From Spirometra erinaceieuropaei (lineage: Eukaryota; Platyhelminthes; Cestoda; Diphyllobothriidea; Diphyllobothriidae), in assembly GCA_902702965.1 (NCBI GenBank), contig CACRXP010000011.1:1324356-1388355 (forward strand): a stretch of DNA of 64,000 nt. Reading direction: 5' to 3'. A program made the translations under genes and the position numbers. Positions within the stretch are counted from its first letter, which is position 1; each line of letters opens with the position of its first letter. The notes beneath the pieces are model-generated. The model was not told where the DNA came from. It did no database searches and saw only the letters and a program-made list of their open reading frames with translations. Of this stretch, positions 1 to 64,000 are shown one piece after another.

Positions 1-142
1 TGTCTGCAGCCACTTAATGCTGTAATGTCTTCACATTTTGCTTATTTATCGATTTTTTATGTACAGATAGGGAGTTCAAAGGCGTAAGCCTATTCCCCTC
101 AAATACACTGACTGACTGAGGTTGGCAGTCAAAGTGTTAGGT
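1..142 (+). mobile_element. 3' terminus of a CR1-like LINE (LINE-A), cut by the window edge
   Basis: These bases reappear almost exactly, in inverted orientation, at 6198-6340. There they lie directly downstream of a reverse-transcriptase reading frame on the minus strand, so this stretch is read as the 3' untranslated end of another copy of that LINE on the plus strand whose coding part lies left of the window. A short run of the tetranucleotide ACTG/GACT occurs near position 110, as is common at CR1-type 3' ends. Identity between the copies stops at about 142, which is taken as the element end. Confidence 0.7.
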
Positions 143-1642
143 AATTGTGTGTTAGTAATTGGGAGTTGTCTCCATCATAGGGGATCGCTGTTCTACGGTT
201 GACGGTAAATAAACTACTCAGGGTTTGGCTACAACTGAGATCAAAGGTTACATACAACTGTTGCATTTTGTATGAGTGCTTCACTAAAATGTGCGCTTCG
301 GAATTTTTTTCAAATTTTAAATCTTTGAGAGATTCACTTTCTTTGGAATTTCACTCCACTGGCCGCTTCTACAACTTGTTGTTTGTAAGAATTGGACTTA
401 AAACGACAATATCCTCGCCTTCACAAATTTAGAAGGAGATTTAACCGGAAGAACAAATCCCTTCTGACCGCTCCTCTGTTAACGGCTCGACGGACTTCTC
501 CAAATCTACAAACGGCAGAGTCGTTCCGCTATTTATTCCATAGAGTCGACCGGGGTAAAATACTTCGTCCGGTACTATTGAGCACGTTGCACATCTGTTG
601 AACTAATAATGGGAGTCGACAAAACGCCCTCAGATCAATATGCGAAAAACCTGCCATGAGTAAGTATTAAACCCAGGCACCTCCGCGGCGTGGCCGACGA
701 GGTTGCCACTAAAGTGTCGGTGTACGGTTCACGGGCTGAAATAAATGAACTTTAGTCGTAGTAAAAATAGCCGCTATTCTGTACATTTCGCTTTCAGGTC
801 GGCACCCGCCAAATGGGCAGGGAGTTGAATAAGCTGGATTAATGTCAAATACCAAGAAAAAGCAGGTACGACTTGCGCCGGACTCCTTCAAAAATGTTTA
901 AAAACGGAAATGCATTAAGGGCCCAAAATATAGAATGAGAAGTTCGGAGATCACGCTCGCTATGTGTACAGAGAGAAAAAAAGAACATACACAAACACGG
1001 CTTCTCCGGCTATGTTAACCGAGGAGGAAGGAAACAATGATTCTGTGGGGTTCGGTGTGAATGAAAGTCATTATCTTGTACGAGAAAGGGGTGACCAGAT
1101 GGGACAGCAGGGAGCAAAAATGTCTCAGAGCATCTCGAAGTGACACTGACGGTCAGATAAAGAAACAAAAATTGGGTACACCGCAAAGGAAAAGTGTGCC
1201 GCTGAAGATGGTGAATGACCAAAAGATAGTAGTAAGCGCCGAGTCATACATTTGCTCTGCCGGACCAAACCTTCCCAAATCAGAGAATGGCGGTAGCCGG
1301 GATGTCCGCAAGAATAAATCATAAGGCCCTCAGGTTGTTCGCAGCAAATGCATTGTCGTAAAGGATATGCCTGAGTCTGCACCTGACATCCCAAAGGATA
1401 GAATGGAGCATGACATGGAAATATTCTATCAATATCTCAAATCGCTCCTAAGAGGAGACGTTAGAGTCACCGGATTAAAGGCTTTCAGGATGGGCGGAAT
1501 AAAAGACTGGAGAGATGAGTCACACCGACTAAGACCGCTAAAAATAGTCTTCAAGAATAAATAAACAAACGCAGCCACTGTTGAACAGGAAATTTACGCA
1601 CTAAATTCCGATCAAACAGTTGTTAATGGGATTTTCATCCGC
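143..1642. other. No recognisable gene; possible 5' part of the following LINE
   Basis: Only short reading frames occur here and none resembles a known domain. The right part may be 5' UTR or a decayed first ORF of the CR1-like LINE whose endonuclease starts near 1933, but nothing in the sequence proves this. Confidence 0.4.
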
Positions 1643-1661
1643 AGAGAGAGAGAGAGAGAGA
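1643..1661. repeat. (AG)n microsatellite
   Basis: An uninterrupted AG dinucleotide run of about nine units lies upstream of the LINE endonuclease. Confidence 0.9.
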
Positions 1662-1929
1662 AATGGGGAAGGTCCAAAACGAAAGTACTCAGAAGCTCCA
1701 GTCTGGGCGAGAAAAATCTCAAAATACTGAACGGGAAAATGTACATGTCCACAGGTCATTTCTCTGGAGAACGCCTATAGCCCTAACAACTTAGGTGGGA
1801 TGGACAGCGATCCATCTTGATCATCCAGTCCAATCAAACAGCAGTAGACTCGCAAGGGGACGATAGACCGGAAAACTCGCACGAAATGACCAGCACCTTT
1901 GACCCAAAAATCGTTCGGGAATCTGCCGG

Positions 1930-4900
1930 GCTAAGCTCCGCTTTCTTTATGCAAATGCTCAGAGTTTGTTCCAGAAGCTAGATGAACTGAAAGTGTGGAT
2001 AACGGATAGGCAGCCGGATGTCATTTCTATCACAGAGACTTGGTTCCAGACCGAAGTCTTGGATGCCGAAATTACACTCGATGGATACCAAATTTTTCGC
2101 CGGAACAGACTGCATAAAAAAGAAGGAGGAATAGCAATCTACGTCAAGAGAGGAATAATCGCGTCGGAACACAAAACCGATTACTCCCGCGACTGTGAAG
2201 CAATTTGGTTAAAACTGCTGATGCGTGGCTCACCTAATTTGAATTTCCTGACCGTATATAGGCCGCCCAATCAAACTGCTGAGGTTGACGAGGCGATGTT
2301 TGGGTTAATTAAGGAGGTGTCATAAAACCAAGAGGTACTGATAACCGGAGACTTCAACGCACCCATGGTCGACTGGAAAAATTTATTAGTAAATGGTTCG
2401 CGAAGTTCCTTTGATTCCAGGCTCTTGAAGCTAACGGCTAATCTCTTTCTGGTACAAAACGTCAGGTTCCCAACCAGGATCAGGGAGGATCGAAGAGCAA
2501 ATTGTCTGGACCTCGTCCTTACAAAAGACCCAATTAGCCCTGACGAACTTAGGTCTATAACACCGCTGGGTAGGAGTGACCATGTCATGCTGTTTTGGGA
2601 ATACCGCCTATGCGGCCAACGAGTGAATACGACTGAGCCTCGGCTGAATTTCTGGCGAGGCGATTTTGCCGCCATGAGAAGGGAATTATCGGCAGTGGAC
2701 TGGAATGATGCTTTTTCCGGACATCCGGACGTTGATTGGAATACTCTCAAAGGAGTTGTAACAGACGTCATGCATCGGAACTGTCCAACAAAGAGAGTCG
2801 AAAAGAAAATTCGTCCTGCCTGGATAACGCGGGATATAAAGAAAGAAGTAAACCGGAAGAACAAACTATGGAGAAGGTATGCAGCAAAAAAAACAATCAT
2901 CGCATTACGAGCAGTTTCGTCGAAAGCGAAACGAGGTAAGATCGGCTATTCGCAGGTCGCGGAAGAAGTATGAAACGCGAGTTATGGAACGGGCCGTCGA
3001 TAAACCAAAAGTGCTCTTCAGTTACATCAACAGCAGGTTAAAGAACAAGGAGACGGTCTTAGTGTTGAAAGGAGAAAACAATGAGGATATAATCGAAAAT
3101 GACGCTAAGGCAGAAAATCTAAGCCGGTTATTCGTATCTGTTTTCACCGAGGAAACGGACTTTGACGAGGCTGGATTGCCTGCTGGGACAACCAGCGAAA
3201 TAACAGAAAACATCGACTTCACAGAAGAAGATGTGAGGAAGGAACTTCTAGCGCTTAAGGAGGGTAAGTCTCCGGGTCCCGACCAAATTCCAGCAAACGT
3301 TCTGAAGGAGTTGGCTTGCGAACTCGCCAGACTGCTTTTGCACATCTTCAGGTCGTTCTTTGACCGGGGCATTCTCCCCTCTGATTGGAAAGTGGCGAGC
3401 ATATACCCCATTCACAAGGGTGGATCTAGAACAAGTACAAACAATTATCGGCCGGTGAGCCTAACGTGCATTTATTGCAAAGTCATGGAGAGAATAGTCA
3501 AAAAATCCATAATGAAGTTCCTTGAAGAAAATAATTTCATTGCTAGTTCCCAACATGGCTTTCGACGAAATCACTCCTACGTAACTAATATGCTTTATTC
3601 AACGGAACAGTGGTCTCGCTCGTTAGACACAGGAACAAAGGTTGATATCGTTTACATCGATTTCAAGAAAGTCTTTGATAGTGTTCCACACCACCGGTTA
3701 CTTTACAAAGTCCGAGGGTCATGGATAAGGGGAAACCTATTAAACTGGGCAAAAGACTTTCTGACTGGTCGATTACAATCTGTGTGGATTGGTAGTGCGA
3801 AATCAACGCCAGTTCCAGTTGTGAGTGAAGTTCCCCAGGGCTCTGTACTCGGACCAGTACTATTTTTAATTTATGTCAACGACTGTATGAATTGACTGGA
3901 CTGCAATGGAGTCATGTTTGCCGATGACATCAACTTATGGCGAGCGATCAACGGGGAAAATGATGAACGGGCCCTGCAAGAAGGACTGAAGCGCCTATGC
4001 GAATGGTCTGATAAATGGCAGTTGAAGTTTAACCTTGAGAAGTGCGTCGCTTTGCGACTCAAAACAGCTGGAAGAGCCGACGGAGAGGATCACCAATATC
4101 TGCTTGGTGGAAGGTGCCTTTCAAATGTGACCGAACAAAAAGATCTTGGGATCAACATTTTTTCGACTCTTAAGCATTCCTCTCAGTGCGTTAGGGCGGC
4201 CGAAACGGTAACCAGTGTTCTCCTTGCCATTAAACGAACTTTCGTAGACATGGACAAAGAGTTATTTAGAAAAGTATACGGAGCGTTCATTCGTTTGTAC
4301 CTGGAATATGGAATTCAAGCGTGGCGCCCGTGGCTAGAAAAGACTATGAATTGCTAGAAAGAGTGCATAGGAGAGCGACAAAAATTGTGAAAGGCCTCAG
4401 GACTTTACCTTACAACTGCCGACTTAGTGAACTTAAACTCTTTCCTCTTGAGTACAGGCAGGTTCGAGGTGATCTCATACAGGCGTATCGGATAATGAGG
4501 AACTGGGACTGTGCCTACACCTGGACGATTTCTTCCCCCTGGCCACAACAACAAACCTGCGTGGGAACTCCCTAAAACTCAGAGGATCCCGATGCCGCCT
4601 GGACGTCCGAAGATACTGTTTTTCACAGCGAGTCGTTGGTGCCTGGAACGGGCTTCCCGAGGACGTAATAATGGCGAATACCACGGAGATGTTCAAGCAA
4701 AGACTAGAGGTATATTTGCTTGGACGATGCCGTTTGTCTGGACAGAACAGCTCAGTGGTGCCAAACCAACGCCTTGCATACACCTACCGTTAATGCGGAT
4801 GACTATAATTCCATTTTACCGATATCATCTACAACTGAATGTGTTTGAGTTTCGGTCCTGCATTTTCAATGGAAAATATTCTGTTATGTGTTTATATTAC

Positions 4901-4960
4901 TGACAACATTTGAGTACCGTGTTTATTTAATGTGCATATTGCATGCACATAGGGGAATTC
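1930..4960 (+). mobile_element. CR1-like non-LTR retrotransposon, near-complete ORF2 copy
   Basis: The stretch contains, in order, an apurinic-type endonuclease, a linker and a complete reverse transcriptase with a C-terminal region, followed by roughly 170 bp of non-coding tail. The right boundary is approximate because I see no target duplication or 3' microsatellite. The reverse transcriptase resembles, but is clearly not identical to, that of the minus-strand LINE at 6198-7965, so they are two families of one clade. The copy carries in-frame stops and frameshifts and is not expected to be active. Confidence 0.8.
1933..4793 (+). pseudogene. CR1-like LINE ORF2: endonuclease-reverse transcriptase, broken
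   Basis: The endonuclease begins with a typical NAQSL segment near 1954 and shows ITETWF near 2030, GDFNAP near 2347 and a GRSDH motif near 2569. The reverse transcriptase shows NNYRPVSL near 3440, YIDFKKVFDSVPH near 3655, VPQGSVLGP near 3830 and the catalytic FADD near 3917, then a C-terminal region ending at a TAA at 4791-4793. The frame is damaged by a TAA at 2323-2325, a shift at an eight-A run at 2886-2893, a TGA at 3893-3895 just before FADD, and another shift near 4345. The protein would nick target DNA and copy the element RNA. The endonuclease and reverse transcriptase identity is certain; the CR1 clade is inferred from overall look. Confidence 0.85.
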
Positions 4961-5109
4961 CAGTTTCTTTAAGAAATGTTTTCCTCCACAATCGCCTTTC
5001 AATGCGTCCAACACCATGGCCCCAAATATGACGTGTTTCCAACTACCCCCCAGATATCACATCAAAGAGGTTGAGCCGAATATGCCGACATTGCCGTCTT
5101 TGAATAGGA

Positions 5110-6197
5110 TCCCTGTCTCAACGGAAGTAGTGCGCCCCCCATCTCCCCAACGTGTTTCCTCCACGGCCATTTCAGCAATGCATTCCCCATGCTAATGTCC
5201 ATACAGGGTCAGTTAACTCTCCTCTTCCTCAATTTTGCTCCGGCGGGAATACTTTGCAGTATCGGGCCCTTGGATTTCCAGCAGAACATCAGCCAGCTAA
5301 CAATAGTAATTTCCCTGCCCGTCATTTCCTCCCCCAAATCGTACTCCCCTTTGTCCACGTCAGGGTCTTCTGATGCCGAAAAACTTCCGCAGAACTGGAC
5401 AGGCGCATCCGGACCATTTGTTCCGTGAGCAACCAATCACTGGAAGACGTAGCTTCCCTTCCCCAGAAACAAACAATCTTTCTCCTCAAACTTTTTGTTC
5501 TTAATGTAAGAACTTTCCTAAATAAGATACCTTCGCTTCAGAATCTGGTGTTCGCCCATTGCCCAGATATTATTTTAGCAAATGAGACATGGGCATCAGC
5601 TTCCGTAAATGACCTTGAAATCCTTCTTCTAGGCTATACTTATATTCGAAATGATCGTCAAGAGAGCCGTGGTGGGGACAGTTGCATCTATGTTAAGCAA
5701 ACACTTTCATTTCTGCAGCTTGACATCCTGCATTTTCCCGCTGTAGAAGGCAGGTACTGGCTCCAAGTTGCACTGAAAAATCAGTTCTCTTTACTCGTTG
5801 GCTGTGTCTATCGCCCTCTAAACGCCAATGACAACTTAGATCGCATACTCTCACTGGCCTTTCATGCTGCGGCCGACTTAGGCTCTAAGTATCAATTGGT
5901 TGCGGATGACTTAGAACTTCCCAAAGTCCGCTGGTCTCCGCCTTCCGACCCCAGAATGTTCGATGAATTTCTTGAGGCTGTGGATGTTGGGATGTAGAGT
6001 CAGGTTGTCAGTTTTTCTACCCGGAAATCAAGCATACTTGACCTAATTCTCTATAGAAATTGCATGCCTTTGTCCTTGTTACCAAAGCCCTATTATATGT
6101 CCTGTAAATAATTCATGCGTGAATCACCCTAAGTCATTTATCCCCAAACCTAGTTCAGTCTACCCACAACTTAAGGCCAACTGCTCTCAGGTAGGTC
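5110..6197 (+). mobile_element. LINE-B fragment: proline-rich region plus endonuclease
   Basis: A proline-rich leader (from about 5150) runs into an endonuclease reading frame, as in the related copy from 7975 onwards. The fragment stops where the minus-strand LINE-A copy begins at 6198, so it was either truncated or interrupted by that insertion. Confidence 0.6.
5425..5997 (+). pseudogene. LINE-B endonuclease domain, partial
   Basis: The 190-codon frame is an apurinic-type LINE endonuclease. It starts with a LNVRT-like segment, contains ANETW in place of the usual TETW, a glycine-rich GGDSCIYVK segment, CVYRP, and a degenerate catalytic segment (DDLELPKVRW where GDFN.P...W is expected). A remnant of the LDLIL segment that normally follows is still visible after the stop near 6040. 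Loss of the GDFN motif argues against activity. Confidence 0.7.
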
Positions 6198-7965
6198 AAC
6201 CTAACACTTTGACTGCCAACCTCAGTCAGTCAGTGTATTTGAGGGGAATAGGCTTACGCCTTTGAACTCCCTATCTGTACATAAAAAATCGATAAATAAG
6301 CAAAATGTGAAGACATTACAGCATTAAGTGGCTGCAGACATTGATTCACATATGTCATTTGTCTCATGGCTAAAAAGTCACATAATCCGCTTGTTGCTGC
6401 AGCATCTGTCTGTCAAGCCGGCATTTAAATGTCGCCACAGATTGAGGCATGACAACCGTCTCGGGCAGGTTTTTCCACGGTTCCATGACACGCTTGGAGA
6501 AGAAATATTTTCTCACATTCAATCATCCCTGGGGCACACGTAGTTTAAAGGGATGTCCCCGGAGGTTAGTTGTTGTGGCGAGTTGGAAAAAGTCATCGCA
6601 CCGAAGGGCGCAGTCCAAGCCACGCACGATACGGAAAGTTTGTATTAAGTCTCCGCGCAACTGCCTATAACTCAGAGGATAGAGATTAAGGTTAGTTAAG
6701 CGAATCTCGTATGGCAGTGCACTTTGACGTCTTATTAGTTTTGTTGCTCGCCTCTGCACCCTTTCGAGCAGATTGTAATCCTGATGCGTCCATGGTCTCC
6801 CGGCCTGAATTGCATATTCGAGATGCGGCCTTACAAACGTGCCGAAGGCTTTGGAAAAGCAGTCTTCATCGAAAACTGCGAATGTCCGCTTGATGACATA
6901 AAGCATTGAAGTTGCGGCCCTGGCCGCCTTACAACATTGTGTAGAAGGCTTTAGGCTGTCTGCAACCGAGACTCCGAGATCTTTCTGCGTTTCTACATCT
7001 CGAAGTGGTATTCCGTTCAGATGGTATTGCCGCGTACTAGGGGTCTTATTGCCGAGGCGCAGTATGGTACATTTGTTCAAATTGAAGGATAAGAGCCATC
7101 TGCGGGACCACTCGTCCAATCGACAAAGATTGTCTCATCGGCAGCATTCTGGATGACTTTCCAGATTTTTATGTCATCTGCAAACATGGCACTATCACAG
7201 TCCAACCAATCTACACAATAATTGATGAACAAGAGAAAGAGGGTTGGTCCGAGCACCGAGCCTTGTGGGACTCTACTCTCTATGAATGTGTGCCTTGATT
7301 GCTGTCTCTCTACGCAGACAAGTTGGTGGCGGCCGACGAGGAAGGTTTCGATCCATTTGAGAAGTTTGCCGCCGATGCCCATTATTCTCAACTTGTGCAG
7401 GAGACGCTGGTGCGGAACACTGTCGAATGCCATCCGGAAATCAATATAGGCCACGTGCACAGTGTGTTTTGCGTCCAGTGCTCTTGTCCAACTTTGCATT
7501 GTATATAGCAAGTTCGTTACACATGATCTTCCCCTACGGAAACCATATTGTGCATTGGACAAGAGGTTGTGGCTTTCCAGATAAGCCATCAACTCCTTTT
7601 TATGGTTTTCTCCATCACTTTGCAACAGATTGATGTCAGACTGACGGGTCTGTAGTTCGTTGCAAGAGCACAATTACCGCCTTTGTAAAGGGGTGTAATG
7701 TGGGTCGTATTCCAGTCTGTGGGAAGGATTCCAGCATCGAACGATTCCTGGCACAGAAAAGATAGTGGTTTGGCCAGCTCTCGGACAAGTTCGAAAAGCA
7801 GCTTTGCTTGGATCTCGTCCGGACCGGGAGATTTACATTCCTCCAAGCTTTTTAGTTCTTCCAAAATCGTTGCCTCTCGAAACACGATATCTTCGATAGT
7901 GGTATCTTCCATGTTCGCTGAACTAGTTGGAATAAAGTCTGCTTCTCTTGTGAAACCTAAGCCTG
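6198..7965 (-). mobile_element. CR1-like LINE (LINE-A), 5'-truncated copy
   Basis: The minus strand carries a reverse transcriptase followed by a 3' UTR (6371-6198) whose last 140 bp match positions 1-142 of this window in inverted orientation. The 5' end is truncated inside the region upstream of the reverse transcriptase core near 7965. The insertion lies between two stretches of the LINE-B type, which may have been split by it. Confidence 0.75.
6372..7912 (-). pseudogene. LINE-A reverse transcriptase, broken
   Basis: The minus strand reads in three successive frames through a recognisable CR1-type reverse transcriptase. The first part has KSPGPDEIQAKLL, GILPTDW and NYRPVSLTSICCKVME; the second has YGFRRGRSCVTN, YIDFRMAFDSVPHQ, VPQGSVLGPTLFL and the catalytic FADD; the third is the C-terminal region with KDLGV and RRATKL segments and a last conserved stretch (KRVMEPWKNLPE) in yet another frame. 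Frameshifts fall near 7600, 7120 and 6525. The endonuclease is absent because of 5' truncation. Confidence 0.8.
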
Positions 7966-8229
7966 GCTTCCCACCCTTTTATTAGTATAGCTGCCTACAC
8001 TCCCCCACCAGCCTCCACCTTAATACTAGGCACCCTTCTCCTCCCCCTCCTCCACAATTAAACTACCAACAAGCCTATCCCTGTTCTAACTCTCCTGGTA
8101 TTCCAATCCTCGGATACTATATCCCCACATCCTTTAGGTCTCCTGCTCAGCCTTCTCTTGCTGACACTCCGTACGTCAATAACTCCAGATTAACTGGTAC
8201 GTATTCTCCAAGCGTCATTAATTTACAGC

Positions 8230-11195
8230 CTATATACCCGTCTCCAATTTTTTTCTAAATACCGTCGACAATACCGTTGCCGTTCGAAATACATCAGACA
8301 TTATATTATTGAATGCCAGGTCTGCGATAAACAAGATGGCCCAAATCAAAACCACTGCTCTCGAAATGACGCTTGATGTTACCTGTATAACAGAATCTTG
8401 GATCCATTCTCTTATTCCTGACTCTGCCCTTCTCATATATGACTTTGATTTTTACCGTCAAGACCGCACGACTGGACGTGGGGGCGGTTGCCTTCTTTAT
8501 CTTAGACCCTATCTAAAGCACTCTTCCTATTACTTGGATGTTTCCTCATTCACGGGAAACTTCTGCTTTACATCTGTTATTCTCTGGCCGCAAACAAAGG
8601 CAATTATTGACTGTATCTACAATCCCCCAAACTCTTCAGCCAGTGATGATTGACAACTCTGTGAAATCTTTCACTTAATTTCGGGAACTGCTTTCGATGT
8701 TAAAATAATCACTGGGGATTTCAAATTTCCCGAAATAAACTGCGTTTTCAATATCTGTTCACCTAGATTCCAGTCCTTCCACGATATTGTCAATTTTTCT
8801 AACTGGTTCCAACTGGTGCGCTCTCCAACAAGAGATAATCACATTTTAGATATTGTCTTTACCAATGGCATTGCCCCTCAATTTATTGGTTTCAAAAAGG
8901 CCTTTTGATAGTGACCAAGTATTTATTCATTGTTGTTTACCACTCACCTTTTCAAAAAAGACCAGCACAGTTCGGACTTAACTAAATAAGGATTGCGTGG
9001 GCAACGACTCAATAAATAAATATATCAGATCATTGTATTGATGTGGCTTTCTCTCCTATAGCGATGCAAACATGTTTCGTGACGTCACCCCCAATGTTTC
9101 CAGGGACATCCTAAAGTCTGTGCAGTGTAGATATCTCAAGTCTTATTCTTCGGATTCCATGGTCCCCTATTTTTTTCGTAACAGACTGAAACGTTGACAC
9201 GGCAGCTGCGTGACCTATGCACTAGTTCCTTATCAGTTCATCTTACAATCACAGAGATTTTTGAAATGTCCTCAAGGATGCGCTAAGCGCCCGAGCGACA
9301 AAGAGAATCACTTACTTTCTGCGATTCGAACCCTACCAAATCCGTTGCTAACATCTTCCGTCATCAGTCCCCCTTTAAGCGTGGTCACGACATTCCACCC
9401 CTGCTAAACGATAACCAAATCTTCCTCATCGATGGCATTGACAAGTCAGAGTTGTTTAGTGCCTTCTCTGTAAAACACCTTACCAGTCCCATTCTTTCGT
9501 TCGTTTTCAGATAGGACACTGAGTACAATCTCTGTCTCCTCAGATCTTCTTAACAAACGCATAAGTCGTTAAAATACTCACATTGCTTGTGAAAGGGCAG
9601 GATTCCAAACTCGATAATTAAACAGGCATCCGACCTTCCCATATTGCTTAGTAATTTATTCTCGGTTTATAGTTCGAACGGATTTTTCAATGAAACAGGG
9701 AAAACGTCAGTTCCCATTTCTGTCTTCAAGTCTGGATCTCGGTCAGATGTTTATAACTATCGAGGCGTGCACAAAACAGCGTCCCTAACATAACTTCTTA
9801 AGAGAATAATTTCCAGTGAATTTCTCGACTTCTGTCTAGCTAATCGGCTTCTGAGCTCTAATCAGCATGGAATTTTGCCTGAACAGTCCTGCGAAACTCG
9901 CCATTTGGCATTTCTCAAGCTAACCACTTCTCTTCGTAATGAACAGTAGTCAGTGATAGTTATCTACTTTGATCCCAGCGAAGTCTTCGACAAGAGGCCA
10001 CATAGGCGTCTTTTAGTAAAATTGGAAGCTCTCGAAATCAGGTTGCATCTTCTCAACTAAATCAGGTCCTATCTATCCAACCGATATCAGAAAGCCATGG
10101 TAGGTAATAATTAATCGAACCTCACTCGATCTTGAGCGGCGTACGTCAAGGCACAGTTCTGTATCCGCTACTCCTCCTTCATTGCATAACTGCTATATCT
10201 ACGAAAATAAAAAATTCGAAAACTTTTATTTATGCCGATGACTTCAAGTGTGTTTTCTCATATTATAAGGACACCCCAAAGGTTTGTGTTGAAAAAATTA
10301 ACGCCGATTCACAACGCTTAAGCAGAGGGGGTTCAACATGGCAGATGGAGTTTTCATCAACCAAGTACATTTTCTTGTCTTTTGGTCATGCCAAACTCCC
10401 TGCAACCATAATTTTTCAGAATAACATAAAATACATAAAGGACCTAGGTTTAATTTATACAAATAAACTTGCTTTATCACCTTATGCAGATAGAATCTCT
10501 GCCAAAGCCGCGCTGATATGTGGATTCATATCGCATATTTTCTTCCTTCCGGGAATGAAACTAAGACTTTATCAAATGTTTGCTCATTCTGTCCTCGAAT
10601 ACTGCTGTCCTTTCTTTGGTTCAATGAACGTCTGTGACCGTAATGATATCGAAAATGTTCAGAAGGTTTTCACCCGGAAACTGTTCTCTCATGTCGAATC
10701 TGGTACTTCTTATACTCAGAGATGTCAGCTAGCGAACATTGAGTTTTTGGGAGTTAAAAGACTCGAAGCTGGCCTTTGCTTCCTTTTTCGCATTAACTCT
10801 GGCTCCAATCTTCCGCTCATTGACACTCTCACTCCGAGAGATCGGTCCTATGCCACGCGCAACTCCTCCATGTGATTCCCACGCGTCTTTGCACTACATC
10901 TAAGTGCTCCCTCTTTTTTGCTTCCAAATATGCCTTCGTTTGGAATAATCTTCCGCCAGAAATTCGGTAATCGCCTCAGTTATCAGTATTTACATCGAAA
11001 TTACGCAAACAACTTACACCGGAAAGTATAAAGGCACTTTTAGCGGTCCCAGTCCCGAACACTCAGCTTCTTCGAGAAGGGTCATCCTGGGATTTAGTGG
11101 TAGATCAAGTGGAAACCCTCAATTATATCCTTACAAACCCTGTTTTGAATTGGTTTCTAAATCCACTGCTATCCCTCCTCCCCCATAGCGAAAAT
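8230..11195 (+). pseudogene. LINE-B ORF2 (endonuclease-reverse transcriptase), degenerate
   Basis: The endonuclease frame at 8300-8653 has LLNARSAINKMAQ, CITESWI, a GRGGGCLLY segment and YNPPNSS. After a TGA near 8651 it continues with ITGDFKFPEI, LDIVFTNG and then decays. The reverse transcriptase is seen in pieces: KSGSRSDVYNYRGV near 9728, a damaged aspartate block IYFDPSEVFDK near 9962, and an open 247-codon frame at 10132-10875 with SGVRQGTVLYP and the catalytic YADD. A last conserved stretch (FGIIFR-like, then NTQLL) lies in shifted frames to about 11195. Multiple stops between 8650 and 10130 make it a pseudogene. Confidence 0.75.
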
Positions 11196-11206
11196 GTTCG
11201 CGGTTC

Positions 11207-11580
11207 TTGATGTCATCTCCCGCATTCAGACCTCATGCGGTCTGTCGACGCTCACGGCGGAACCATCAGTATTCGTCGTCTACTAGTAGTTTGGTCGTAC
11301 CTCCCTTCCCCACTCCTCGGCCGGGCTCGAAGCGGACTATGGCCGGTCACGTCTGGGTTCCTCTCGTCAGGCCTTTTTACGTGAATAGTCTCATCCGGCG
11401 TATCAATTCTGTCCTGACGATGTCCGTTTTGAATCCCTTATACAGTATCGCATGCAGGCCAGTCCTGTCTGACCCGCATACGTACTCCTCAAGGCTGAAA
11501 TTTATTTCTGCCCCGACGACGTCCGATTATAATGCGTTGTAAACCGCCACATGCAAGCCAGTTCTGCCCGCATTTTTATC
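11207..11580 (+). repeat. 3' UTR of LINE-B, homologous to the insertion in the Gypsy element
   Basis: The segment shares long similarity with the reverse complement of 15280-15950, including CTACTAGTAGT, TCTGGGTTCC and CCGCCACATGCA blocks. Only one copy of the ~160-bp unit is present here, against three tandem units in the Gypsy insertion. Confidence 0.65.
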
Positions 11581-11640
11581 CTTTCATGAGCGTCAGTTTT
11601 TTTGTCCTCAAAGTTAATCAGATAATTTTTGAATTTTTAA

Positions 11641-12454
11641 GTGATCTTTTTTCACTGCTTGCCCATCACTTTTTCTACGGACTACTTATTCTATAACTAT
11701 TGTAGTTTAAACAGCAAATAATCTATAAATAATAATAAATACTTAACTCTAAGTGAGGAATGCTGCGTTTCTTTCAGGAACATTAGCGGTGGCAAAAAGG
11801 TATAAGAAGAACGACGATATGTAAATAATTGTGCAGCCTTAAGAAAAACAACGCCTTCCCCAGAATCGTTGGCCGAAGGGTGAATATTCTGAGTAAAATC
11901 CCGAAGCGTAGTCAGTGAGTCAGGCATGTCGCTCAGGTGAATTTACGTCCAGTTAAATATTACTAAATGATATACAAGTTTCCTGTCGATTGAGAAAAAG
12001 ATATTGAGGCGAATGAGGGCAATCAACGAAACAACGACGTCAAGCAGCAGACGGACACAGATGTCACGCTTTTTCTCAAGCAGAAACCAAGCGTGTGTAT
12101 GTTAGCTAATTTAAACGACCGTAAGAAACGTCCAGGTGTAGAAGAAAGTTTAGAGTGAAAAATCGAAAATGTGCGTAAACCTACAGTATGTATTGCAAAT
12201 TGTAGAGATTCTGTGCACCTCCTCTAAAATGCTTTTGAAAAATTTGTTTCTACCTGCTATAAAGGGAAACCGATGGGCCTTTGATAGAACTGTTTTATCA
12301 TTTATTTATTTACTTGAGAAAGCAGCCCACTTCTACGATTGTTTATGTACGGTGATCTGCTTCATGGTTGATAAGTCATGCTAAAAATGAAGAACAAACG
12401 ACTATTCGGACTGGGTTTTGATCCTGATCCATCCCAGTTTTGTCAATACCCTAG
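11641..12454. other. No recognisable feature
   Basis: AT-rich sequence with only short random frames. It ends at the four-base target duplication (AAAG, 12455-12458) of the Gypsy element. Confidence 0.4.
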
Positions 12455-12458
12455 AAAG

Positions 12459-12915
12459 TGTAGTGGAAACGTGGACTTAAAAACTACAAACAGTAATATA
12501 TACAGAAAAAACTAACTCCAAATGGGGGAATTGTGTTTACCAACAAAAAAAGATGTACAGATTCGAAGAATCTGAAAAGAAAATTTCCAGCCTCACGCAA
12601 AGTAGAATCCTCTCAAGTAGCGAGATAGTATTCCAATGAGGAACCGGTTGAATGGAGGCAGTCGGTTCCGCGATGATATGGTGAAGTAGGCTTGTGAGGA
12701 GAGAGTCTCCGTCAGCTCATACGAATTGCTAAGAATGTTGAGAGGTTACAAACGAAGGCCAAGAAATAACGACATCAAGCACACTGGAAACCAGAACACA
12801 CGTTGACCGCCGCAGAGTTTTTTTGTGTATTTCCGTTTAGTCAAACAAATGTACTGGAAAGTCAGATGTACAAGAAAGTGTAGTGAAACAAATCAAAAAT
12901 GTACAAAAGTCTACA
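12459..12915 (-). repeat. 3' LTR of the Gypsy element
   Basis: This is a direct repeat of 18214-18668, with TG...CA termini in both orientations. It is preceded on the plus strand by the AAAG target duplication and followed by the polypurine tract complement. Confidence 0.92.
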
Positions 12916-12930
12916 CAACTCCCCCACCAG
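12916..12930 (-). promoter_or_regulatory. Polypurine tract (PPT)
   Basis: On the minus strand a purine-rich CTGGTGGGGGAGTTG lies immediately upstream of the 3' LTR, where plus-strand DNA synthesis is primed in LTR retrotransposons. Confidence 0.75.
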
Positions 12931-12986
12931 AACGTTTGCCAAAGAAACAAAACGCTCGATAAAATAAAACGGAAAGAGAGAAAAAA

Positions 12987-14619
12987 TTACACTACAAAGT
13001 CTTTAAGTTTGGCGGGAAAGTGGATATGTCTACCGGAACGAGATGAAATGGGCGGTGGTGTAGGAGGAGGATCCGGTTGGGTGGGTAGAAGGGTCAAGTG
13101 TGGTGATGGAGGGTAGGTGAGTGGAGTGGGTGTATCGGCTGAGGACATAGTAGGGGGAATGGATGGCGCACTGGTCGACGGGAGGCATTCCAGATAGGCT
13201 GGCTTAAGGCGGTCAATGGAGACCGTGTCAGTCTTATCAGCCTTCTGAAGGACGTACAACTTGTCTTTCCGCTGAACGACCTTATATGGGCCATCATATG
13301 GGGAACAAAGAGTCTTGCGAACCGCGTCATTCCGGACGAAAACAAAGGGGGCAGATTTAAGGTCCTCGTGTACAAACAAATGTGTCGATGTCTGACGAGT
13401 GGGGGTTGGACGCAGTTGAGCCATGCGTTGTTTCAACTGCTTTACGAAGGTGCTCGGGATGTTAGTGTTTGTTGTGGAAGGCTGCACAAATTCGCCGGGC
13501 AGACGGAGGGGTGTACCGTACACAAGTTCGGCGGCAGTGCATTGGATGTCCTCCTTGACAGAAGATCGGATGCCCAAAAGCACAAGAGGGAGATTGACAC
13601 TCCAAGTAGCTGACTCTGTTTGGGACATCAGTGCGGACTTGAGTTGGCGGTGTAGACGCTCAACGAGGCCGTTGGAGGCAGGATGATATGCCGTGGTTGT
13701 GATGTGCGCACACCCTAGAAGCCTAGTGAACTCACGGAAGAGGCTAGATTGGAATTGACTTCCGCGGTCAGTGGTAAGGGTGGCGGGAACACCAAAAGTT
13801 GAGATCCACTGGGTCAGAAAAACCAAGGCGATATTTTCTGCCGAGGTATCCGATATAGGAACGGCAATCGGCCATCGTGTGAAACGGTCAACTGCCGTCA
13901 GGATATGCGTGCACCCACGTGAAGGGGGTAACAATCCGATTAAATCCAAGTGAACGTGATTAAATCGAACGTCCGGGACCGCAAAGGTACTTGGAGGGGA
14001 GGAGGTGTGTCGATGCACCTTGTTCTTCTGGCATGCGAGACATTGTCTGTTCCGAAGAGCAATGTCGGAATTCATCTTCGGCCAAACAAAACGAGCCGCA
14101 ATTAACTTACGTCCGGCGCGAATGCCAGGGTGGGAGAGGGAGTGAAAGTGGTCAAAGACGACCTTACGATAGGGTGGTGGAACAACAGGACGAGGGGTGC
14201 CTGTGGACCAATCGCACAAGATCGTACCTGGTGAAGCAGGAAGTGGCGCATCTCGAAGCTGCAGAGTAATAGACGTACGTAATTCCTCTATGGACTCGTC
14301 TGCTGTTTGGAGGTCTGCAAGCTTCGCCAGGTCGAAATCGGATGTGAGGGTGTTGATGTCCGGACGGGATAATGCATCAGCAACGACATTGTCGCTGCCT
14401 CGGACGTAGCGGATATCTGCAGTAAACTGCGATATATAGTCCAGGTGACGAACTTCCCTGGGCGAGTACCGATCTGGCTTGGCCTTGAGGGCGTAAGTGA
14501 GAGGTTTGTGGTCGGTATGGACCGAAAAGTCTCTGCCCTCTAAAAGGTGTCGAAAGTGACGTATGGCCAAGTAGATGGCAAGGAGCTCGCGAGAGAGAGT
14601 AATATAGCGAGTCTGCGCC
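12987..14619 (-). CDS. Gypsy pol, C-terminal part: RNase H end plus integrase
   Basis: The open frame begins after the stop at 14622. It has the end of RNase H (VHTDHKPLTYAL, then VVADALSRP), followed by an integrase. The integrase zinc-binding region has the two histidines around the SHPG segment and CLACQK. The catalytic core shows the DDE residues: the first aspartate in HLDLIG, the second in TTDRGSQF and the glutamate in NGLVERLHRQ. A proline-rich C-terminal extension ends at 12987. The frame itself is intact over about 540 codons and is unusually well preserved compared with the rest of pol. It is the continuation of the frame at 15026 across an in-frame TAA. Confidence 0.9.
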
Positions 14620-14621
14620 GG

Positions 14622-15026
14622 TTAAGGCTTCTGTGAAAAGAAAGCTAAAGGCTGCAACTGGTTATTCAGCTGCTGATGCAAGGCTGCGCCGACAGCACTG
14701 CTGGAAGCGTCGGTGGTCAAAATGAGCTGTGCATGAGCGTCAGAGCTGAGGTGGTGCAGCATGGTGGCATCGGCAAGAGCCTTCTTCGCCTCCTTAAAAG
14801 CTGTATGGGCTGCCGGTGAAAGTTCAATAGGTTTTGCTTTTGACTTCAAAAGGTCAGTCAAGGGAGCCAGCATTGTCGTACAATGGGGAATAAAACGTCT
14901 GTAATAGTTGATAAGGCCTATGAAACGTCGCAGATGAGTGAGTGTGTTGGGAACAGGGAAAGACAAGATGCATTGCACCTTCTCTGTAAATGGAGTGATT
15001 CCAATTTTCAATTTTTCAATTTTCAA
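14622..15026 (-). pseudogene. Gypsy pol: RT thumb and RNase H N-terminal part
   Basis: The frame contains the LRRFIGLINYYRRFIP segment after the RT thumb, then the RNase H start with LTTDASSSAVGAALHQ and FFSQKP, and stops at a TAA at 14622-14624 just where the frame should continue into the RNase H core. Its upstream end is the LINE-B insertion, so residues before about 15005 are insertion-derived. Confidence 0.85.
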
Positions 15027-16052
15027 TTATTTTATTAAAGACCCGTCGGGGTCCCATCAAAGCAAGTAAAAATAAATTTACATGCAAATTTTAGACGATG
15101 TAGGCAAAATCTGCACAAAGTGCAATGCATAGTTTTTGAGATTAGAAGTCCGTTAAGCAAAATGAAAATGAAAAAAAAAACGAGGGGTGAAAAAAAAACT
15201 CCAAAGCAAGATTTAAAAATGATTGTAGTAATTTAACAGGAGAAAAAAAAAACCCTCAGAAAAATAGCATCAGAAAAAAAGGGAGGACTGGCCTGCATGT
15301 GGCGGTACAAAATGGAATAAAGCCCGACATCAACATGGCCGAAATAGATGTCAGCTGTATGTGGCATTGTGTAACGGATTTCATAAAATGGTACGTAGGC
15401 GGGTCGGTCAGAACTGGCCTGTATCGCCTTGAATAAGAAAAATAAGTGCCGAAATTGAAAACCAGTCTCAAGCCGATAGGAACCCAGATGCGGTCAGTTT
15501 CATTCAACCGAGTCCATCCGAACATGGGGGGAGATGCGACCAGACTACTAGTATATGGCGAATATAGAAGGCTTTGACAAGACCGCCGATGGAGCGCATT
15601 CTGTAAGGGCATGATGACAACCAGTCTCGAGGCGAAAAGGCCCCAGATGCGGTCTGTTACATTCATCAGAGTCCATCCGAGGATAGGGCAAAGGAGATGC
15701 GACCAGATTACTAGTATATGGCTAATATAGAAGGCTTCGCCAAGAGCATCGATGAAGCGCATTCAGTGAGGGCATCATGAAGATCAGTCTCGAGGCGATA
15801 GGAACCCAGATGCGGTCGATTACATTCATCCGAGTCCAACCGAGGATGGGGGAAGGGAGATGCGACCAAACTACTAGTATATGGCGAATACAGAAGGTTT
15901 CGCCAAGAGCGTCGATGGCGTGCATTCTGTGAGGGCACGATGCATGAGCTAAAAAATTGGAATAATTAACATTTCTGGTGAGGTATCTTGGGTAACGAGA
16001 CTACTCATAAAGAAACGTGAACAGATACGGAAATTTAATAGCGGCATGCTAA
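15003..16052 (-). mobile_element. LINE-B 3' tail inserted into the Gypsy pol gene
   Basis: The insert separates the RT (ending at an HHVDQHG segment) from the thumb/RNase H segment and is flanked by ATTCC at 14998-15002 and 16053-16057, a probable 5-bp target duplication. On the minus strand its 3' end runs GGGACCCCGACGGGTC, AATAAAAT and then repeats of ATTGAAAA, as expected of a LINE tail. Its body matches the 3' UTR of the LINE-B copy at 11207-11580. It contains no coding sequence, so it is a strongly 5'-truncated, nested insertion younger than the Gypsy element. Confidence 0.8.
15461..15945. repeat. Three tandem ~160-bp units in the LINE-B 3' UTR
   Basis: Units start at about 15461, 15620 and 15783 (periods 159 and 163 bp). 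Each contains CAGTCTC, CCCAGATGCGGTC, GAGATGCGACCA, CTAGTATATGGC and GCATTC...GAGGGCA. The units differ at many positions, so the amplification is not recent. Confidence 0.85.
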
Positions 16053-16706
16053 ATTCCCGTGCTGATCGACGTGATGGCCAAGGAAATTGGGAGAATTAAC
16101 GCCAAAAACGCATTTGTCGACGTTTGATTGCAAACCGTGTTGCTGGAAACGATCGAATATGAGGCGTAAATGCGAGGCATGTTCCTCTGCCGAAGAGCTT
16201 GTGACGAGTATGTCGTCGATGTAGACGTAAGCGACTGGAAGGCCCCGCAAGATCTCATCGATAAAGCGCTGAAATGACTGGGCAGCAATGCGCAAGCCAA
16301 AAGGCATGCGAATAAATTCGAACAGCCCAAAGGGTGTCGTGATAGCGGTCTTTGGGATATCTTCCTCAGCGACCGGGATTTCGTGGTACGCCCTGACGAG
16401 GTCTATATTGGAAAAAATAGTGTTACCGGCTAACATGTGGGAAAAGTCGTGAATGTGGGGAATGGGGTACCGGTCAGGAATTGTGAACCTGTTTAGGGCT
16501 CGATAATCACCGCACGGTCGCCAATCGTCAGATGACTTCTTTGGCACCATGTGCAGTGGGGAGGCCCATGGGCTAGATGATGGGCGTATAATGCCCAGAT
16601 TCATCATATGTTCAACTTCGTTCTTTGCTATTCGGAGCTTCTCAGGGTGGAGTCTACGCCGACGAGCGTGCACTGGTTGCCCTGCCATGACAGTGTGGTG
16701 TTTCAC
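16035..16706 (-). pseudogene. Gypsy reverse transcriptase domain
   Basis: The frame has all core RT blocks: [26 protein letters not shown] (catalytic aspartate), [13 protein letters not shown], and the YIDD catalytic box in [10 protein letters not shown]. It is in the same frame as the protease but separated from it by an in-frame TAA at 16713-16715, and it is cut at the 3' side by the LINE-B insertion at 16052. Confidence 0.9.
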
Positions 16707-16712
16707 TCCGTG

Positions 16713-17297
16713 TTAAACGTTTTCGGTAAAATGACATGGTTTAGTGATGGACGGGTAGTCCTTCAAAATGTCAGCGAAAGGGGTGCTGGGAATGATGAGA
16801 TGAATGCCATCCGAACGTTCAGAGCTAATGGCAGCTATGGCAAAGGGTTGGGTGGTTGTGTCTGTGAGGCGACGGCGTCTGATGTCGACTGTTAAGCCGA
16901 AAGATGACAAAAAGTCGGCCCCGATAATGGGCGATTTGACGTCGGCCTCAATAAAGACCCATTGGAAACGTCGCCGGAGACCAAGATCTAAAGTGAGGGA
17001 CCGTTGGCCGTAGGTGCTGATTGTGGTGCTATTTGCAGCCTGCAATGAGAATTGCGAAGGCTTGAGGCGGTGACGCCTTAGAGGCGGGATGACACTGACC
17101 TCGGCACCGGTATCAACCAGGAAACGGAGGCCGCTCGACTTGTCGTTGATATAGAAAAGGCGACTGGGTCGCGACGGGCCATCAGCAGTCGTCGCCATTA
17201 CTGACTGGCGTGGTCGTTTAACTGTGAAGGACAAGCGAACGAACGAGGAGGTATGCACTTTCGGGCTTTCGGGCCATAAGTGCGATGATACCAACAT
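16713..17297 (-). CDS. Gypsy aspartic protease (pol N-terminus)
   Basis: The frame contains a retroviral-type aspartic protease with the active-site segment LVDTGAEVSVIPP (catalytic aspartate near 17114) and the later IIGADFL segment. It overlaps the end of gag in another frame, the usual arrangement for frameshifted gag-pol expression. It ends at an in-frame TAA; in a functional copy it would be fused to the reverse transcriptase. Confidence 0.88.
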   Translation of the reverse strand: MLVSSHLWPESPKVHTSSFVRLSFTVKRPRQSVMATTADGPSRPSRLFYINDKSSGLRFLVDTGAEVSVIPPLRRHRLKPSQFSLQAANSTTISTYGQRSLTLDLGLRRRFQWVFIEADVKSPIIGADFLSSFGLTVDIRRRRLTDTTTQPFAIAAISSERSDGIHLIIPSTPFADILKDYPSITKPCHFTENV

Positions 17298-18163
17298 AAT
17301 GGTTGTAAACGCCGCTCACGGGATTTAGACCGACGATGTGAGTATGGCTGTTTTCTAGCCGATTGAAGACTGTTAAGAGCAGAGCACATGTTGCTCACCT
17401 GAGTGCAAAGGAGGCGCACAGTGTCTCTTAGGTCGTCGTAATCGGTGCGATAAGCGTCGGTGGGTGTTCTGGGAGGACCGGCTGATGTGGGCGCTCGTCG
17501 GGTTATGCAACAGCATTGTGCTTTTTCCGTATAGGAAGTGTCGTGCTCTGATAATGCTGGGCCTTCTGAATCAAAGTCAATGCCCTGATGGGGCTTCCCT
17601 TTGGAAGGCAGGGGCCGCTGAATATTGGAACACGAGGCACCAATGGGGTAACACTCCTTGATTCTGTCAGCGTGGGTAGCTAGCTTCTCTAAGGGTGTAT
17701 TCGAGTCCAACATAGCCAAAACCTGTTGCATTGGCACCGGTAACTTTTCTAACCCAATCTCGGGAAAAATGGCGTCGTCCATGTGCATACTAGCGAGAAG
17801 TGAGCGCAGGTGACGCATTAGCTGGAAAGGTGTATGATCCTCTAGTTTTACTTGCGTAAAAAGTTCCCGCAGCATAAGGTTGGCCGATTTAGCCACCCGT
17901 TGGATTACCGCTTCCTTCAGCCGCGTATACGGTTGGTCGGCAGGAATGGGGTCAAGGAGGTATTCGACGGCGACAGCTTCATCAAATGGGAGGGACCGCA
18001 AAACTTACGAATAGCGGGTACGCTCGCTAGTAATGCGGCTTGTCGCAAAAAGAGCCTCGATCTGCCTAAACCAAACGCGAGGATTGCTCAGTGTAAACGG
18101 TGGCAGTTTAAAAGAAAGGGTGTTAATGTCGAGTGAGTCTTTTTGGGAGTTGTCACTGGCCAT
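17198..18163 (-). pseudogene. Gypsy gag polyprotein with internal stop
   Basis: The start is the ATG at 18163-18161, just downstream of the PBS (MASDNSQKDS...). The frame shows the retrotransposon gag segment FTLSNPRVWFRQIEALF, hits a TAA at 18005-18007, and continues in the same frame through a helical capsid-like region to a nucleocapsid-like finger CWYHRTYGPKARKC near 17260. Translation upstream of the ATG would be in LTR/leader sequence and is not used. Gag packages the element RNA into virus-like particles. Confidence 0.85.
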
Positions 18164-18197
18164 GGTAAATAAAAAAAGGTTCGGAATGCAGGAAAAA

Positions 18198-18209
18198 GCG
18201 GGGCCACCA
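18198..18209 (-). promoter_or_regulatory. Primer binding site (PBS)
   Basis: On the minus strand TGGTGGCCCCGC starts four bases downstream of the 5' LTR end. It begins TGG, as required to pair with a tRNA 3' CCA end. The tRNA species cannot be named from here. Confidence 0.7.
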
Positions 18210-18213
18210 ATTT

Positions 18214-18668
18214 TGTAGTGAAACGTGGACTTAAAAACTACAAACAGTAATATAAACAGGAAAACTAACTCCAAATGGGGAATTTTGTTTACCAACAAAA
18301 AAAGATGTACAGATTCGAAGAATCTGAAAAGGAATGTTCCAGACTCACGCAAAGTAGAATCCTCTCAAGCAGCGAGAGAGCATTCCGATGAGGAACCGGT
18401 TGAATAGAGGCCGTCGGTTCCGCGATGATATGGTGAAGTAGGCTTGTGAGGAGAGAGTCTCCGTCAGCTCATACGAATTGCTATGAATGTTGAGAGGTTT
18501 CAAACGAGGGCCTAGAAATAACGACATCAAGCACACTGGAAACCAGAACACACGTTGACCGCCGCAGAGTTTTTTTTGTGTATTTCCGTTTAGTCAAACA
18601 AATGTACTGGAAAGTCAGATGTATAAGAAAGTGTAGTGAAACAAATCAAAAATGTACAAAAGCCTACA
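18214..18668 (-). repeat. 5' LTR of the Gypsy element
   Basis: This is the direct-repeat partner of 12459-12915, with TG...CA ends, flanked on the right by AAAG (18669-18672), the target duplication. It holds the element promoter in the minus orientation. Confidence 0.92.
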
Positions 18669-19203
18669 AAAGGGAGAAATGCTAACCGGAACGCTACATA
18701 CCGTCTACCGACCGTCCAAACGCCCTTCTTTTTAGGATTCCTCTAGGGCGTCCAGTATTGATCCTTAGTTATAGTAACAGAAATCTGAAGGAAATGCACT
18801 CTTCATTCATGATTTGGGCGTGCACTCGCAGTCCAGGAACTTTCTGCCAGTCACTTTATTGAGTCCGAGTCAACGTGTTCTCATCCTTTAGTTCTTTCGC
18901 GTTACCCGCCAAGTTACCTATCAGTAGGTTTTAATGGAACACAATTATCCACTACAACTTGGATAACCACGTAGATCCTTGCAGGAAGGGACTCTAAATT
19001 ACCCGGAAAACGGAATATTTTGGACATTCTAATACTTGGCTTCTGAAACTTGAGCAGTCGCGTTAATCACAGCCTCCTCAAGCGGGTGAGTCGGGTCTCC
19101 TGGCTTGTCACGTGTGTGACGCTTGTTTTGTGTATTTGGACAAATAATACATCAAATCGAAGTTATTAGCGCTGAAATTCGTTCTGTGCACAAGGTTCTC
19201 AGG
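18669..19203 (+). promoter_or_regulatory. Upstream region / 5' UTR of clu
   Basis: The 535 bp between the Gypsy element and the first clu ATG have no coding frame of note. An E-box CACGTG at 19109-19114 sits inside an imperfect palindrome (GTCACGTGTGTGAC) 90 bp upstream of the ATG. A polypyrimidine-poor TTCTCAG directly precedes the start codon (ATG at 19204). It could be a splice acceptor for a 5' UTR exon or for spliced-leader addition, but this is only suggestive. No clear TATA box is seen. Confidence 0.35.
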
Positions 19204-19534
19204 ATGACTGAGGGGGAACATGTCGCTCCTTCGCCCTTAACCGGAATTGGTGAAAAGTCCAAACCCTCCAACGCAGACCAGACATCAACAGTGGACCTTT
19301 TAGATGACGCCCAGTTCAATATCAAAATACATTTGTCTCCATCCGAGATTGTTACCCTTCAGGTTAACTCATCGGAGATCGTTCAAGAAATACATCATGC
19401 CCTCACGGAACGTGAGGAATCTTGCCATCGCACATGCTTCTCCTTGCAGCTCAATGGCAACACTCTTGACCTGTTTGCTGATTTAAAATCCATCGAAGGC
19501 CTTACCGAAGGCTCTGAAATATATGTCGTTGAAG
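19204..19534 (+). CDS. clu: clu exon 1
   Basis: It encodes the start and most of the ubiquitin-like N-terminal domain (residues 1-110). Donor GTAAAT at 19535, ending in phase 1. Confidence 0.9.
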
Positions 19535-22500
19535 GTAAATGTTTTACATATTTTACTCTGTAGAACGCTATACCACTCGCGAGGTGCGTAATCATGTTAA
19601 ACATATCAACGAACTCCTCAACAGCATCAAGGTTCGCGATGCTTATGCTGGCCGCGATCAGATGTCCCTGTCTTTTTTGAGCTCCGTCACAATGGGAGAC
19701 ATCTTTGGTAATTCCCGACATTTGGGTCCATTTTCCATTCGCATAATATCTTAATCTAGTCAGCCATAATATGGTATACTTCCTTTCGGCCACGGTTACG
19801 TGTTAGATTTCATTAATCAAAGAAATATTTTTTGCCATAAAATTCTACCAGTTGTCACGAATCCCCTTCGTTTAGAGCGCAAGCCCTCGAAGTCCGATGC
19901 CAGCATCAACTTCCATCCTCCCACTTACATAATGCCTACACCGGGTCTTTCCGAGCCGCCTTTAGTGCCGCTCCATCCATACAATAAAGAAGATAACGCG
20001 TTAACGTGTCTTCGGCAGCTAAATTATAGCAACTGGAACCCACCACCGCCTCCGCGCCGCCTAGCCGGTGACTTGGTCTACCTCGTTGTTCATACACTGG
20101 AAGACAAGCGTTGTCACATAACTGCCTGTTCCCGGGGATTCTTTGTCAATCAGTAAGTAATTTTTTTCGATCTTAGACGAATGAGCATAGTATTGATAAG
20201 GGTCGCCCTTTACTTGACTTCGATTTTTTGCCCTGCCTCTAGAACCACCGATGATGTTTTCAACCCGAAGCCTGTACAAAACGCCTACGTTGCTCATTCC
20301 CTCATTGATCTACTGAAACAGCTAAGTCCAGCCTTCAAAAAATCCTTCGAAAATCTTTTGAAGCGTCGATCCAACAAGCATCCGTTTGAACGATTCCCTA
20401 CACCCTACCAGGTTTATTCGTGGCTCAGTCCTCAATGGGAACATACACCCGATTCTGTACGCAAGGATGAAGGTTTGTCTTGCTCCACGTTTTGGCTTTA
20501 AATCGCCATGGGAGTAAACGTCTCACATAGTTTCTCTTTTTCAACAGCCTTCGCCTCGCGCATGGCATGCGAAGAAAATCTGCCTGGCCAAACTCGCGAC
20601 TGGAATGATGAACTGCAGGCTACCCGCGAGCTCCCGCAGGCCGCTCTTAATGACCGGTTGGTGCGGGATCGTGCCATCTTCAAATCCAACAGCGACTTCG
20701 TTGCGGCTGCCACGCGTGCAGCTGTCAGTGTTGTGAACGGTGACATAATGGCCATAAACCCTGGAGAGACTCGAAAACAACAAATGTTCATCTGGAATAA
20801 CATGTTCTTTTCATTGGGCTTCGATGTAAAAGACCACTACAAAGAATTAGGGGGTGAGGCTGCCGCATACGTTGCCACAGTGAGTGAATTTCAATTAACT
20901 TCCGCTGTGCTCAGGCACTCTTATATTTTTTAATACCACTGTCCCACCTTACTGCTGCGCCTAAGTAATTGTATTCTAAGTCAAAGGAAAACCAACAAAG
21001 TCGGCTGTGTCCAACCTCGGGCCCGAAATGCCTGGGACACTGGCAAATTATTCCAAAAAATCGACATGCGCGCTCTAAAACACGCAACGTAGCTCATATT
21101 CATGCAACATTAGCAGCTGATTTGACAGTCTTATTGTCAACGTTTGACTCGTTTGCACTTGCATACCACAACGGTATCTAACTGAACCAATTATTAATCT
21201 CTTCTGTAGTCAAATGACCTGAATGGTGTTCGTGCATACTCCCTCCTTGACCAGCCGGGTCTGTGCACGCTTGGAACAGCCATTATTGACTATCGTGGCT
21301 ATCGGGTCACTGCGCAAACTATAATTCCAGGTGAGTTTTTGGAAGCATTGCCATCTGTAGTGAGATCTTTCAGCTAAACCAAAAGACCCATTTGTAATCC
21401 ACATATCCAAATAACGGAGATGATTCAACCAGATATCCTTTTTCTACAATATTCCGACCAACGTTTTAAAGTAATTTTGTTGCACCCACCTGGGAGATGA
21501 CAGGACTCACACTCGAACTCCTCATCCGTGACAGCAACGAATAAGTTCGGTGAATACACAAGGGACGCAGTTACTACACCAGCAGACAAAATTAACAGCT
21601 TCCTCATTTAATGTACATGATAGGGCTTGCTGCGATGGCCATCTTATCATCGTGACCGAGGCGTTTTTTGCCGCAATTTCTTTGTCGGTGTTGGTGACTG
21701 ACGCGACAATTACTCGGCGATGTGGTTCATCAATATTGTCACTGGAGGTAATATTCGCCCGTGCGCTTCCCGGGCGACAATTTACTATGTTCAGGCAGTC
21801 TTGGCATTGAATTTGGAAAGAAAGCGGCTGACGGCTTCCTGGGCGTTCTTGTCTCACGGAAACGCGCGCCGACATTCGCAGCCAGTGTAGTTTGGTCTCG
21901 TCTGTGCACGCACGAGTTTCACGGGCAGCCGTTCATTCTGTGAATCCCTCGAAGGTATTGTCGTCTACCAACATTGACTTCCAGTCCATCGCAGTGCTGT
22001 TTAATGTGCCGATAGAGCGCGCTTGCACAGCTAAGTTTTTTGGCCCGCCAAGTGGTTGCTGCTGAGGCTGAGTGCTTGCATCGTCTGTCGTTTTTTCTAA
22101 ATACCGGTTTTTGGGCCTCCACGATCTTTTTGACTGACAAAAAGACCAAGGTAGGTAGTCAGGTTATTTTCCTCCTCCATCGTGGATTGGAGGATGTCAT
22201 CACTTGATTCCATCCGATGCCAACGAAGGTAATCACTACATACCCAGTCAAAAATTTCAGCGCGTGGATATGGAAGAGCATTGATTCCAGCTGTTTCAAG
22301 ACCGTCTCGCTTGTGAGCTCAACGATCACCGGACTTATTCACGTACCTCTCGTACGGTCGTAGTTTATATCACCAAACGATAACTAGATCCTTGTTGCGG
22401 ACTGGGGCTTCTGGACAGGACAGTCTGCCCCTAGAAGGCCAGGTGATTACTGGAGCATCGCCAGTTCTGTGCCCAACGGGAATCTAATCCCATAGAAATG

Positions 22501-25500
22501 TTGACACGCGAAATAGCTTTCTGTTACGGAAGTGGCTGAGGGCCGCTGTTGCCTTTGAATAAGTTTGACAAGTGAGATGTTTTACTACTAGCTTACTGTC
22601 TCATCTGCGAAATGTTAATTCGAACAGAACGAAGGTGGCGAAGTATGCAGGCTTTAATGATGTCACTCATTTAATGACCTATTTAGTCGTCTGCAGTCAT
22701 TGGATAATCACAAACTATCAGTTCGGTAGTAGAACAGCCCAGGGTACCTAAACGGAACATGTACATAAATAGTAAGGAATTTTGTTTGGACATGCGGGTA
22801 GGCCTAGTTCGAAAGGTGGGAAGGGCTGATAGGGGGAGGGAGTTTTGATTACAACGGAGACTAGTCAAGCGTGGCGGGGGCTACATGAGATGAAACATTA
22901 GCCAATCACGTTGGAACTGGGGAAACAAGACGGAACGGAGTTATTTCTCTTACTGACTCTTAAATGGAGTGTGACTGAGTCAAGTGGTCCAACTGTTTAC
23001 ACAGTTCTGCTTTCTTCCGTATTGCTGCGGCCTCTGAATAGCGCAGGAGGCTTCCAGCCCTCGCCTGAATTAGAACCTTGGACGCTGCTGTTGTGCGGTT
23101 GAGTTCCTTTGCGTTGTGTTTTCTATTCCTTGCTCAATTTCGGTATATGTATAACCAATCGAGTTACCAACCACCTTTGCATGCACTAGGTATATTTGAA
23201 TCTGCAATTACCTGTCAATTCATAGGTACAGTGTGATTTAACGTGCATAGGCAAGGAATCCTGAATTGGCCTCATTAGAATAGTTGTTGTGGCGCTTAGG
23301 AGCGACAAGTTAAAGACGGTGATGACCCTTCAGTCGTGTGCCAGAGCCATCACTTTATTATGTTTGATGTAGTGTCGCCCTTGAAAGGGAAGTGGATACT
23401 AATAGGCTTTTTGTCGTGGACATCTCTGATGGAATTTCCGCTCCAGGATGGAGATATTTATCGGCAAATTTCTCCGGACACCCACTCCTACAAAATAGAA
23501 CTTTGACGAAATTTCTCTCGCAATCGATTGTTTTTAGAAAGCAAATTATAGTAGCTCGACTGAACAGTTTACGCGCTTTTCCACACAGGCGGTGACAATG
23601 TTTTTTTTTTTTTACCAAAAAGTGTTCACATTTCCGGCTAAGTTCGACTCGGCCGTCCGCTACTTGCACTGCCGTAGTGTGTTTGTATGCACCAGAAGTT
23701 TAAACTTCCGAAAACCTACTCAATGCAGTCCATAATTTACGTTACGTTATAAATAAGCTTGTTTGTCCTCCATTCTTCCGCAATATATATTCGATGTTTT
23801 TCTTTTCGATGTAACTTCTTTCGTAAACCCGAGAACAACCATTTTTCCACCCCTTACATAACAGTCGTTACCATCGGCCGAGATTAGTTTTCCCATTCCG
23901 AAGAAGCATCTTGTCAATTCATGGAACGAGGCGTGTTACGTAGGTTTTGCGTCAGCCATGGAATGAAGTAGAGGTCGCATTGCCCAGCGTAGTCCCGCTT
24001 TCAGCAACCTTCCTGTCCAAAACGTTATTTTCTCACCAAACTGTCCTTTATGTTCTTTAACCAAAAGTGGAACTGGGAACCAGTGCGCACACACGCCCTT
24101 CAAATCGACCAAGTTCGATTCTCTTATCCTCATCCGCACCCCGCCCTTAGACTAGGCAGTCAGCTCCCAAGGCGGAATTACTTCCTGGTGAATTTACACC
24201 TCACAAAGGATAGAATAATATCTTGCCTCGCAACCGGTTCGGTAACAGTTCCACCGTCGTTACTTACGATTTCCATTGTATGTCCCACAGCATCGTAGGC
24301 GGAGGGTTGGTGGCTTGCGCGTGAATTAGTTTGTAGTGATGGTGGACTTGCATTGCATCTATCGCACTTTCTCATTCCCCATCCATCTGAGCCCGATTTC
24401 AAGAAGACCGGTGGCAGGATCAGTCGCAGTGGCCAAAAAATCGAAACAGTGCATCTGCGCATGCCACACATTTGATCCGCGCACGATAAACCAGTTGTCA
24501 CGAAGACAACGAAGGAACGGCTTGGATTCCTACTGAGTGAGGGTACCATAAAGACCACATTTAAAAGGGGCTATTGCAACGTGACCTTGCGTTCTAAGAG
24601 GAGGACCAAGTTATGTCATCAGTTGGCAACCTTCTAAGCCACGGCTTCAACCACACCGTGATAGTTTAGAAGTGTGTCAGATCGTTTGTAGTGAGGAATA
24701 TGCGCCGGGCGCCATGGAGACGGAGTCCCCGGAGTCAATCTACCTCCCATCTGCCGTGCATCGGTCCATCGTCCGAGCAGGTCAGCCATCTGATCTATGG
24801 ATTGGGCGCAGTGGCCGATAGAACCAGAGGACCCCTCTTCGCATGCCACACATGACCTGTCCCCGCACAACATTCCAGGATTTCACACAATGGGTGTGAG
24901 CTGCTCAGATCTCATGCGTTAGAGTAGCATATAAGACCACATGGAGGAGACGAGGCGGTTCGCTAATGTGACGCTGGTCGCCGAATTATGGATGGACAGA
25001 CAACAGTGAGATCCTGCATATCCTAAATTCCTCTTCGATAATTTACTTCTCGGATAAAATTGGATGAAATTGTCGACTATTCGACTATTGTATTCTGTAC
25101 TTTCGTTTTTCGGCGCGCTGCATGACTTATGGAGTTGTTTAAGGGGTGTGAAATGAGTCGGATCGCCACCCTTGCTTACTGTTATTTTTTCTTTGGGTAG
25201 CTGAACTGATTAAGCAGCTATTGATGCGCATGCTGCGAATCCATAAACTATAAAACATTTTTTGAGGACCCTTTCGAAACGCGTGCTCTAATTTTTGACG
25301 TGAGATGAACATTACAGAATCCAAAACCGTAAAGGAGCGCTGAGGGCGGGCGCAGCCATATTTTCTGTCAGTGCTGACGTTTGCGGTTTTTCGATTGTCC
25401 CCATCAGTGAATGTTATCGGCCGCCAAAGCTGCTTGGTGAAGTTCGCACTCTATGCCTTGCTTCGTCAAAGGTGGCGCTCGCGAATATTGGCAGACGCCA

Positions 25501-28500
25501 ACATTCCTTAGCGCCGTCTCCACTTGTCTGAACCTCACATTCGCTCCTTCGCCTCCGTACACCTGTGAATTTTAATGTGCAGCCATGTCTTATGTCAACC
25601 GGTAAATCGCCTCGAGTTTTAATTGTTTACCCTTTCCATTTCGTAGGGATTCTCGAAAAGGAGCAGGAACAGCTCGTTGTCTACGGGTCCATTGACTTTG
25701 GCAAAACTGTGGTGGACGATGCCCGATACCACGAACTCTTGGGTAAAACTGCCAAGAACCTGCGAATTCGACCTCATTAGTACGTATCCATGTTCCCCCT
25801 TTTGACCTCGGGTCCTTGCTTTTGGTGAAGACCTGAGCCTGTGTCTTTGTCGTTCCGTTTGAAAGACTAAATTGCATATTTCACGCGTAGATGAATGAAT
25901 ACCATTGTTGACTGTGAGCTGTGCAACTAGACTCGCATTTAAGATGCCGGACCGTTTTCGGGCGTCAACGCCTCCAGACTGGCATTCACGCGCGGAAGAT
26001 TACGTTAGGAGGACGGATTTTTACGCTTCTTGGGTCGTGTTCTCTGTGTGAGCTCACAGTTACTGACTTGTGTACGAGAAACTTGCCATTGTAGCCTCAC
26101 TTATCCTTTGCACATCCTTTTTCATGCGCATAGGTAGCATAGGGTGGGACATTTTATAGGGCGAGCAGGCGAGCATGCATGGGCCACTTTTCTGATGTCG
26201 TGAAGTTGATATCCTTCAATCCTGCCGGTCTACTCGATCTTGCGAGTGAAGAACGGACTTGGAGGCATTTTTGTGCAGACTGCAGACAGTCGTTGCAGGC
26301 CAAAGTTGTTCAGTTACCAGTCACCTTCGACCGCAGGTGCGTTTGCTCCAAAGCCTACAGGAAACACTTATTTTTGGCATCGACATCCGAGAAAAAGACT
26401 GTACTGCAAATAGTTACGTAAGGATTATCTAGTACGAGAACCAATTTGGCTTACGTCCTGCTCTTTGCCGATCCCGCCATCGAATACTCTGCCCGCACGC
26501 TTATCAGCCGTGATGACAAGCGTTCTCTATGTGCCGGGGGCTAACTTAATTTTTTGAGCTCGCTTGTATTAGACGCCTGGACTGAGTTTTGAGCATGCTT
26601 AAAAGCTGTGTGTGAGGTTGAACTGTTACATCTAAAGGCACAAACCAGATGACCAGATTCCGACTTTAACAAAACATCGTCTTAGTCTGCCAATCAACAA
26701 GATTAGACGAAGGCCATACACAACACCGTGCACTTGTAAAGACATTTAGCGAACTTGGTTCAGCCGACAGCATATTTCAGGGTGGTCGCATCCTATTGCA
26801 GTTGATCGGCGCAGGCTGCAGAGTGCAGTTGACAGGTATACTTCACATCTACCTGTTTCATCATTGCACATCGTGGTCCACACGCCACATGGAAACTGAA
26901 GTCAGAAACTGCCTATCAGACTGTGTTGATTGTTAGTTTTTATACTCCTTTCTACCGACCATAATTTGTTTCTTCTTGTCCACTTTAGTGTTGTAGACCA
27001 GTCTGGCAAGGAAATCGAACTTCTTTCCTCCGTCGATTGCAAGGGTATCATCGGTAATGACAACCGGGCATATATCCTCGACCTCCTCCACACCTTCCCT
27101 CCAGACGTCAATTACCTGGGCGGTGCGCCCGCAAACATCCGCCCCGTCCTCAGTCCGGCTATGACTGCGCTGGGCTACCCCTACACCCACAGGCACCTTC
27201 TGCCTAGCCTCCGCCAGGAACTTCTCGACGCCTTCTGCGAGTGAGTAGACCTTCCTGACTCAACAGGGAGACTTCGTGACACACTATACCACCACCCTTG
27301 GACGCTCGTTTCATTGTTAACTCGATGCTCTTAGGTTTACGACAGGCGTCAAAGTTCTTTGTGTGTTTTAAGCTGGAATGGTTTACTTGAGTATGACGGC
27401 AGCACGGGTTAGCGTGAGGCATGATTCCGAGTCTCTTCTTGTACAGTAATATGTTGACTGTCAGCGTAAAATCCTCCCAACCAGTTATGCGAGTCGTGCG
27501 CAGGGAAGAAAAATACTCGAGAGGTGTGTGTTTCTTTCGTCGGCTCTCGATGTTTGTGTAAATTTAATTACACTTCATGGAGGAAATGCGTAGAATTCTC
27601 ATCTGTGGAATTCACCTCTAGCTGAAGTCCACTTAAGCACTCTTGCGGCTGTGCTCCAAAAATCATCAGGTTTTGCCGTGCAGAGAGCACTATATCTTAG
27701 TGCAAGTTTTTGATTTTCGGGTCAGCACGAAGGCAGGCAGTCCTCGCACCATCAGCTAGTCGAAAAAATCGTCCGAGATCCGGTTTTTGTTGTGACAACC
27801 GCTCTGACCTCGTACATTCCGTGAGATGCCTTATGAAATACCGCTTCACTTCGAACTCATTGCTTTCAACCGAAACTCCTTCCGGGGACGACTTTCGTTA
27901 GCGAAAACTGGACGGAAGCCCATGAGAAGGGGAATCTTTGCAATGGTTGACATTTTATTCTTTGCATATGCCTTTGACGAAACGACCGCAGAAATTTGCC
28001 CGGAATCGTTTTTGATACTCATGTGCAGGAGAGAGATGGCCTGACTGGTGTATTGTTGCCTTTCGAGTTCCGAGTCGCCAGTGTCCGGTGTGTCCAGCGG
28101 GTGTGTTCGAAACAGGCTTTCATGATTAAGTTGTTTAGCAATGCAACTTTGCATCACGAAGTCGTAGTCCTTATCATAGGCGCCGTAGGCTCACCACTTC
28201 CCCCACCCTGACATCCCGCATCTCCGAAATCTCAGGGTCTCACTGGAAAACCCGCGACCCAATATGGTCCGTGTGTTTTAGGATTTGCAGCTTGCTTTTG
28301 TTGATTTAAAAGTGTTTTTTTCTAAGATCCTATTGCCGGGCATTCAGAAGTTTCAATAAAACTGCGTCGGATTAATTTCACTATTAATGGGCTTTGATTG
28401 ATAAGGACTGTTTAAGGTAACCACAATTTTTTTTCTGCCCCACCCTAGATCACGGCACGACACGTTCCTTCGTACGGCTGCCCGCGAGCTCCAAACTTTG

Positions 28501-31500
28501 AGGGCCTCCAAAGCAAACTCCGTAAAGGTGCGTTTGGCGAATATTTGGCTACATATTTGCATTAGCAGTTGAAGATCCGGGGCTTGAACGCCTGACGTCG
28601 CATTAGTGGGTCGGCCTCTGAAATAATTGTCCCACACTTTAATACTACTGTAAAATTGTTCGGGTGTGACGGCACGCCTGGGGGCGGCTCAGGCAGCGCC
28701 AACAACCTGCGCCCTCTCCCACATGCGGTCTTCCTGACTATGCCTTGGCAGCGAGCCCAGTCGGGGGAGAAGGGAAGAGTGCGGTAAATGCGACGCTATT
28801 CTACTATCAATATGAACTAATTCACGCGCAAGTCACCGTGCCTGCTTTCAGCCTGCTGTGGAGCACACGGTGGACATTGTCGGAATCGACGGTCGAACTG
28901 TCACGGTTAGATTGTGACATTTGAATTACGCACAATCCGTTTGATTGGGCTTTGGGACTCACTTGACAGCATCCACTCCGACACTCGGTAACAACATTCC
29001 GCCTATATCATGCGCCGCTGTGCGGCTGCTGGTTGGGCTTGAGAGAGAGCCCGTAAGGCACAACGGAACGAGTGAGTTCCGTATGAACGATCGGTGAGCG
29101 CTCCTCTACCATAGCATCCACTCCTTCCATCAGCATTCTTTCACAGCACCTATTTAAGTCGGCATTTCACTCGGGACTCTGATAAAGCCTTACCTCCAGC
29201 TGTCATAAGTTTTTTTGCATTAAGACGATTTACTGAGAAAATTTTTCGTGATCGCAGATCACACTAATACTTCCCATAGATGCTTTCCTACAACCCGCAT
29301 GTCGTGTCCGACGGGGACTTCCACTATGCCAGGGGAACAATGGTGATTTACATATGAAATTGGCAATGATATGAAACCTTTGCACGGTATCTATCAGGCT
29401 CTGCACGCTCAAAATGCTTTACTAGCAAAGCCATTCTTTTATGAGTGCTTTCCACTGTCGCTTTTCATTGCGTTCATTGAGTCGAAAGCTGATAGCCGAT
29501 ATGCTGCCTGATAGACAGCCCAAAAACTTCTCGGCGGTTGTAATCAAGGCCTACAAACATTGTTTAGTCTCCGAGACGGGGAAGCTCGGTCTTTGTGTTT
29601 GACTAACACCCCTATAACCGGGGGAAGCTAGATCGACTCTGGGGACCCCGTCCCCTTTGCACTTTAGCACATATTCCTCATTATTACCAAAATGACGCGC
29701 TTTCAAACTATCACGTTGCGCTAATAGCCGCGGCTTGGAAGGCCGCCAGCTGACGGGATGGGCCAGTCCCTCAGGACGGGAAGTTGGGCCGCAATGGCTC
29801 CTCGCTGTGGTTTTATGGCGCTTCTATTCAACTGGGCCGCCCTTATGTGTTCTGATACGTACGTGCGGGACCAGGTCGCGTGTGTCACGCGTAAACTGGC
29901 TCTTGACTCTGACAGCGGGCCTGATTGGGTGAGGAATGAGAGTGCGGTAGAAGCAGCGCAAGCCTGCCTTCACTTTAAAATGTCCTGCGTGCAAGTCACC
30001 GCCCCTGCGCCTGCCACACACTACGGGGCACACGGCGGACGTCGCCATTCGCGGCGGCCGCACTGTCATAACCGGATTCTAGGTGTCGGGCAGCTGATTT
30101 ATGTCCGTTCACAGGCCTATGAATTACCTAACCGCTGTTCTCCCACCCATTTTAATCCTTGCTAGCAGACTTGACCTCAATTGTTCTTGTATAATTTTGC
30201 AAGCCTGCGAAGTGCTTAAGTAACAAATTACTGCTGTCTCACAAGTACGGATGTTTCGTACTTTTTGAAACACAAATAATACATATCCAAAGCCGTCTGG
30301 GGCGTAGTTAGCTTACTTTCTCTCTATCGCGTGCACTGTTGTCGTAGGCCGGCAGTTCCCATCGTTGACATGCCGTATAAACCCCTTTACTTCAAAATTT
30401 TGAAAGTTTTATCGTGATCCGGTAGAAACCATTCAGTTCATATTACCTTCTGCAGATTGAGGAAATCCACACCAATGATGGCGAGGAAGCAGCTGTTAAT
30501 GGAGATGCGATCATGCACCATGAATCGAACAACATGCTGCTTCTGAATGCCGATTCTGCAGTCAATTCCGTCCCAAAAATCGTTTTGACCGAAAAAACTA
30601 ACCGAACACTCTCCTCTTCAAATGGCACTGATAATGGGGCGATTTCGGAAGTGAAGAAGGCCGCTGAGGACATACAGCACAGTTAGTTTGTATACATTGG
30701 TTTATGTCCCTCCGACATAAGCGTAACCAGTGACTATCTTTGCGTGTTGTAGAATAATTGCATCTTGTTTCTTCTTTTCTCCATCATACACACTTGTATA
30801 TTTGCCTTTTTTATCCCGTCGATTGTCTAAGACTAACATCACACGCCCACGCTTTCCCACCCATAATTGGGAAGTGGATTTGAGCTCCATGCTTGGAAAT
30901 TATTTCGCCTCATCAGACCATTGAATGATGCTACTGAATTTCCATTATTTGTGCGTTCGCTGGACCAAGTTGGCGCTATGTCACATGTCACCCTCTACAA
31001 TCGCTGCGACGATTCGTCATTAAGTATTTGTCCTATTGAAGTTTCTAGTCTATTCCAGTTTACGCTGGTAGGCGAAAGCTGGTCAGGTCATGCTCAATTA
31101 TTCTCCCATTTTCCGCTGACCGTCTCTGCTCACAAGCGTGGAACTGATTGTCGCATTTCTCCTTTTTTAAAAACTGCTCTATAAGCCATCTAAGTGCGCA
31201 CTTATGACGAATTTTTCCGCCTCTAGTGGAATCCGAAACGACTGAGGCGATTGGACGCTCCGCCAAGGCTCTGGGCTCTCTCTCAGACACACATTTTGAG
31301 ATCGCCTTCAACCCAGATGTATACCAGTCATCTATCACCTTCGCCAAGTCTGAGGTTAGTTGCTTCACAACTCATTGTTTCCCGTTTCTGGAATTTATTA
31401 ATCAGTGCCGCAGCCGTGATCGTACCTAAGCTGCCCAGCCACACGTGACAGTCTGCAGCAGCAGATCTAGAGCTCGACTCACTCGTCCGGCGACGGAGGC

Positions 31501-34500
31501 CGAACACAGAAGGTCTATGTCTCAGCGAAATGTGTCGAGCCAGACTCGGAGTTGACCTCCAGGTGGGCAGCGGTGCCGGATCGAGAGCAGGAACACGTAG
31601 CTCATGAGATGGACGACGAAGAACGTGCCCAAACCACCTCAGCCGTCTTTCTTGAATGACCTGATATATCCTCGCCATGTTGTCACAGTGAGTGCGGACT
31701 ATCTCATTCGAAACCAGGTCAGTGTACTTGGCTCGAAGGATGATTCTCAGGCAGTGGTAGTCAAACACCTCCAGTTTTTGTCCATTTTACGTGCACAACT
31801 CAGCATTCACAGTCGTATAGGAGAACTGACTCGACAAGTGCCTGATGTATGCGCATCTTTGTGGCTATGGAGATATCGTGTCGAGTTCATAGACGTTTTC
31901 TAGGCACTGTGAAAGCCCCACAAGCAGCATTTATTCGGGTGACGATATCGTCCTTACTCTGTCCATTCAGCAGTAACCTTGTCCCAAGGTACTTGAAGCT
32001 GTCTACTCCAAGTTGACAGCTGTTCTGAGGTGCTTTTTCGTTGCCAGAGATATCACTCGAGAACGGCGTTTATGGATAAGCCGGTCCATCTAACAGCTTC
32101 ATTTACCCGCGGCACAGCTTGTAGACCGCCAACTCTTAGGGCTGGCACAACGGTGTCACCAGCGTAATCAAGATCAGTTAGCCGGCACCCGAGTGCAAAG
32201 TAAACACCAATAAAAGGGTGTAGGGGCTTCCGAGAGTCAAGTCAATGGCGTAGTTTGTTGAAATGGGTCGCAGAATACAGCCGGGTCAGGCCTAATATCG
32301 GATGCTGGGATCACATGAAACTGCATAGGCTGGAGAGAGATAAAACTTTGCTGCAGAGACAGGGGGTAATTGGATGGTAATCGAGATTGATAGTGTTCGC
32401 GTCAGCTCACGACCTTGGCCGAGTTGTCAGCAATAATACTGCCATTCACATCGCAAACAGAGTTACTCTGTGCTGTTGGTTTACCACTAATTTAACGAAT
32501 AATCCGATAAAGTTTCGACCTATCACTGACGTTTGAGGCCTGTACCACGGGTTCGCTATTTCGACCCAGTAGTTTTTGCGGTCGTCCATAACGGCCTTCT
32601 GTCGCTTTCGGGGTTGGCGGACAGTAATCGTTGTGGGACCCAGTTCGAGCCTTCTGAGCAGATCACTGCAGATTCATCCGCGTGATCAGTCACTGCAACG
32701 CCGCTGAATTTTCTCAGCTGCTTCATAAACTGGTGACTTCGACCCTCTCTTTTGACTCACGTCACAGAGCGAGAACGAATTTCTGAAATCAGGGCTTTGG
32801 CTGTTCTGGTTTGTCGTGGTTTGGCGGCATAAGGACGTTTTGCACGTGAAAACTTTGGTGCAGGTGAGAGGTGAACTTTCCGGTATTGTAAGAAGGAGGA
32901 TATGACCCGTGAGCATTACCAGTCTTAGCGTCACACAACAATCTATCATGAAGTCAGCCGCAGAATCTTGAACCAACTAGAATGTAGCCAGTATTACTGG
33001 TTGTGCGGCCGTCGTTTGAATACCAGGTCAGCAAATGTTTATGGCAGTGCCGGAAACACGTGCCAGTGACACACAGGCGGTTCTGGTCAACACGATTAAT
33101 TCTCTCACCATCGTCGCCTCGAAAGCCGCCTAAAGAGGTCAATAAGGTGACCGAAGAGTTGCCGGTTCAGTCCTTCGACTAACTGTTACATCTACAAGTA
33201 GGTTTTCTTATCATACTGACCGACAAAAATGTTCGTAAAGTGACCTTAAATATCACATTAGCCATCCTGCCATTGACTGGTTCCCGCCCGAAACAATGCA
33301 TGGCTCGCTTCTCACCAGAAGACGATCGTCACACCGCGTCTACCAGCAGGATCCCATGAGCCGCCATGGTATAGGGTGAAGTTGAAGCTTTTTCCGGAAT
33401 ATTGATTTCCCGAGGGTCTGAGTCGGTGATTCAGACTTCAGACAGACAGCTAACAGCCACTTTGCACTGCTGAGGACTTTTCGCTGTCAGAAGTTAGTTA
33501 GCAGGGTCCCGAAACGTCCGCACATTCCAGCACACAATGCTTCGAGTCCGTTACCGAGTGAGTAGTCCAACCCGCATACCATTGGATGCGGAGCGCGTCG
33601 TTTCCTGCGGACACTAGCCTGAGTCCTGCCGTAGAGCACAGGAGCCTTGTTCAGCATTGGACCGAACCCTGTTGGCCCGACTTCTTTGGGTTTCAAGGGC
33701 AAAACTAGTTCGAGACTTCAGATGGATTCGGGCGTACGGCTTACCTCACACAAAGGCTTCGCCTACTTGTTTCACAATTTAGCAGTTCTCTCGTTCAGGC
33801 CTCACACATTCACCAGCGTTAGGAATATGCACCGGTTTCTTTTGTGCTTCAGTGGGTTTATAAAGGAAAACCCTAGGAGCTAAGATTATGCACAGTTTCC
33901 GACCTACATGTACCTCAGCGGACTACTGGGTTGTACAATTAAAAGCACTCCACACACGGATAAATATATACATGAGAATTTCCTTCGAAAGCGTACTGGG
34001 GAGTCGTTGTAACCTGGCTCGGTCTTCTGAACCAAGTTACTTCTGCTCATGAATTTCGGAGGTGCCGTGAGTTAAACGAATATGAATTGTTGATTGCCAC
34101 GAGGACTTGCGAAATATTGGTCTTCACCTATCCCTATTTGCCACTTATTTCAATTTCAGGGCTAGGTCACGACATAGAAGAAAGCCTGTCCAGTGTACGC
34201 GTGTCCCAACCATTTGGTGGTCTCAGTCTAACCAGATTTCATTAAAATACTTACATTTTTTACGGTATCGAAGCCCTGCTACGCAGGTCTGACGCCCTGT
34301 CACCGTCGACATTAGTGGCCTCAGAGGACAAGCCCCATGTCACGCATGCGACATGCGTCTAGGTAAAGGCTTTGGGTTCCGTCAGCGACTGTGTACAGCC
34401 CCACCTATCCTTGACCCGACCATCGGTTGGGCTTATAAATTAGGAAGGAGACCAATAAAAGGGAAGGGGAGAGATCAGTCCTCACAATGGACAGTCGAAG

Positions 34501-37500
34501 GGCGCTAAAAGTCGTAGCTTGGAAGGCTGCCAACTGACGACAAAAGTCTGTTCCGCGGATACGATGGCCTGGCAGCTGTGGCTCCTTATTGTAGATTTTA
34601 TCGCAACTCCCCAATGGGAAATCCGAAACCCTTCTGTCGAAGTCCAATTTGTTGTGTGTTGCCTGCACAAATGTTGGTTTGATCCCGTTGGCTTTGCTTC
34701 CCCATTCCAAAGGCCAAAACACACTGAAAATTGCTCGATTATTTACAGCAGAGCCAGGGTGGTACCTATCATGAGATTTTCATTGTTCTTTTCCCGATTG
34801 TCGACGGTGAGGTTGCCATCTTCGTGCAATCGATCCTGACTTTACTTCATGCATTCCCTGGTGGGGGGGGGGTCGTTGGGTTCCGCCATCCCCCTATCAC
34901 GGACCTTGATGATTGTCGGGCTGTTTCGGACCGCCATAGTCGAAAGGTGACGATAGATTTACCTAGACAGAAAGTTTGTTTGAATGATACCTCAGAAGCT
35001 TTTTAGAAGTCGACTCGGAGTCTCGAGTCAACAGACTACACTTTTACAATTCTAACACTGTTTAGTTTTTGTCTCGTGCTTTGTCGGCTGAACACAAATA
35101 ACTGCGCATCCCCTCTCCTCCCTAGGAGATCGCCGTCAAGAAGGATGAGAAGCTGGTGTGCGAAGTCTGCGAGTTCCTTGTCCTCACCCAAATCCCGGCC
35201 TTTATTCAGGACTGCCTGGCCTTCACGGTTATGCCACAGGACGGACGCGCCCTTGTTGAAACACTTCACCAGAGGTAAACTAGGTGGTTTTCCTTTTCTC
35301 CTTCCAGTACTGGTTTTGTGTGCGCTTGTGTTCAGTTGGCCAGTAGTGCTCGTTAATAATTCATTTAATGGACCCTCTGGACCTGAAATTCCCCCGTTGA
35401 GAAGCCCCTCTGATTGTGCTGCTTACAGCATAATACGCGATTGTCATTGTATTTCGTGGCTGACCCTCCATAGTGGAAAGATCCATTGACATAGACCTTG
35501 ATCGAGACCCAATTGTTTTGTTTTTACCTTCTCATGGGGATTCAGTCTAAAATCCACAACAGCTTCCGGCGTTTCTTATCCGAGCCGACAACATTCGTAA
35601 TCCGATTTATATGATAAAAGCAAGGCTATAGAAACAAACATTCGATGGAAGGAGGCGAATTAAAAGGACCTTTGATTGTTTTTCATCCCTTGAGTAATGT
35701 AGGCGTCTTGACACATTTTGTGCACTTATTTTCCGTCGAGTCACACATACATTTGAAGACCCACTGCCTTTCTATGTCACTGGTAAATAACTTCAAGGCT
35801 TTCGTTACTGTGTTTATGGAAAGCTACCACTATGCAACCAAAGGTAGCCGTGTCCAAAAGTGCATAGAGGACACGAGAAAGTCTCGAAACCTCCCGGGAA
35901 TTCTGCTATCTGAGACTAACCTACAACCACACTGACTTATTTGTGCTGTTGAAGAATAATGAGTGGAAGTTGTTTTTTTACGTGGGGCGACAAATCACGA
36001 TAAATCAACACTCTCTTACTTCTATTTCGTCGTCTGTTTTTTGTCTCTCAGGGGTATCAACGTGCGCTATCTTAATCGTGTAATAGAAGCTCTCGCGGAG
36101 AAGTCAAATCTTGCCTACCTCCACGTAAGTTGCCTGGCTTTCCTAAAATTGTTTCGTCTGGGCACGGCATTTTTATCGCCGTCAACTTCCTGGTTATGTC
36201 GTAACAACCTTGGATATACCTACGTGACCTACACTTGGTACACGAATATCAGCATCCCCATTACCGTCAACTAACTTCCATCTTCCACTTGTTTTGCTTG
36301 TCTGCAATATCTGCCCATTAAAAGTAAAGTGCTGTTAAGAGGACCCACAACGTAAGCATTGCCCTGACTTTTCGCAGCGTCTGGCCGTCTCAGAAGTGCT
36401 TATCCGATCAACAAAACATATCTTCAAGACGTACGCTCAAGAGGTGGATCCGATGTTTCTCTCGGCTGCCGTTGCGCATTTTCTCAACTGCTTCCTCACC
36501 ACATGCCCCAACCTCTCGCCCCTGGCTGGCGTAGACGAGGTAAGTTTGTGTGCCTTCAACTTAGTTGATTTCTATTTAGCTGACTACAGTTTGCCACACA
36601 CACAATTGCTCGAGGTATTTGCTCCTGTAACTGCCTGGTTTCCGTGGGCGTGCGCGGCGTCGAATGCCTTTCCGCCTGTTCATCTCTTACCTGGTCATTT
36701 TCGCCGGCGGCCTGGCCCGCGTGCCCTCGACGCGCGCGCGCGCGCGCGCTCATCAGTCCTGACTAAGCAAGTCCACCGTGGTATTGGGCGTGCCCTCTGT
36801 CGTTGTAATGACCTTAGTGGTAGCTTCATATGTCCTGACCGGGTGGATAAAAGAGGACGGTGAGATACGAGAGAAATCTGTTTACTCCACCAACCTGAAT
36901 AACACGACGTTGAACGTGTTAAGATCCACCTTATTCATTCGACTCTAGAACATCCGGGACTCTGGCGCGATACTTCTGGACTGGCTGTTTCCTGCACGAC
37001 AATTCCCTCCTGGGTAAATCCCGAATGTTCGGCCTCCTGCTGGGTGGATGATCTAGCACACGCTGATTGGCTAGCTGGTTTCACGCTCGCATTTTCCAGC
37101 CGGTTTGGTTTGCTGTGTGCCGTGCGTGGCCGCGTTTTCACTTTGCTTTGGCTCGTGCGACATCATTGTGTTTCCTTCTCCACAGCAAGCTTATAACTAT
37201 TCTGGCTGCGAATAAACAACTGTGCCTTACAGCGTGGGGAGCATGGGAACCCAGGCAGCGGAAGCGGTTCTTTTAGCTGTCAAGGTCTTTATTTCCTTCT
37301 GTGGAGAAACTCGGTATTAGTACATCGTCTGTTCAATGAAGGCTCGTTCGGCTTCTTACAGTGTGTCCTAAGGGAGTGAGCAACGAGTCCACCTGCTTGT
37401 CTGTTGGAATTTTTTTCCACATGTCGTTGCCGACTGTTTTCCTTTCCACTTGCCTCCTTGAAAACAGCACTTTGTTTGATATTCAGCTTGTCAGAAAGAG

Positions 37501-40500
37501 AGAAGAGAGCGTGCCATCAGGTCCCCTGTATTTATAATTATAAAGTAAAGCGGAGGTTTATTCCTCTCGTCGTTGTTTTTGCCCTACACGCTACCTTTTG
37601 CTTCCCCCAACCTTGCCGCTGGCGTATTCGACACCCAAATACTAGTCTACTGAATATTGAAGCGTAGTGCTTATTGCTGTGACAAAAGTGTACTTTCTGC
37701 TTTGCTTCCATAGCAAGTTCAAAAACTGAAGAACAAGAAGGGCAAGAAACGTGGCGGTAAGCAAACACGCGAGTGTTCCGGTGAGTAAAAGCCCCAGCCT
37801 CTTGTGTTTTCTTAATCTGCATATCCGTGTTTATCGGAGTTATTCATATTTTTTGCGTTTTGATTTATAGAAGACATGTCATGGACAAATGAAACCAGTG
37901 CCTCGCTGTGGGCTCGCCTGAACAAGGAAGTGAAAGAGTATTATCACATCGACCTTGAGCTGTGAGTCGATTTAGTTTGTAAGGTCGTGCGAACCTAATC
38001 AGTCGAATTTCCTCAATTGCTATCGTTGACGTATGTTCTTAAGCGTATTTACCTACAAATTGCCATGCAAGTCTTCCGTCAGTTGGTCCTGTGGCTGTTT
38101 CTCGAGTTGCGGGGGGTCGAGCTGCTGGGCTACTAGTCGTTGACTTCGTTCTGGCCTTTAATTCGTTAGTGCTTCGCGCAATGCCTTCGGATCTATTGAC
38201 AACCAACAGCATCAAATTCACTGTGCCCGGCCTAGCGCTGAATTGTCCCGTCGGCGGCGGAAAAGACTAGGAGTAAGGCCCGCGCCTTCTACCACGTCAG
38301 TTGCAACTGTTGGCAGCGTATCCGGATATCAGTTCTGAGGGAAAAGAAAAAAAGGGAAAAATTAACAATAACAGTCTCATATAGACATACTTACAGTGTG
38401 TATTTTGATGATGCATGCCCCTGCCACATTGGTCGCGGTAACATAACACAAACAATAACAAACCCTTCATTATACAGGTTATGTGATATATCATACTTGG
38501 CAGCACAGGTGCAAGCTGAAAGCCCAGACACGTGTTTCACCGATATTCTGTCGTACCATGACTCAACAGGAAGGGGTTCGGCCCATCAGTGGTCCCTCCC
38601 AGTGCTCCCCATGGGTATCCTGGTAGATACTCCGGCTTTGAAATTGCGTCCTAATTTTCTTTAGAAATTGACCACTGACTTAGAATAAGTCAGTCTGAAC
38701 TAGACTTTTTACACTGACCTTTCTTCAAAAAAAGCTTGTAAAGATAGCGCAAAACCGCCTTTTACTTGAAGTTTAAGCCTTAATGAAATTCAACCACATT
38801 AGGCGCAGCTGGGGGTTTTCTACACTTCGTAACCGATAATAAGTGTTTCACGGCAGGGGAGTGGGGAATTAACGTTGTACAGGTTTGAAAGAAAGTTGTG
38901 ATCGAGCCGCCGCGCTCGAAAACTTGAGCATAATTTTATGTCCAGATGGAAGTCGGTAGGACACCGCACTAGAACCCTCTCCATAATGAAAGTGGCATTG
39001 TGCTAAATTCCATGGAGGTTAGGGTTAGTGTTTGGGTCAGGGTTGGTGTTAGGGTTAGGTTTTGGTATTAAGTACTTCCCCTTGTATTTGGCGCAGGGCC
39101 ACCTGCATTACCGAGGCGGGTCCTTATTCCTGTGTCCTACCTGTAAGCCCTATCTCATCTGTGTAGTCCGCCTTATTGCAGCTCGAAGCTTTTGGATGTT
39201 GTGCCACACTTCGCCAACCCACTGGACGTTTACCTCATCTGGAAGTGTGCTCCTTGAAGAGGAAATGACGGCTAGAGTCACATGACAACGTTACGTCCCA
39301 TAATCACCACAGAATGTCGTACTGCATCATGAATCGCCTCTAAGCTTGTTCGCGGTGGTCCTCTGAGTCGCACTAATCTTTCGACTCATCTATTCATACC
39401 AGTGCTGTTCCTCGTGTACCTACCCAGCTATAGTGCCAACTTATGACAGTTTTAAATGCCTCCAACACGCGTTTGAAAGACAATGTTGCAAATGATCTGT
39501 CTTTCTTGGGTGCATCAAGGAATAAGTGAAAGGCAGAGGTTCCTTTCCACGCCAAAGTTACACCCCATGCGGCACGAACCTGTTTGTTTTTTTTTTACTT
39601 CATAAACCTTTATCCCATTTATCTGCCTCAAAACGCCCACAGGACAAATATTGACGACTTCTGCCAGAAACACGGTGTTTCTCGCACCCAGATACTTCGC
39701 TCTTTTTGCCACTCGGTGGGTATCCAGTTGACCCTTCGGGAGTATTCCCTGCAGCCTCCAAACGGAGCCAAACACCACCAACGCCCCGTTTTCACCCTTG
39801 AGGACGTCACCATGCTGTTCCCATTGGTCAAGCATCTCCACCCACACGCGACTGATGCCTACACCTTCTTTAACACTGGACAGGCCCGCATTTCTGCTGG
39901 TTACTTACAGGAAGGCTTTGAGCTCATTTCTGAGGCCTTGAACTTGTTGAACACCGTATACGGCCCACTTCATCCGGACATTGGCGCCTGTAACCGTCTA
40001 CTTGCGCGTCTCTCCTACGTACTGGGTGAGCATGAGGCGGCGTTACTCTTCCAACAGCGTGCTACGATGATCAGTGAACGCGTGCATGGTATCGACAGCC
40101 CTAGCACGGCCGCGGAATATGTAAGTGGAAGGAGGGTAGTCTGGGTGTCCGACCCAAATCTCCACCCTTTTGGTTTTTTACGCATAAGTTCCGCGCACGT
40201 GCCCAATATCAGGCTATGTCGCACGCCAAGGACGCCGCGACCTCGGCGCTGTCTATCTTGTTGCCATGTATGGTCTCCTTTATTATATTGCTCTAGGGAG
40301 CTGTGCTTTGTAATCTTTTGAAAGAGCTGGAGGACCTGTATTCTTACCGCCATCTCTTAATCTTTCTGCAGATCCATATGGCGCTATATTGTTTCGCATG
40401 TGGTCACATCCATCCAGCATTCCAATTGCTGTATCGGGCTCGATATCTGGCTCTGTTATGCCACGGTGAAGACCACCCAGAAATCGCTCAGATTGATGTG

Positions 40501-43500
40501 AGTTTCCCGTTTTCCAGCCCCTTCGCCTTTCAAACACACCTCTGTAAAGCTGCCTAGTGCGAGGACTGAAACTCAAGACACGGGCTGGTGCCCTTAACTA
40601 GGCTTTGTGGTATAATATCGTTTTCACATGAGAGTACCATACTGACAGGTCGTCAGCGTGGTCCTACCTTAGTTTATAAACTGCGACTCATTCTCACATA
40701 TTCTTCCGACCACCTAAAATAATCCTACTCAATAAAGCACAACGAGTGCGTGCTTATCCATCTCTGACGCAAGGATTTCTAGAATTGTAGCCACCCTGGT
40801 GATTAAACTATTCCTTGGAGTCCTTGGCGTCCAGCCTTTCGGGCGTTCACCAGAGCTTGTTGTCTGTGACAACTAATTATACGTGTGGTCTGTGTACTGG
40901 TTTGTTGTCGTTTGGACGAAGTTCGATCGCTGGGAATGTTGGCGTGCTTGTTTGGCGCTCATTTTGTGGAAAATTACGGTAACAAGTGTTCTCCTTGAAG
41001 AAACGGTATCATTCAGCTTTAAAACGTTTGTAATTATGTGCATTTTAAGATCATGAAATTTCCTTTTAAATAGCTTCGTGTTTGTCCGTTTACCAATGCT
41101 CCGCATGAAGTGCACAGCATAGTCCGTGCCAATTGCGAACTTTTATGGGCAACATATGGCACCTTGATACCATTTGGGAACGTATGGTTTTTTACTAGGA
41201 AAGTGTACAGCTTGTAATTTGGAATTCCTAGATACAGGTGCGACGATAGGTCTAGTTAAGAATTTTTTCGGGAATTAAATGATTTTAAAGCAGGTTAATG
41301 TCCGTTCTTCGGGTGCAAAGTTTGAAGAAGTGAGTTCCAACAAGATTACTATAACGAAATGCATGCTACCGACATTAAAATCACTCTCGCGTAATCCTTC
41401 CTAACCGAAATTACCTTTCAAAACTTCGTTTAATGTTTCGTAGGGTACGTCGCCTGCCATACGTACAATAGCTCGCCTATCTCATGAAGTGTTAGTCGAC
41501 TAGAAAGGATGACCCAAGTGGGGCTGTAATATCGATTATCGTGCAGAATAACTCAGAGATATTTTAGTCGCGCCAGGATACCCGCTTTCCAATGAGCTTC
41601 CCATCGGCCGCCTGCAACGACAACACTCGGTAAAAAACAGCTATTCACGTAGAGAAATTTCTCATTAATTCTGGGTGTTCAAATGAATTCGAGCCTATTT
41701 TGTAGGCACACAAATATACTGTTTCGTTTTCATTTGGTAGAAAATTACACCCTCTTCAGATTTTATACTCAAGAAAGGGTATTTTTCTGATTGTGGGATT
41801 TTTTAAGACCATGGAATGTACATTTACAAACCATCGTATCTGTCTATATATTAGTGCTGCTTATGAAGTATAACAGTTCAACCGTCGATTCCGACGATGC
41901 CTACCATGGACCGCACAGCAGGGTAGGCGCAGAGAAGGAAACATACACGTGAATTAGTTTGTGGTGATAGTGGACCTGCGCAGCATCTATCGCACTCTAA
42001 TCTTCCTCTATCTGGACTCGGTATTAAGATGACCGATGGCGGGAGAAAGCGCAGGTGATTAGCTCGGCGTGAGCCTGCACCTAGGTGTGCCACCACACCC
42101 CACGGTCCACGCACAACGGACCGGGATTTCACACAACAAGAAGGGGCGGGATTGGGAGATTGGGGGAGATTGCTGATTGGAGATAAGAACAGCCCGTCTG
42201 CTCGGGCCACACACATAATCCGCCGGCCTGCACAAACACCAGGATTTCACGCAAAGAGGACGGACTTTTTAGATCTCACATGCAGTAGAGACGCCACGTG
42301 GACAAGGAGCCGAGAAACGCACTTCTCACTTACGCGAGATGTGCCTACCTCGTGCCTGCGGTGTGTGATGTTGGTGTCCGTGTGGTGCATGTATTAATGC
42401 GGAAGTGTGTTCTGATGAGATCGGGTCTGTGGTAATTTACTGCAGCTTTTCACGAAGACGCATGTGACCGAATAGGTCCATGCAATGGCGGAATTTGCGT
42501 GGACAGTGCAGACGTTTGAGACGGTGACGATGGGTGTATGTTGGTGCTTCAGACACTCGTTCGCCAGTCTCTGCACGATGCATTAACAAATGGCCTACGA
42601 GGTCGAAGCGTGGTGTGCACGTGCGGTGGCCATGCAGGCAGGATAGTTTGAGAGCTGCTAAGTCGGTGGTGATGATGACGCCAATGCTAGTGCTGGTCGC
42701 GCTGTTGGAAGAGGATTTGACAGTGCTGGAGATGGGAGAGTTGTTGGATGTGCAAGGTGGGCTTTGTTTGTCGATATTGCGGTGAAATACGGCTGTTGTG
42801 GATACGCACGTGGCCAAACATGTCCACTTGCTGAGTGAACGTGGGTGGGCAGTGCGGACAGTGGAGGCGGATGCGGCAAGAGCATGTGGGGTTCCCGGCG
42901 TTGGTGTGCCGGTCACAGTGCGATGGATTCGCAAGTGACCTAACAGTTCGGTGTGTGACATGAATGTGCAATCACAATGACGAATGGTGGCGATGGAGTC
43001 CACCTTGCTGGTGGCAGGGGAAGGTAGTGCTGAAGGTCATGGTTGGCGGAGCGTCGGGAGTGGTCTCATCGATGGTTGGTTAGAAGTCTAACGCCTCTAA
43101 CCACTGACCCACGGGCTCCTTGTCCTGCCGGTTGCGATCGTTCTTTAGAGTGACCTTGTGACGGCGTGCTTGTCCTTCTTGTCGAGCACTCGTAGCGACA
43201 TCCTCATTGAAGAGTCGTTTGGGTAATCGTTCATCGTCCATCCTCATGAGGTGGCTGCTCCACCGCGGTTGCAGTTGCCTCAGCATGGCGTGGATGATGA
43301 TGATTCCGGTCCGTTCCAAGATTTCTGTGTCCGGGGACCTCGTTTTGCCACCTCAGCATTAGTATTCTACGGAGACAGATTAGGTGGAAGTGATTGAGAT
43401 TCCTGGCTTGATTAAACTGATGGTCCATGTCTCCGCCTAGTATACTTGGCTTGTCAGTACTACCGCCCTGTTTGGTGTTGAGGTGGATACCGTAACTATT

Positions 43501-46500
43501 TCACGACGAGTTCTGCAACCGGTCGAATGCCTGGCTGGCTTTGGAGATCCGATGGACCTTGTCGTTGTCGATGTTGACGTTGCGTTAGTGTCCTACTTAA
43601 ATAAGCGGACTTGCGTACGGTTTTGGAAATGGTGCCGTTGACAGTGATGCGTTGACGTTGTATTCAGTGTCGGATGACGGCTGATGCACGACCACTGTTT
43701 TGTCTGCGTTGGTCAGCCCGAAGTTTGGTGTTGCCGGGGGCGAAAAGGCCCATGTTCCGTTGCATGTCCGGTTCTGTCGTCCGCGAAGAGCAGGTCGTGG
43801 ACGGTAGTGGTGGAGAGACGCTTTGGAGCCTGCATCCGTCGGCTACCGAGATGGCCGTCGATACTGTAGACAATGAATGTCCCAGGATGTTTATCGCGAT
43901 AGGCGTCCATCAGCACGTCCTTGAACATGATACCTCTCGATATACGCTCATTACGTTGACTTCTTTTCTGCAGTTTTGCTTTTAGATCGGCTACTTAGTA
44001 AGTAGGGCTGTCACACGCATATTCTCTTGTTTCTATGTAGTGCCTTTTGTCTAATGAACTGTAGGTTATCGTCCTTCACATTACGCTGAATCTGTCTGAT
44101 CATGCCACTTTTTCTTCCGACCCAGGTGAACATCAGTCTCATGCTGCACGCCGTGGAGCAGTTCGACACCGCCGTAGTTTTCCTCGAGAACGCCCTCCGG
44201 TTAAGCAAAATGTACTTACCTCATTCTGCTTGCACATTATCGCTCTTGATACCATTTGACCGTTCTTTGCTAAGCTAGAGCACGCAACCAAACCTTTAAC
44301 CGCAAACATTCTCCCCCCCCCGCCTCAGATTCTACGGCCCAAAGAGTCTGAAGGTGGCCTTCAACTGCCATCTGCTGAGCCAGACGCACGCCTACCGCGG
44401 AGACTTCCGCTCGGCACTGGACTTCGAGAAACAACGGTACTCCATCTACAGAGAGCGTTTCGGCGATGACAGCGACTACACCCGTGACAGCGATGAGTGC
44501 CTACGCACTTTGACCACTCAGGCAGTGAACATGGCGCGCCGCTTCCAGCAGTCCGGCACCGCGGCCGCCACCGCTGTTACCAACGGCAGTGCTACTGGCA
44601 GTGCCGCAAATAAGCAGAATTCCCTCCAAGTGGGACGAAGGCCGGGCCAGGAGGGCCACGTGGCGGCCACATCGACTGCCTCATTCCAGTTGCCCAGCTT
44701 CGTCACCATTCTGGATACACTGAATCGCGTGAATGGCATCTTCTACCTTCAACTCAGGTGAAATCGTGTGAAAATCTCGTGCTTAAGTTGACGCGAAGTC
44801 AACGTTGCCTTATTGTTTTTTATTCGCCCATCTTAGTGTCTGTGTGCGTGCGCACAGAGTCTGCATGAATTAATTGCCGTGCATGCATGTGGGAAACATT
44901 AAATGAGGACTCACGCCGTGCCAGCCGAACTGTGGGTTAGACTGCGGTAGCTCTTTGTTAACGCGGCTGTGCGAGATCTGAGTCCTTGTGCGGCGGCATG
45001 CGTTAGACGGCGACTTCGTGTCACGTCAACTACTGCACTGAATCTGATTGTCAGTCGATTTGAATCGCACAGGCCATTGGGGCATTAGCGATAGGGGATA
45101 GAGAAAGTTCGATCCAACGCCTAAGCCTTTCACTATAGGAAATCTAACGTGCCATGAATCTGTTACAACACGACAGTTGCGTTTTGAGGTGCTCCCACCT
45201 GACGGACATCTCGGTCCTCCTCAGAAATGGGAAACAGACTGCTGCAACTCCTCACGGCACTCCCTCATGTGAGATCCACGAATTCACTTCCCTTGAAACC
45301 CAACGGGTGTGGAATTAAGCACTAGGTCGTGTGTGTGTGGTACGCGTAGACGAACTGTTCAGTTTTCTCAAACACTGCGTCTAGCATGTCATGGTTGCCA
45401 TCGGAACACGCCAAGCGTGTGAAGGGGGGTGTATGGCATATGAAGCGCAGGTCCGCCCCACTGTAAACAACTTCATGCTCGAGCCACTACTGCGTCTTGT
45501 GCGCGACGGTGGTGAACCTCCTATTTCGCCACGACCGAACTATCCTATTGTGTGTGAGTAGTTGTGTGCTCGTCTGCGCCCTCAGCGCAGGCCGCGCTGG
45601 ACCATAACAAGAGCCGAGTTGGTTCGTGGCACACGTTAATCGGATGCGCGGTGTCCGCACATCCCGTGATTACTTCCGCACATGGGGGTGGCGGTGACAC
45701 ACCTAAGTGTAGCCTTCATGCCGCGGCAGCCACTGCGCCCATCTCCAACACCAGCTGAACGTCAAGCTTGGACAACAGACTGGTGCATGGGAGAGGGAAG
45801 AGAGTGCGGCCGACCCTGTGGAATCCATCCTTACGGTATTTTGAGCGCAGTCCTAATTGTAATAAATCTGGCACGCTTGAATCTATCATGGATCACTGGG
45901 GGTCATGGCTTGGAAGGCTACCAACTGACTGGGTAAGTCGGTCCCCGAGACGACGAGTCAGGCTGCAATTGCTTCGTCGTATAGCCTCCAAAGCACACCC
46001 GCATAGGTGAGATCCGAGCCGCATCCTTCCATTTAAACCTGATGCATCTCTGCGAGGACCAGGTCGTGTGTGAAGTGCGCAGACTGACTGTTTAACTTTG
46101 TCAGCCATTGCGCTCGAGCCCGTCCCCAGCTGGGAAAGGCGAAGTGCGGCAGATGTTCCGGAGGTCGGCAGGAATGTACCTTTGCGCTTGTAGACAAACT
46201 CCCCTAGTAGACATACCAAAACTTACTGTCACGTCGGGGTAATATGCCGGAAGTTGTCTACGAATCCTTTGGATCGCCTAGACCAGAAAAAAAGCTAGAT
46301 TAGGCCGTTCACTCCGACTTGGATTCTTGTTCTGGGACAGTGCGCTCGAGTTAGCCGCGACAGCTTCAGCAAAGTGCCATCAGGCAATGTAAGCCAAATG
46401 CGGCGGCAGTCCATGGTACACGCAAGTGAGCTGTTTTTGTCGGCAGGGGGCGAAAAATAACTCTCCGATGGGCATTTTCAGACTTTGCGAAGTCGTGATC

Positions 46501-47959
46501 CCTGCCGATTTTTCATTTCGGTGGTTGTGGCTTTTGTCTGAGATCATGGCAGTAAAAGTCTATTGTTGCCTCGTGCATACTTGTCCTGCCCGCCAAACAC
46601 TTCGCTAAACATAGCGCAGCTGTTGCCGGAGACAGCGGGTGACTGCTTATGATCAAACCGGTTAAAACCACTATCTTTAATGAGACTCGTATGCTTTAGC
46701 GACTGTGGCACTAAGTCCGCGTTCAGAGGTCGCGGCCCCCAGGAAAATTTACAACCGCTCAATCGAAGAGTTCCTTATTCAAAAGATAAGCCCCTGCACA
46801 TGACAATAGGAGAAATCGTTCAGGGTTGGGCAGCATGGTTGGATTAATTATCATATCAGATATTTGGACAAAGATCGGAATAAAAGCTTTGACAGTGCGG
46901 TTGTGGAAGGTAGTATCGACTAAATTTTTATAGGCAAACAAGCAGGTATCTTTCCATGTGCCGTTAACGGGACTTTGGTGCTAAATTCTCCGCGCCCCTG
47001 TTGACTTTCAACTCCCCGATCTACGATCGAAGACCGTCATTTCGTCCATCCGTTCCATTTGCGCAAACCACCACCTGGACTGAGGTGGGCTGCTTCTTAC
47101 GTAGACTTAGTCGCCAAAAAACCTTGCGCCATCAACCCCATTCTTGGATTCCATAAGCAGGACGCGGTTAGGACTGCGGGGGTATGATACTGGACATTTT
47201 ACTGCTATGCTCAAGGACACGCAAATTGTGCCGCAACTGGTTAGGATTTTCGTCAATGACAATGAGTGATAGGCTGAACACGTGACACTTAGACCGTTAA
47301 AATACGGTTAAATATTTCCTGTTTTTGAGCCACTGCTTCTGCGCCGCCGCTAGTTTTTACCGCCTCCCCTGCTTTCCCTTGACATTACCCCGACATCTAC
47401 GCTTGCTTTCTCTGTCGCTGGAGAAGCCTTATGGACGCTGGTCATCGTCGAGGGATAGATACAGTGACATAGTGAGCCGTATCGCTCTCACCGAGGCCCA
47501 TTTTCATCCTGACTATCTCGTGTTAGACTTTGAAAGCACCTAATCCCCAAAGCCCTCCAGAAAATTTCGGGTGACTTATTTTGCCTTTCCCATACGAACG
47601 GCCTGCCTTCTAGTCGGAGAAACTAGGCCTGACATCATTATAAAATGCAAGCAGCCTCAGAAACAGCCACAGGAAATACGTCTTGTGAAGCTGTTCATTT
47701 TCCCCTCTCATGTTGTGCCTACGACTGTCCCGATTCTTCAGCTGGAGTTCACAGGAATCTGGAAAATTATAAAGGTTTTTTTAGACCTGGAGGCTTGCAT
47801 TCTAACACTTAATGGGTGTTCTTTTTGTCCCCTTATAGCCAATCGACTTCGGCCAAGAAGGAGAGTGGGAATACGTCCAGCGTGAAGATTACGCCCTGCG
47901 TGGAGGGTGATGAGCCACAGCCTTCGTCAACGCCAATGGCCACCAGTGTCTCATCGTGA
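19204..47959 (+). CDS. clu: Clustered mitochondria protein homolog (CLU/CLUH), 21 exons
   Basis: CLU proteins are large cytosolic RNA-binding proteins that bind mRNAs for mitochondrial proteins and control mitochondrial distribution. Exons: 19204-19534, 19564-19707, 19876-20152, 20243-20472, 20548-20879, 21210-21330, 25647-25779, 26989-27240, 28449-28527, 30456-30681, 31227-31354, 35126-35274, 36052-36124, 36378-36539, 37714-37780, 37871-37961, 39643-40120, 40372-40497, 44126-44211, 44329-44757, 47839-47959. All introns are GT-AG, phases agree at every junction, and the sum is 4035 nt (1344 residues), close to animal CLUH (about 1300). Order: ubiquitin-like CLU N-terminal domain (about 35-110), CLU domain with [13 protein letters not shown] near 346 and CKGIIGND near 540, central region with [10 protein letters not shown] near 802 and HIFKTY near 840, a lysine-rich linker (about 880-900), TPR-like repeats (about 1005-1210), and a low-complexity C-terminus. 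I chose the ATG at 19204 because the open frame further upstream has no ATG. The gene appears intact. Confidence 0.95.
19564..19707 (+). CDS. clu: clu exon 2
   Basis: It follows a 29-nt intron. It encodes the [17 protein letters not shown] helix and the SLSFLSSVT segment typical of the family. Acceptor TGTAG, donor GTAATT, phase 1. Confidence 0.9.
19876..20152 (+). CDS. clu: clu exon 3
   Basis: It encodes the [13 protein letters not shown] and [18 protein letters not shown] segments up to GFFVNQ, which are conserved CLU landmarks. Acceptor TTTAG, donor GTAAGT, phase 2. Confidence 0.9.
20243..20472 (+). CDS. clu: clu exon 4
   Basis: It encodes [23 protein letters not shown] and [15 protein letters not shown], all strongly family-like. 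Donor GTTTGT, phase 1. Confidence 0.9.
20548..20879 (+). CDS. clu: clu exon 5 (start of CLU domain)
   Basis: It encodes [35 protein letters not shown] and [15 protein letters not shown], the core of the CLU domain. Donor GTGAGT, phase 0. Confidence 0.93.
20880..24241. other. clu intron 5 and left part of intron 6: no feature
   Basis: Apart from exon 6 (21210-21330) I see only short random frames. A minus-strand 117-codon frame near 21522-21875 has no domain resemblance. Confidence 0.4.
21210..21330 (+). CDS. clu: clu exon 6
   Basis: It encodes [20 protein letters not shown] and [19 protein letters not shown] of the CLU domain. Donor GTGAGT, phase 1. A 4.3-kb intron follows. Confidence 0.93.
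24242..24990 (-). mobile_element. LINE-C 3' tail in clu intron 6
   Basis: The minus strand follows the 3' tail of the zinc-finger LINE-C family: the block around CACGGTG...GCCGTGGCTTAGAAGG, the GTGCGATAGATGC / ACTAATTCACGCGCAAG block, and the terminal end near a TAACAGTTCCACCGTCG complement. It matches the tail of the larger copy at 41870-42430 and of the window-end copy. There is no coding part, so it is a 5'-truncated insertion. Confidence 0.65.
25647..25779 (+). CDS. clu: clu exon 7
   Basis: It encodes [20 protein letters not shown] and a following conserved stretch. Acceptor TCGTAG, donor GTACGT, phase 2. Confidence 0.9.
26989..27240 (+). CDS. clu: clu exon 8
   Basis: It encodes [20 protein letters not shown], the end of the CLU domain, then [18 protein letters not shown]. 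Donor GTGAGT, phase 2. Confidence 0.93.
28449..28527 (+). CDS. clu: clu exon 9
   Basis: This is a short 79-nt exon encoding the [20 protein letters not shown] helix that follows the CLU domain. It is supported by phase agreement on both sides (2 in, 0 out). Donor GTGCGT. Confidence 0.8.
28680..28912 (+). mobile_element. LINE-C 3' tail fragment in clu intron 9
   Basis: It shares GAGTGCGGTAAATGCGACGC, ACTAATTCACGCGCAAGTCA and GCACACGGTGGACATTGTCG, ending GTCGAACTGTCAC, with the other LINE-C tails. The insertion is in the plus orientation. Confidence 0.65.
29705..30072 (+). mobile_element. LINE-C 3' tail fragment in clu intron 9 (second)
   Basis: It begins with the family block GCGGCTTGGAAGGCCGCCAG, includes GCCGCAATGGCTCC and GAGAGTGCGGTAGAAGC, and ends with the GCACACGGCGGACGTCGC and GCACTGTCAT blocks. 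This is a second plus-strand tail within one kilobase of the previous one. Confidence 0.65.
30456..30681 (+). CDS. clu: clu exon 10
   Basis: It encodes an acidic, poorly conserved linker with [12 protein letters not shown] and [10 protein letters not shown]. The frame is open throughout, and acceptor CTGCAG and donor GTTAGT give matching phases. This linker is variable in the family, so the support comes mainly from splice sites and phase. Confidence 0.75.
31227..31354 (+). CDS. clu: clu exon 11
   Basis: It encodes [20 protein letters not shown] and FNPDVYQSS, matching the FNPD block of CLU proteins. Donor GTTAGT, phase 0. Confidence 0.9.
31400..33880 (-). mobile_element. Second RTE-like LINE (LINE-D), very decayed, in clu intron 11
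   Basis: On the minus strand an endonuclease start (WNVRTFRD near 33510, then CLSV and a decayed SETR-type block) is followed by a stop-riddled stretch and then a conserved 3' end of the reverse transcriptase at 31768-31430. That end reads [20 protein letters not shown], then [20 protein letters not shown] and [11 protein letters not shown]. This end is distinct from that of LINE-C, so it is a separate family. The element spans about 2.5 kb and has no usable frame. Confidence 0.7.
31430..31768 (-). pseudogene. LINE-D reverse transcriptase C-terminal remnant
   Basis: This is the only open part of LINE-D. The segment [18 protein letters not shown] is a typical end of RTE-type endonuclease-reverse transcriptases. 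No catalytic motif is retained. Confidence 0.75.
34480..34610 (+). mobile_element. Short LINE-C 3' tail fragment in clu intron 11
   Basis: It contains GCGCTAAAAGTCGTAGCTTGG...GGCTGCCAACTGACG and GGCAGCTGTGGCTCC, matching the central block of the LINE-C tail. The edges are unclear. Confidence 0.5.
35126..35274 (+). CDS. clu: clu exon 12
   Basis: It encodes [20 protein letters not shown] and [14 protein letters not shown], as in the family central region. Phase 2 out. Confidence 0.9.
36052..36124 (+). CDS. clu: clu exon 13
   Basis: A 73-nt exon encoding [15 protein letters not shown], a hallmark CLU motif. Acceptor CTCAG, donor GTAAGT. Confidence 0.92.
36378..36539 (+). CDS. clu: clu exon 14
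   Basis: It encodes [15 protein letters not shown] and [15 protein letters not shown]. Acceptor CGCAG, donor GTAAGT, phase 0 on both sides. Confidence 0.93.
36725..36750. repeat. (CG)n microsatellite in clu intron 14
   Basis: An alternating CG run (about nine units) lies 185 bp downstream of exon 14, within an otherwise GC-rich part of the intron. Confidence 0.9.
37714..37780 (+). CDS. clu: clu exon 15 (lysine-rich linker)
   Basis: A 67-nt exon encoding [17 protein letters not shown], corresponding to the basic linker of CLU proteins. Donor GTGAGT, phase 1. Confidence 0.85.
37871..37961 (+). CDS. clu: clu exon 16
   Basis: It encodes [20 protein letters not shown] and YHIDLEL. Acceptor TTATAG, donor GTGAGT, phase 2. 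Confidence 0.88.
37962..39016. other. clu intron 16, left part: no feature
   Basis: No coding similarity or repeat that I can place. A short block near 38517-38545 resembles 59196-59226, possibly another dispersed repeat. Confidence 0.35.
39017..39066 (+). repeat. Interstitial telomere-like (TTAGGG)n tract
   Basis: Several perfect and degenerate TTAGGG / GTTAGG units run in one direction over about 50 bp in clu intron 16. Confidence 0.75.
39643..40120 (+). CDS. clu: clu exon 17 (largest exon, first TPRs)
   Basis: It encodes [33 protein letters not shown] and the first tetratricopeptide-like repeats ([38 protein letters not shown]). Donor GTAAGT, phase 0. Confidence 0.93.
40372..40497 (+). 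CDS. clu: clu exon 18 (TPR)
   Basis: It encodes [20 protein letters not shown] and a [11 protein letters not shown] segment. Phase 0 on both sides. Confidence 0.92.
40498..41869. other. clu intron 18, left part: no feature
   Basis: AT-rich sequence without recognisable frames or repeats, up to the LINE-C copy. Confidence 0.4.
42437..43003 (-). pseudogene. LINE-C C-terminal zinc-finger region (188 codons)
   Basis: The frame has C2H2-type fingers with degenerate ligands: a first finger with GHLRIH, a third with [20 protein letters not shown], and a fourth ending GHMRLR. A second, intact finger ([20 protein letters not shown] then H) is encoded in a different frame at about 42880-42810. The 188-codon frame is still open. 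It matches the frame at 62855-63421 over its whole length, including the frame break. It probably binds element RNA or DNA, but no function is shown. Confidence 0.7.
43071..43935 (-). pseudogene. LINE-C reverse transcriptase, C-terminal part
   Basis: Two main pieces are seen: 43928-43713 with the catalytic FADD box and 43428-43080 with the [13 protein letters not shown] and [18 protein letters not shown] segments in two frames. Stops and shifts are present throughout. Confidence 0.75.
44126..44211 (+). CDS. clu: clu exon 19 (TPR)
   Basis: It encodes [20 protein letters not shown] and ENALRLSK. The donor GTACTT is weak but keeps the frame and the family motif into the next exon. Confidence 0.85.
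44329..44757 (+). CDS. clu: clu exon 20 (last TPR and tail)
   Basis: It encodes [39 protein letters not shown], an alanine/threonine/serine-rich insert, and [16 protein letters not shown] near the C-terminus. Donor GTGAAA, phase 2. Confidence 0.9.
44758..45559. other. clu intron 20, left part: no feature
   Basis: Nothing recognised. It may include upstream parts of the following LINE-C tail. Confidence 0.35.
45560..46040 (+). mobile_element. LINE-C 3' tail in clu intron 20
   Basis: It contains TTGGACAACAGACTGGTGCA, GCACGCTTGAATCTATCATG, GGCTTGGAAGGCTACCAACT and GTCAGGCTGCAATTGC followed by GAGATCCGAGCCGC, in the same order as the window-end copy. Plus orientation; no coding part recognised. 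Confidence 0.65.
46041..47838. other. clu intron 20, right part: no feature
   Basis: Only short random frames up to the acceptor at 47838. Confidence 0.4.
47839..47959 (+). CDS. clu: clu exon 21 (terminal)
   Basis: Joining the exon 20 AG to the first base here gives a serine that completes an LSQ segment found at the C-terminus of the family. The exon then encodes a polar tail ([12 protein letters not shown]...) and ends at TGA 47957-47959. Confidence 0.82.
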
Positions 47960-50889
47960 TTACTGAGCTATTCTGTCCCACCGACCTCATTCAACGACTT
48001 CCCCTTTTTTTTCCAAGCAGACCTTCTTAGAACAACACCTCAGTCCGCCCGTCCACTTCAGCATTGTGATTCAGGCTACGTCTTTTTACGGCAGTTCACT
48101 TAAACCGCCCCCCCCCTCCCATCCCCTGTCTCCTGTAACTACTACGTGCGAGCCCGACTCAGGCGTCTTCCTGTCCCCTGCGTCGGCCCTTGTGGAATCG
48201 TGATTTGTAGATTACCAATTTTTCCTTTTACCAGTGCTTGTACGTATATACGTAGTAGGAGTTTTTTTAGTAGTTTTACAAATGCAATTAGTGCAGTCAG
48301 TAAATTTTTACAAGAGGATGCCTTCTTAACTCTTCACCGTCCGAAGGGTTTTTGGGAGCCAATTAACAGCTGGGGCGGGACTGCATCATCCCCTCCCCTC
48401 CCTGCCAGCAAGTATTACTGGTTTAGATGCGGCCGACTCCGATTCCAGTGCATAGTATGTCAGTCGCAGCCTCATATGACCACACGAAGTAAGGTCGGGG
48501 CGTTGGGGCAGTCATCAGTCACATCTGTCAGAGATGTCCACTTTTTTTTCTGCTGTTCCCAGGTGCGTCTCCCCAAGTGGACTCCCTCAGCCCTTACAAT
48601 GGTCGAGCGTCTCTCTTGCCCAAAGCCACTGGTCAGCGGTAGTCCCACAGTCCTGAACGGCCGTGGGACATGCTTGATTTCCCTGAATGCGATTGACGTG
48701 ATCTTGTGGTGGGGATCCGGGGAGAATTCCATCCTTTCCGCTCCGTCAGGGGGACAGGGTCTAGTTGGCGGAAAAGCGTGAAAGACTCATGCACTAGACT
48801 AATTGACGTGATGACAGAATTATGGACGGGTGGGAAGTTCGTCCGGCTCAGGTAACAAGGCCACCACTGCCGCGGAGGGGGGTGCAGTAGGTAGCGACCC
48901 ACGCATGGATCTAGTTGTGGTCAGCTGACTTGCTCTGCATTACCGCACGCGTCTTCTCTACAACCAACGGGGTCAAATGACGATTTGAGAGGAACGGTGA
49001 TGAAAGTGGACGTAGTGGCTGGCGGGACTCAGATCATGCCTGCACGCACCACACGTGTTGGCACCCAGCCCTGCATGGATATCACAGATGAGAGTGCCAT
49101 GGCGGTTAAAATAAGAGGGAAGAATTACATTCTGAACTCCGGTCGCTCTCTTCCGTGCACCAGTATTTGGTCCGAATCGAACCGACCGGGGATGAGACTG
49201 GACTCAGTGCCTGACGTTATGAGAGGTCTCTGTTTACCACGTGTGCGGCGTGTTTCCCATCGCTGCCGATGGACGATCCCACCTCAGGATGCTTGTGCGA
49301 GCAACGGTGATGGTTCAGCGATTGCTTTTGTGTGCGCATCTGATCGGATAGGTCATGCGGTGCCAGTGTTGACAGCTAAGGCGGGCTTGACAGGGTTTCT
49401 GATGATGACTCACACATTGCTGTGAGGGATACGTAGGTGTCCGTCAAGGGTCCGGATGTTGGTACCGTTTGTCTGGCTACTGCCTAATTGCGATAGACTC
49501 CGCGTGGGTAGGTAAACCAGCGTGATCTGTTTTCTTTTGACGGAAGCAGTGCAGTTGCCTGAGCGATCGGCTGTGACATTATCAGAGAAGACTGATGGTT
49601 GCGGTTCGCCCTACCGACCTTCCCGTCGCGGTAGCTTTGAAGTTTCCCTACCTGGGCGGGTCGGAACCGGAACGTGTAGCCATAGTAGGGGGGTGGGTGG
49701 GACAGCCTCAGAATGCGTATTGCTTGATCCTCTGGCGCACAAATCGAGCCACACGTCCGACCAAAGTGTTGCAAAAAATTTATGCGACCTTACGGCGGTG
49801 GTCATTCAAAGTTCAATAACAGGCAATTTTGTACTTTAGCTGCCAGTAGGTTGTGCAGAGCTCGATTTAGTTGTGAATAGACGGTGGTCAGCATTCGCTG
49901 CATTTTGCTTCTATTTACCGACATACCAACAACAGTTGCAGTGGAGTTCATGCATCCTAAATAGTGTTATGCCAGTATGTAGGCGGGTCCCTTGCTTTCA
50001 CGTCTGCCAGTTGTTTACGGTAAATCAATTACTTTGGACGAGCTGCGATGTCAGGGTCTTTAGCCTTTTTTCTTATCGGGAAAATAAGGCCGACCTCTCA
50101 CCTTTGAGTAGATCGACGAAAACGCTGAGGCCTCGCACTGCTTTCGGCATTAGATGGGCAGATTTCCCCCGATAGAACGAAGACATTCCCTCAAACTACG
50201 CAAATCCCATCCTCAAAGGGCAATTCGCCTTTTCCATCGGAATATATTGCCCGTACCGTTTGATTACCAGACGACTGCTAGAAATTGTAGTACAAGACAA
50301 AGGAAAGTGAACAGATAGTGTCTGAACGGCGTTACTCCTACATTTCAAACAAAAGTATCACTGCATGGACAAGGCTGAAGACCTTACTGATAGTTTCATA
50401 TAGCGTCTCCGACCTCTGTAAATGAATATTCGACTGAACTGCCGTACATCATGCTAAAAGCTCGAGTCCAGAGATGCATCCTTTACATTCTTCAAAATTC
50501 CTTAACCCGGAAGCCGAATCGTAAGTTTTGGCCTTACTGTCTGTTTTCGCGTCCTCACAAAGGTGTTCTTAACGTTTAGCCGAGAACGCATTCATCTGTG
50601 TTCGCGTAGTCAAAACTGAGTGTCTCTAAAGGTCGGGACCAGCGTCCTTTAAGGGCGATTCTTGGTACCTACGGAACTTTAGTGTTTTCGGACGGTGACA
50701 ACCGAGATAGCAACTTATGAACCCGTTAGCGAAGTAATCTAGTGGTAGTCTACCGTCTCGTACCGAACAGAACCTTGAAATACCTAACTCTGCCCTCAGT
50801 AGGACATAAAATCAGGCAGGCGGAGCAGTGTGGCCCTCCAGTACGACCGTGTCCTCTCTCTAGCCGTATGAGAATATAGAAAAACGTCG
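47960..50889. other. Downstream of clu: no recognisable gene
   Basis: The clu 3' UTR must begin here, but I find no canonical AATAAA close to the stop. A variant AGTAAA lies near 48299. A 211-codon plus frame (48146-48781) and a 146-codon one (48985-49425) have no domain resemblance and look like chance frames. Confidence 0.4.
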
Positions 50890-51216
50890 TTGGTCAGTGG
50901 TTATATCCAATTTAATCATCCCATCCCCAGCCCAATCAACTCCCCACCCACGATCATGACCACCACCAGAGACCCCACAGTGGAAACCGACTTAATATCC
51001 CCGAACCTACCCCGCCCACACTGCCAGCACACATTCACCTCACGCAGCGGCCTAGTCGGTCACTTGCGAATCCATCGCACAGACACTGACGAACCACTGC
51101 CTGGAGCACAAACATTCAGCCGACGCCATTTCCCCAACTGCCCTCATTGTTCCCGCACATCCAGCCATCGCATGGGCCTATTCGGCCACATGCGCCTCCA
51201 TGAAAACCTGTGGTAA
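50890..51216 (+). pseudogene. LINE-C zinc-finger C-terminus (shorter version)
   Basis: It encodes a degenerate first finger (HCQHTFTSRSGLVGHLRIH, first cysteine lost) and a complete C2H2 finger, CPHCSRTSSHRMGLFGHMRL then H, with C-x2-C-x12-H-x3-H spacing. The final residues are HENLW and a stop. Only two fingers are seen, fewer than in the 62855 copy, and no reverse transcriptase is recognisable upstream. Confidence 0.75.
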
Positions 51217-51405
51217 ATCACCGCTGACACGAGCACACTACAACACATTCCTCTACTAGCATGGTTACCACACCTGAATTTCTCCAACATCCCACATCAT
51301 TGCCACCAGTATGTTATTACGGAAAATCGCAAGGGAGACTGGAATGGCCATTTCTGGCTTACTGGCCGTCGTCAACCGATCATACCCAACCCCAAAGTGT
51401 GGAAC

Positions 51406-51472
51406 ACCCGAGGCTCGAACTCGCGACCTGTTAGTCAGAAGTCCACGCCTCTAACCACTCGGCTACGAGCCC
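51406..51472 (-). repeat. tRNA-like segment with A and B boxes
   Basis: The minus strand reads GGGCTCGTAGCCGAGTGGTT onward, with an A-box-like TAGCCGAGTGG and a B-box-like GAGTTCGAGCC about 33 bases apart. The acceptor halves do not pair, so it is not a functional tRNA gene. It may be a tRNA-derived SINE head or a tRNA pseudogene. A related A-box segment lies at about 43080-43123 on the same strand. Confidence 0.45.
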
Positions 51473-52269
51473 GTTGTCCCGTCGGTTTTGATCAGGAATA
51501 TACAATGGTTGGGAGGCGCTCACCGATCGTTCTTACGGAACTCACAATGCTACCCCTCGCGTAAGTGGGAAGTGTGCCCTTCAACTCCTTTCTCCATGTA
51601 GCCCGTCTGATATATGGGAGATACAACAAGTCTACCCGTTTGCGTTAAACCCTGGTGTGGGCGCATGGGGAGCAGGTCATGTGTGTGACCCGCGCAGGCG
51701 AGTCGTGTTCAGCCCTGTCCCTCACTTCTTCCAATCTCAGCATCGGTTTAGGCTGCCGGATTGGACAATGGATTGGTGCCTGGGAGTGAGAAGAGAGGGT
51801 GAGATCGACAGCACTAGCTCATATCTCTCAGTCTACATTAGATGATCAAACTCATGAAATGTCGGGGTCGAAATCTGAGCGAGAAGTCTGTCATGCATTT
51901 GGTGTTGGTATTTGCGTTTATTAAAATAATCTGAGATGCAAAAAGCCACTTACTGAAGAGAGGTCCACTTCAACTCAGTTTTATTAAATGAAAACGGGCC
52001 AATTTTGGACGAAATCTGACCTTTCTTGATATCCAGATAATTTCCTACGCTATGGAAGTTTGCGGATTAAAATTGCACGTTTGTATGCATTTTGCTCTAA
52101 ACGAAGATTAATATAAACAGGAAAAGTACGAAATATATCCCATCCGAAAGCGGGGATTCTTTTTGGTTTTCATGAAAATCAGGTGAGGGCCGGCTTCAGA
52201 ACTTGCATTGTTTTCAAGAAAAAACGCCAAAATCAGCTTATAAAATATCTTTTTTGTAAATTTGTGACG

Positions 52270-52743
52270 TTTCCTGTCATAAAATTTGGACAGTGGCCAG
52301 TCTGGCGGTGGACTGCGGACATAATCAACCGCGAGGCGTTCGTCAACATTGTGAAGGATGGTTTCGATTACAACGAAATCCCCCGACGCTGACTGGATAC
52401 CATAATTTTACACGACAATGCTCCTGTCCATCCTTCTAAAGAAGTATGAATCTACTAACGCTTTTGACCGTAATCTGACTTTTTAGGCAACAGTCAGCCT
52501 CTCCGCACATGGCCTCCAGTCGATTTTCAGCCCTGCCACCAGCCCGAATCTCAATCCCATCGAAAATCTTTTCGCGTTTACCAAAAGACATTGGCATTCG
52601 AGGGAATAAAAGACTGCCCATACCAGAAAAACTTGATTTCGGAATAGACAATCACACTGAACAATCCACCATAGACAACACGGCCAACTTCATGTCTGAA
52701 AGACTTTCTGTTGTGATTAATGCGAATGGACAATCAGTCATGT
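52270..52743 (+). pseudogene. Tc1-like transposase, catalytic part
   Basis: It has the second catalytic aspartate in ILHDNAPVH (codon 52414-52416) and the glutamate in SPNLNPIENLF (codon 52562-52564), followed by a C-terminus to the TAA at 52744. Between these residues the frame is interrupted at 52444-52486. Omitting those 43 nt leaves exactly 34 residues between D and E, the Tc1 DD34E spacing. Further shifts occur downstream and the N-terminal domains are missing. Confidence 0.75.
52444..52486 (+). other. Possible 43-nt spliceosomal intron in the Tc1-like transposase
   Basis: It starts GTATGA, contains CTACTAACG (branch-site-like) and ends CTTTTTAG. It has in-frame stops, is not a multiple of three, and its removal restores the frame across the catalytic core. 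The related position in the second element keeps a TATTTTAG end. Confidence 0.55.
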
Positions 52744-53200
52744 AATGATATTTTGTATTCGTTATTATTTTTCATTATTTTTACAATTTCGTGCGTCCCC
52801 CCTCATTAAACATCCTTATAGTTAGCCCTATTTAAGCGATTTGTGATATAGTCATTTTCTAAAATTTTAGTTTTTCTTGAAAATCAGTGATTTTCACGTT
52901 AGTAAATATTAATTTACAATCCCAACTATGCCTTATTTTTTAAGAACAATCGTTTTTCACTGTCGTTAGCCTTTGGGGAAGGCAGGTTGGGCGGATTTTG
53001 CGTTATAGGGATTTTCTTGTGTTGACTCATGACATTTCATGAGTTAGCACACCTACTGTAAGCAATCTGATACGCTTGAATCAGTCATGTTGGGCTTAAA
53101 GCTGTGACTGAGAGGGTTGGCGTATGCCGAGATAACTCGATCCTTCTCGGAGAGTGGAGAGTCAGACAGCAATGGCTCCTAAATGTGGACTCTATGTCAC

Positions 53201-53540
53201 TGTGGCAGTCCGCGTCTCTTTGCTCTTCGCCGCTTTGTCACGCTGACCTCCTGTCCGCCTTACACTCCCTGTCGATCCGCTGCTGGGACGCGCGAAGCTT
53301 GTCACAGGCCTCGCGAGTGCTTGAGGCCGATCAACGCTGACCCTTCTCTGATTGGCTAGCGGCACTGAGGCAGAGCGAAAGCACACACGCGCTGGGGTCT
53401 AAGCACCTCAACGGCGGACACAGACACAACTTGGCTGGAGAGACCGCTCGCGGCGACTGCTTGCAGAAGCTTTGTGTACACACCTCCTTAAAAGTAAAAG
53501 TTTTCCAACCTAATACGTCTTCCCTGACTTCTGATCTGGA
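53201..53540 (+). repeat. Dispersed ~340-bp repeat (R1), copy 1
   Basis: It is homologous in reverse orientation to 61709-62045. It starts TGTGGCAG and shares GCTGGGACGCGCGA, CGCGAGTGCT, CACACGCGCTGGG and TCGCGGCGACTGCTTGC. It interrupts the LINE-C tail. It may continue to about 53574, where a TG...CA-type boundary could be drawn, suggesting a solo LTR, but this is not established. Confidence 0.65.
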
Positions 53541-53830
53541 AACCTCTGTCTTGTCGACCATACCATCCCGACAGCACCGCCACTCATTTGGGATCCGAGC
53601 CGTGCTAAGGTGCGGGTTTTCGTCGTGCCCTGTGCCCTCTCTCGTCTCCGATCTTTTTGACTCTGTCTTGCGACCGGGTTCAGATGAGGGATGGAGCGAG
53701 TGTGCAGTAAATGCTGCGCGGGCCCGCTACCACTATAAACTGTTTCACACTCAAGCCACGGTCCCTGCACCCACCCTGCTGTGACGCACACGGTGGATGT
53801 CGTTGGAATCGACGTCCGAACTGTCATATC

Positions 53831-54549
53831 CAGTCTAAACGGAATATCCGCGTAAGGCAACTCGTGTTTCGCCTTTGCATTCACATGAGCCAATTTGAAG
53901 ACCAGCAACCACTTCACTCTTGCAGTTAGTAGAAACCTGCATGCAAGAGGAAGGGACAGCGACCGTTGGAGTAAGAGCCTTATTAGCATAATGTCTCGGT
54001 TTCATACCCAAACCCACCATCCGAGGCAGCAACAGGTAAAGGTAATACATGCACAAGTGTTTCAGTATTTGTAGGATGAAGCTGCCCTGCCTCCATGCAG
54101 ACGCAGCTTCCGTATTCCTCACAAACAGTTGCACGTCCTGCGAAAACTGAATGTGACAGCCTGCATCTTCATCGATTTCATCACTGGTTAAGCTTATCGA
54201 TAGGATAATTGCTCGGACAACTGGCTCATTGGAACTGGCATCGCGAATACTGTTTACCCAAGAACTCCCGCATGGTTAACTACTCTGCAAAAATAAAGCC
54301 GAAAGCAAAGAATTAGTCGGGCGCCGCTAAGTGAGTTTCGAACTGGGAATTTCCGTCACCCCTCACTGCTGCCACCTGTTCATCTACCCGTGTCCGGATC
54401 AGTCCCCCAATTTCTGACCCCTATACTGTACTTAACAACTGGTTTGGGCATGTGAATCGTCAGGCGTATATAATTCATGTTTCAATGATCACTACGTACT
54501 TTTCACTAACTGCCTCCAAGAACCTGTCGTTTCGTTTGTATCAAACTCA
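53831..54549. other. No recognisable feature
   Basis: Short random frames only, between the LINE-C tail and the second Tc1-like element. Confidence 0.4.
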
Positions 54550-56435
54550 CAGTAGATGATCTAACTCATGAAATGTCGAGATTAGTATTGGAGTTTGTAG
54601 TACGGCATATGTTTGGTGTTGTTAGTTTTGTTTTTAGAATTGATCGGAATCCCAAAAAGCCCTTTTCTAAAGAAGAATTCATATTAGGCCTGCTTTACCG
54701 AAGGGAAACAGGCTAAAATTTGACGTTTCCGGATGTTCATATAATTCCCTATGCTTCCAAGTATCACCTACTAAAACCTCTTATTTGCGTGCGTTGCATT
54801 ACAAAAGAACATTCACATAAGCAGGAAAAATATTAAACGAATTCATCCTGGAAACGGACATTTTGATTTTGAGTTCATGAAACTCAAGTCAAGGCAGTCA
54901 TGTAAAAACGAATTCTTTTCATGATACAAGAAGCTGTTTGCCCTTAACAAATTCTATGTAGCAAAACCTTAACTTTTTACGTCGTTAAACGCAGTAATAA
55001 GCTTATTCGACAATATTTGTTTTACTACACCGGGAATTAGTAGGCTTAAACACACATATAGATTGCGCGCTACATGCTGCCACTTTTCTCTGCCACGCCT
55101 TACAACAAAAAATTCGAAACAATTCCTACCGGAAGTTGACTTTAAGCGCATACGAAAACTAACAGCCGAGGGGCTGCCGCGAGATTCATTAGTTAGTATT
55201 TTCAGTATTAATCAGGTCATTCTGTGGAGGATTATTAATAATAAAACAGTGCCTGGAGCTAACCAAGGTGAACCAAAACGGTCCAAAAGAAAACAAGGCG
55301 ACGATTATTTTTGTCGAACACTAAAAAGTATCATTATATGCCCCTTAAGGCTACTCACAGGGTATACCTTTCAATGGTTTCTTTGCGTTTAACTGGAAAA
55401 AGGATGAAAAAATTCGACCTCCATAAGCAAAACGCCTTGACAAAAACCCTATTTAAGTAGGAAACTTGTTAGAGAACTTCTATTTTTGCTCAAAGATATG
55501 TTGATCGTAGACTTTCATTTTGGAAAGGAAATTACTTTTGTGATGAGGTCTTATTTCTAGGCAAACCTCCGAAGTCGGCCCAGGTGGTCATATGTGGGAA
55601 GAACTTTCCACGAGAGCACACTCTATCGACACAAACTTTCAATAACTGTCGACGCTTAATGGTTTGGGTGGTTATCAAATTCGGAGGGCGATCAATCTGA
55701 TGTTCAACAACGGAGACGATAAATAACAAAGTGTTCATTGACATCGTAAAGGATGCCTTCGGTTACAAGGACATTCATCGACGTCAAATGGGCACCATAG
55801 TGTCGCAGGATAATGTCCCGTTCACCGCTCAATGGAGATATGACTCCAATTCAGCTTACGACTATAATCTAGTATTTTAGACCGCCTGTGGTCTTCGAAG
55901 CATTTTTATTCTCGCCAATAGCCGGGGCCTGAACCCAATCGAAAATTTTCTTGAATTAATCAAAGGGAATTGGGACAAGTCAAGAAAGCATATTTCAATG
56001 CAACAAAAGTTGGATTTTGTGTTGAATAATTATATAGATCAAGCCACCATAGACAGCTTAGTGGTCTTTATGCCCTCCCTGCTTATGGCAACTTTAAAGG
56101 CCAAAAGACAATCGACAAAGTACTAATACGTTGTATTTGTTAATGTCTTTCATCATTTTGTCGCTGTATGACACTTATCTTCTTTGCTGGCAGTTATAGT
56201 AGGCCTTAAATAATTAACCTGTTATAAATTTTCTTTTTTGATTCGGTTGTTTTTCGTAAAATAAATTATTACTTAGTCAATAAATAAGACTGTATAAACC
56301 AGACTGTGCCTTGTTTTGAAGCTTGGTCATATCTCTAACGTAATAAAACTTTTCCGGATGCGGGGTGGGCGGTTCGCGCGTTAAAGCGATTTGAATTTGC
56401 TGTTCCTGACGTTTTACGAGATGGGCCACGAACTG
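54550..56435 (+). mobile_element. Second Tc1-like DNA transposon, 1886 bp
   Basis: The left end CAGTAGATGATCTAACTCAT is nearly the same as in the element at 51836. The right end, read inversely from 56435, matches it at about 18 of 28 positions. TA follows at 56436; the left TA is changed to CA. The interior has both DNA-binding and catalytic parts of a transposase, all broken. Confidence 0.75.
55063..56127 (+). pseudogene. Tc1-like transposase, DNA-binding and catalytic parts, broken
   Basis: Residues from 55063-55392 contain a helix-turn-helix-like segment (KRIRKLTAEGLPRDSLVSIF, VILWRIINN). The catalytic half in shifted frames has FCDEVLFLG (first aspartate, near 55540), SQDNVPF (second, near 55809) and GLNPIENFLELIKGNW (glutamate codon 55941-55943), ending near 56125. 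The region between the last two contains a tract ending TATTTTAG, as in the other copy, but the donor is GA instead of GT. Confidence 0.75.
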
Positions 56436-56437
56436 TA

Positions 56438-58225
56438 ATTAGTAACCAACTAGGTCATATATTGTCCTGAGACCACTAAACGACATCCTCCAACCACAAA
56501 AGACAGTTCACCGAGTTTGCTGCGGCAACCTAAGTGGGGAAGAACAGGGACCAGATCATGCGTTTTATCCTGAATTTGATTAACATCGCTGTTGGGGTTT
56601 TGCAGTGGCACTTTTTCACCTGCATGTCACACCTTCCAGGAGCGGTAAGTATCTGTTTAATTTACTGCTTCGCTGCCCCATGTTGGAAGCCTGTCGTGCA
56701 CTTGCGCACGCACTAATGACGGTGTGATTCTCGGACAATCACACCCATGCAAACGGACCAATCAACTTCAAGGCCGACTAAGACGCCCTCGCTCAAGGCG
56801 CCATTATAGCGCACCACAAGGTCGACAGGGTTGTTTGAACGAGCTGAGGCCATTTTGGCCCGGATCCCAGATGGGTCCGCTATGATCGGCTACCAGTGAC
56901 GATGGCCAGTGTTCCTCCCCTTCCTACCACTGACACCTCTTCCCTCGCTCTCGCCGTCCGTTCGTTTCTCGTTTCCTTCATCGTCAGCACACTCCCGACC
57001 CCTGCCCGCAGATGCCGACAGCGCTGCAATCCCTACTGGCATCTAACTGATATGCCGTGACCATCCCCCACTCCAAAATGGACCATTAGTATAGTACCTC
57101 GTTACTTTCTTGTATTCGTCATTTTTAACTTCTTATAATTTATCCATTTGTTGTCGTACCACAGGTGTCATGTGCTAGAAATCCCCTTTCTTGTTACATC
57201 CCTGCATGTTTGTCTGATGTGGTGTTCAGCACCTGTGTCCAGTGTTACATAACCGGACGGCTATCCTAGGTGGTCTAGTCAACCGTGTGTGGATGTGCCA
57301 ACCTCGATGTCTTCGGCCGCTAAATCCACGACGGCTCTCCCACTCTCACCCGGGTATGCCACTCTCTCGGAGCCGGATGTGTTCTTTCGTTCGACTGCCA
57401 AATTATTTCAACCGGTTTTTCAATCTTTCTGTACAGAATACAGCATCCTCTCAACCGGCGTCCATCACTTTCTATTCAGGATCGGTTCTAAAGGTCGTAC
57501 TGGCTAGGGTGTCCCTATAGCCTGATCTGCCAAGACGCATGCAGCCGACTGCAGTGATTTTACTCCGCCTGCTGACTACGGAATACATGCAGACTGCTGA
57601 GTCATTCGACAGGAATTTCATGATGTTTCTCTATCCGACGTAAGTTGCGCCGCAGTTGAACTGAGGAAACGTTTTATGGGGTGAAATACTGTCTGGTAGC
57701 TTGTCTGAACCTACAAAACCTGATAAACTGATATAATTCATAGTTCAGGTCGCATCTAAAGTCAACGGCAGTAATGTGATTGGAATTTATTTGAGGAAAT
57801 TCTCTATTTTGTGGCGCCACTGAGTTGAAAGAGGCGCAGTATCTCCCGTGTAATAGCCGCATTGTTTTTTTAAAGAAATGACCCTGTCGTGAAGCATAAG
57901 CAGCGTTTGCAACCTTTTGGCCTGGGCGTCGAGTTGGATTAGCACGAAAAGTTTTGCACATTTAAGTAATTGATTAGCGTGACAGCCGACTTTCCTGCAC
58001 AAATTTAATTGATGTGCATGTATAAGATCCAACCAATGAAATGTCTGTCTAAGTTCCCTTTCCTAAATTTCCAAAATGTGAGTTTCCTTTTTTAACGTTG
58101 TTATCTAGAGACTGTCACGGGGGCAGGTACTTAAAATAATACTCGAAGACAATCGCAGATTGGTGGCAAAATTGGAGAAAATTATTGATTAGTGATGATG
58201 ATTTTGCTATATGGATTGCAGAAGG
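56438..58225. other. No recognisable gene
   Basis: A few short frames (for example 57242-57520) show no family resemblance. Confidence 0.4.
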
Positions 58226-58511
58226 ATGCATGGGTAAGATGTGGTTATGTAGCCCCACCTGATGGACACAATACTGTTGGGGTTATAGTCAGGGCTTAAG
58301 GTTAGGGGTTAGGCCAGCTATGTCTCAAGCAGTCAAAGTACAACCGCGCAATCCCAGTAGCTTTTCTTTTACATACAACCACTTGACCTCTTCGCCGGTG
58401 TGTTCACCGGCCTCACCTGTAAAAGCCCCTATTATCACCGGTCCCGTATTAAAGGTGGATGGGGTTTGTTGACTTCAGGTGGGGTTACATAACCCCATCT
58501 GACCGATGCAT
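58226..58511. mobile_element. MITE-like element with ~37-bp terminal inverted repeats
   Basis: The ends 58226-58262 and 58475-58511 are inverted repeats that match at most positions (each carrying GGTTATGTA.CCCCACCTGA in its inward direction). The 286-bp body has no coding frame. ATGCAT occurs at both ends; since it is palindromic it could be part of the TIR or a duplicated target. The superfamily is unknown. Confidence 0.65.
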
Positions 58512-59299
58512 GCGTGTCTGGTACCTATTAGGCGATACGATCGAGATTTTTGAATTATAGAATGGAATAATTGCCAGATGTTTCGAAAGTCTCAACTTCA
58601 AATCAGGCAATAAAGCGGAGCTCTGGAAACTCCTGAAGATAGGAGGCAACATCTGCTTTTCTGTTAACAACGAATGATGATCGATAACTAGTTGGTACCG
58701 TATGCTCTTGCCTTATATCGATTTGCGAATTTTTAAACTACAGTCGGATGCTGAAAAAGTAGCTTCAATAGATAATCAATCCTTCGACCCTTCTGGAATT
58801 ATGCGAATGACCAAACAGCTACTCATGCCACGTATGCATGCCCTTTTGATCCGCTCTTGATTATGCAGTATTTTCTATGCCCAGTTGTGCCTTCTTGGTG
58901 TGGCGTTGCCTGTTCAAAGTAAGTTGAGTGGATGGAAGAGAAACTGTCTCATTTAAGCGAGGGCAAAGGAAATCAATCCTGCCCTTTTTAATTTCCTTGG
59001 AAATTAATACGCGGAGCTGGATTAAGTTCTTCGATAAAAAGTTCTCTAGGTACTGTCCGAAAGTTCATATGAATATTCGAGCTGAACTCCAATAAGTTGA
59101 TGCGGGATACTCACGTAGTATTCACAAGCTGCCAACAGGCAGTCGGTAGCACACATGTACTGAATAATTGACCACACTAACAGCATGGTCGCTGGCCAAA
59201 AGCCCAGGCACGCGTGTTTCGCCGACCTTGTATTGATACATAACGCAGCTGCGGAATGTGTGGAAATGTTGACTGCTCCTCACGGTCCTTGATGCTGGC
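58512..59299. other. No recognisable feature
   Basis: Nothing identified. The right part may be 5' UTR of the following LINE-C copy. Confidence 0.35.
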
Positions 59300-59739
59300 A
59301 GCCAACTCCCATAAGTTGTTCCCCGATGTTAAGCTCTGCCTAGCGGCCATACCCCGGTAACCATTCTGATCAGCAGTATCCAGTATTGTGTGTGTCTGCA
59401 CACCCTGTCACCCTACCTCCTTCCCACTTTCTCCCCTTCTCACATTCTCAATGCCGTTGGTGGCCCAGGTTAACTCCGGTCAATCTTCACTAAACAAAGC
59501 CCTGATCCATGGTGGAATTCGGCAGCCATCCGGGATGCCTTAGCAGCGATATTTTTAGGGATAACTCTGCTAACCCCTCCCCCGGGGAGGAAGAGACTAG
59601 AAAATGTGACCTAAACAAATGCTGGGATCAGAACAACTGCACACAAACCGTGGTTCCTGAGTGTACCACTCGTGATCGAAATTATCAAATGAACAACCCT
59701 GTGCCTTCCATCCCACCCCAAAGGCTGCTACAGCGAGTC

Positions 59740-62575
59740 TGCTTACTCTGGCAGCCTGGAATGTTTGTTTACTTTAGAAATCCGATGAACAACCGGCCGG
59801 AAAGGAGGACGGCGCTAGTTAATCTGGCACTGGACAGCCACGGAGGGGACATCGCTGTTCTCAGCGAGACCGGAGTCTCAGAACGAGGTCAGCTGGAGGA
59901 GATCGGTGACGGTTATAATTTCTGGAGCGGCCGTCGCCTAAGCTATCTGTATCATCGTGGGACGGTCGTTCTGTCTGCCACAGGACATTAACGGCCGCCT
60001 CATGACCCTGCATCTGCCTCTTCGGGGGGAAAAATTCGCCATCGCTTTCAGTACCTACACTAACCTCAATGACGAGCTCAGACAACATGAAGAACAAGTT
60101 CTACGTGAACCTGCCCATCCACTTGCCAGGTGTACCGAAAGTGAACAAGCAGATTGCCCTTGATGACTTCACGGTGTGTATCGGAATAGACCACGCTGTC
60201 TGGAAGGGAGTTCTGCGACTCATGGACTCAGCGGCTGCAAGTACAACAGCGTTCTCCTTCTGAGAACCTGCGCAGAACACCGCCTCCTACTGACCATCTC
60301 CTTCTTCTGCCTTCCGATGCAGGAGAAGGCAACTTGGATACACCTTAGTTCGCGGCTTTGGCAGCTGCTTGAACTACGTTCCAGTCCGGAGGCGAGATAG
60401 ACAGGACGCGCTGGTAGCCGAGACGATCTGCGACGCTGACGGTTCGACCGATCACAACCGCGTTATCTTCAAAATAAGGTCCCGACAGCAACCCCCGCAG
60501 GAGACCACAATGATTGACCACTAAGTAAGTTGTACGCTTACCGTTTCGGTTTCAGCAATCCACTGACCCAGCGAATGGATGACCTGCAGTCTCCAGACGA
60601 TGACGTCACCGCATAGACACGGTGGTGTTAACTGTGGAACGTTATCTACTCCTTCCTGGATGACCTCAGACACGCACGTCATCAACATCAGGGCCGGTTT
60701 GATGGCAACAACGAAGATATCAGCAACCTAATCGCCGAAAATAATGGACTGCCCAGGCCTACATCAACCGCCGGACTGACACAAGCAGAACAGCTAAATT
60801 TAAATGTCGCCGTCTTATGCAGCAACGGCTGTGGGAGATGTAGGACGTCTGGATGACTTGCAGCGTCGATGGGATTCAAAGATATGCGGTTTGCACTGGA
60901 GCAAAAAACTTACTTTCTTTAATCAAAACGGTTTACGTCCCACAGCCAGACGAACCGGGTCGCGTCTAAGCTCCAACAAGAAAACCCTCCCCACAAAGAA
61001 ATCGCAAATTGCGAAAAGCGGGACCGAACACTTCAGAAATGTCCTCAACCGTCCATCTACGATTCGCTATCAGCCGGCTCTCCCAAGTGGAAACGAGCAA
61101 CGAACTGTTCCTCCCGACTTGCCGCTCAGAAATCGCCAAAACTGTGCAACGATTCTCCAGCAATGAAAAACTGGGATCTGACACGATCCCGGACGAGGCC
61201 AGCAAGCACAGCGACTCACGGCCTCTGGACAGACCTACAACGATATTCCAGGAGATGCGGCGTCAGAAGTCGCGATAACCGTCCATTTTATAAGCGGAAA
61301 CGGAACCGGTAACTCTGTGATAACTACAGAGGAATCCCGTTACTCAACACCGCTGGGGAGGTCTCTTTTCCCATCCTCCTCTAGAACAGAAACTTCTCTC
61401 GAAACGCCAGTGTGGCTTCTGATGACAACGTGAAACCATGGAAACGATCCTTGCCGCCACCAGCTGCAAAAGAAATGGCAGGAGATGCAGACCCACTTCT
61501 GCACCACTTTCATGGACTTGACGAAAACATTCGACACGATCACTTCCGATGGACTCTGGAGAAGCGTGCGGAAATTCGGCTGTTCTGAGCGACTCACACA
61601 CACGGTGCGTCAGCTTAATGACTGGATGATGGAGCGCGCCACAGACAATGGGACAGTCTCAGAGGAATTTGCAGTGGCCAATGGAGTGAAGCAGGGCTGC
61701 GTACTCGCTCCAAATCAGGAGTCCGGGAAGACGGTTTGGGTTGGACAACCTTTACTGCTGTGAAAGTGCGTACACAAAGCTCCGCAAGCAGTCGCCGCGA
61801 GCGTGCTCTCTAGACAAGTTGTTGCCTGTGTCCGCCGTCGAGGTGCTCAGACCCAGCGCGTGTGTGCGCCTTTCGTTGTCACAGCATCCGCCAGCCAATC
61901 GGAGGAGGAACATCGTTTATTGGCCTCCAGCACTCGCGAGGCTAGTGACCAGCCTCGCGCGTCCCAGCAGCGTATCGACAAGGAGTGTGAGGCGGACAGG
62001 AAGGCAGAGTGACAAAGGCGGAGCAAGGAGACGTGAACTGCCACATACTAGGCGGAGACATGGGTCGTCTAGGTTAACCAAGCCACGAAACTCAGCCACT
62101 TCCACCTAATCCGTCTCCGTAGAATACTAATGCTGAGGTGGAAAAACGGGGTCCCCGACACAGAAATCTTGGAACGGACTGGAATTGTCAGCGTCCACGC
62201 CATTCTGAGTCACTCGCAACTGCTATGGAGCAGCCACCTCATGAGGATGGACGATGAACGATTGCCCAAAAGACTCTTCAATGAAAATGTCGCTACGGGT
62301 TTTCGACGACAAAGAGGACAAGCACGCCGTCACAAGGACAATCTAAAAATTTTCCGAGGCATTTGCAAATCCACACGCAGACCTGGGAGGGTCCCGCCCA
62401 TGGCCGACCGACCTGTGGAGGAACAATGAAAACTGGAACAACAATCTATGAAGCCAACCAGATAGCCGCTGACAAGGTTAAATGGGCAGCTCGCAGGTCT
62501 CAGGCGCCTCCCATACCTAACGCTTCCCTGCCCCAACATGTCCACGCTGTCAATGAACAGTTCGCGCGCGGATAG
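59740..62575 (+). pseudogene. LINE-C endonuclease-reverse transcriptase, broken
   Basis: The endonuclease has RPERRTALVNLAL, DIAVLSETGVSERGQLEEIG and, in later frames, GRLMTLHLPLRGEKFA, a damaged LDDF block where GDFN is expected, and LLRTCAEHRLLLT. The reverse transcriptase has TTFMDLTKTFDTI (catalytic aspartate region) and NGVKQGCVLAP near 61690, then breaks into repeat R1 before the FADD box. Downstream of R1 come [33 protein letters not shown] and IYEANQIAADK. Many stops and shifts are present. Confidence 0.8.
61709..62045 (-). repeat. Dispersed ~340-bp repeat (R1), copy 2, inside LINE-C RT
   Basis: It is the reverse-orientation partner of 53201-53540 and replaces the RT region from after VLAP to just before the LNHF segment, including the catalytic FADD region. 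The LINE sequence lost at the site is larger than a clean insertion would explain, so deletion or recombination must also have occurred. Confidence 0.65.
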
Positions 62576-62854
62576 GCCTTGTCGGACATTTCCGTACCCA
62601 GTGCAACAACAACCCAACCTGGTGCCTCAACAAACCTCCATCGTCCGCTCTGCAACAACCCCCAAGTCGTCAACGACGACGACCACACCCACCACCGGTG
62701 ACCACACTCCTGATGCCCTGTCGCCGTTGATCGCCACCACTCCTTTATCTCTGATACATCTACCGTAACGACGATTACCTCTCCAACTGCCGCCATCGAT
62801 GAGACCACTCCAAAAGCTCTGTCAACCACTACCCTCACCATCACCGTCGACAGT

Positions 62855-63421
62855 GTGGGTTCAATCGCCACCAGTCGTCATTGTGATTACACATTCATGT
62901 CATTCACCGGTCTGGTCGATCACTTGCGAATCCATCGCACCGTGATCGGTACACCAACGCCGGGAACCCCACATGCTCTTGCCGCATCCGCCTCCACTGT
63001 CCGCACAGACCACCCACGTTCACTCAGCGAATGGACATGTTTGGCCACGTGCGCATCCACAACAGCCGCACTTCACCGCAATATCGACACACAAAGCACA
63101 CCTCGCACATCCGATAACTCTCCCATCTCCAGCACTGCCAAATGCCCATCCAACAGTGCGGCCACCATTAGCGGCAGCCCCATCATCACAACCGACCTGA
63201 CAGCTCTCAAACTACCATGCCTACATTGTCACCGCACGTGCACACCACGCTTCGGCCTGGTAGGCCATTTGTTAATGCATCGTGCAGAGACTAGCGAACG
63301 AATGTCTGATGCACCAACATACACCCATCGTCACCGTCTCAAGTGTCTGCACTGTCCACGCACATTCCGCCAGGGCATGGACCTACTCCGTTACATGCGT
63401 CTTCATGAAGAGCTGCAGTAA
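62855..63421 (+). CDS. LINE-C zinc-finger ORF (188 codons)
   Basis: This open frame has a degenerate first finger (HCDYTFMSFTGLVDHLRIH), a complete C2H2 finger [20 protein letters not shown] followed by H, and a fourth finger CLHCPRTFRQGMDLLRYMRL with the first histidine replaced. A further finger (CPH...[11 protein letters not shown]) is encoded in another frame at about 62995-63060. Linkers between fingers are rich in T, P and G. In intact RTE-like copies this region would be the C-terminus of the polyprotein. The copy shares its frame structure with 42437-43003. Confidence 0.65.
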   Translation: MGSIATSRHCDYTFMSFTGLVDHLRIHRTVIGTPTPGTPHALAASASTVRTDHPRSLSEWTCLATCASTTAALHRNIDTQSTPRTSDNSPISSTAKCPSNSAATISGSPIITTDLTALKLPCLHCHRTCTPRFGLVGHLLMHRAETSERMSDAPTYTHRHRLKCLHCPRTFRQGMDLLRYMRLHEELQ

Positions 63422-64000
63422 ATTACCACAGACTAGATCTCATTACAGCACACATCCGCATCAACACGAGCACCACACGGACACCAACATCACACACCGC
63501 AGGCACGAGTTAGGCACATCTCGCGTAAGTGGGAGGTGTGTTCTTCGGCTCCTTGTCCACGTGGTGTCTCTGCTACATTGAGATATGAAAAGTCCGTCCT
63601 CTTTGTGCGAAATCCTGGTGTTTGTGCTAGCAGGCGGATCATGCGTGTGGCCCGAGCAGACAGGCTGTTGTTATCTCCAATCAGCAATCTCTCCCAATCT
63701 CAACATCAGTTGTTAGACCGGCTCGGACAATCGACTGGTGCATGTGAACGGGCAGTGAGAGTGAGGTCGACGACTTAAGGTAGTTTCCTCCCTAGAAACA
63801 ATCTGATGCGCCTGAATCAATCACGGTGCGTTAAAAGCCGTGGCTTGGAAGGCTGCCAACTTACGGGATAACTCAATCCGCCTTAGAGAACAGAGCGTCA
63901 GACTGCAATTCATCATTTTTGATTTGGCCCTTATGACACTAGCATTCAGTTGGGATCTGAGCCGTCCCGCCCCTTCTTGTTGTGTTGAATCTTGGTCCGT
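63422..64000 (+). mobile_element. LINE-C 3' tail at the window end
   Basis: It contains the blocks by which the other LINE-C tails are recognised: CACATCTCGCGTAAGTGGGA, CCTTGTCCACGTGG, CGGACAATCGACTGGTGCAT, CAATCTGATGCGCCTGAATC, GGCTTGGAAGGCTGCCAACT, GACTGCAATTCATC, GGGATCTGAGCCG and CCCGCCCCTTCTTG. The terminal block (GCACACGGTGGA...GAACTGTCA) lies beyond the window. Confidence 0.75.

What the first reader, a model, noticed from the sequence alone, without database searches (positions are those of the whole stretch)
52414..52564. A 43-nt intron-like insert in a Tc1-type transposase; removing it gives exactly DD34E
In the 1.2-kb Tc1-like element the second catalytic aspartate (52414) and the glutamate (52562) are 148 nt apart, which does not keep frame and includes stops. 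A segment 52444-52486 starts GT, has CTACTAAC and ends TTTTTAG. Without it the distance is 105 nt, leaving exactly 34 residues between D and E, the canonical Tc1 spacing. The second Tc1-like element at 54550 keeps a TATTTTAG end at the same place. This is seen directly; that it was a spliced intron is inference.
Basis: partly seen in the sequence, partly recalled or inferred. Interest (0 to 1): 0.75.

Follow-up and report, generated by a model that had tools for sequence, protein, structure and literature searches.

The report
Tiny intron in tapeworm Tc1 transposase
A Tc1-type jumping gene in a tapeworm genome carries a 43-base intron that splits its catalytic core, and the same intron sits at the same place in all three branches of the family that were examined.

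Summary
Window 52444-52486 is a 43-nt GT...AG segment in a decayed, internally deleted Tc1-type element. With it the catalytic D and E codons are 148 nt apart; leaving it out gives 34 residues between them.
It is not a chance insertion. The copies fetched from the host genome (758.7 Mb, Spirometra-like) fall into three groups, and all three carry it. It is exactly 43 nt in 104 of 111 spanning matches and in 10 of 12 further stretches. The two flanks 30-60 nt apart occur 234 times; joined directly, with up to 3 mismatches, 0 times.
Both flanks evolve as protein (Ka/Ks about 0.2) in frames that fit together only if the 43 nt are left out. Its middle drifts while its ends are held. Ten of 21 annotated Spirometra/Sparganum proteins have this junction with DD34E.
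Best explanation: a short spliceosomal intron. No RNA was seen. Tc1-like elements with introns are known in molluscs, so this is a new variant, not a new kind.

The parts
51834..53060 (+). Element 1, a decayed Tc1-type element of group B: 30-nt imperfect terminal inverted repeats (51834-51863 / 53031-53060) and an internal deletion at about 52282-52287
   Evidence: inverted repeat, 83% complementary; L003 aligns as two pieces with about 690 nt more between them; group
52258..52443 (+). Remnant of transposase exon 1 (about residues 182-243 of P0002; the first few may be chance, as the deletion point lies at 52282-52287), with an in-frame stop at 52390-52392; holds the second catalytic D (52414-52416) and ends in codon GAA before the donor
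52444..52486 (+). 43-nt intron, GTATGA...TTTTTAG, phase 0, in-frame stop at its second codon
52475..52479 (+). Conserved branch-point-like CTGAC (CTRAY), intron positions 32-36
   Evidence: CTRAY here in 63 of 68 (group A), 28 of 41 (B), 8 of 11 (C)
52487..52606 (+). Start of exon 2, with the catalytic E at 52562-52564; Pfam DDE_3 match (31.4 bits, cut-off 28.6); stops follow further downstream
54549..56437 (+). Element 2, a decayed near-full-length element of group C (ends approximate)
55838..55880 (+). The same 43-nt segment in element 2; its donor reads AT where 7 of the 11 group C rows read GT; the TATTTTAG end is kept

Best explanation
It is a short spliceosomal (GT-AG) intron of 43 nt in the transposase gene of a large tapeworm Tc1-like (DD34E) family. 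It lies in phase 0 between the second catalytic aspartate and the glutamate. Shown: the same segment at the same place in three sequence groups, protein selection on both sides in junction-set frames, and held ends with a freer middle. Inferred: the host spliceosome removes it from the pre-mRNA, using the CTRAY motif whose A lies 8 nt before the last base, which joins a 243-codon exon 1 to an 86-codon exon 2 in a DD34E transposase. Unspliced RNA would mostly stop within five codons of the junction and make a protein without the catalytic glutamate. Elements 1 and 2 in the window are dead copies that still carry the intron. Transposition copies DNA, not RNA, which may be why no intronless copy was found (inference).
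For: 104 of 111 spanning matches have exactly 43 nt; donor GT in 99 and GC in 7 of 111; acceptor AG in 102 of 111 (L001 repeats window element 1, so 110 are distinct). Of 12 further stretches, 10 have 43 nt and 2 have 42. Flanks with a 30-60 nt gap occur 234 times, 0 in the reversed control; with no gap 0 times. A-B divergence at codon positions 1/2/3 is 0.177/0.189/0.375 before and 0.219/0.160/0.426 after the segment, with no significant phase inside it; median Ka/Ks 0.225 and 0.211. Inside the segment: 0.177 (5' 8 nt), 0.486 (middle 19), 0.197 (3' 16). CTRAY kept in most rows. All 109 A and B rows have an in-frame stop inside it. 10 of the 21 Spirometra/Sparganum annotated proteins found have this junction with exactly 34 residues between D and E. 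P0007 aligns to Sleeping Beauty SB100X (5cr4) across the junction without a gap. Tapeworm short introns peak at about 36 and 73 bp (PMC5036155, passages).
Against: No RNA evidence. The annotated proteins are gene models, and a predictor may invent a 43-nt intron to bridge two frames. Three of the 21 join the donor to unrelated sequence (P0004, P0006, P0010) and P0019 ends one residue into the intron. No spliced full-length (about 329 aa) Spirometra relative turned up in three searches wide enough to hold one, and no intronless retrocopy was found; gaps of 1-29 nt between the flanks were not searched. Short-intron use in this genome was not measured; the published Spirometra averages are long: mean 1,065 and median 418 bp (PMC4265353, passage), mean about 2.4 kb (PMC12249497, passage). 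9 of 41 group B and 4 of 11 group C rows lack GT, as expected of decayed copies but not proof of it.
Confidence: 0.93

Rival explanations
1. A random 43-nt insertion (or a pair of frameshifts) in this one decayed copy, which looks like an intron by chance.
For: Element 1 is old and has other frame-breaking changes.
Against: The same segment, with the same length and similar ends, is in all three groups, including recent copies with open exons; no directly joined copy was found.
Confidence: 0.01
2. The 43 nt are bypassed in another way: ribosomal frameshifting or hopping, or removal at the DNA level as in ciliate internal eliminated sequences.
For: Selection on both frames only requires that the 43 nt are not translated; it does not say by which route.
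Against: The boundaries are GT...AG with a CTRAY just before the end, as spliceosomal introns have. Hairpins and slippery sites were not tested. Nothing known to me links either route to flatworms (recalled).
Confidence: 0.03
3. The intron is real but its retention is a regulated switch: the retained form makes an exon-1-only protein (DNA-binding half, no catalytic E) that represses transposition, as P-element IVS3 does.
For: An in-frame stop follows the donor within 5 codons in 107 of 109 A and B rows. Exon 1 alone holds a helix-turn-helix match above cut-off and part of the DDE domain below cut-off. The P element does this with its third intron (PMC7776569, passages).
Against: In-frame stops are common in unconstrained introns; no regulatory element was sought and no tissue data were seen.
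Confidence: 0.12

Closest known systems
Tc1-like elements with spliceosomal introns (TLEWI) of molluscs, Puzakov et al. 2020
   Same: A Tc1-like transposase gene interrupted by spliceosomal introns
   Different: TLEWI are described as having 3-5 introns (PMC10379824, passage; the 2020 paper itself was seen only as a reference). Here one 43-nt intron is seen, in a tapeworm. Homology of intron position was not tested.
Sleeping Beauty (Tc1/mariner, DD34E)
   Same: The same catalytic region; annotated family protein P0007 aligns across the junction to 5cr4 without a gap
   Different: Intronless coding sequence (recalled); similarity is low (E 1.5e-5)
P element, third intron IVS3
   Same: An intron in a transposase gene whose retention leaves a truncated protein without the C-terminal part (PMC7776569, passages)
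   Different: Unrelated superfamily (recalled); regulated retention is shown there and only conceivable here
Short introns of tapeworm genes
   Same: 43 nt lies near the ~36 bp peak of short tapeworm introns (PMC5036155, passages)
   Different: Those are host genes of Taenia and Echinococcus; this one is in a transposon of a Spirometra-like tapeworm

Membership tests
Tc1-like elements (DD34E) | DD34E spacing between second D and E | tested here: met
   Met if the segment is left out: arithmetic in the window; 10 of 21 annotated relatives
Tc1-like elements (DD34E) | DDE_3 catalytic domain | tested here: met
   P0007 53.5 bits and P0012 38.6 bits against cut-off 28.6; window 52487-52606 31.4 bits. 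Exon 1 alone (P0002) 18.7 bits, below cut-off
Tc1-like elements (DD34E) | N-terminal helix-turn-helix DNA-binding domains | tested here: met
   One of two above cut-off in P0002: HTH_7 28.2 bits (cut-off 23.8); HTH_Tnp_Tc3_2 25.3 bits, below its cut-off 31.5
Tc1-like elements (DD34E) | Terminal inverted repeats, element of 1-2 kb | tested here: met
   28-nt perfect repeats in the 3 copies looked at; about 1.92 kb in two (L013, L016) and 2.08 kb in L011
Tc1-like elements (DD34E) | TA target duplication | tested here: inconclusive
   The repeats end in TACAG/CTGTA, which fits TA, but no empty site was compared
Spliceosomal (U2-type) intron | GT...AG boundaries | tested here: met
   GT 99 and GC 7 of 111; AG 102 of 111
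Spliceosomal (U2-type) intron | Branch-point-like motif upstream of the acceptor | tested here: met
   CTRAY at positions 32-36 in 63 of 68, 28 of 41 and 8 of 11; the motif itself is recalled
Spliceosomal (U2-type) intron | Exon frames join across it and are under protein selection | tested here: met
Spliceosomal (U2-type) intron | Absent from mature mRNA | not testable with these tools
   No transcript data were available
TLEWI of molluscs | 3-5 introns in the transposase gene | tested here: not met
   One intron seen; exon 1 is an uninterrupted 243-codon frame in 53 of 70 sampled copies and exon 2 an 86-codon frame in 46 of 70. Introns in the 5' untranslated part were not sought.
P-element-like regulated intron | Retention makes a repressor | not testable with these tools
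   Needs RNA and protein assays

The most novel reading that the evidence does not exclude
The 43-nt intron is a built-in switch. It separates the DNA-binding half and first catalytic part of the transposase from the catalytic glutamate, so retention makes a short DNA-binding inhibitor and splicing makes active enzyme. The family would have been selected to keep a very short intron of fixed length through the divergence of three groups, a Tc1 counterpart, evolved independently, of P-element IVS3.
Probability: 0.12. Interest if true: 0.7.

Novelty: new variant of a known kind. Interest (0 to 1): 0.42.

Why it matters
Tc1/mariner elements are described as usually intronless (PMC4120734, passage; PMC10379824, passage). 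Here an apparently recently active family (the ten best matches to P0002 are 100% identical to it in protein and lie on ten contigs; duplicated haplotypes in the assembly are not excluded) carries one short intron, nearly always of the same length, between two catalytic residues in all three groups found. If spliced, it ties the transposon to the host's ability to splice very short introns, which bears on which hosts such an element could invade, and it makes splicing control of a Tc1 element directly testable. For annotation it is a warning: read without the intron, intact transposase genes look broken.

Tried and rejected
Random insertion: rejected by conservation across groups and the absence of direct joins. 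A first CTRAY count gave 0 of 106 because my slice was one base off; one search corrects it. One search stopped with an error after printing the intron thirds; completes it. Spliced retrocopies as natural cDNA evidence: sought, none. Relatives outside the genus: Schistocephalus solidus P0022 has an exon-2-like stretch inside a reverse-transcriptase gene model, which fits the same acceptor, and Dibothriocephalus latus P0023 covers only sequence upstream of the junction; no DNA of either was fetched. Plasmid collection: only weak matches, under 60% identity, the listed annotated ones being IS630-type. Host short introns by an exon-by-exon family search (PF00118): not answered in 14 tries. A pattern search for gaps of 0-29 nt and a 401-base window query were unanswered and not repeated. 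Sampling bias: the 12 stretches came from matches long enough to read across the segment in one frame; 2 of the 12 (L116, L120) proved to be group A and were left out of the group C rows. The 70 group A loci came from the matches best resembling P0002 (the 30 best plus 40 of its other listed rows), so counts of open copies overstate the genome average; 2 of the 70 (L017, L022) are interrupted near the segment and drop out of the 111. Group labels were given before the tree (identity to L013, or origin); the tree then showed each as a clade.

Full report
WHAT WAS CHECKED. Upstream, the frame reads DNAPVHPSKE up to 52443; downstream, the frame from 52487 reads ATVSLSAHGLQSIF...LNPIEN. Nine residues after D and 25 before E make 34. 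The downstream stretch 52487-52606 matches Pfam DDE_3 (31.4 bits, cut-off 28.6).

WHERE IT IS. The window lies in a 758.7-Mb assembly. The nearest proteins are from Spirometra erinaceieuropaei and Sparganum proliferum, so the genome is a Spirometra-like tapeworm (inference). Element 1 is bounded by 30-nt imperfect inverted repeats and lacks about 690 nt present in copy L003, so it lost the DNA-binding part and the first catalytic residue (position of the latter recalled). Element 2 is near full length and decayed. Of three recent copies looked at, two are about 1.92 kb and one 2.08 kb, all with perfect 28-nt repeats; L013 has a 243-codon exon 1 and an 86-codon exon 2.

THE FAMILY. A BLAST of the catalytic region against the fetched loci and the window gave 111 matches that span the segment: 104 have 43 nt, 3 have 42, 3 have 44, 1 has 46; GT in 99, GC in 7; AG in 102 (L001 is the same locus as window element 1). 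The copies form three clades, A 67, B 41, C 11 rows; exon differences are 25% A-B, 27% A-C and 33% B-C, and the segment is in all three. Element 1 is in B, element 2 in C. In 12 further stretches chosen for group C (10 are C, 2 A), 10 have 43 nt and 2 have 42. Flanks 30-60 nt apart occur 234 times (only the first places are listed), flanks joined 0 times. Of the 70 sampled group A loci, 69 have a colinear exon 1, 53 an open exon 1, 67 GT, 63 AG at 43, 46 an open exon 2, and 34 all four.

SELECTION. Comparing 68 A with 41 B rows, differences concentrate at third positions before and after the segment (permutation 0.003, and 0 of 5000), each in its own frame; 43 is one more than a multiple of three, so the two frames join only if the segment is absent from the message. 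Median Ka/Ks is 0.225 (up to 43 codons of exon 1) and 0.211 (exon 2). These are probably overestimates for the live lineages, since dead copies drift (inference). Inside the segment no phase is significant; the middle 19 nt differ by 0.486, somewhat above third positions, while the 5' 8 and 3' 16 nt differ by 0.177 and 0.197. Within groups the same contrast is weaker: A 0.022/0.048/0.026, B 0.152/0.195/0.167 for 5'/middle/3', as expected if most copies drift after insertion. The held 3' end reads TAATCTRAYWTTTTAG or close to it, with CTRAY in 63 of 68 (A), 28 of 41 (B) and 8 of 11 (C). That fits a short spliceosomal intron and fits coding or neutral DNA poorly.

INDEPENDENT ANNOTATION. Of the 21 Spirometra/Sparganum-named proteins among P0001-P0037, 10 join at exactly this place with 34 residues between D and E. 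Five more (P0003, P0005, P0015, P0018, P0021), as I read them, join at the same place but are shifted in frame, truncated or have lost the E, and P0016 is one residue short. P0004, P0006 and P0010 run from the donor into unrelated sequence, P0019 ends one residue into the intron, and P0026 lacks the motif. The S. proliferum gene set used RNA-seq intron hints with a 20-bp minimum (PMC8166898, passages), so its models are weak support; whether hints existed for these genes is unknown. P0002 (source tag lgn) is the unspliced form: intact exon 1, then VRI and the end of the frame, and it matches the own genome at 100%.

HOST FIT. Tapeworm short introns peak at about 36 and 73 bp (PMC5036155, passages; Taenia, Echinococcus). 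Published Spirometra averages are long (PMC4265353, median 418 bp; PMC12249497, mean about 2.4 kb), and the passages seen give no short-intron distribution. That of this genome could not be measured.

LITERATURE. Searches in the held open-access library showed, among the papers they listed, none whose title or abstract start describes this intron; the lists of 22 (25 of 81) and 90 (10 of 195) were partial, and subscription papers are not held. Tc1/mariner genes are said to be usually intronless (PMC4120734, passages; PMC10379824, passages). TLEWI in molluscs have 3-5 introns (the original paper was seen only as a reference). The P element retains its third intron to make a repressor (PMC7776569, passages).

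VERDICT. A real, family-wide 43-nt intron as far as sampled, confidence 0.93; splicing inferred, not seen. It works like an intron-bearing Tc1; membership in TLEWI is not claimed.

Noticed in passing
L117 (G000:C794:144290-144510): A group C copy with a dead donor (AT) whose small deletions leave the region, intron included, in one open frame of 272 aa without stops.
   Followed up: partly
window 52282-52287: Breakpoint of element 1's internal deletion: its two parts overlap by about 6 nt against L003, which hints at a short direct repeat at the deletion ends.
   Followed up: partly
window 19120-20933 and 39530-44761: Open frames that look by eye like exons of a CLU/CLUH-type gene with very long introns (name recalled, no family search run).
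   Followed up: no
window 12987-18004 (minus) and 1903-7673: Open frames that look by eye like Gypsy-type gag-pol and non-LTR reverse transcriptases (recalled, not searched).
   Followed up: no
window 51400-51474: A tRNA-like stretch (by eye, minus strand) beside element 1, not called by ARAGORN; perhaps a tRNA-derived short repeat.
   Followed up: no
window 42437-43036 (minus), 50872-51216, 62714-63421: Similar zinc-finger-like open frames (by eye) that recur in the window.
   Followed up: no
P0022, Schistocephalus solidus: An annotated reverse-transcriptase protein contains a Tc1 exon-2-like stretch that starts near this acceptor, which may mean the intron predates the split of these tapeworms.
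   Followed up: no
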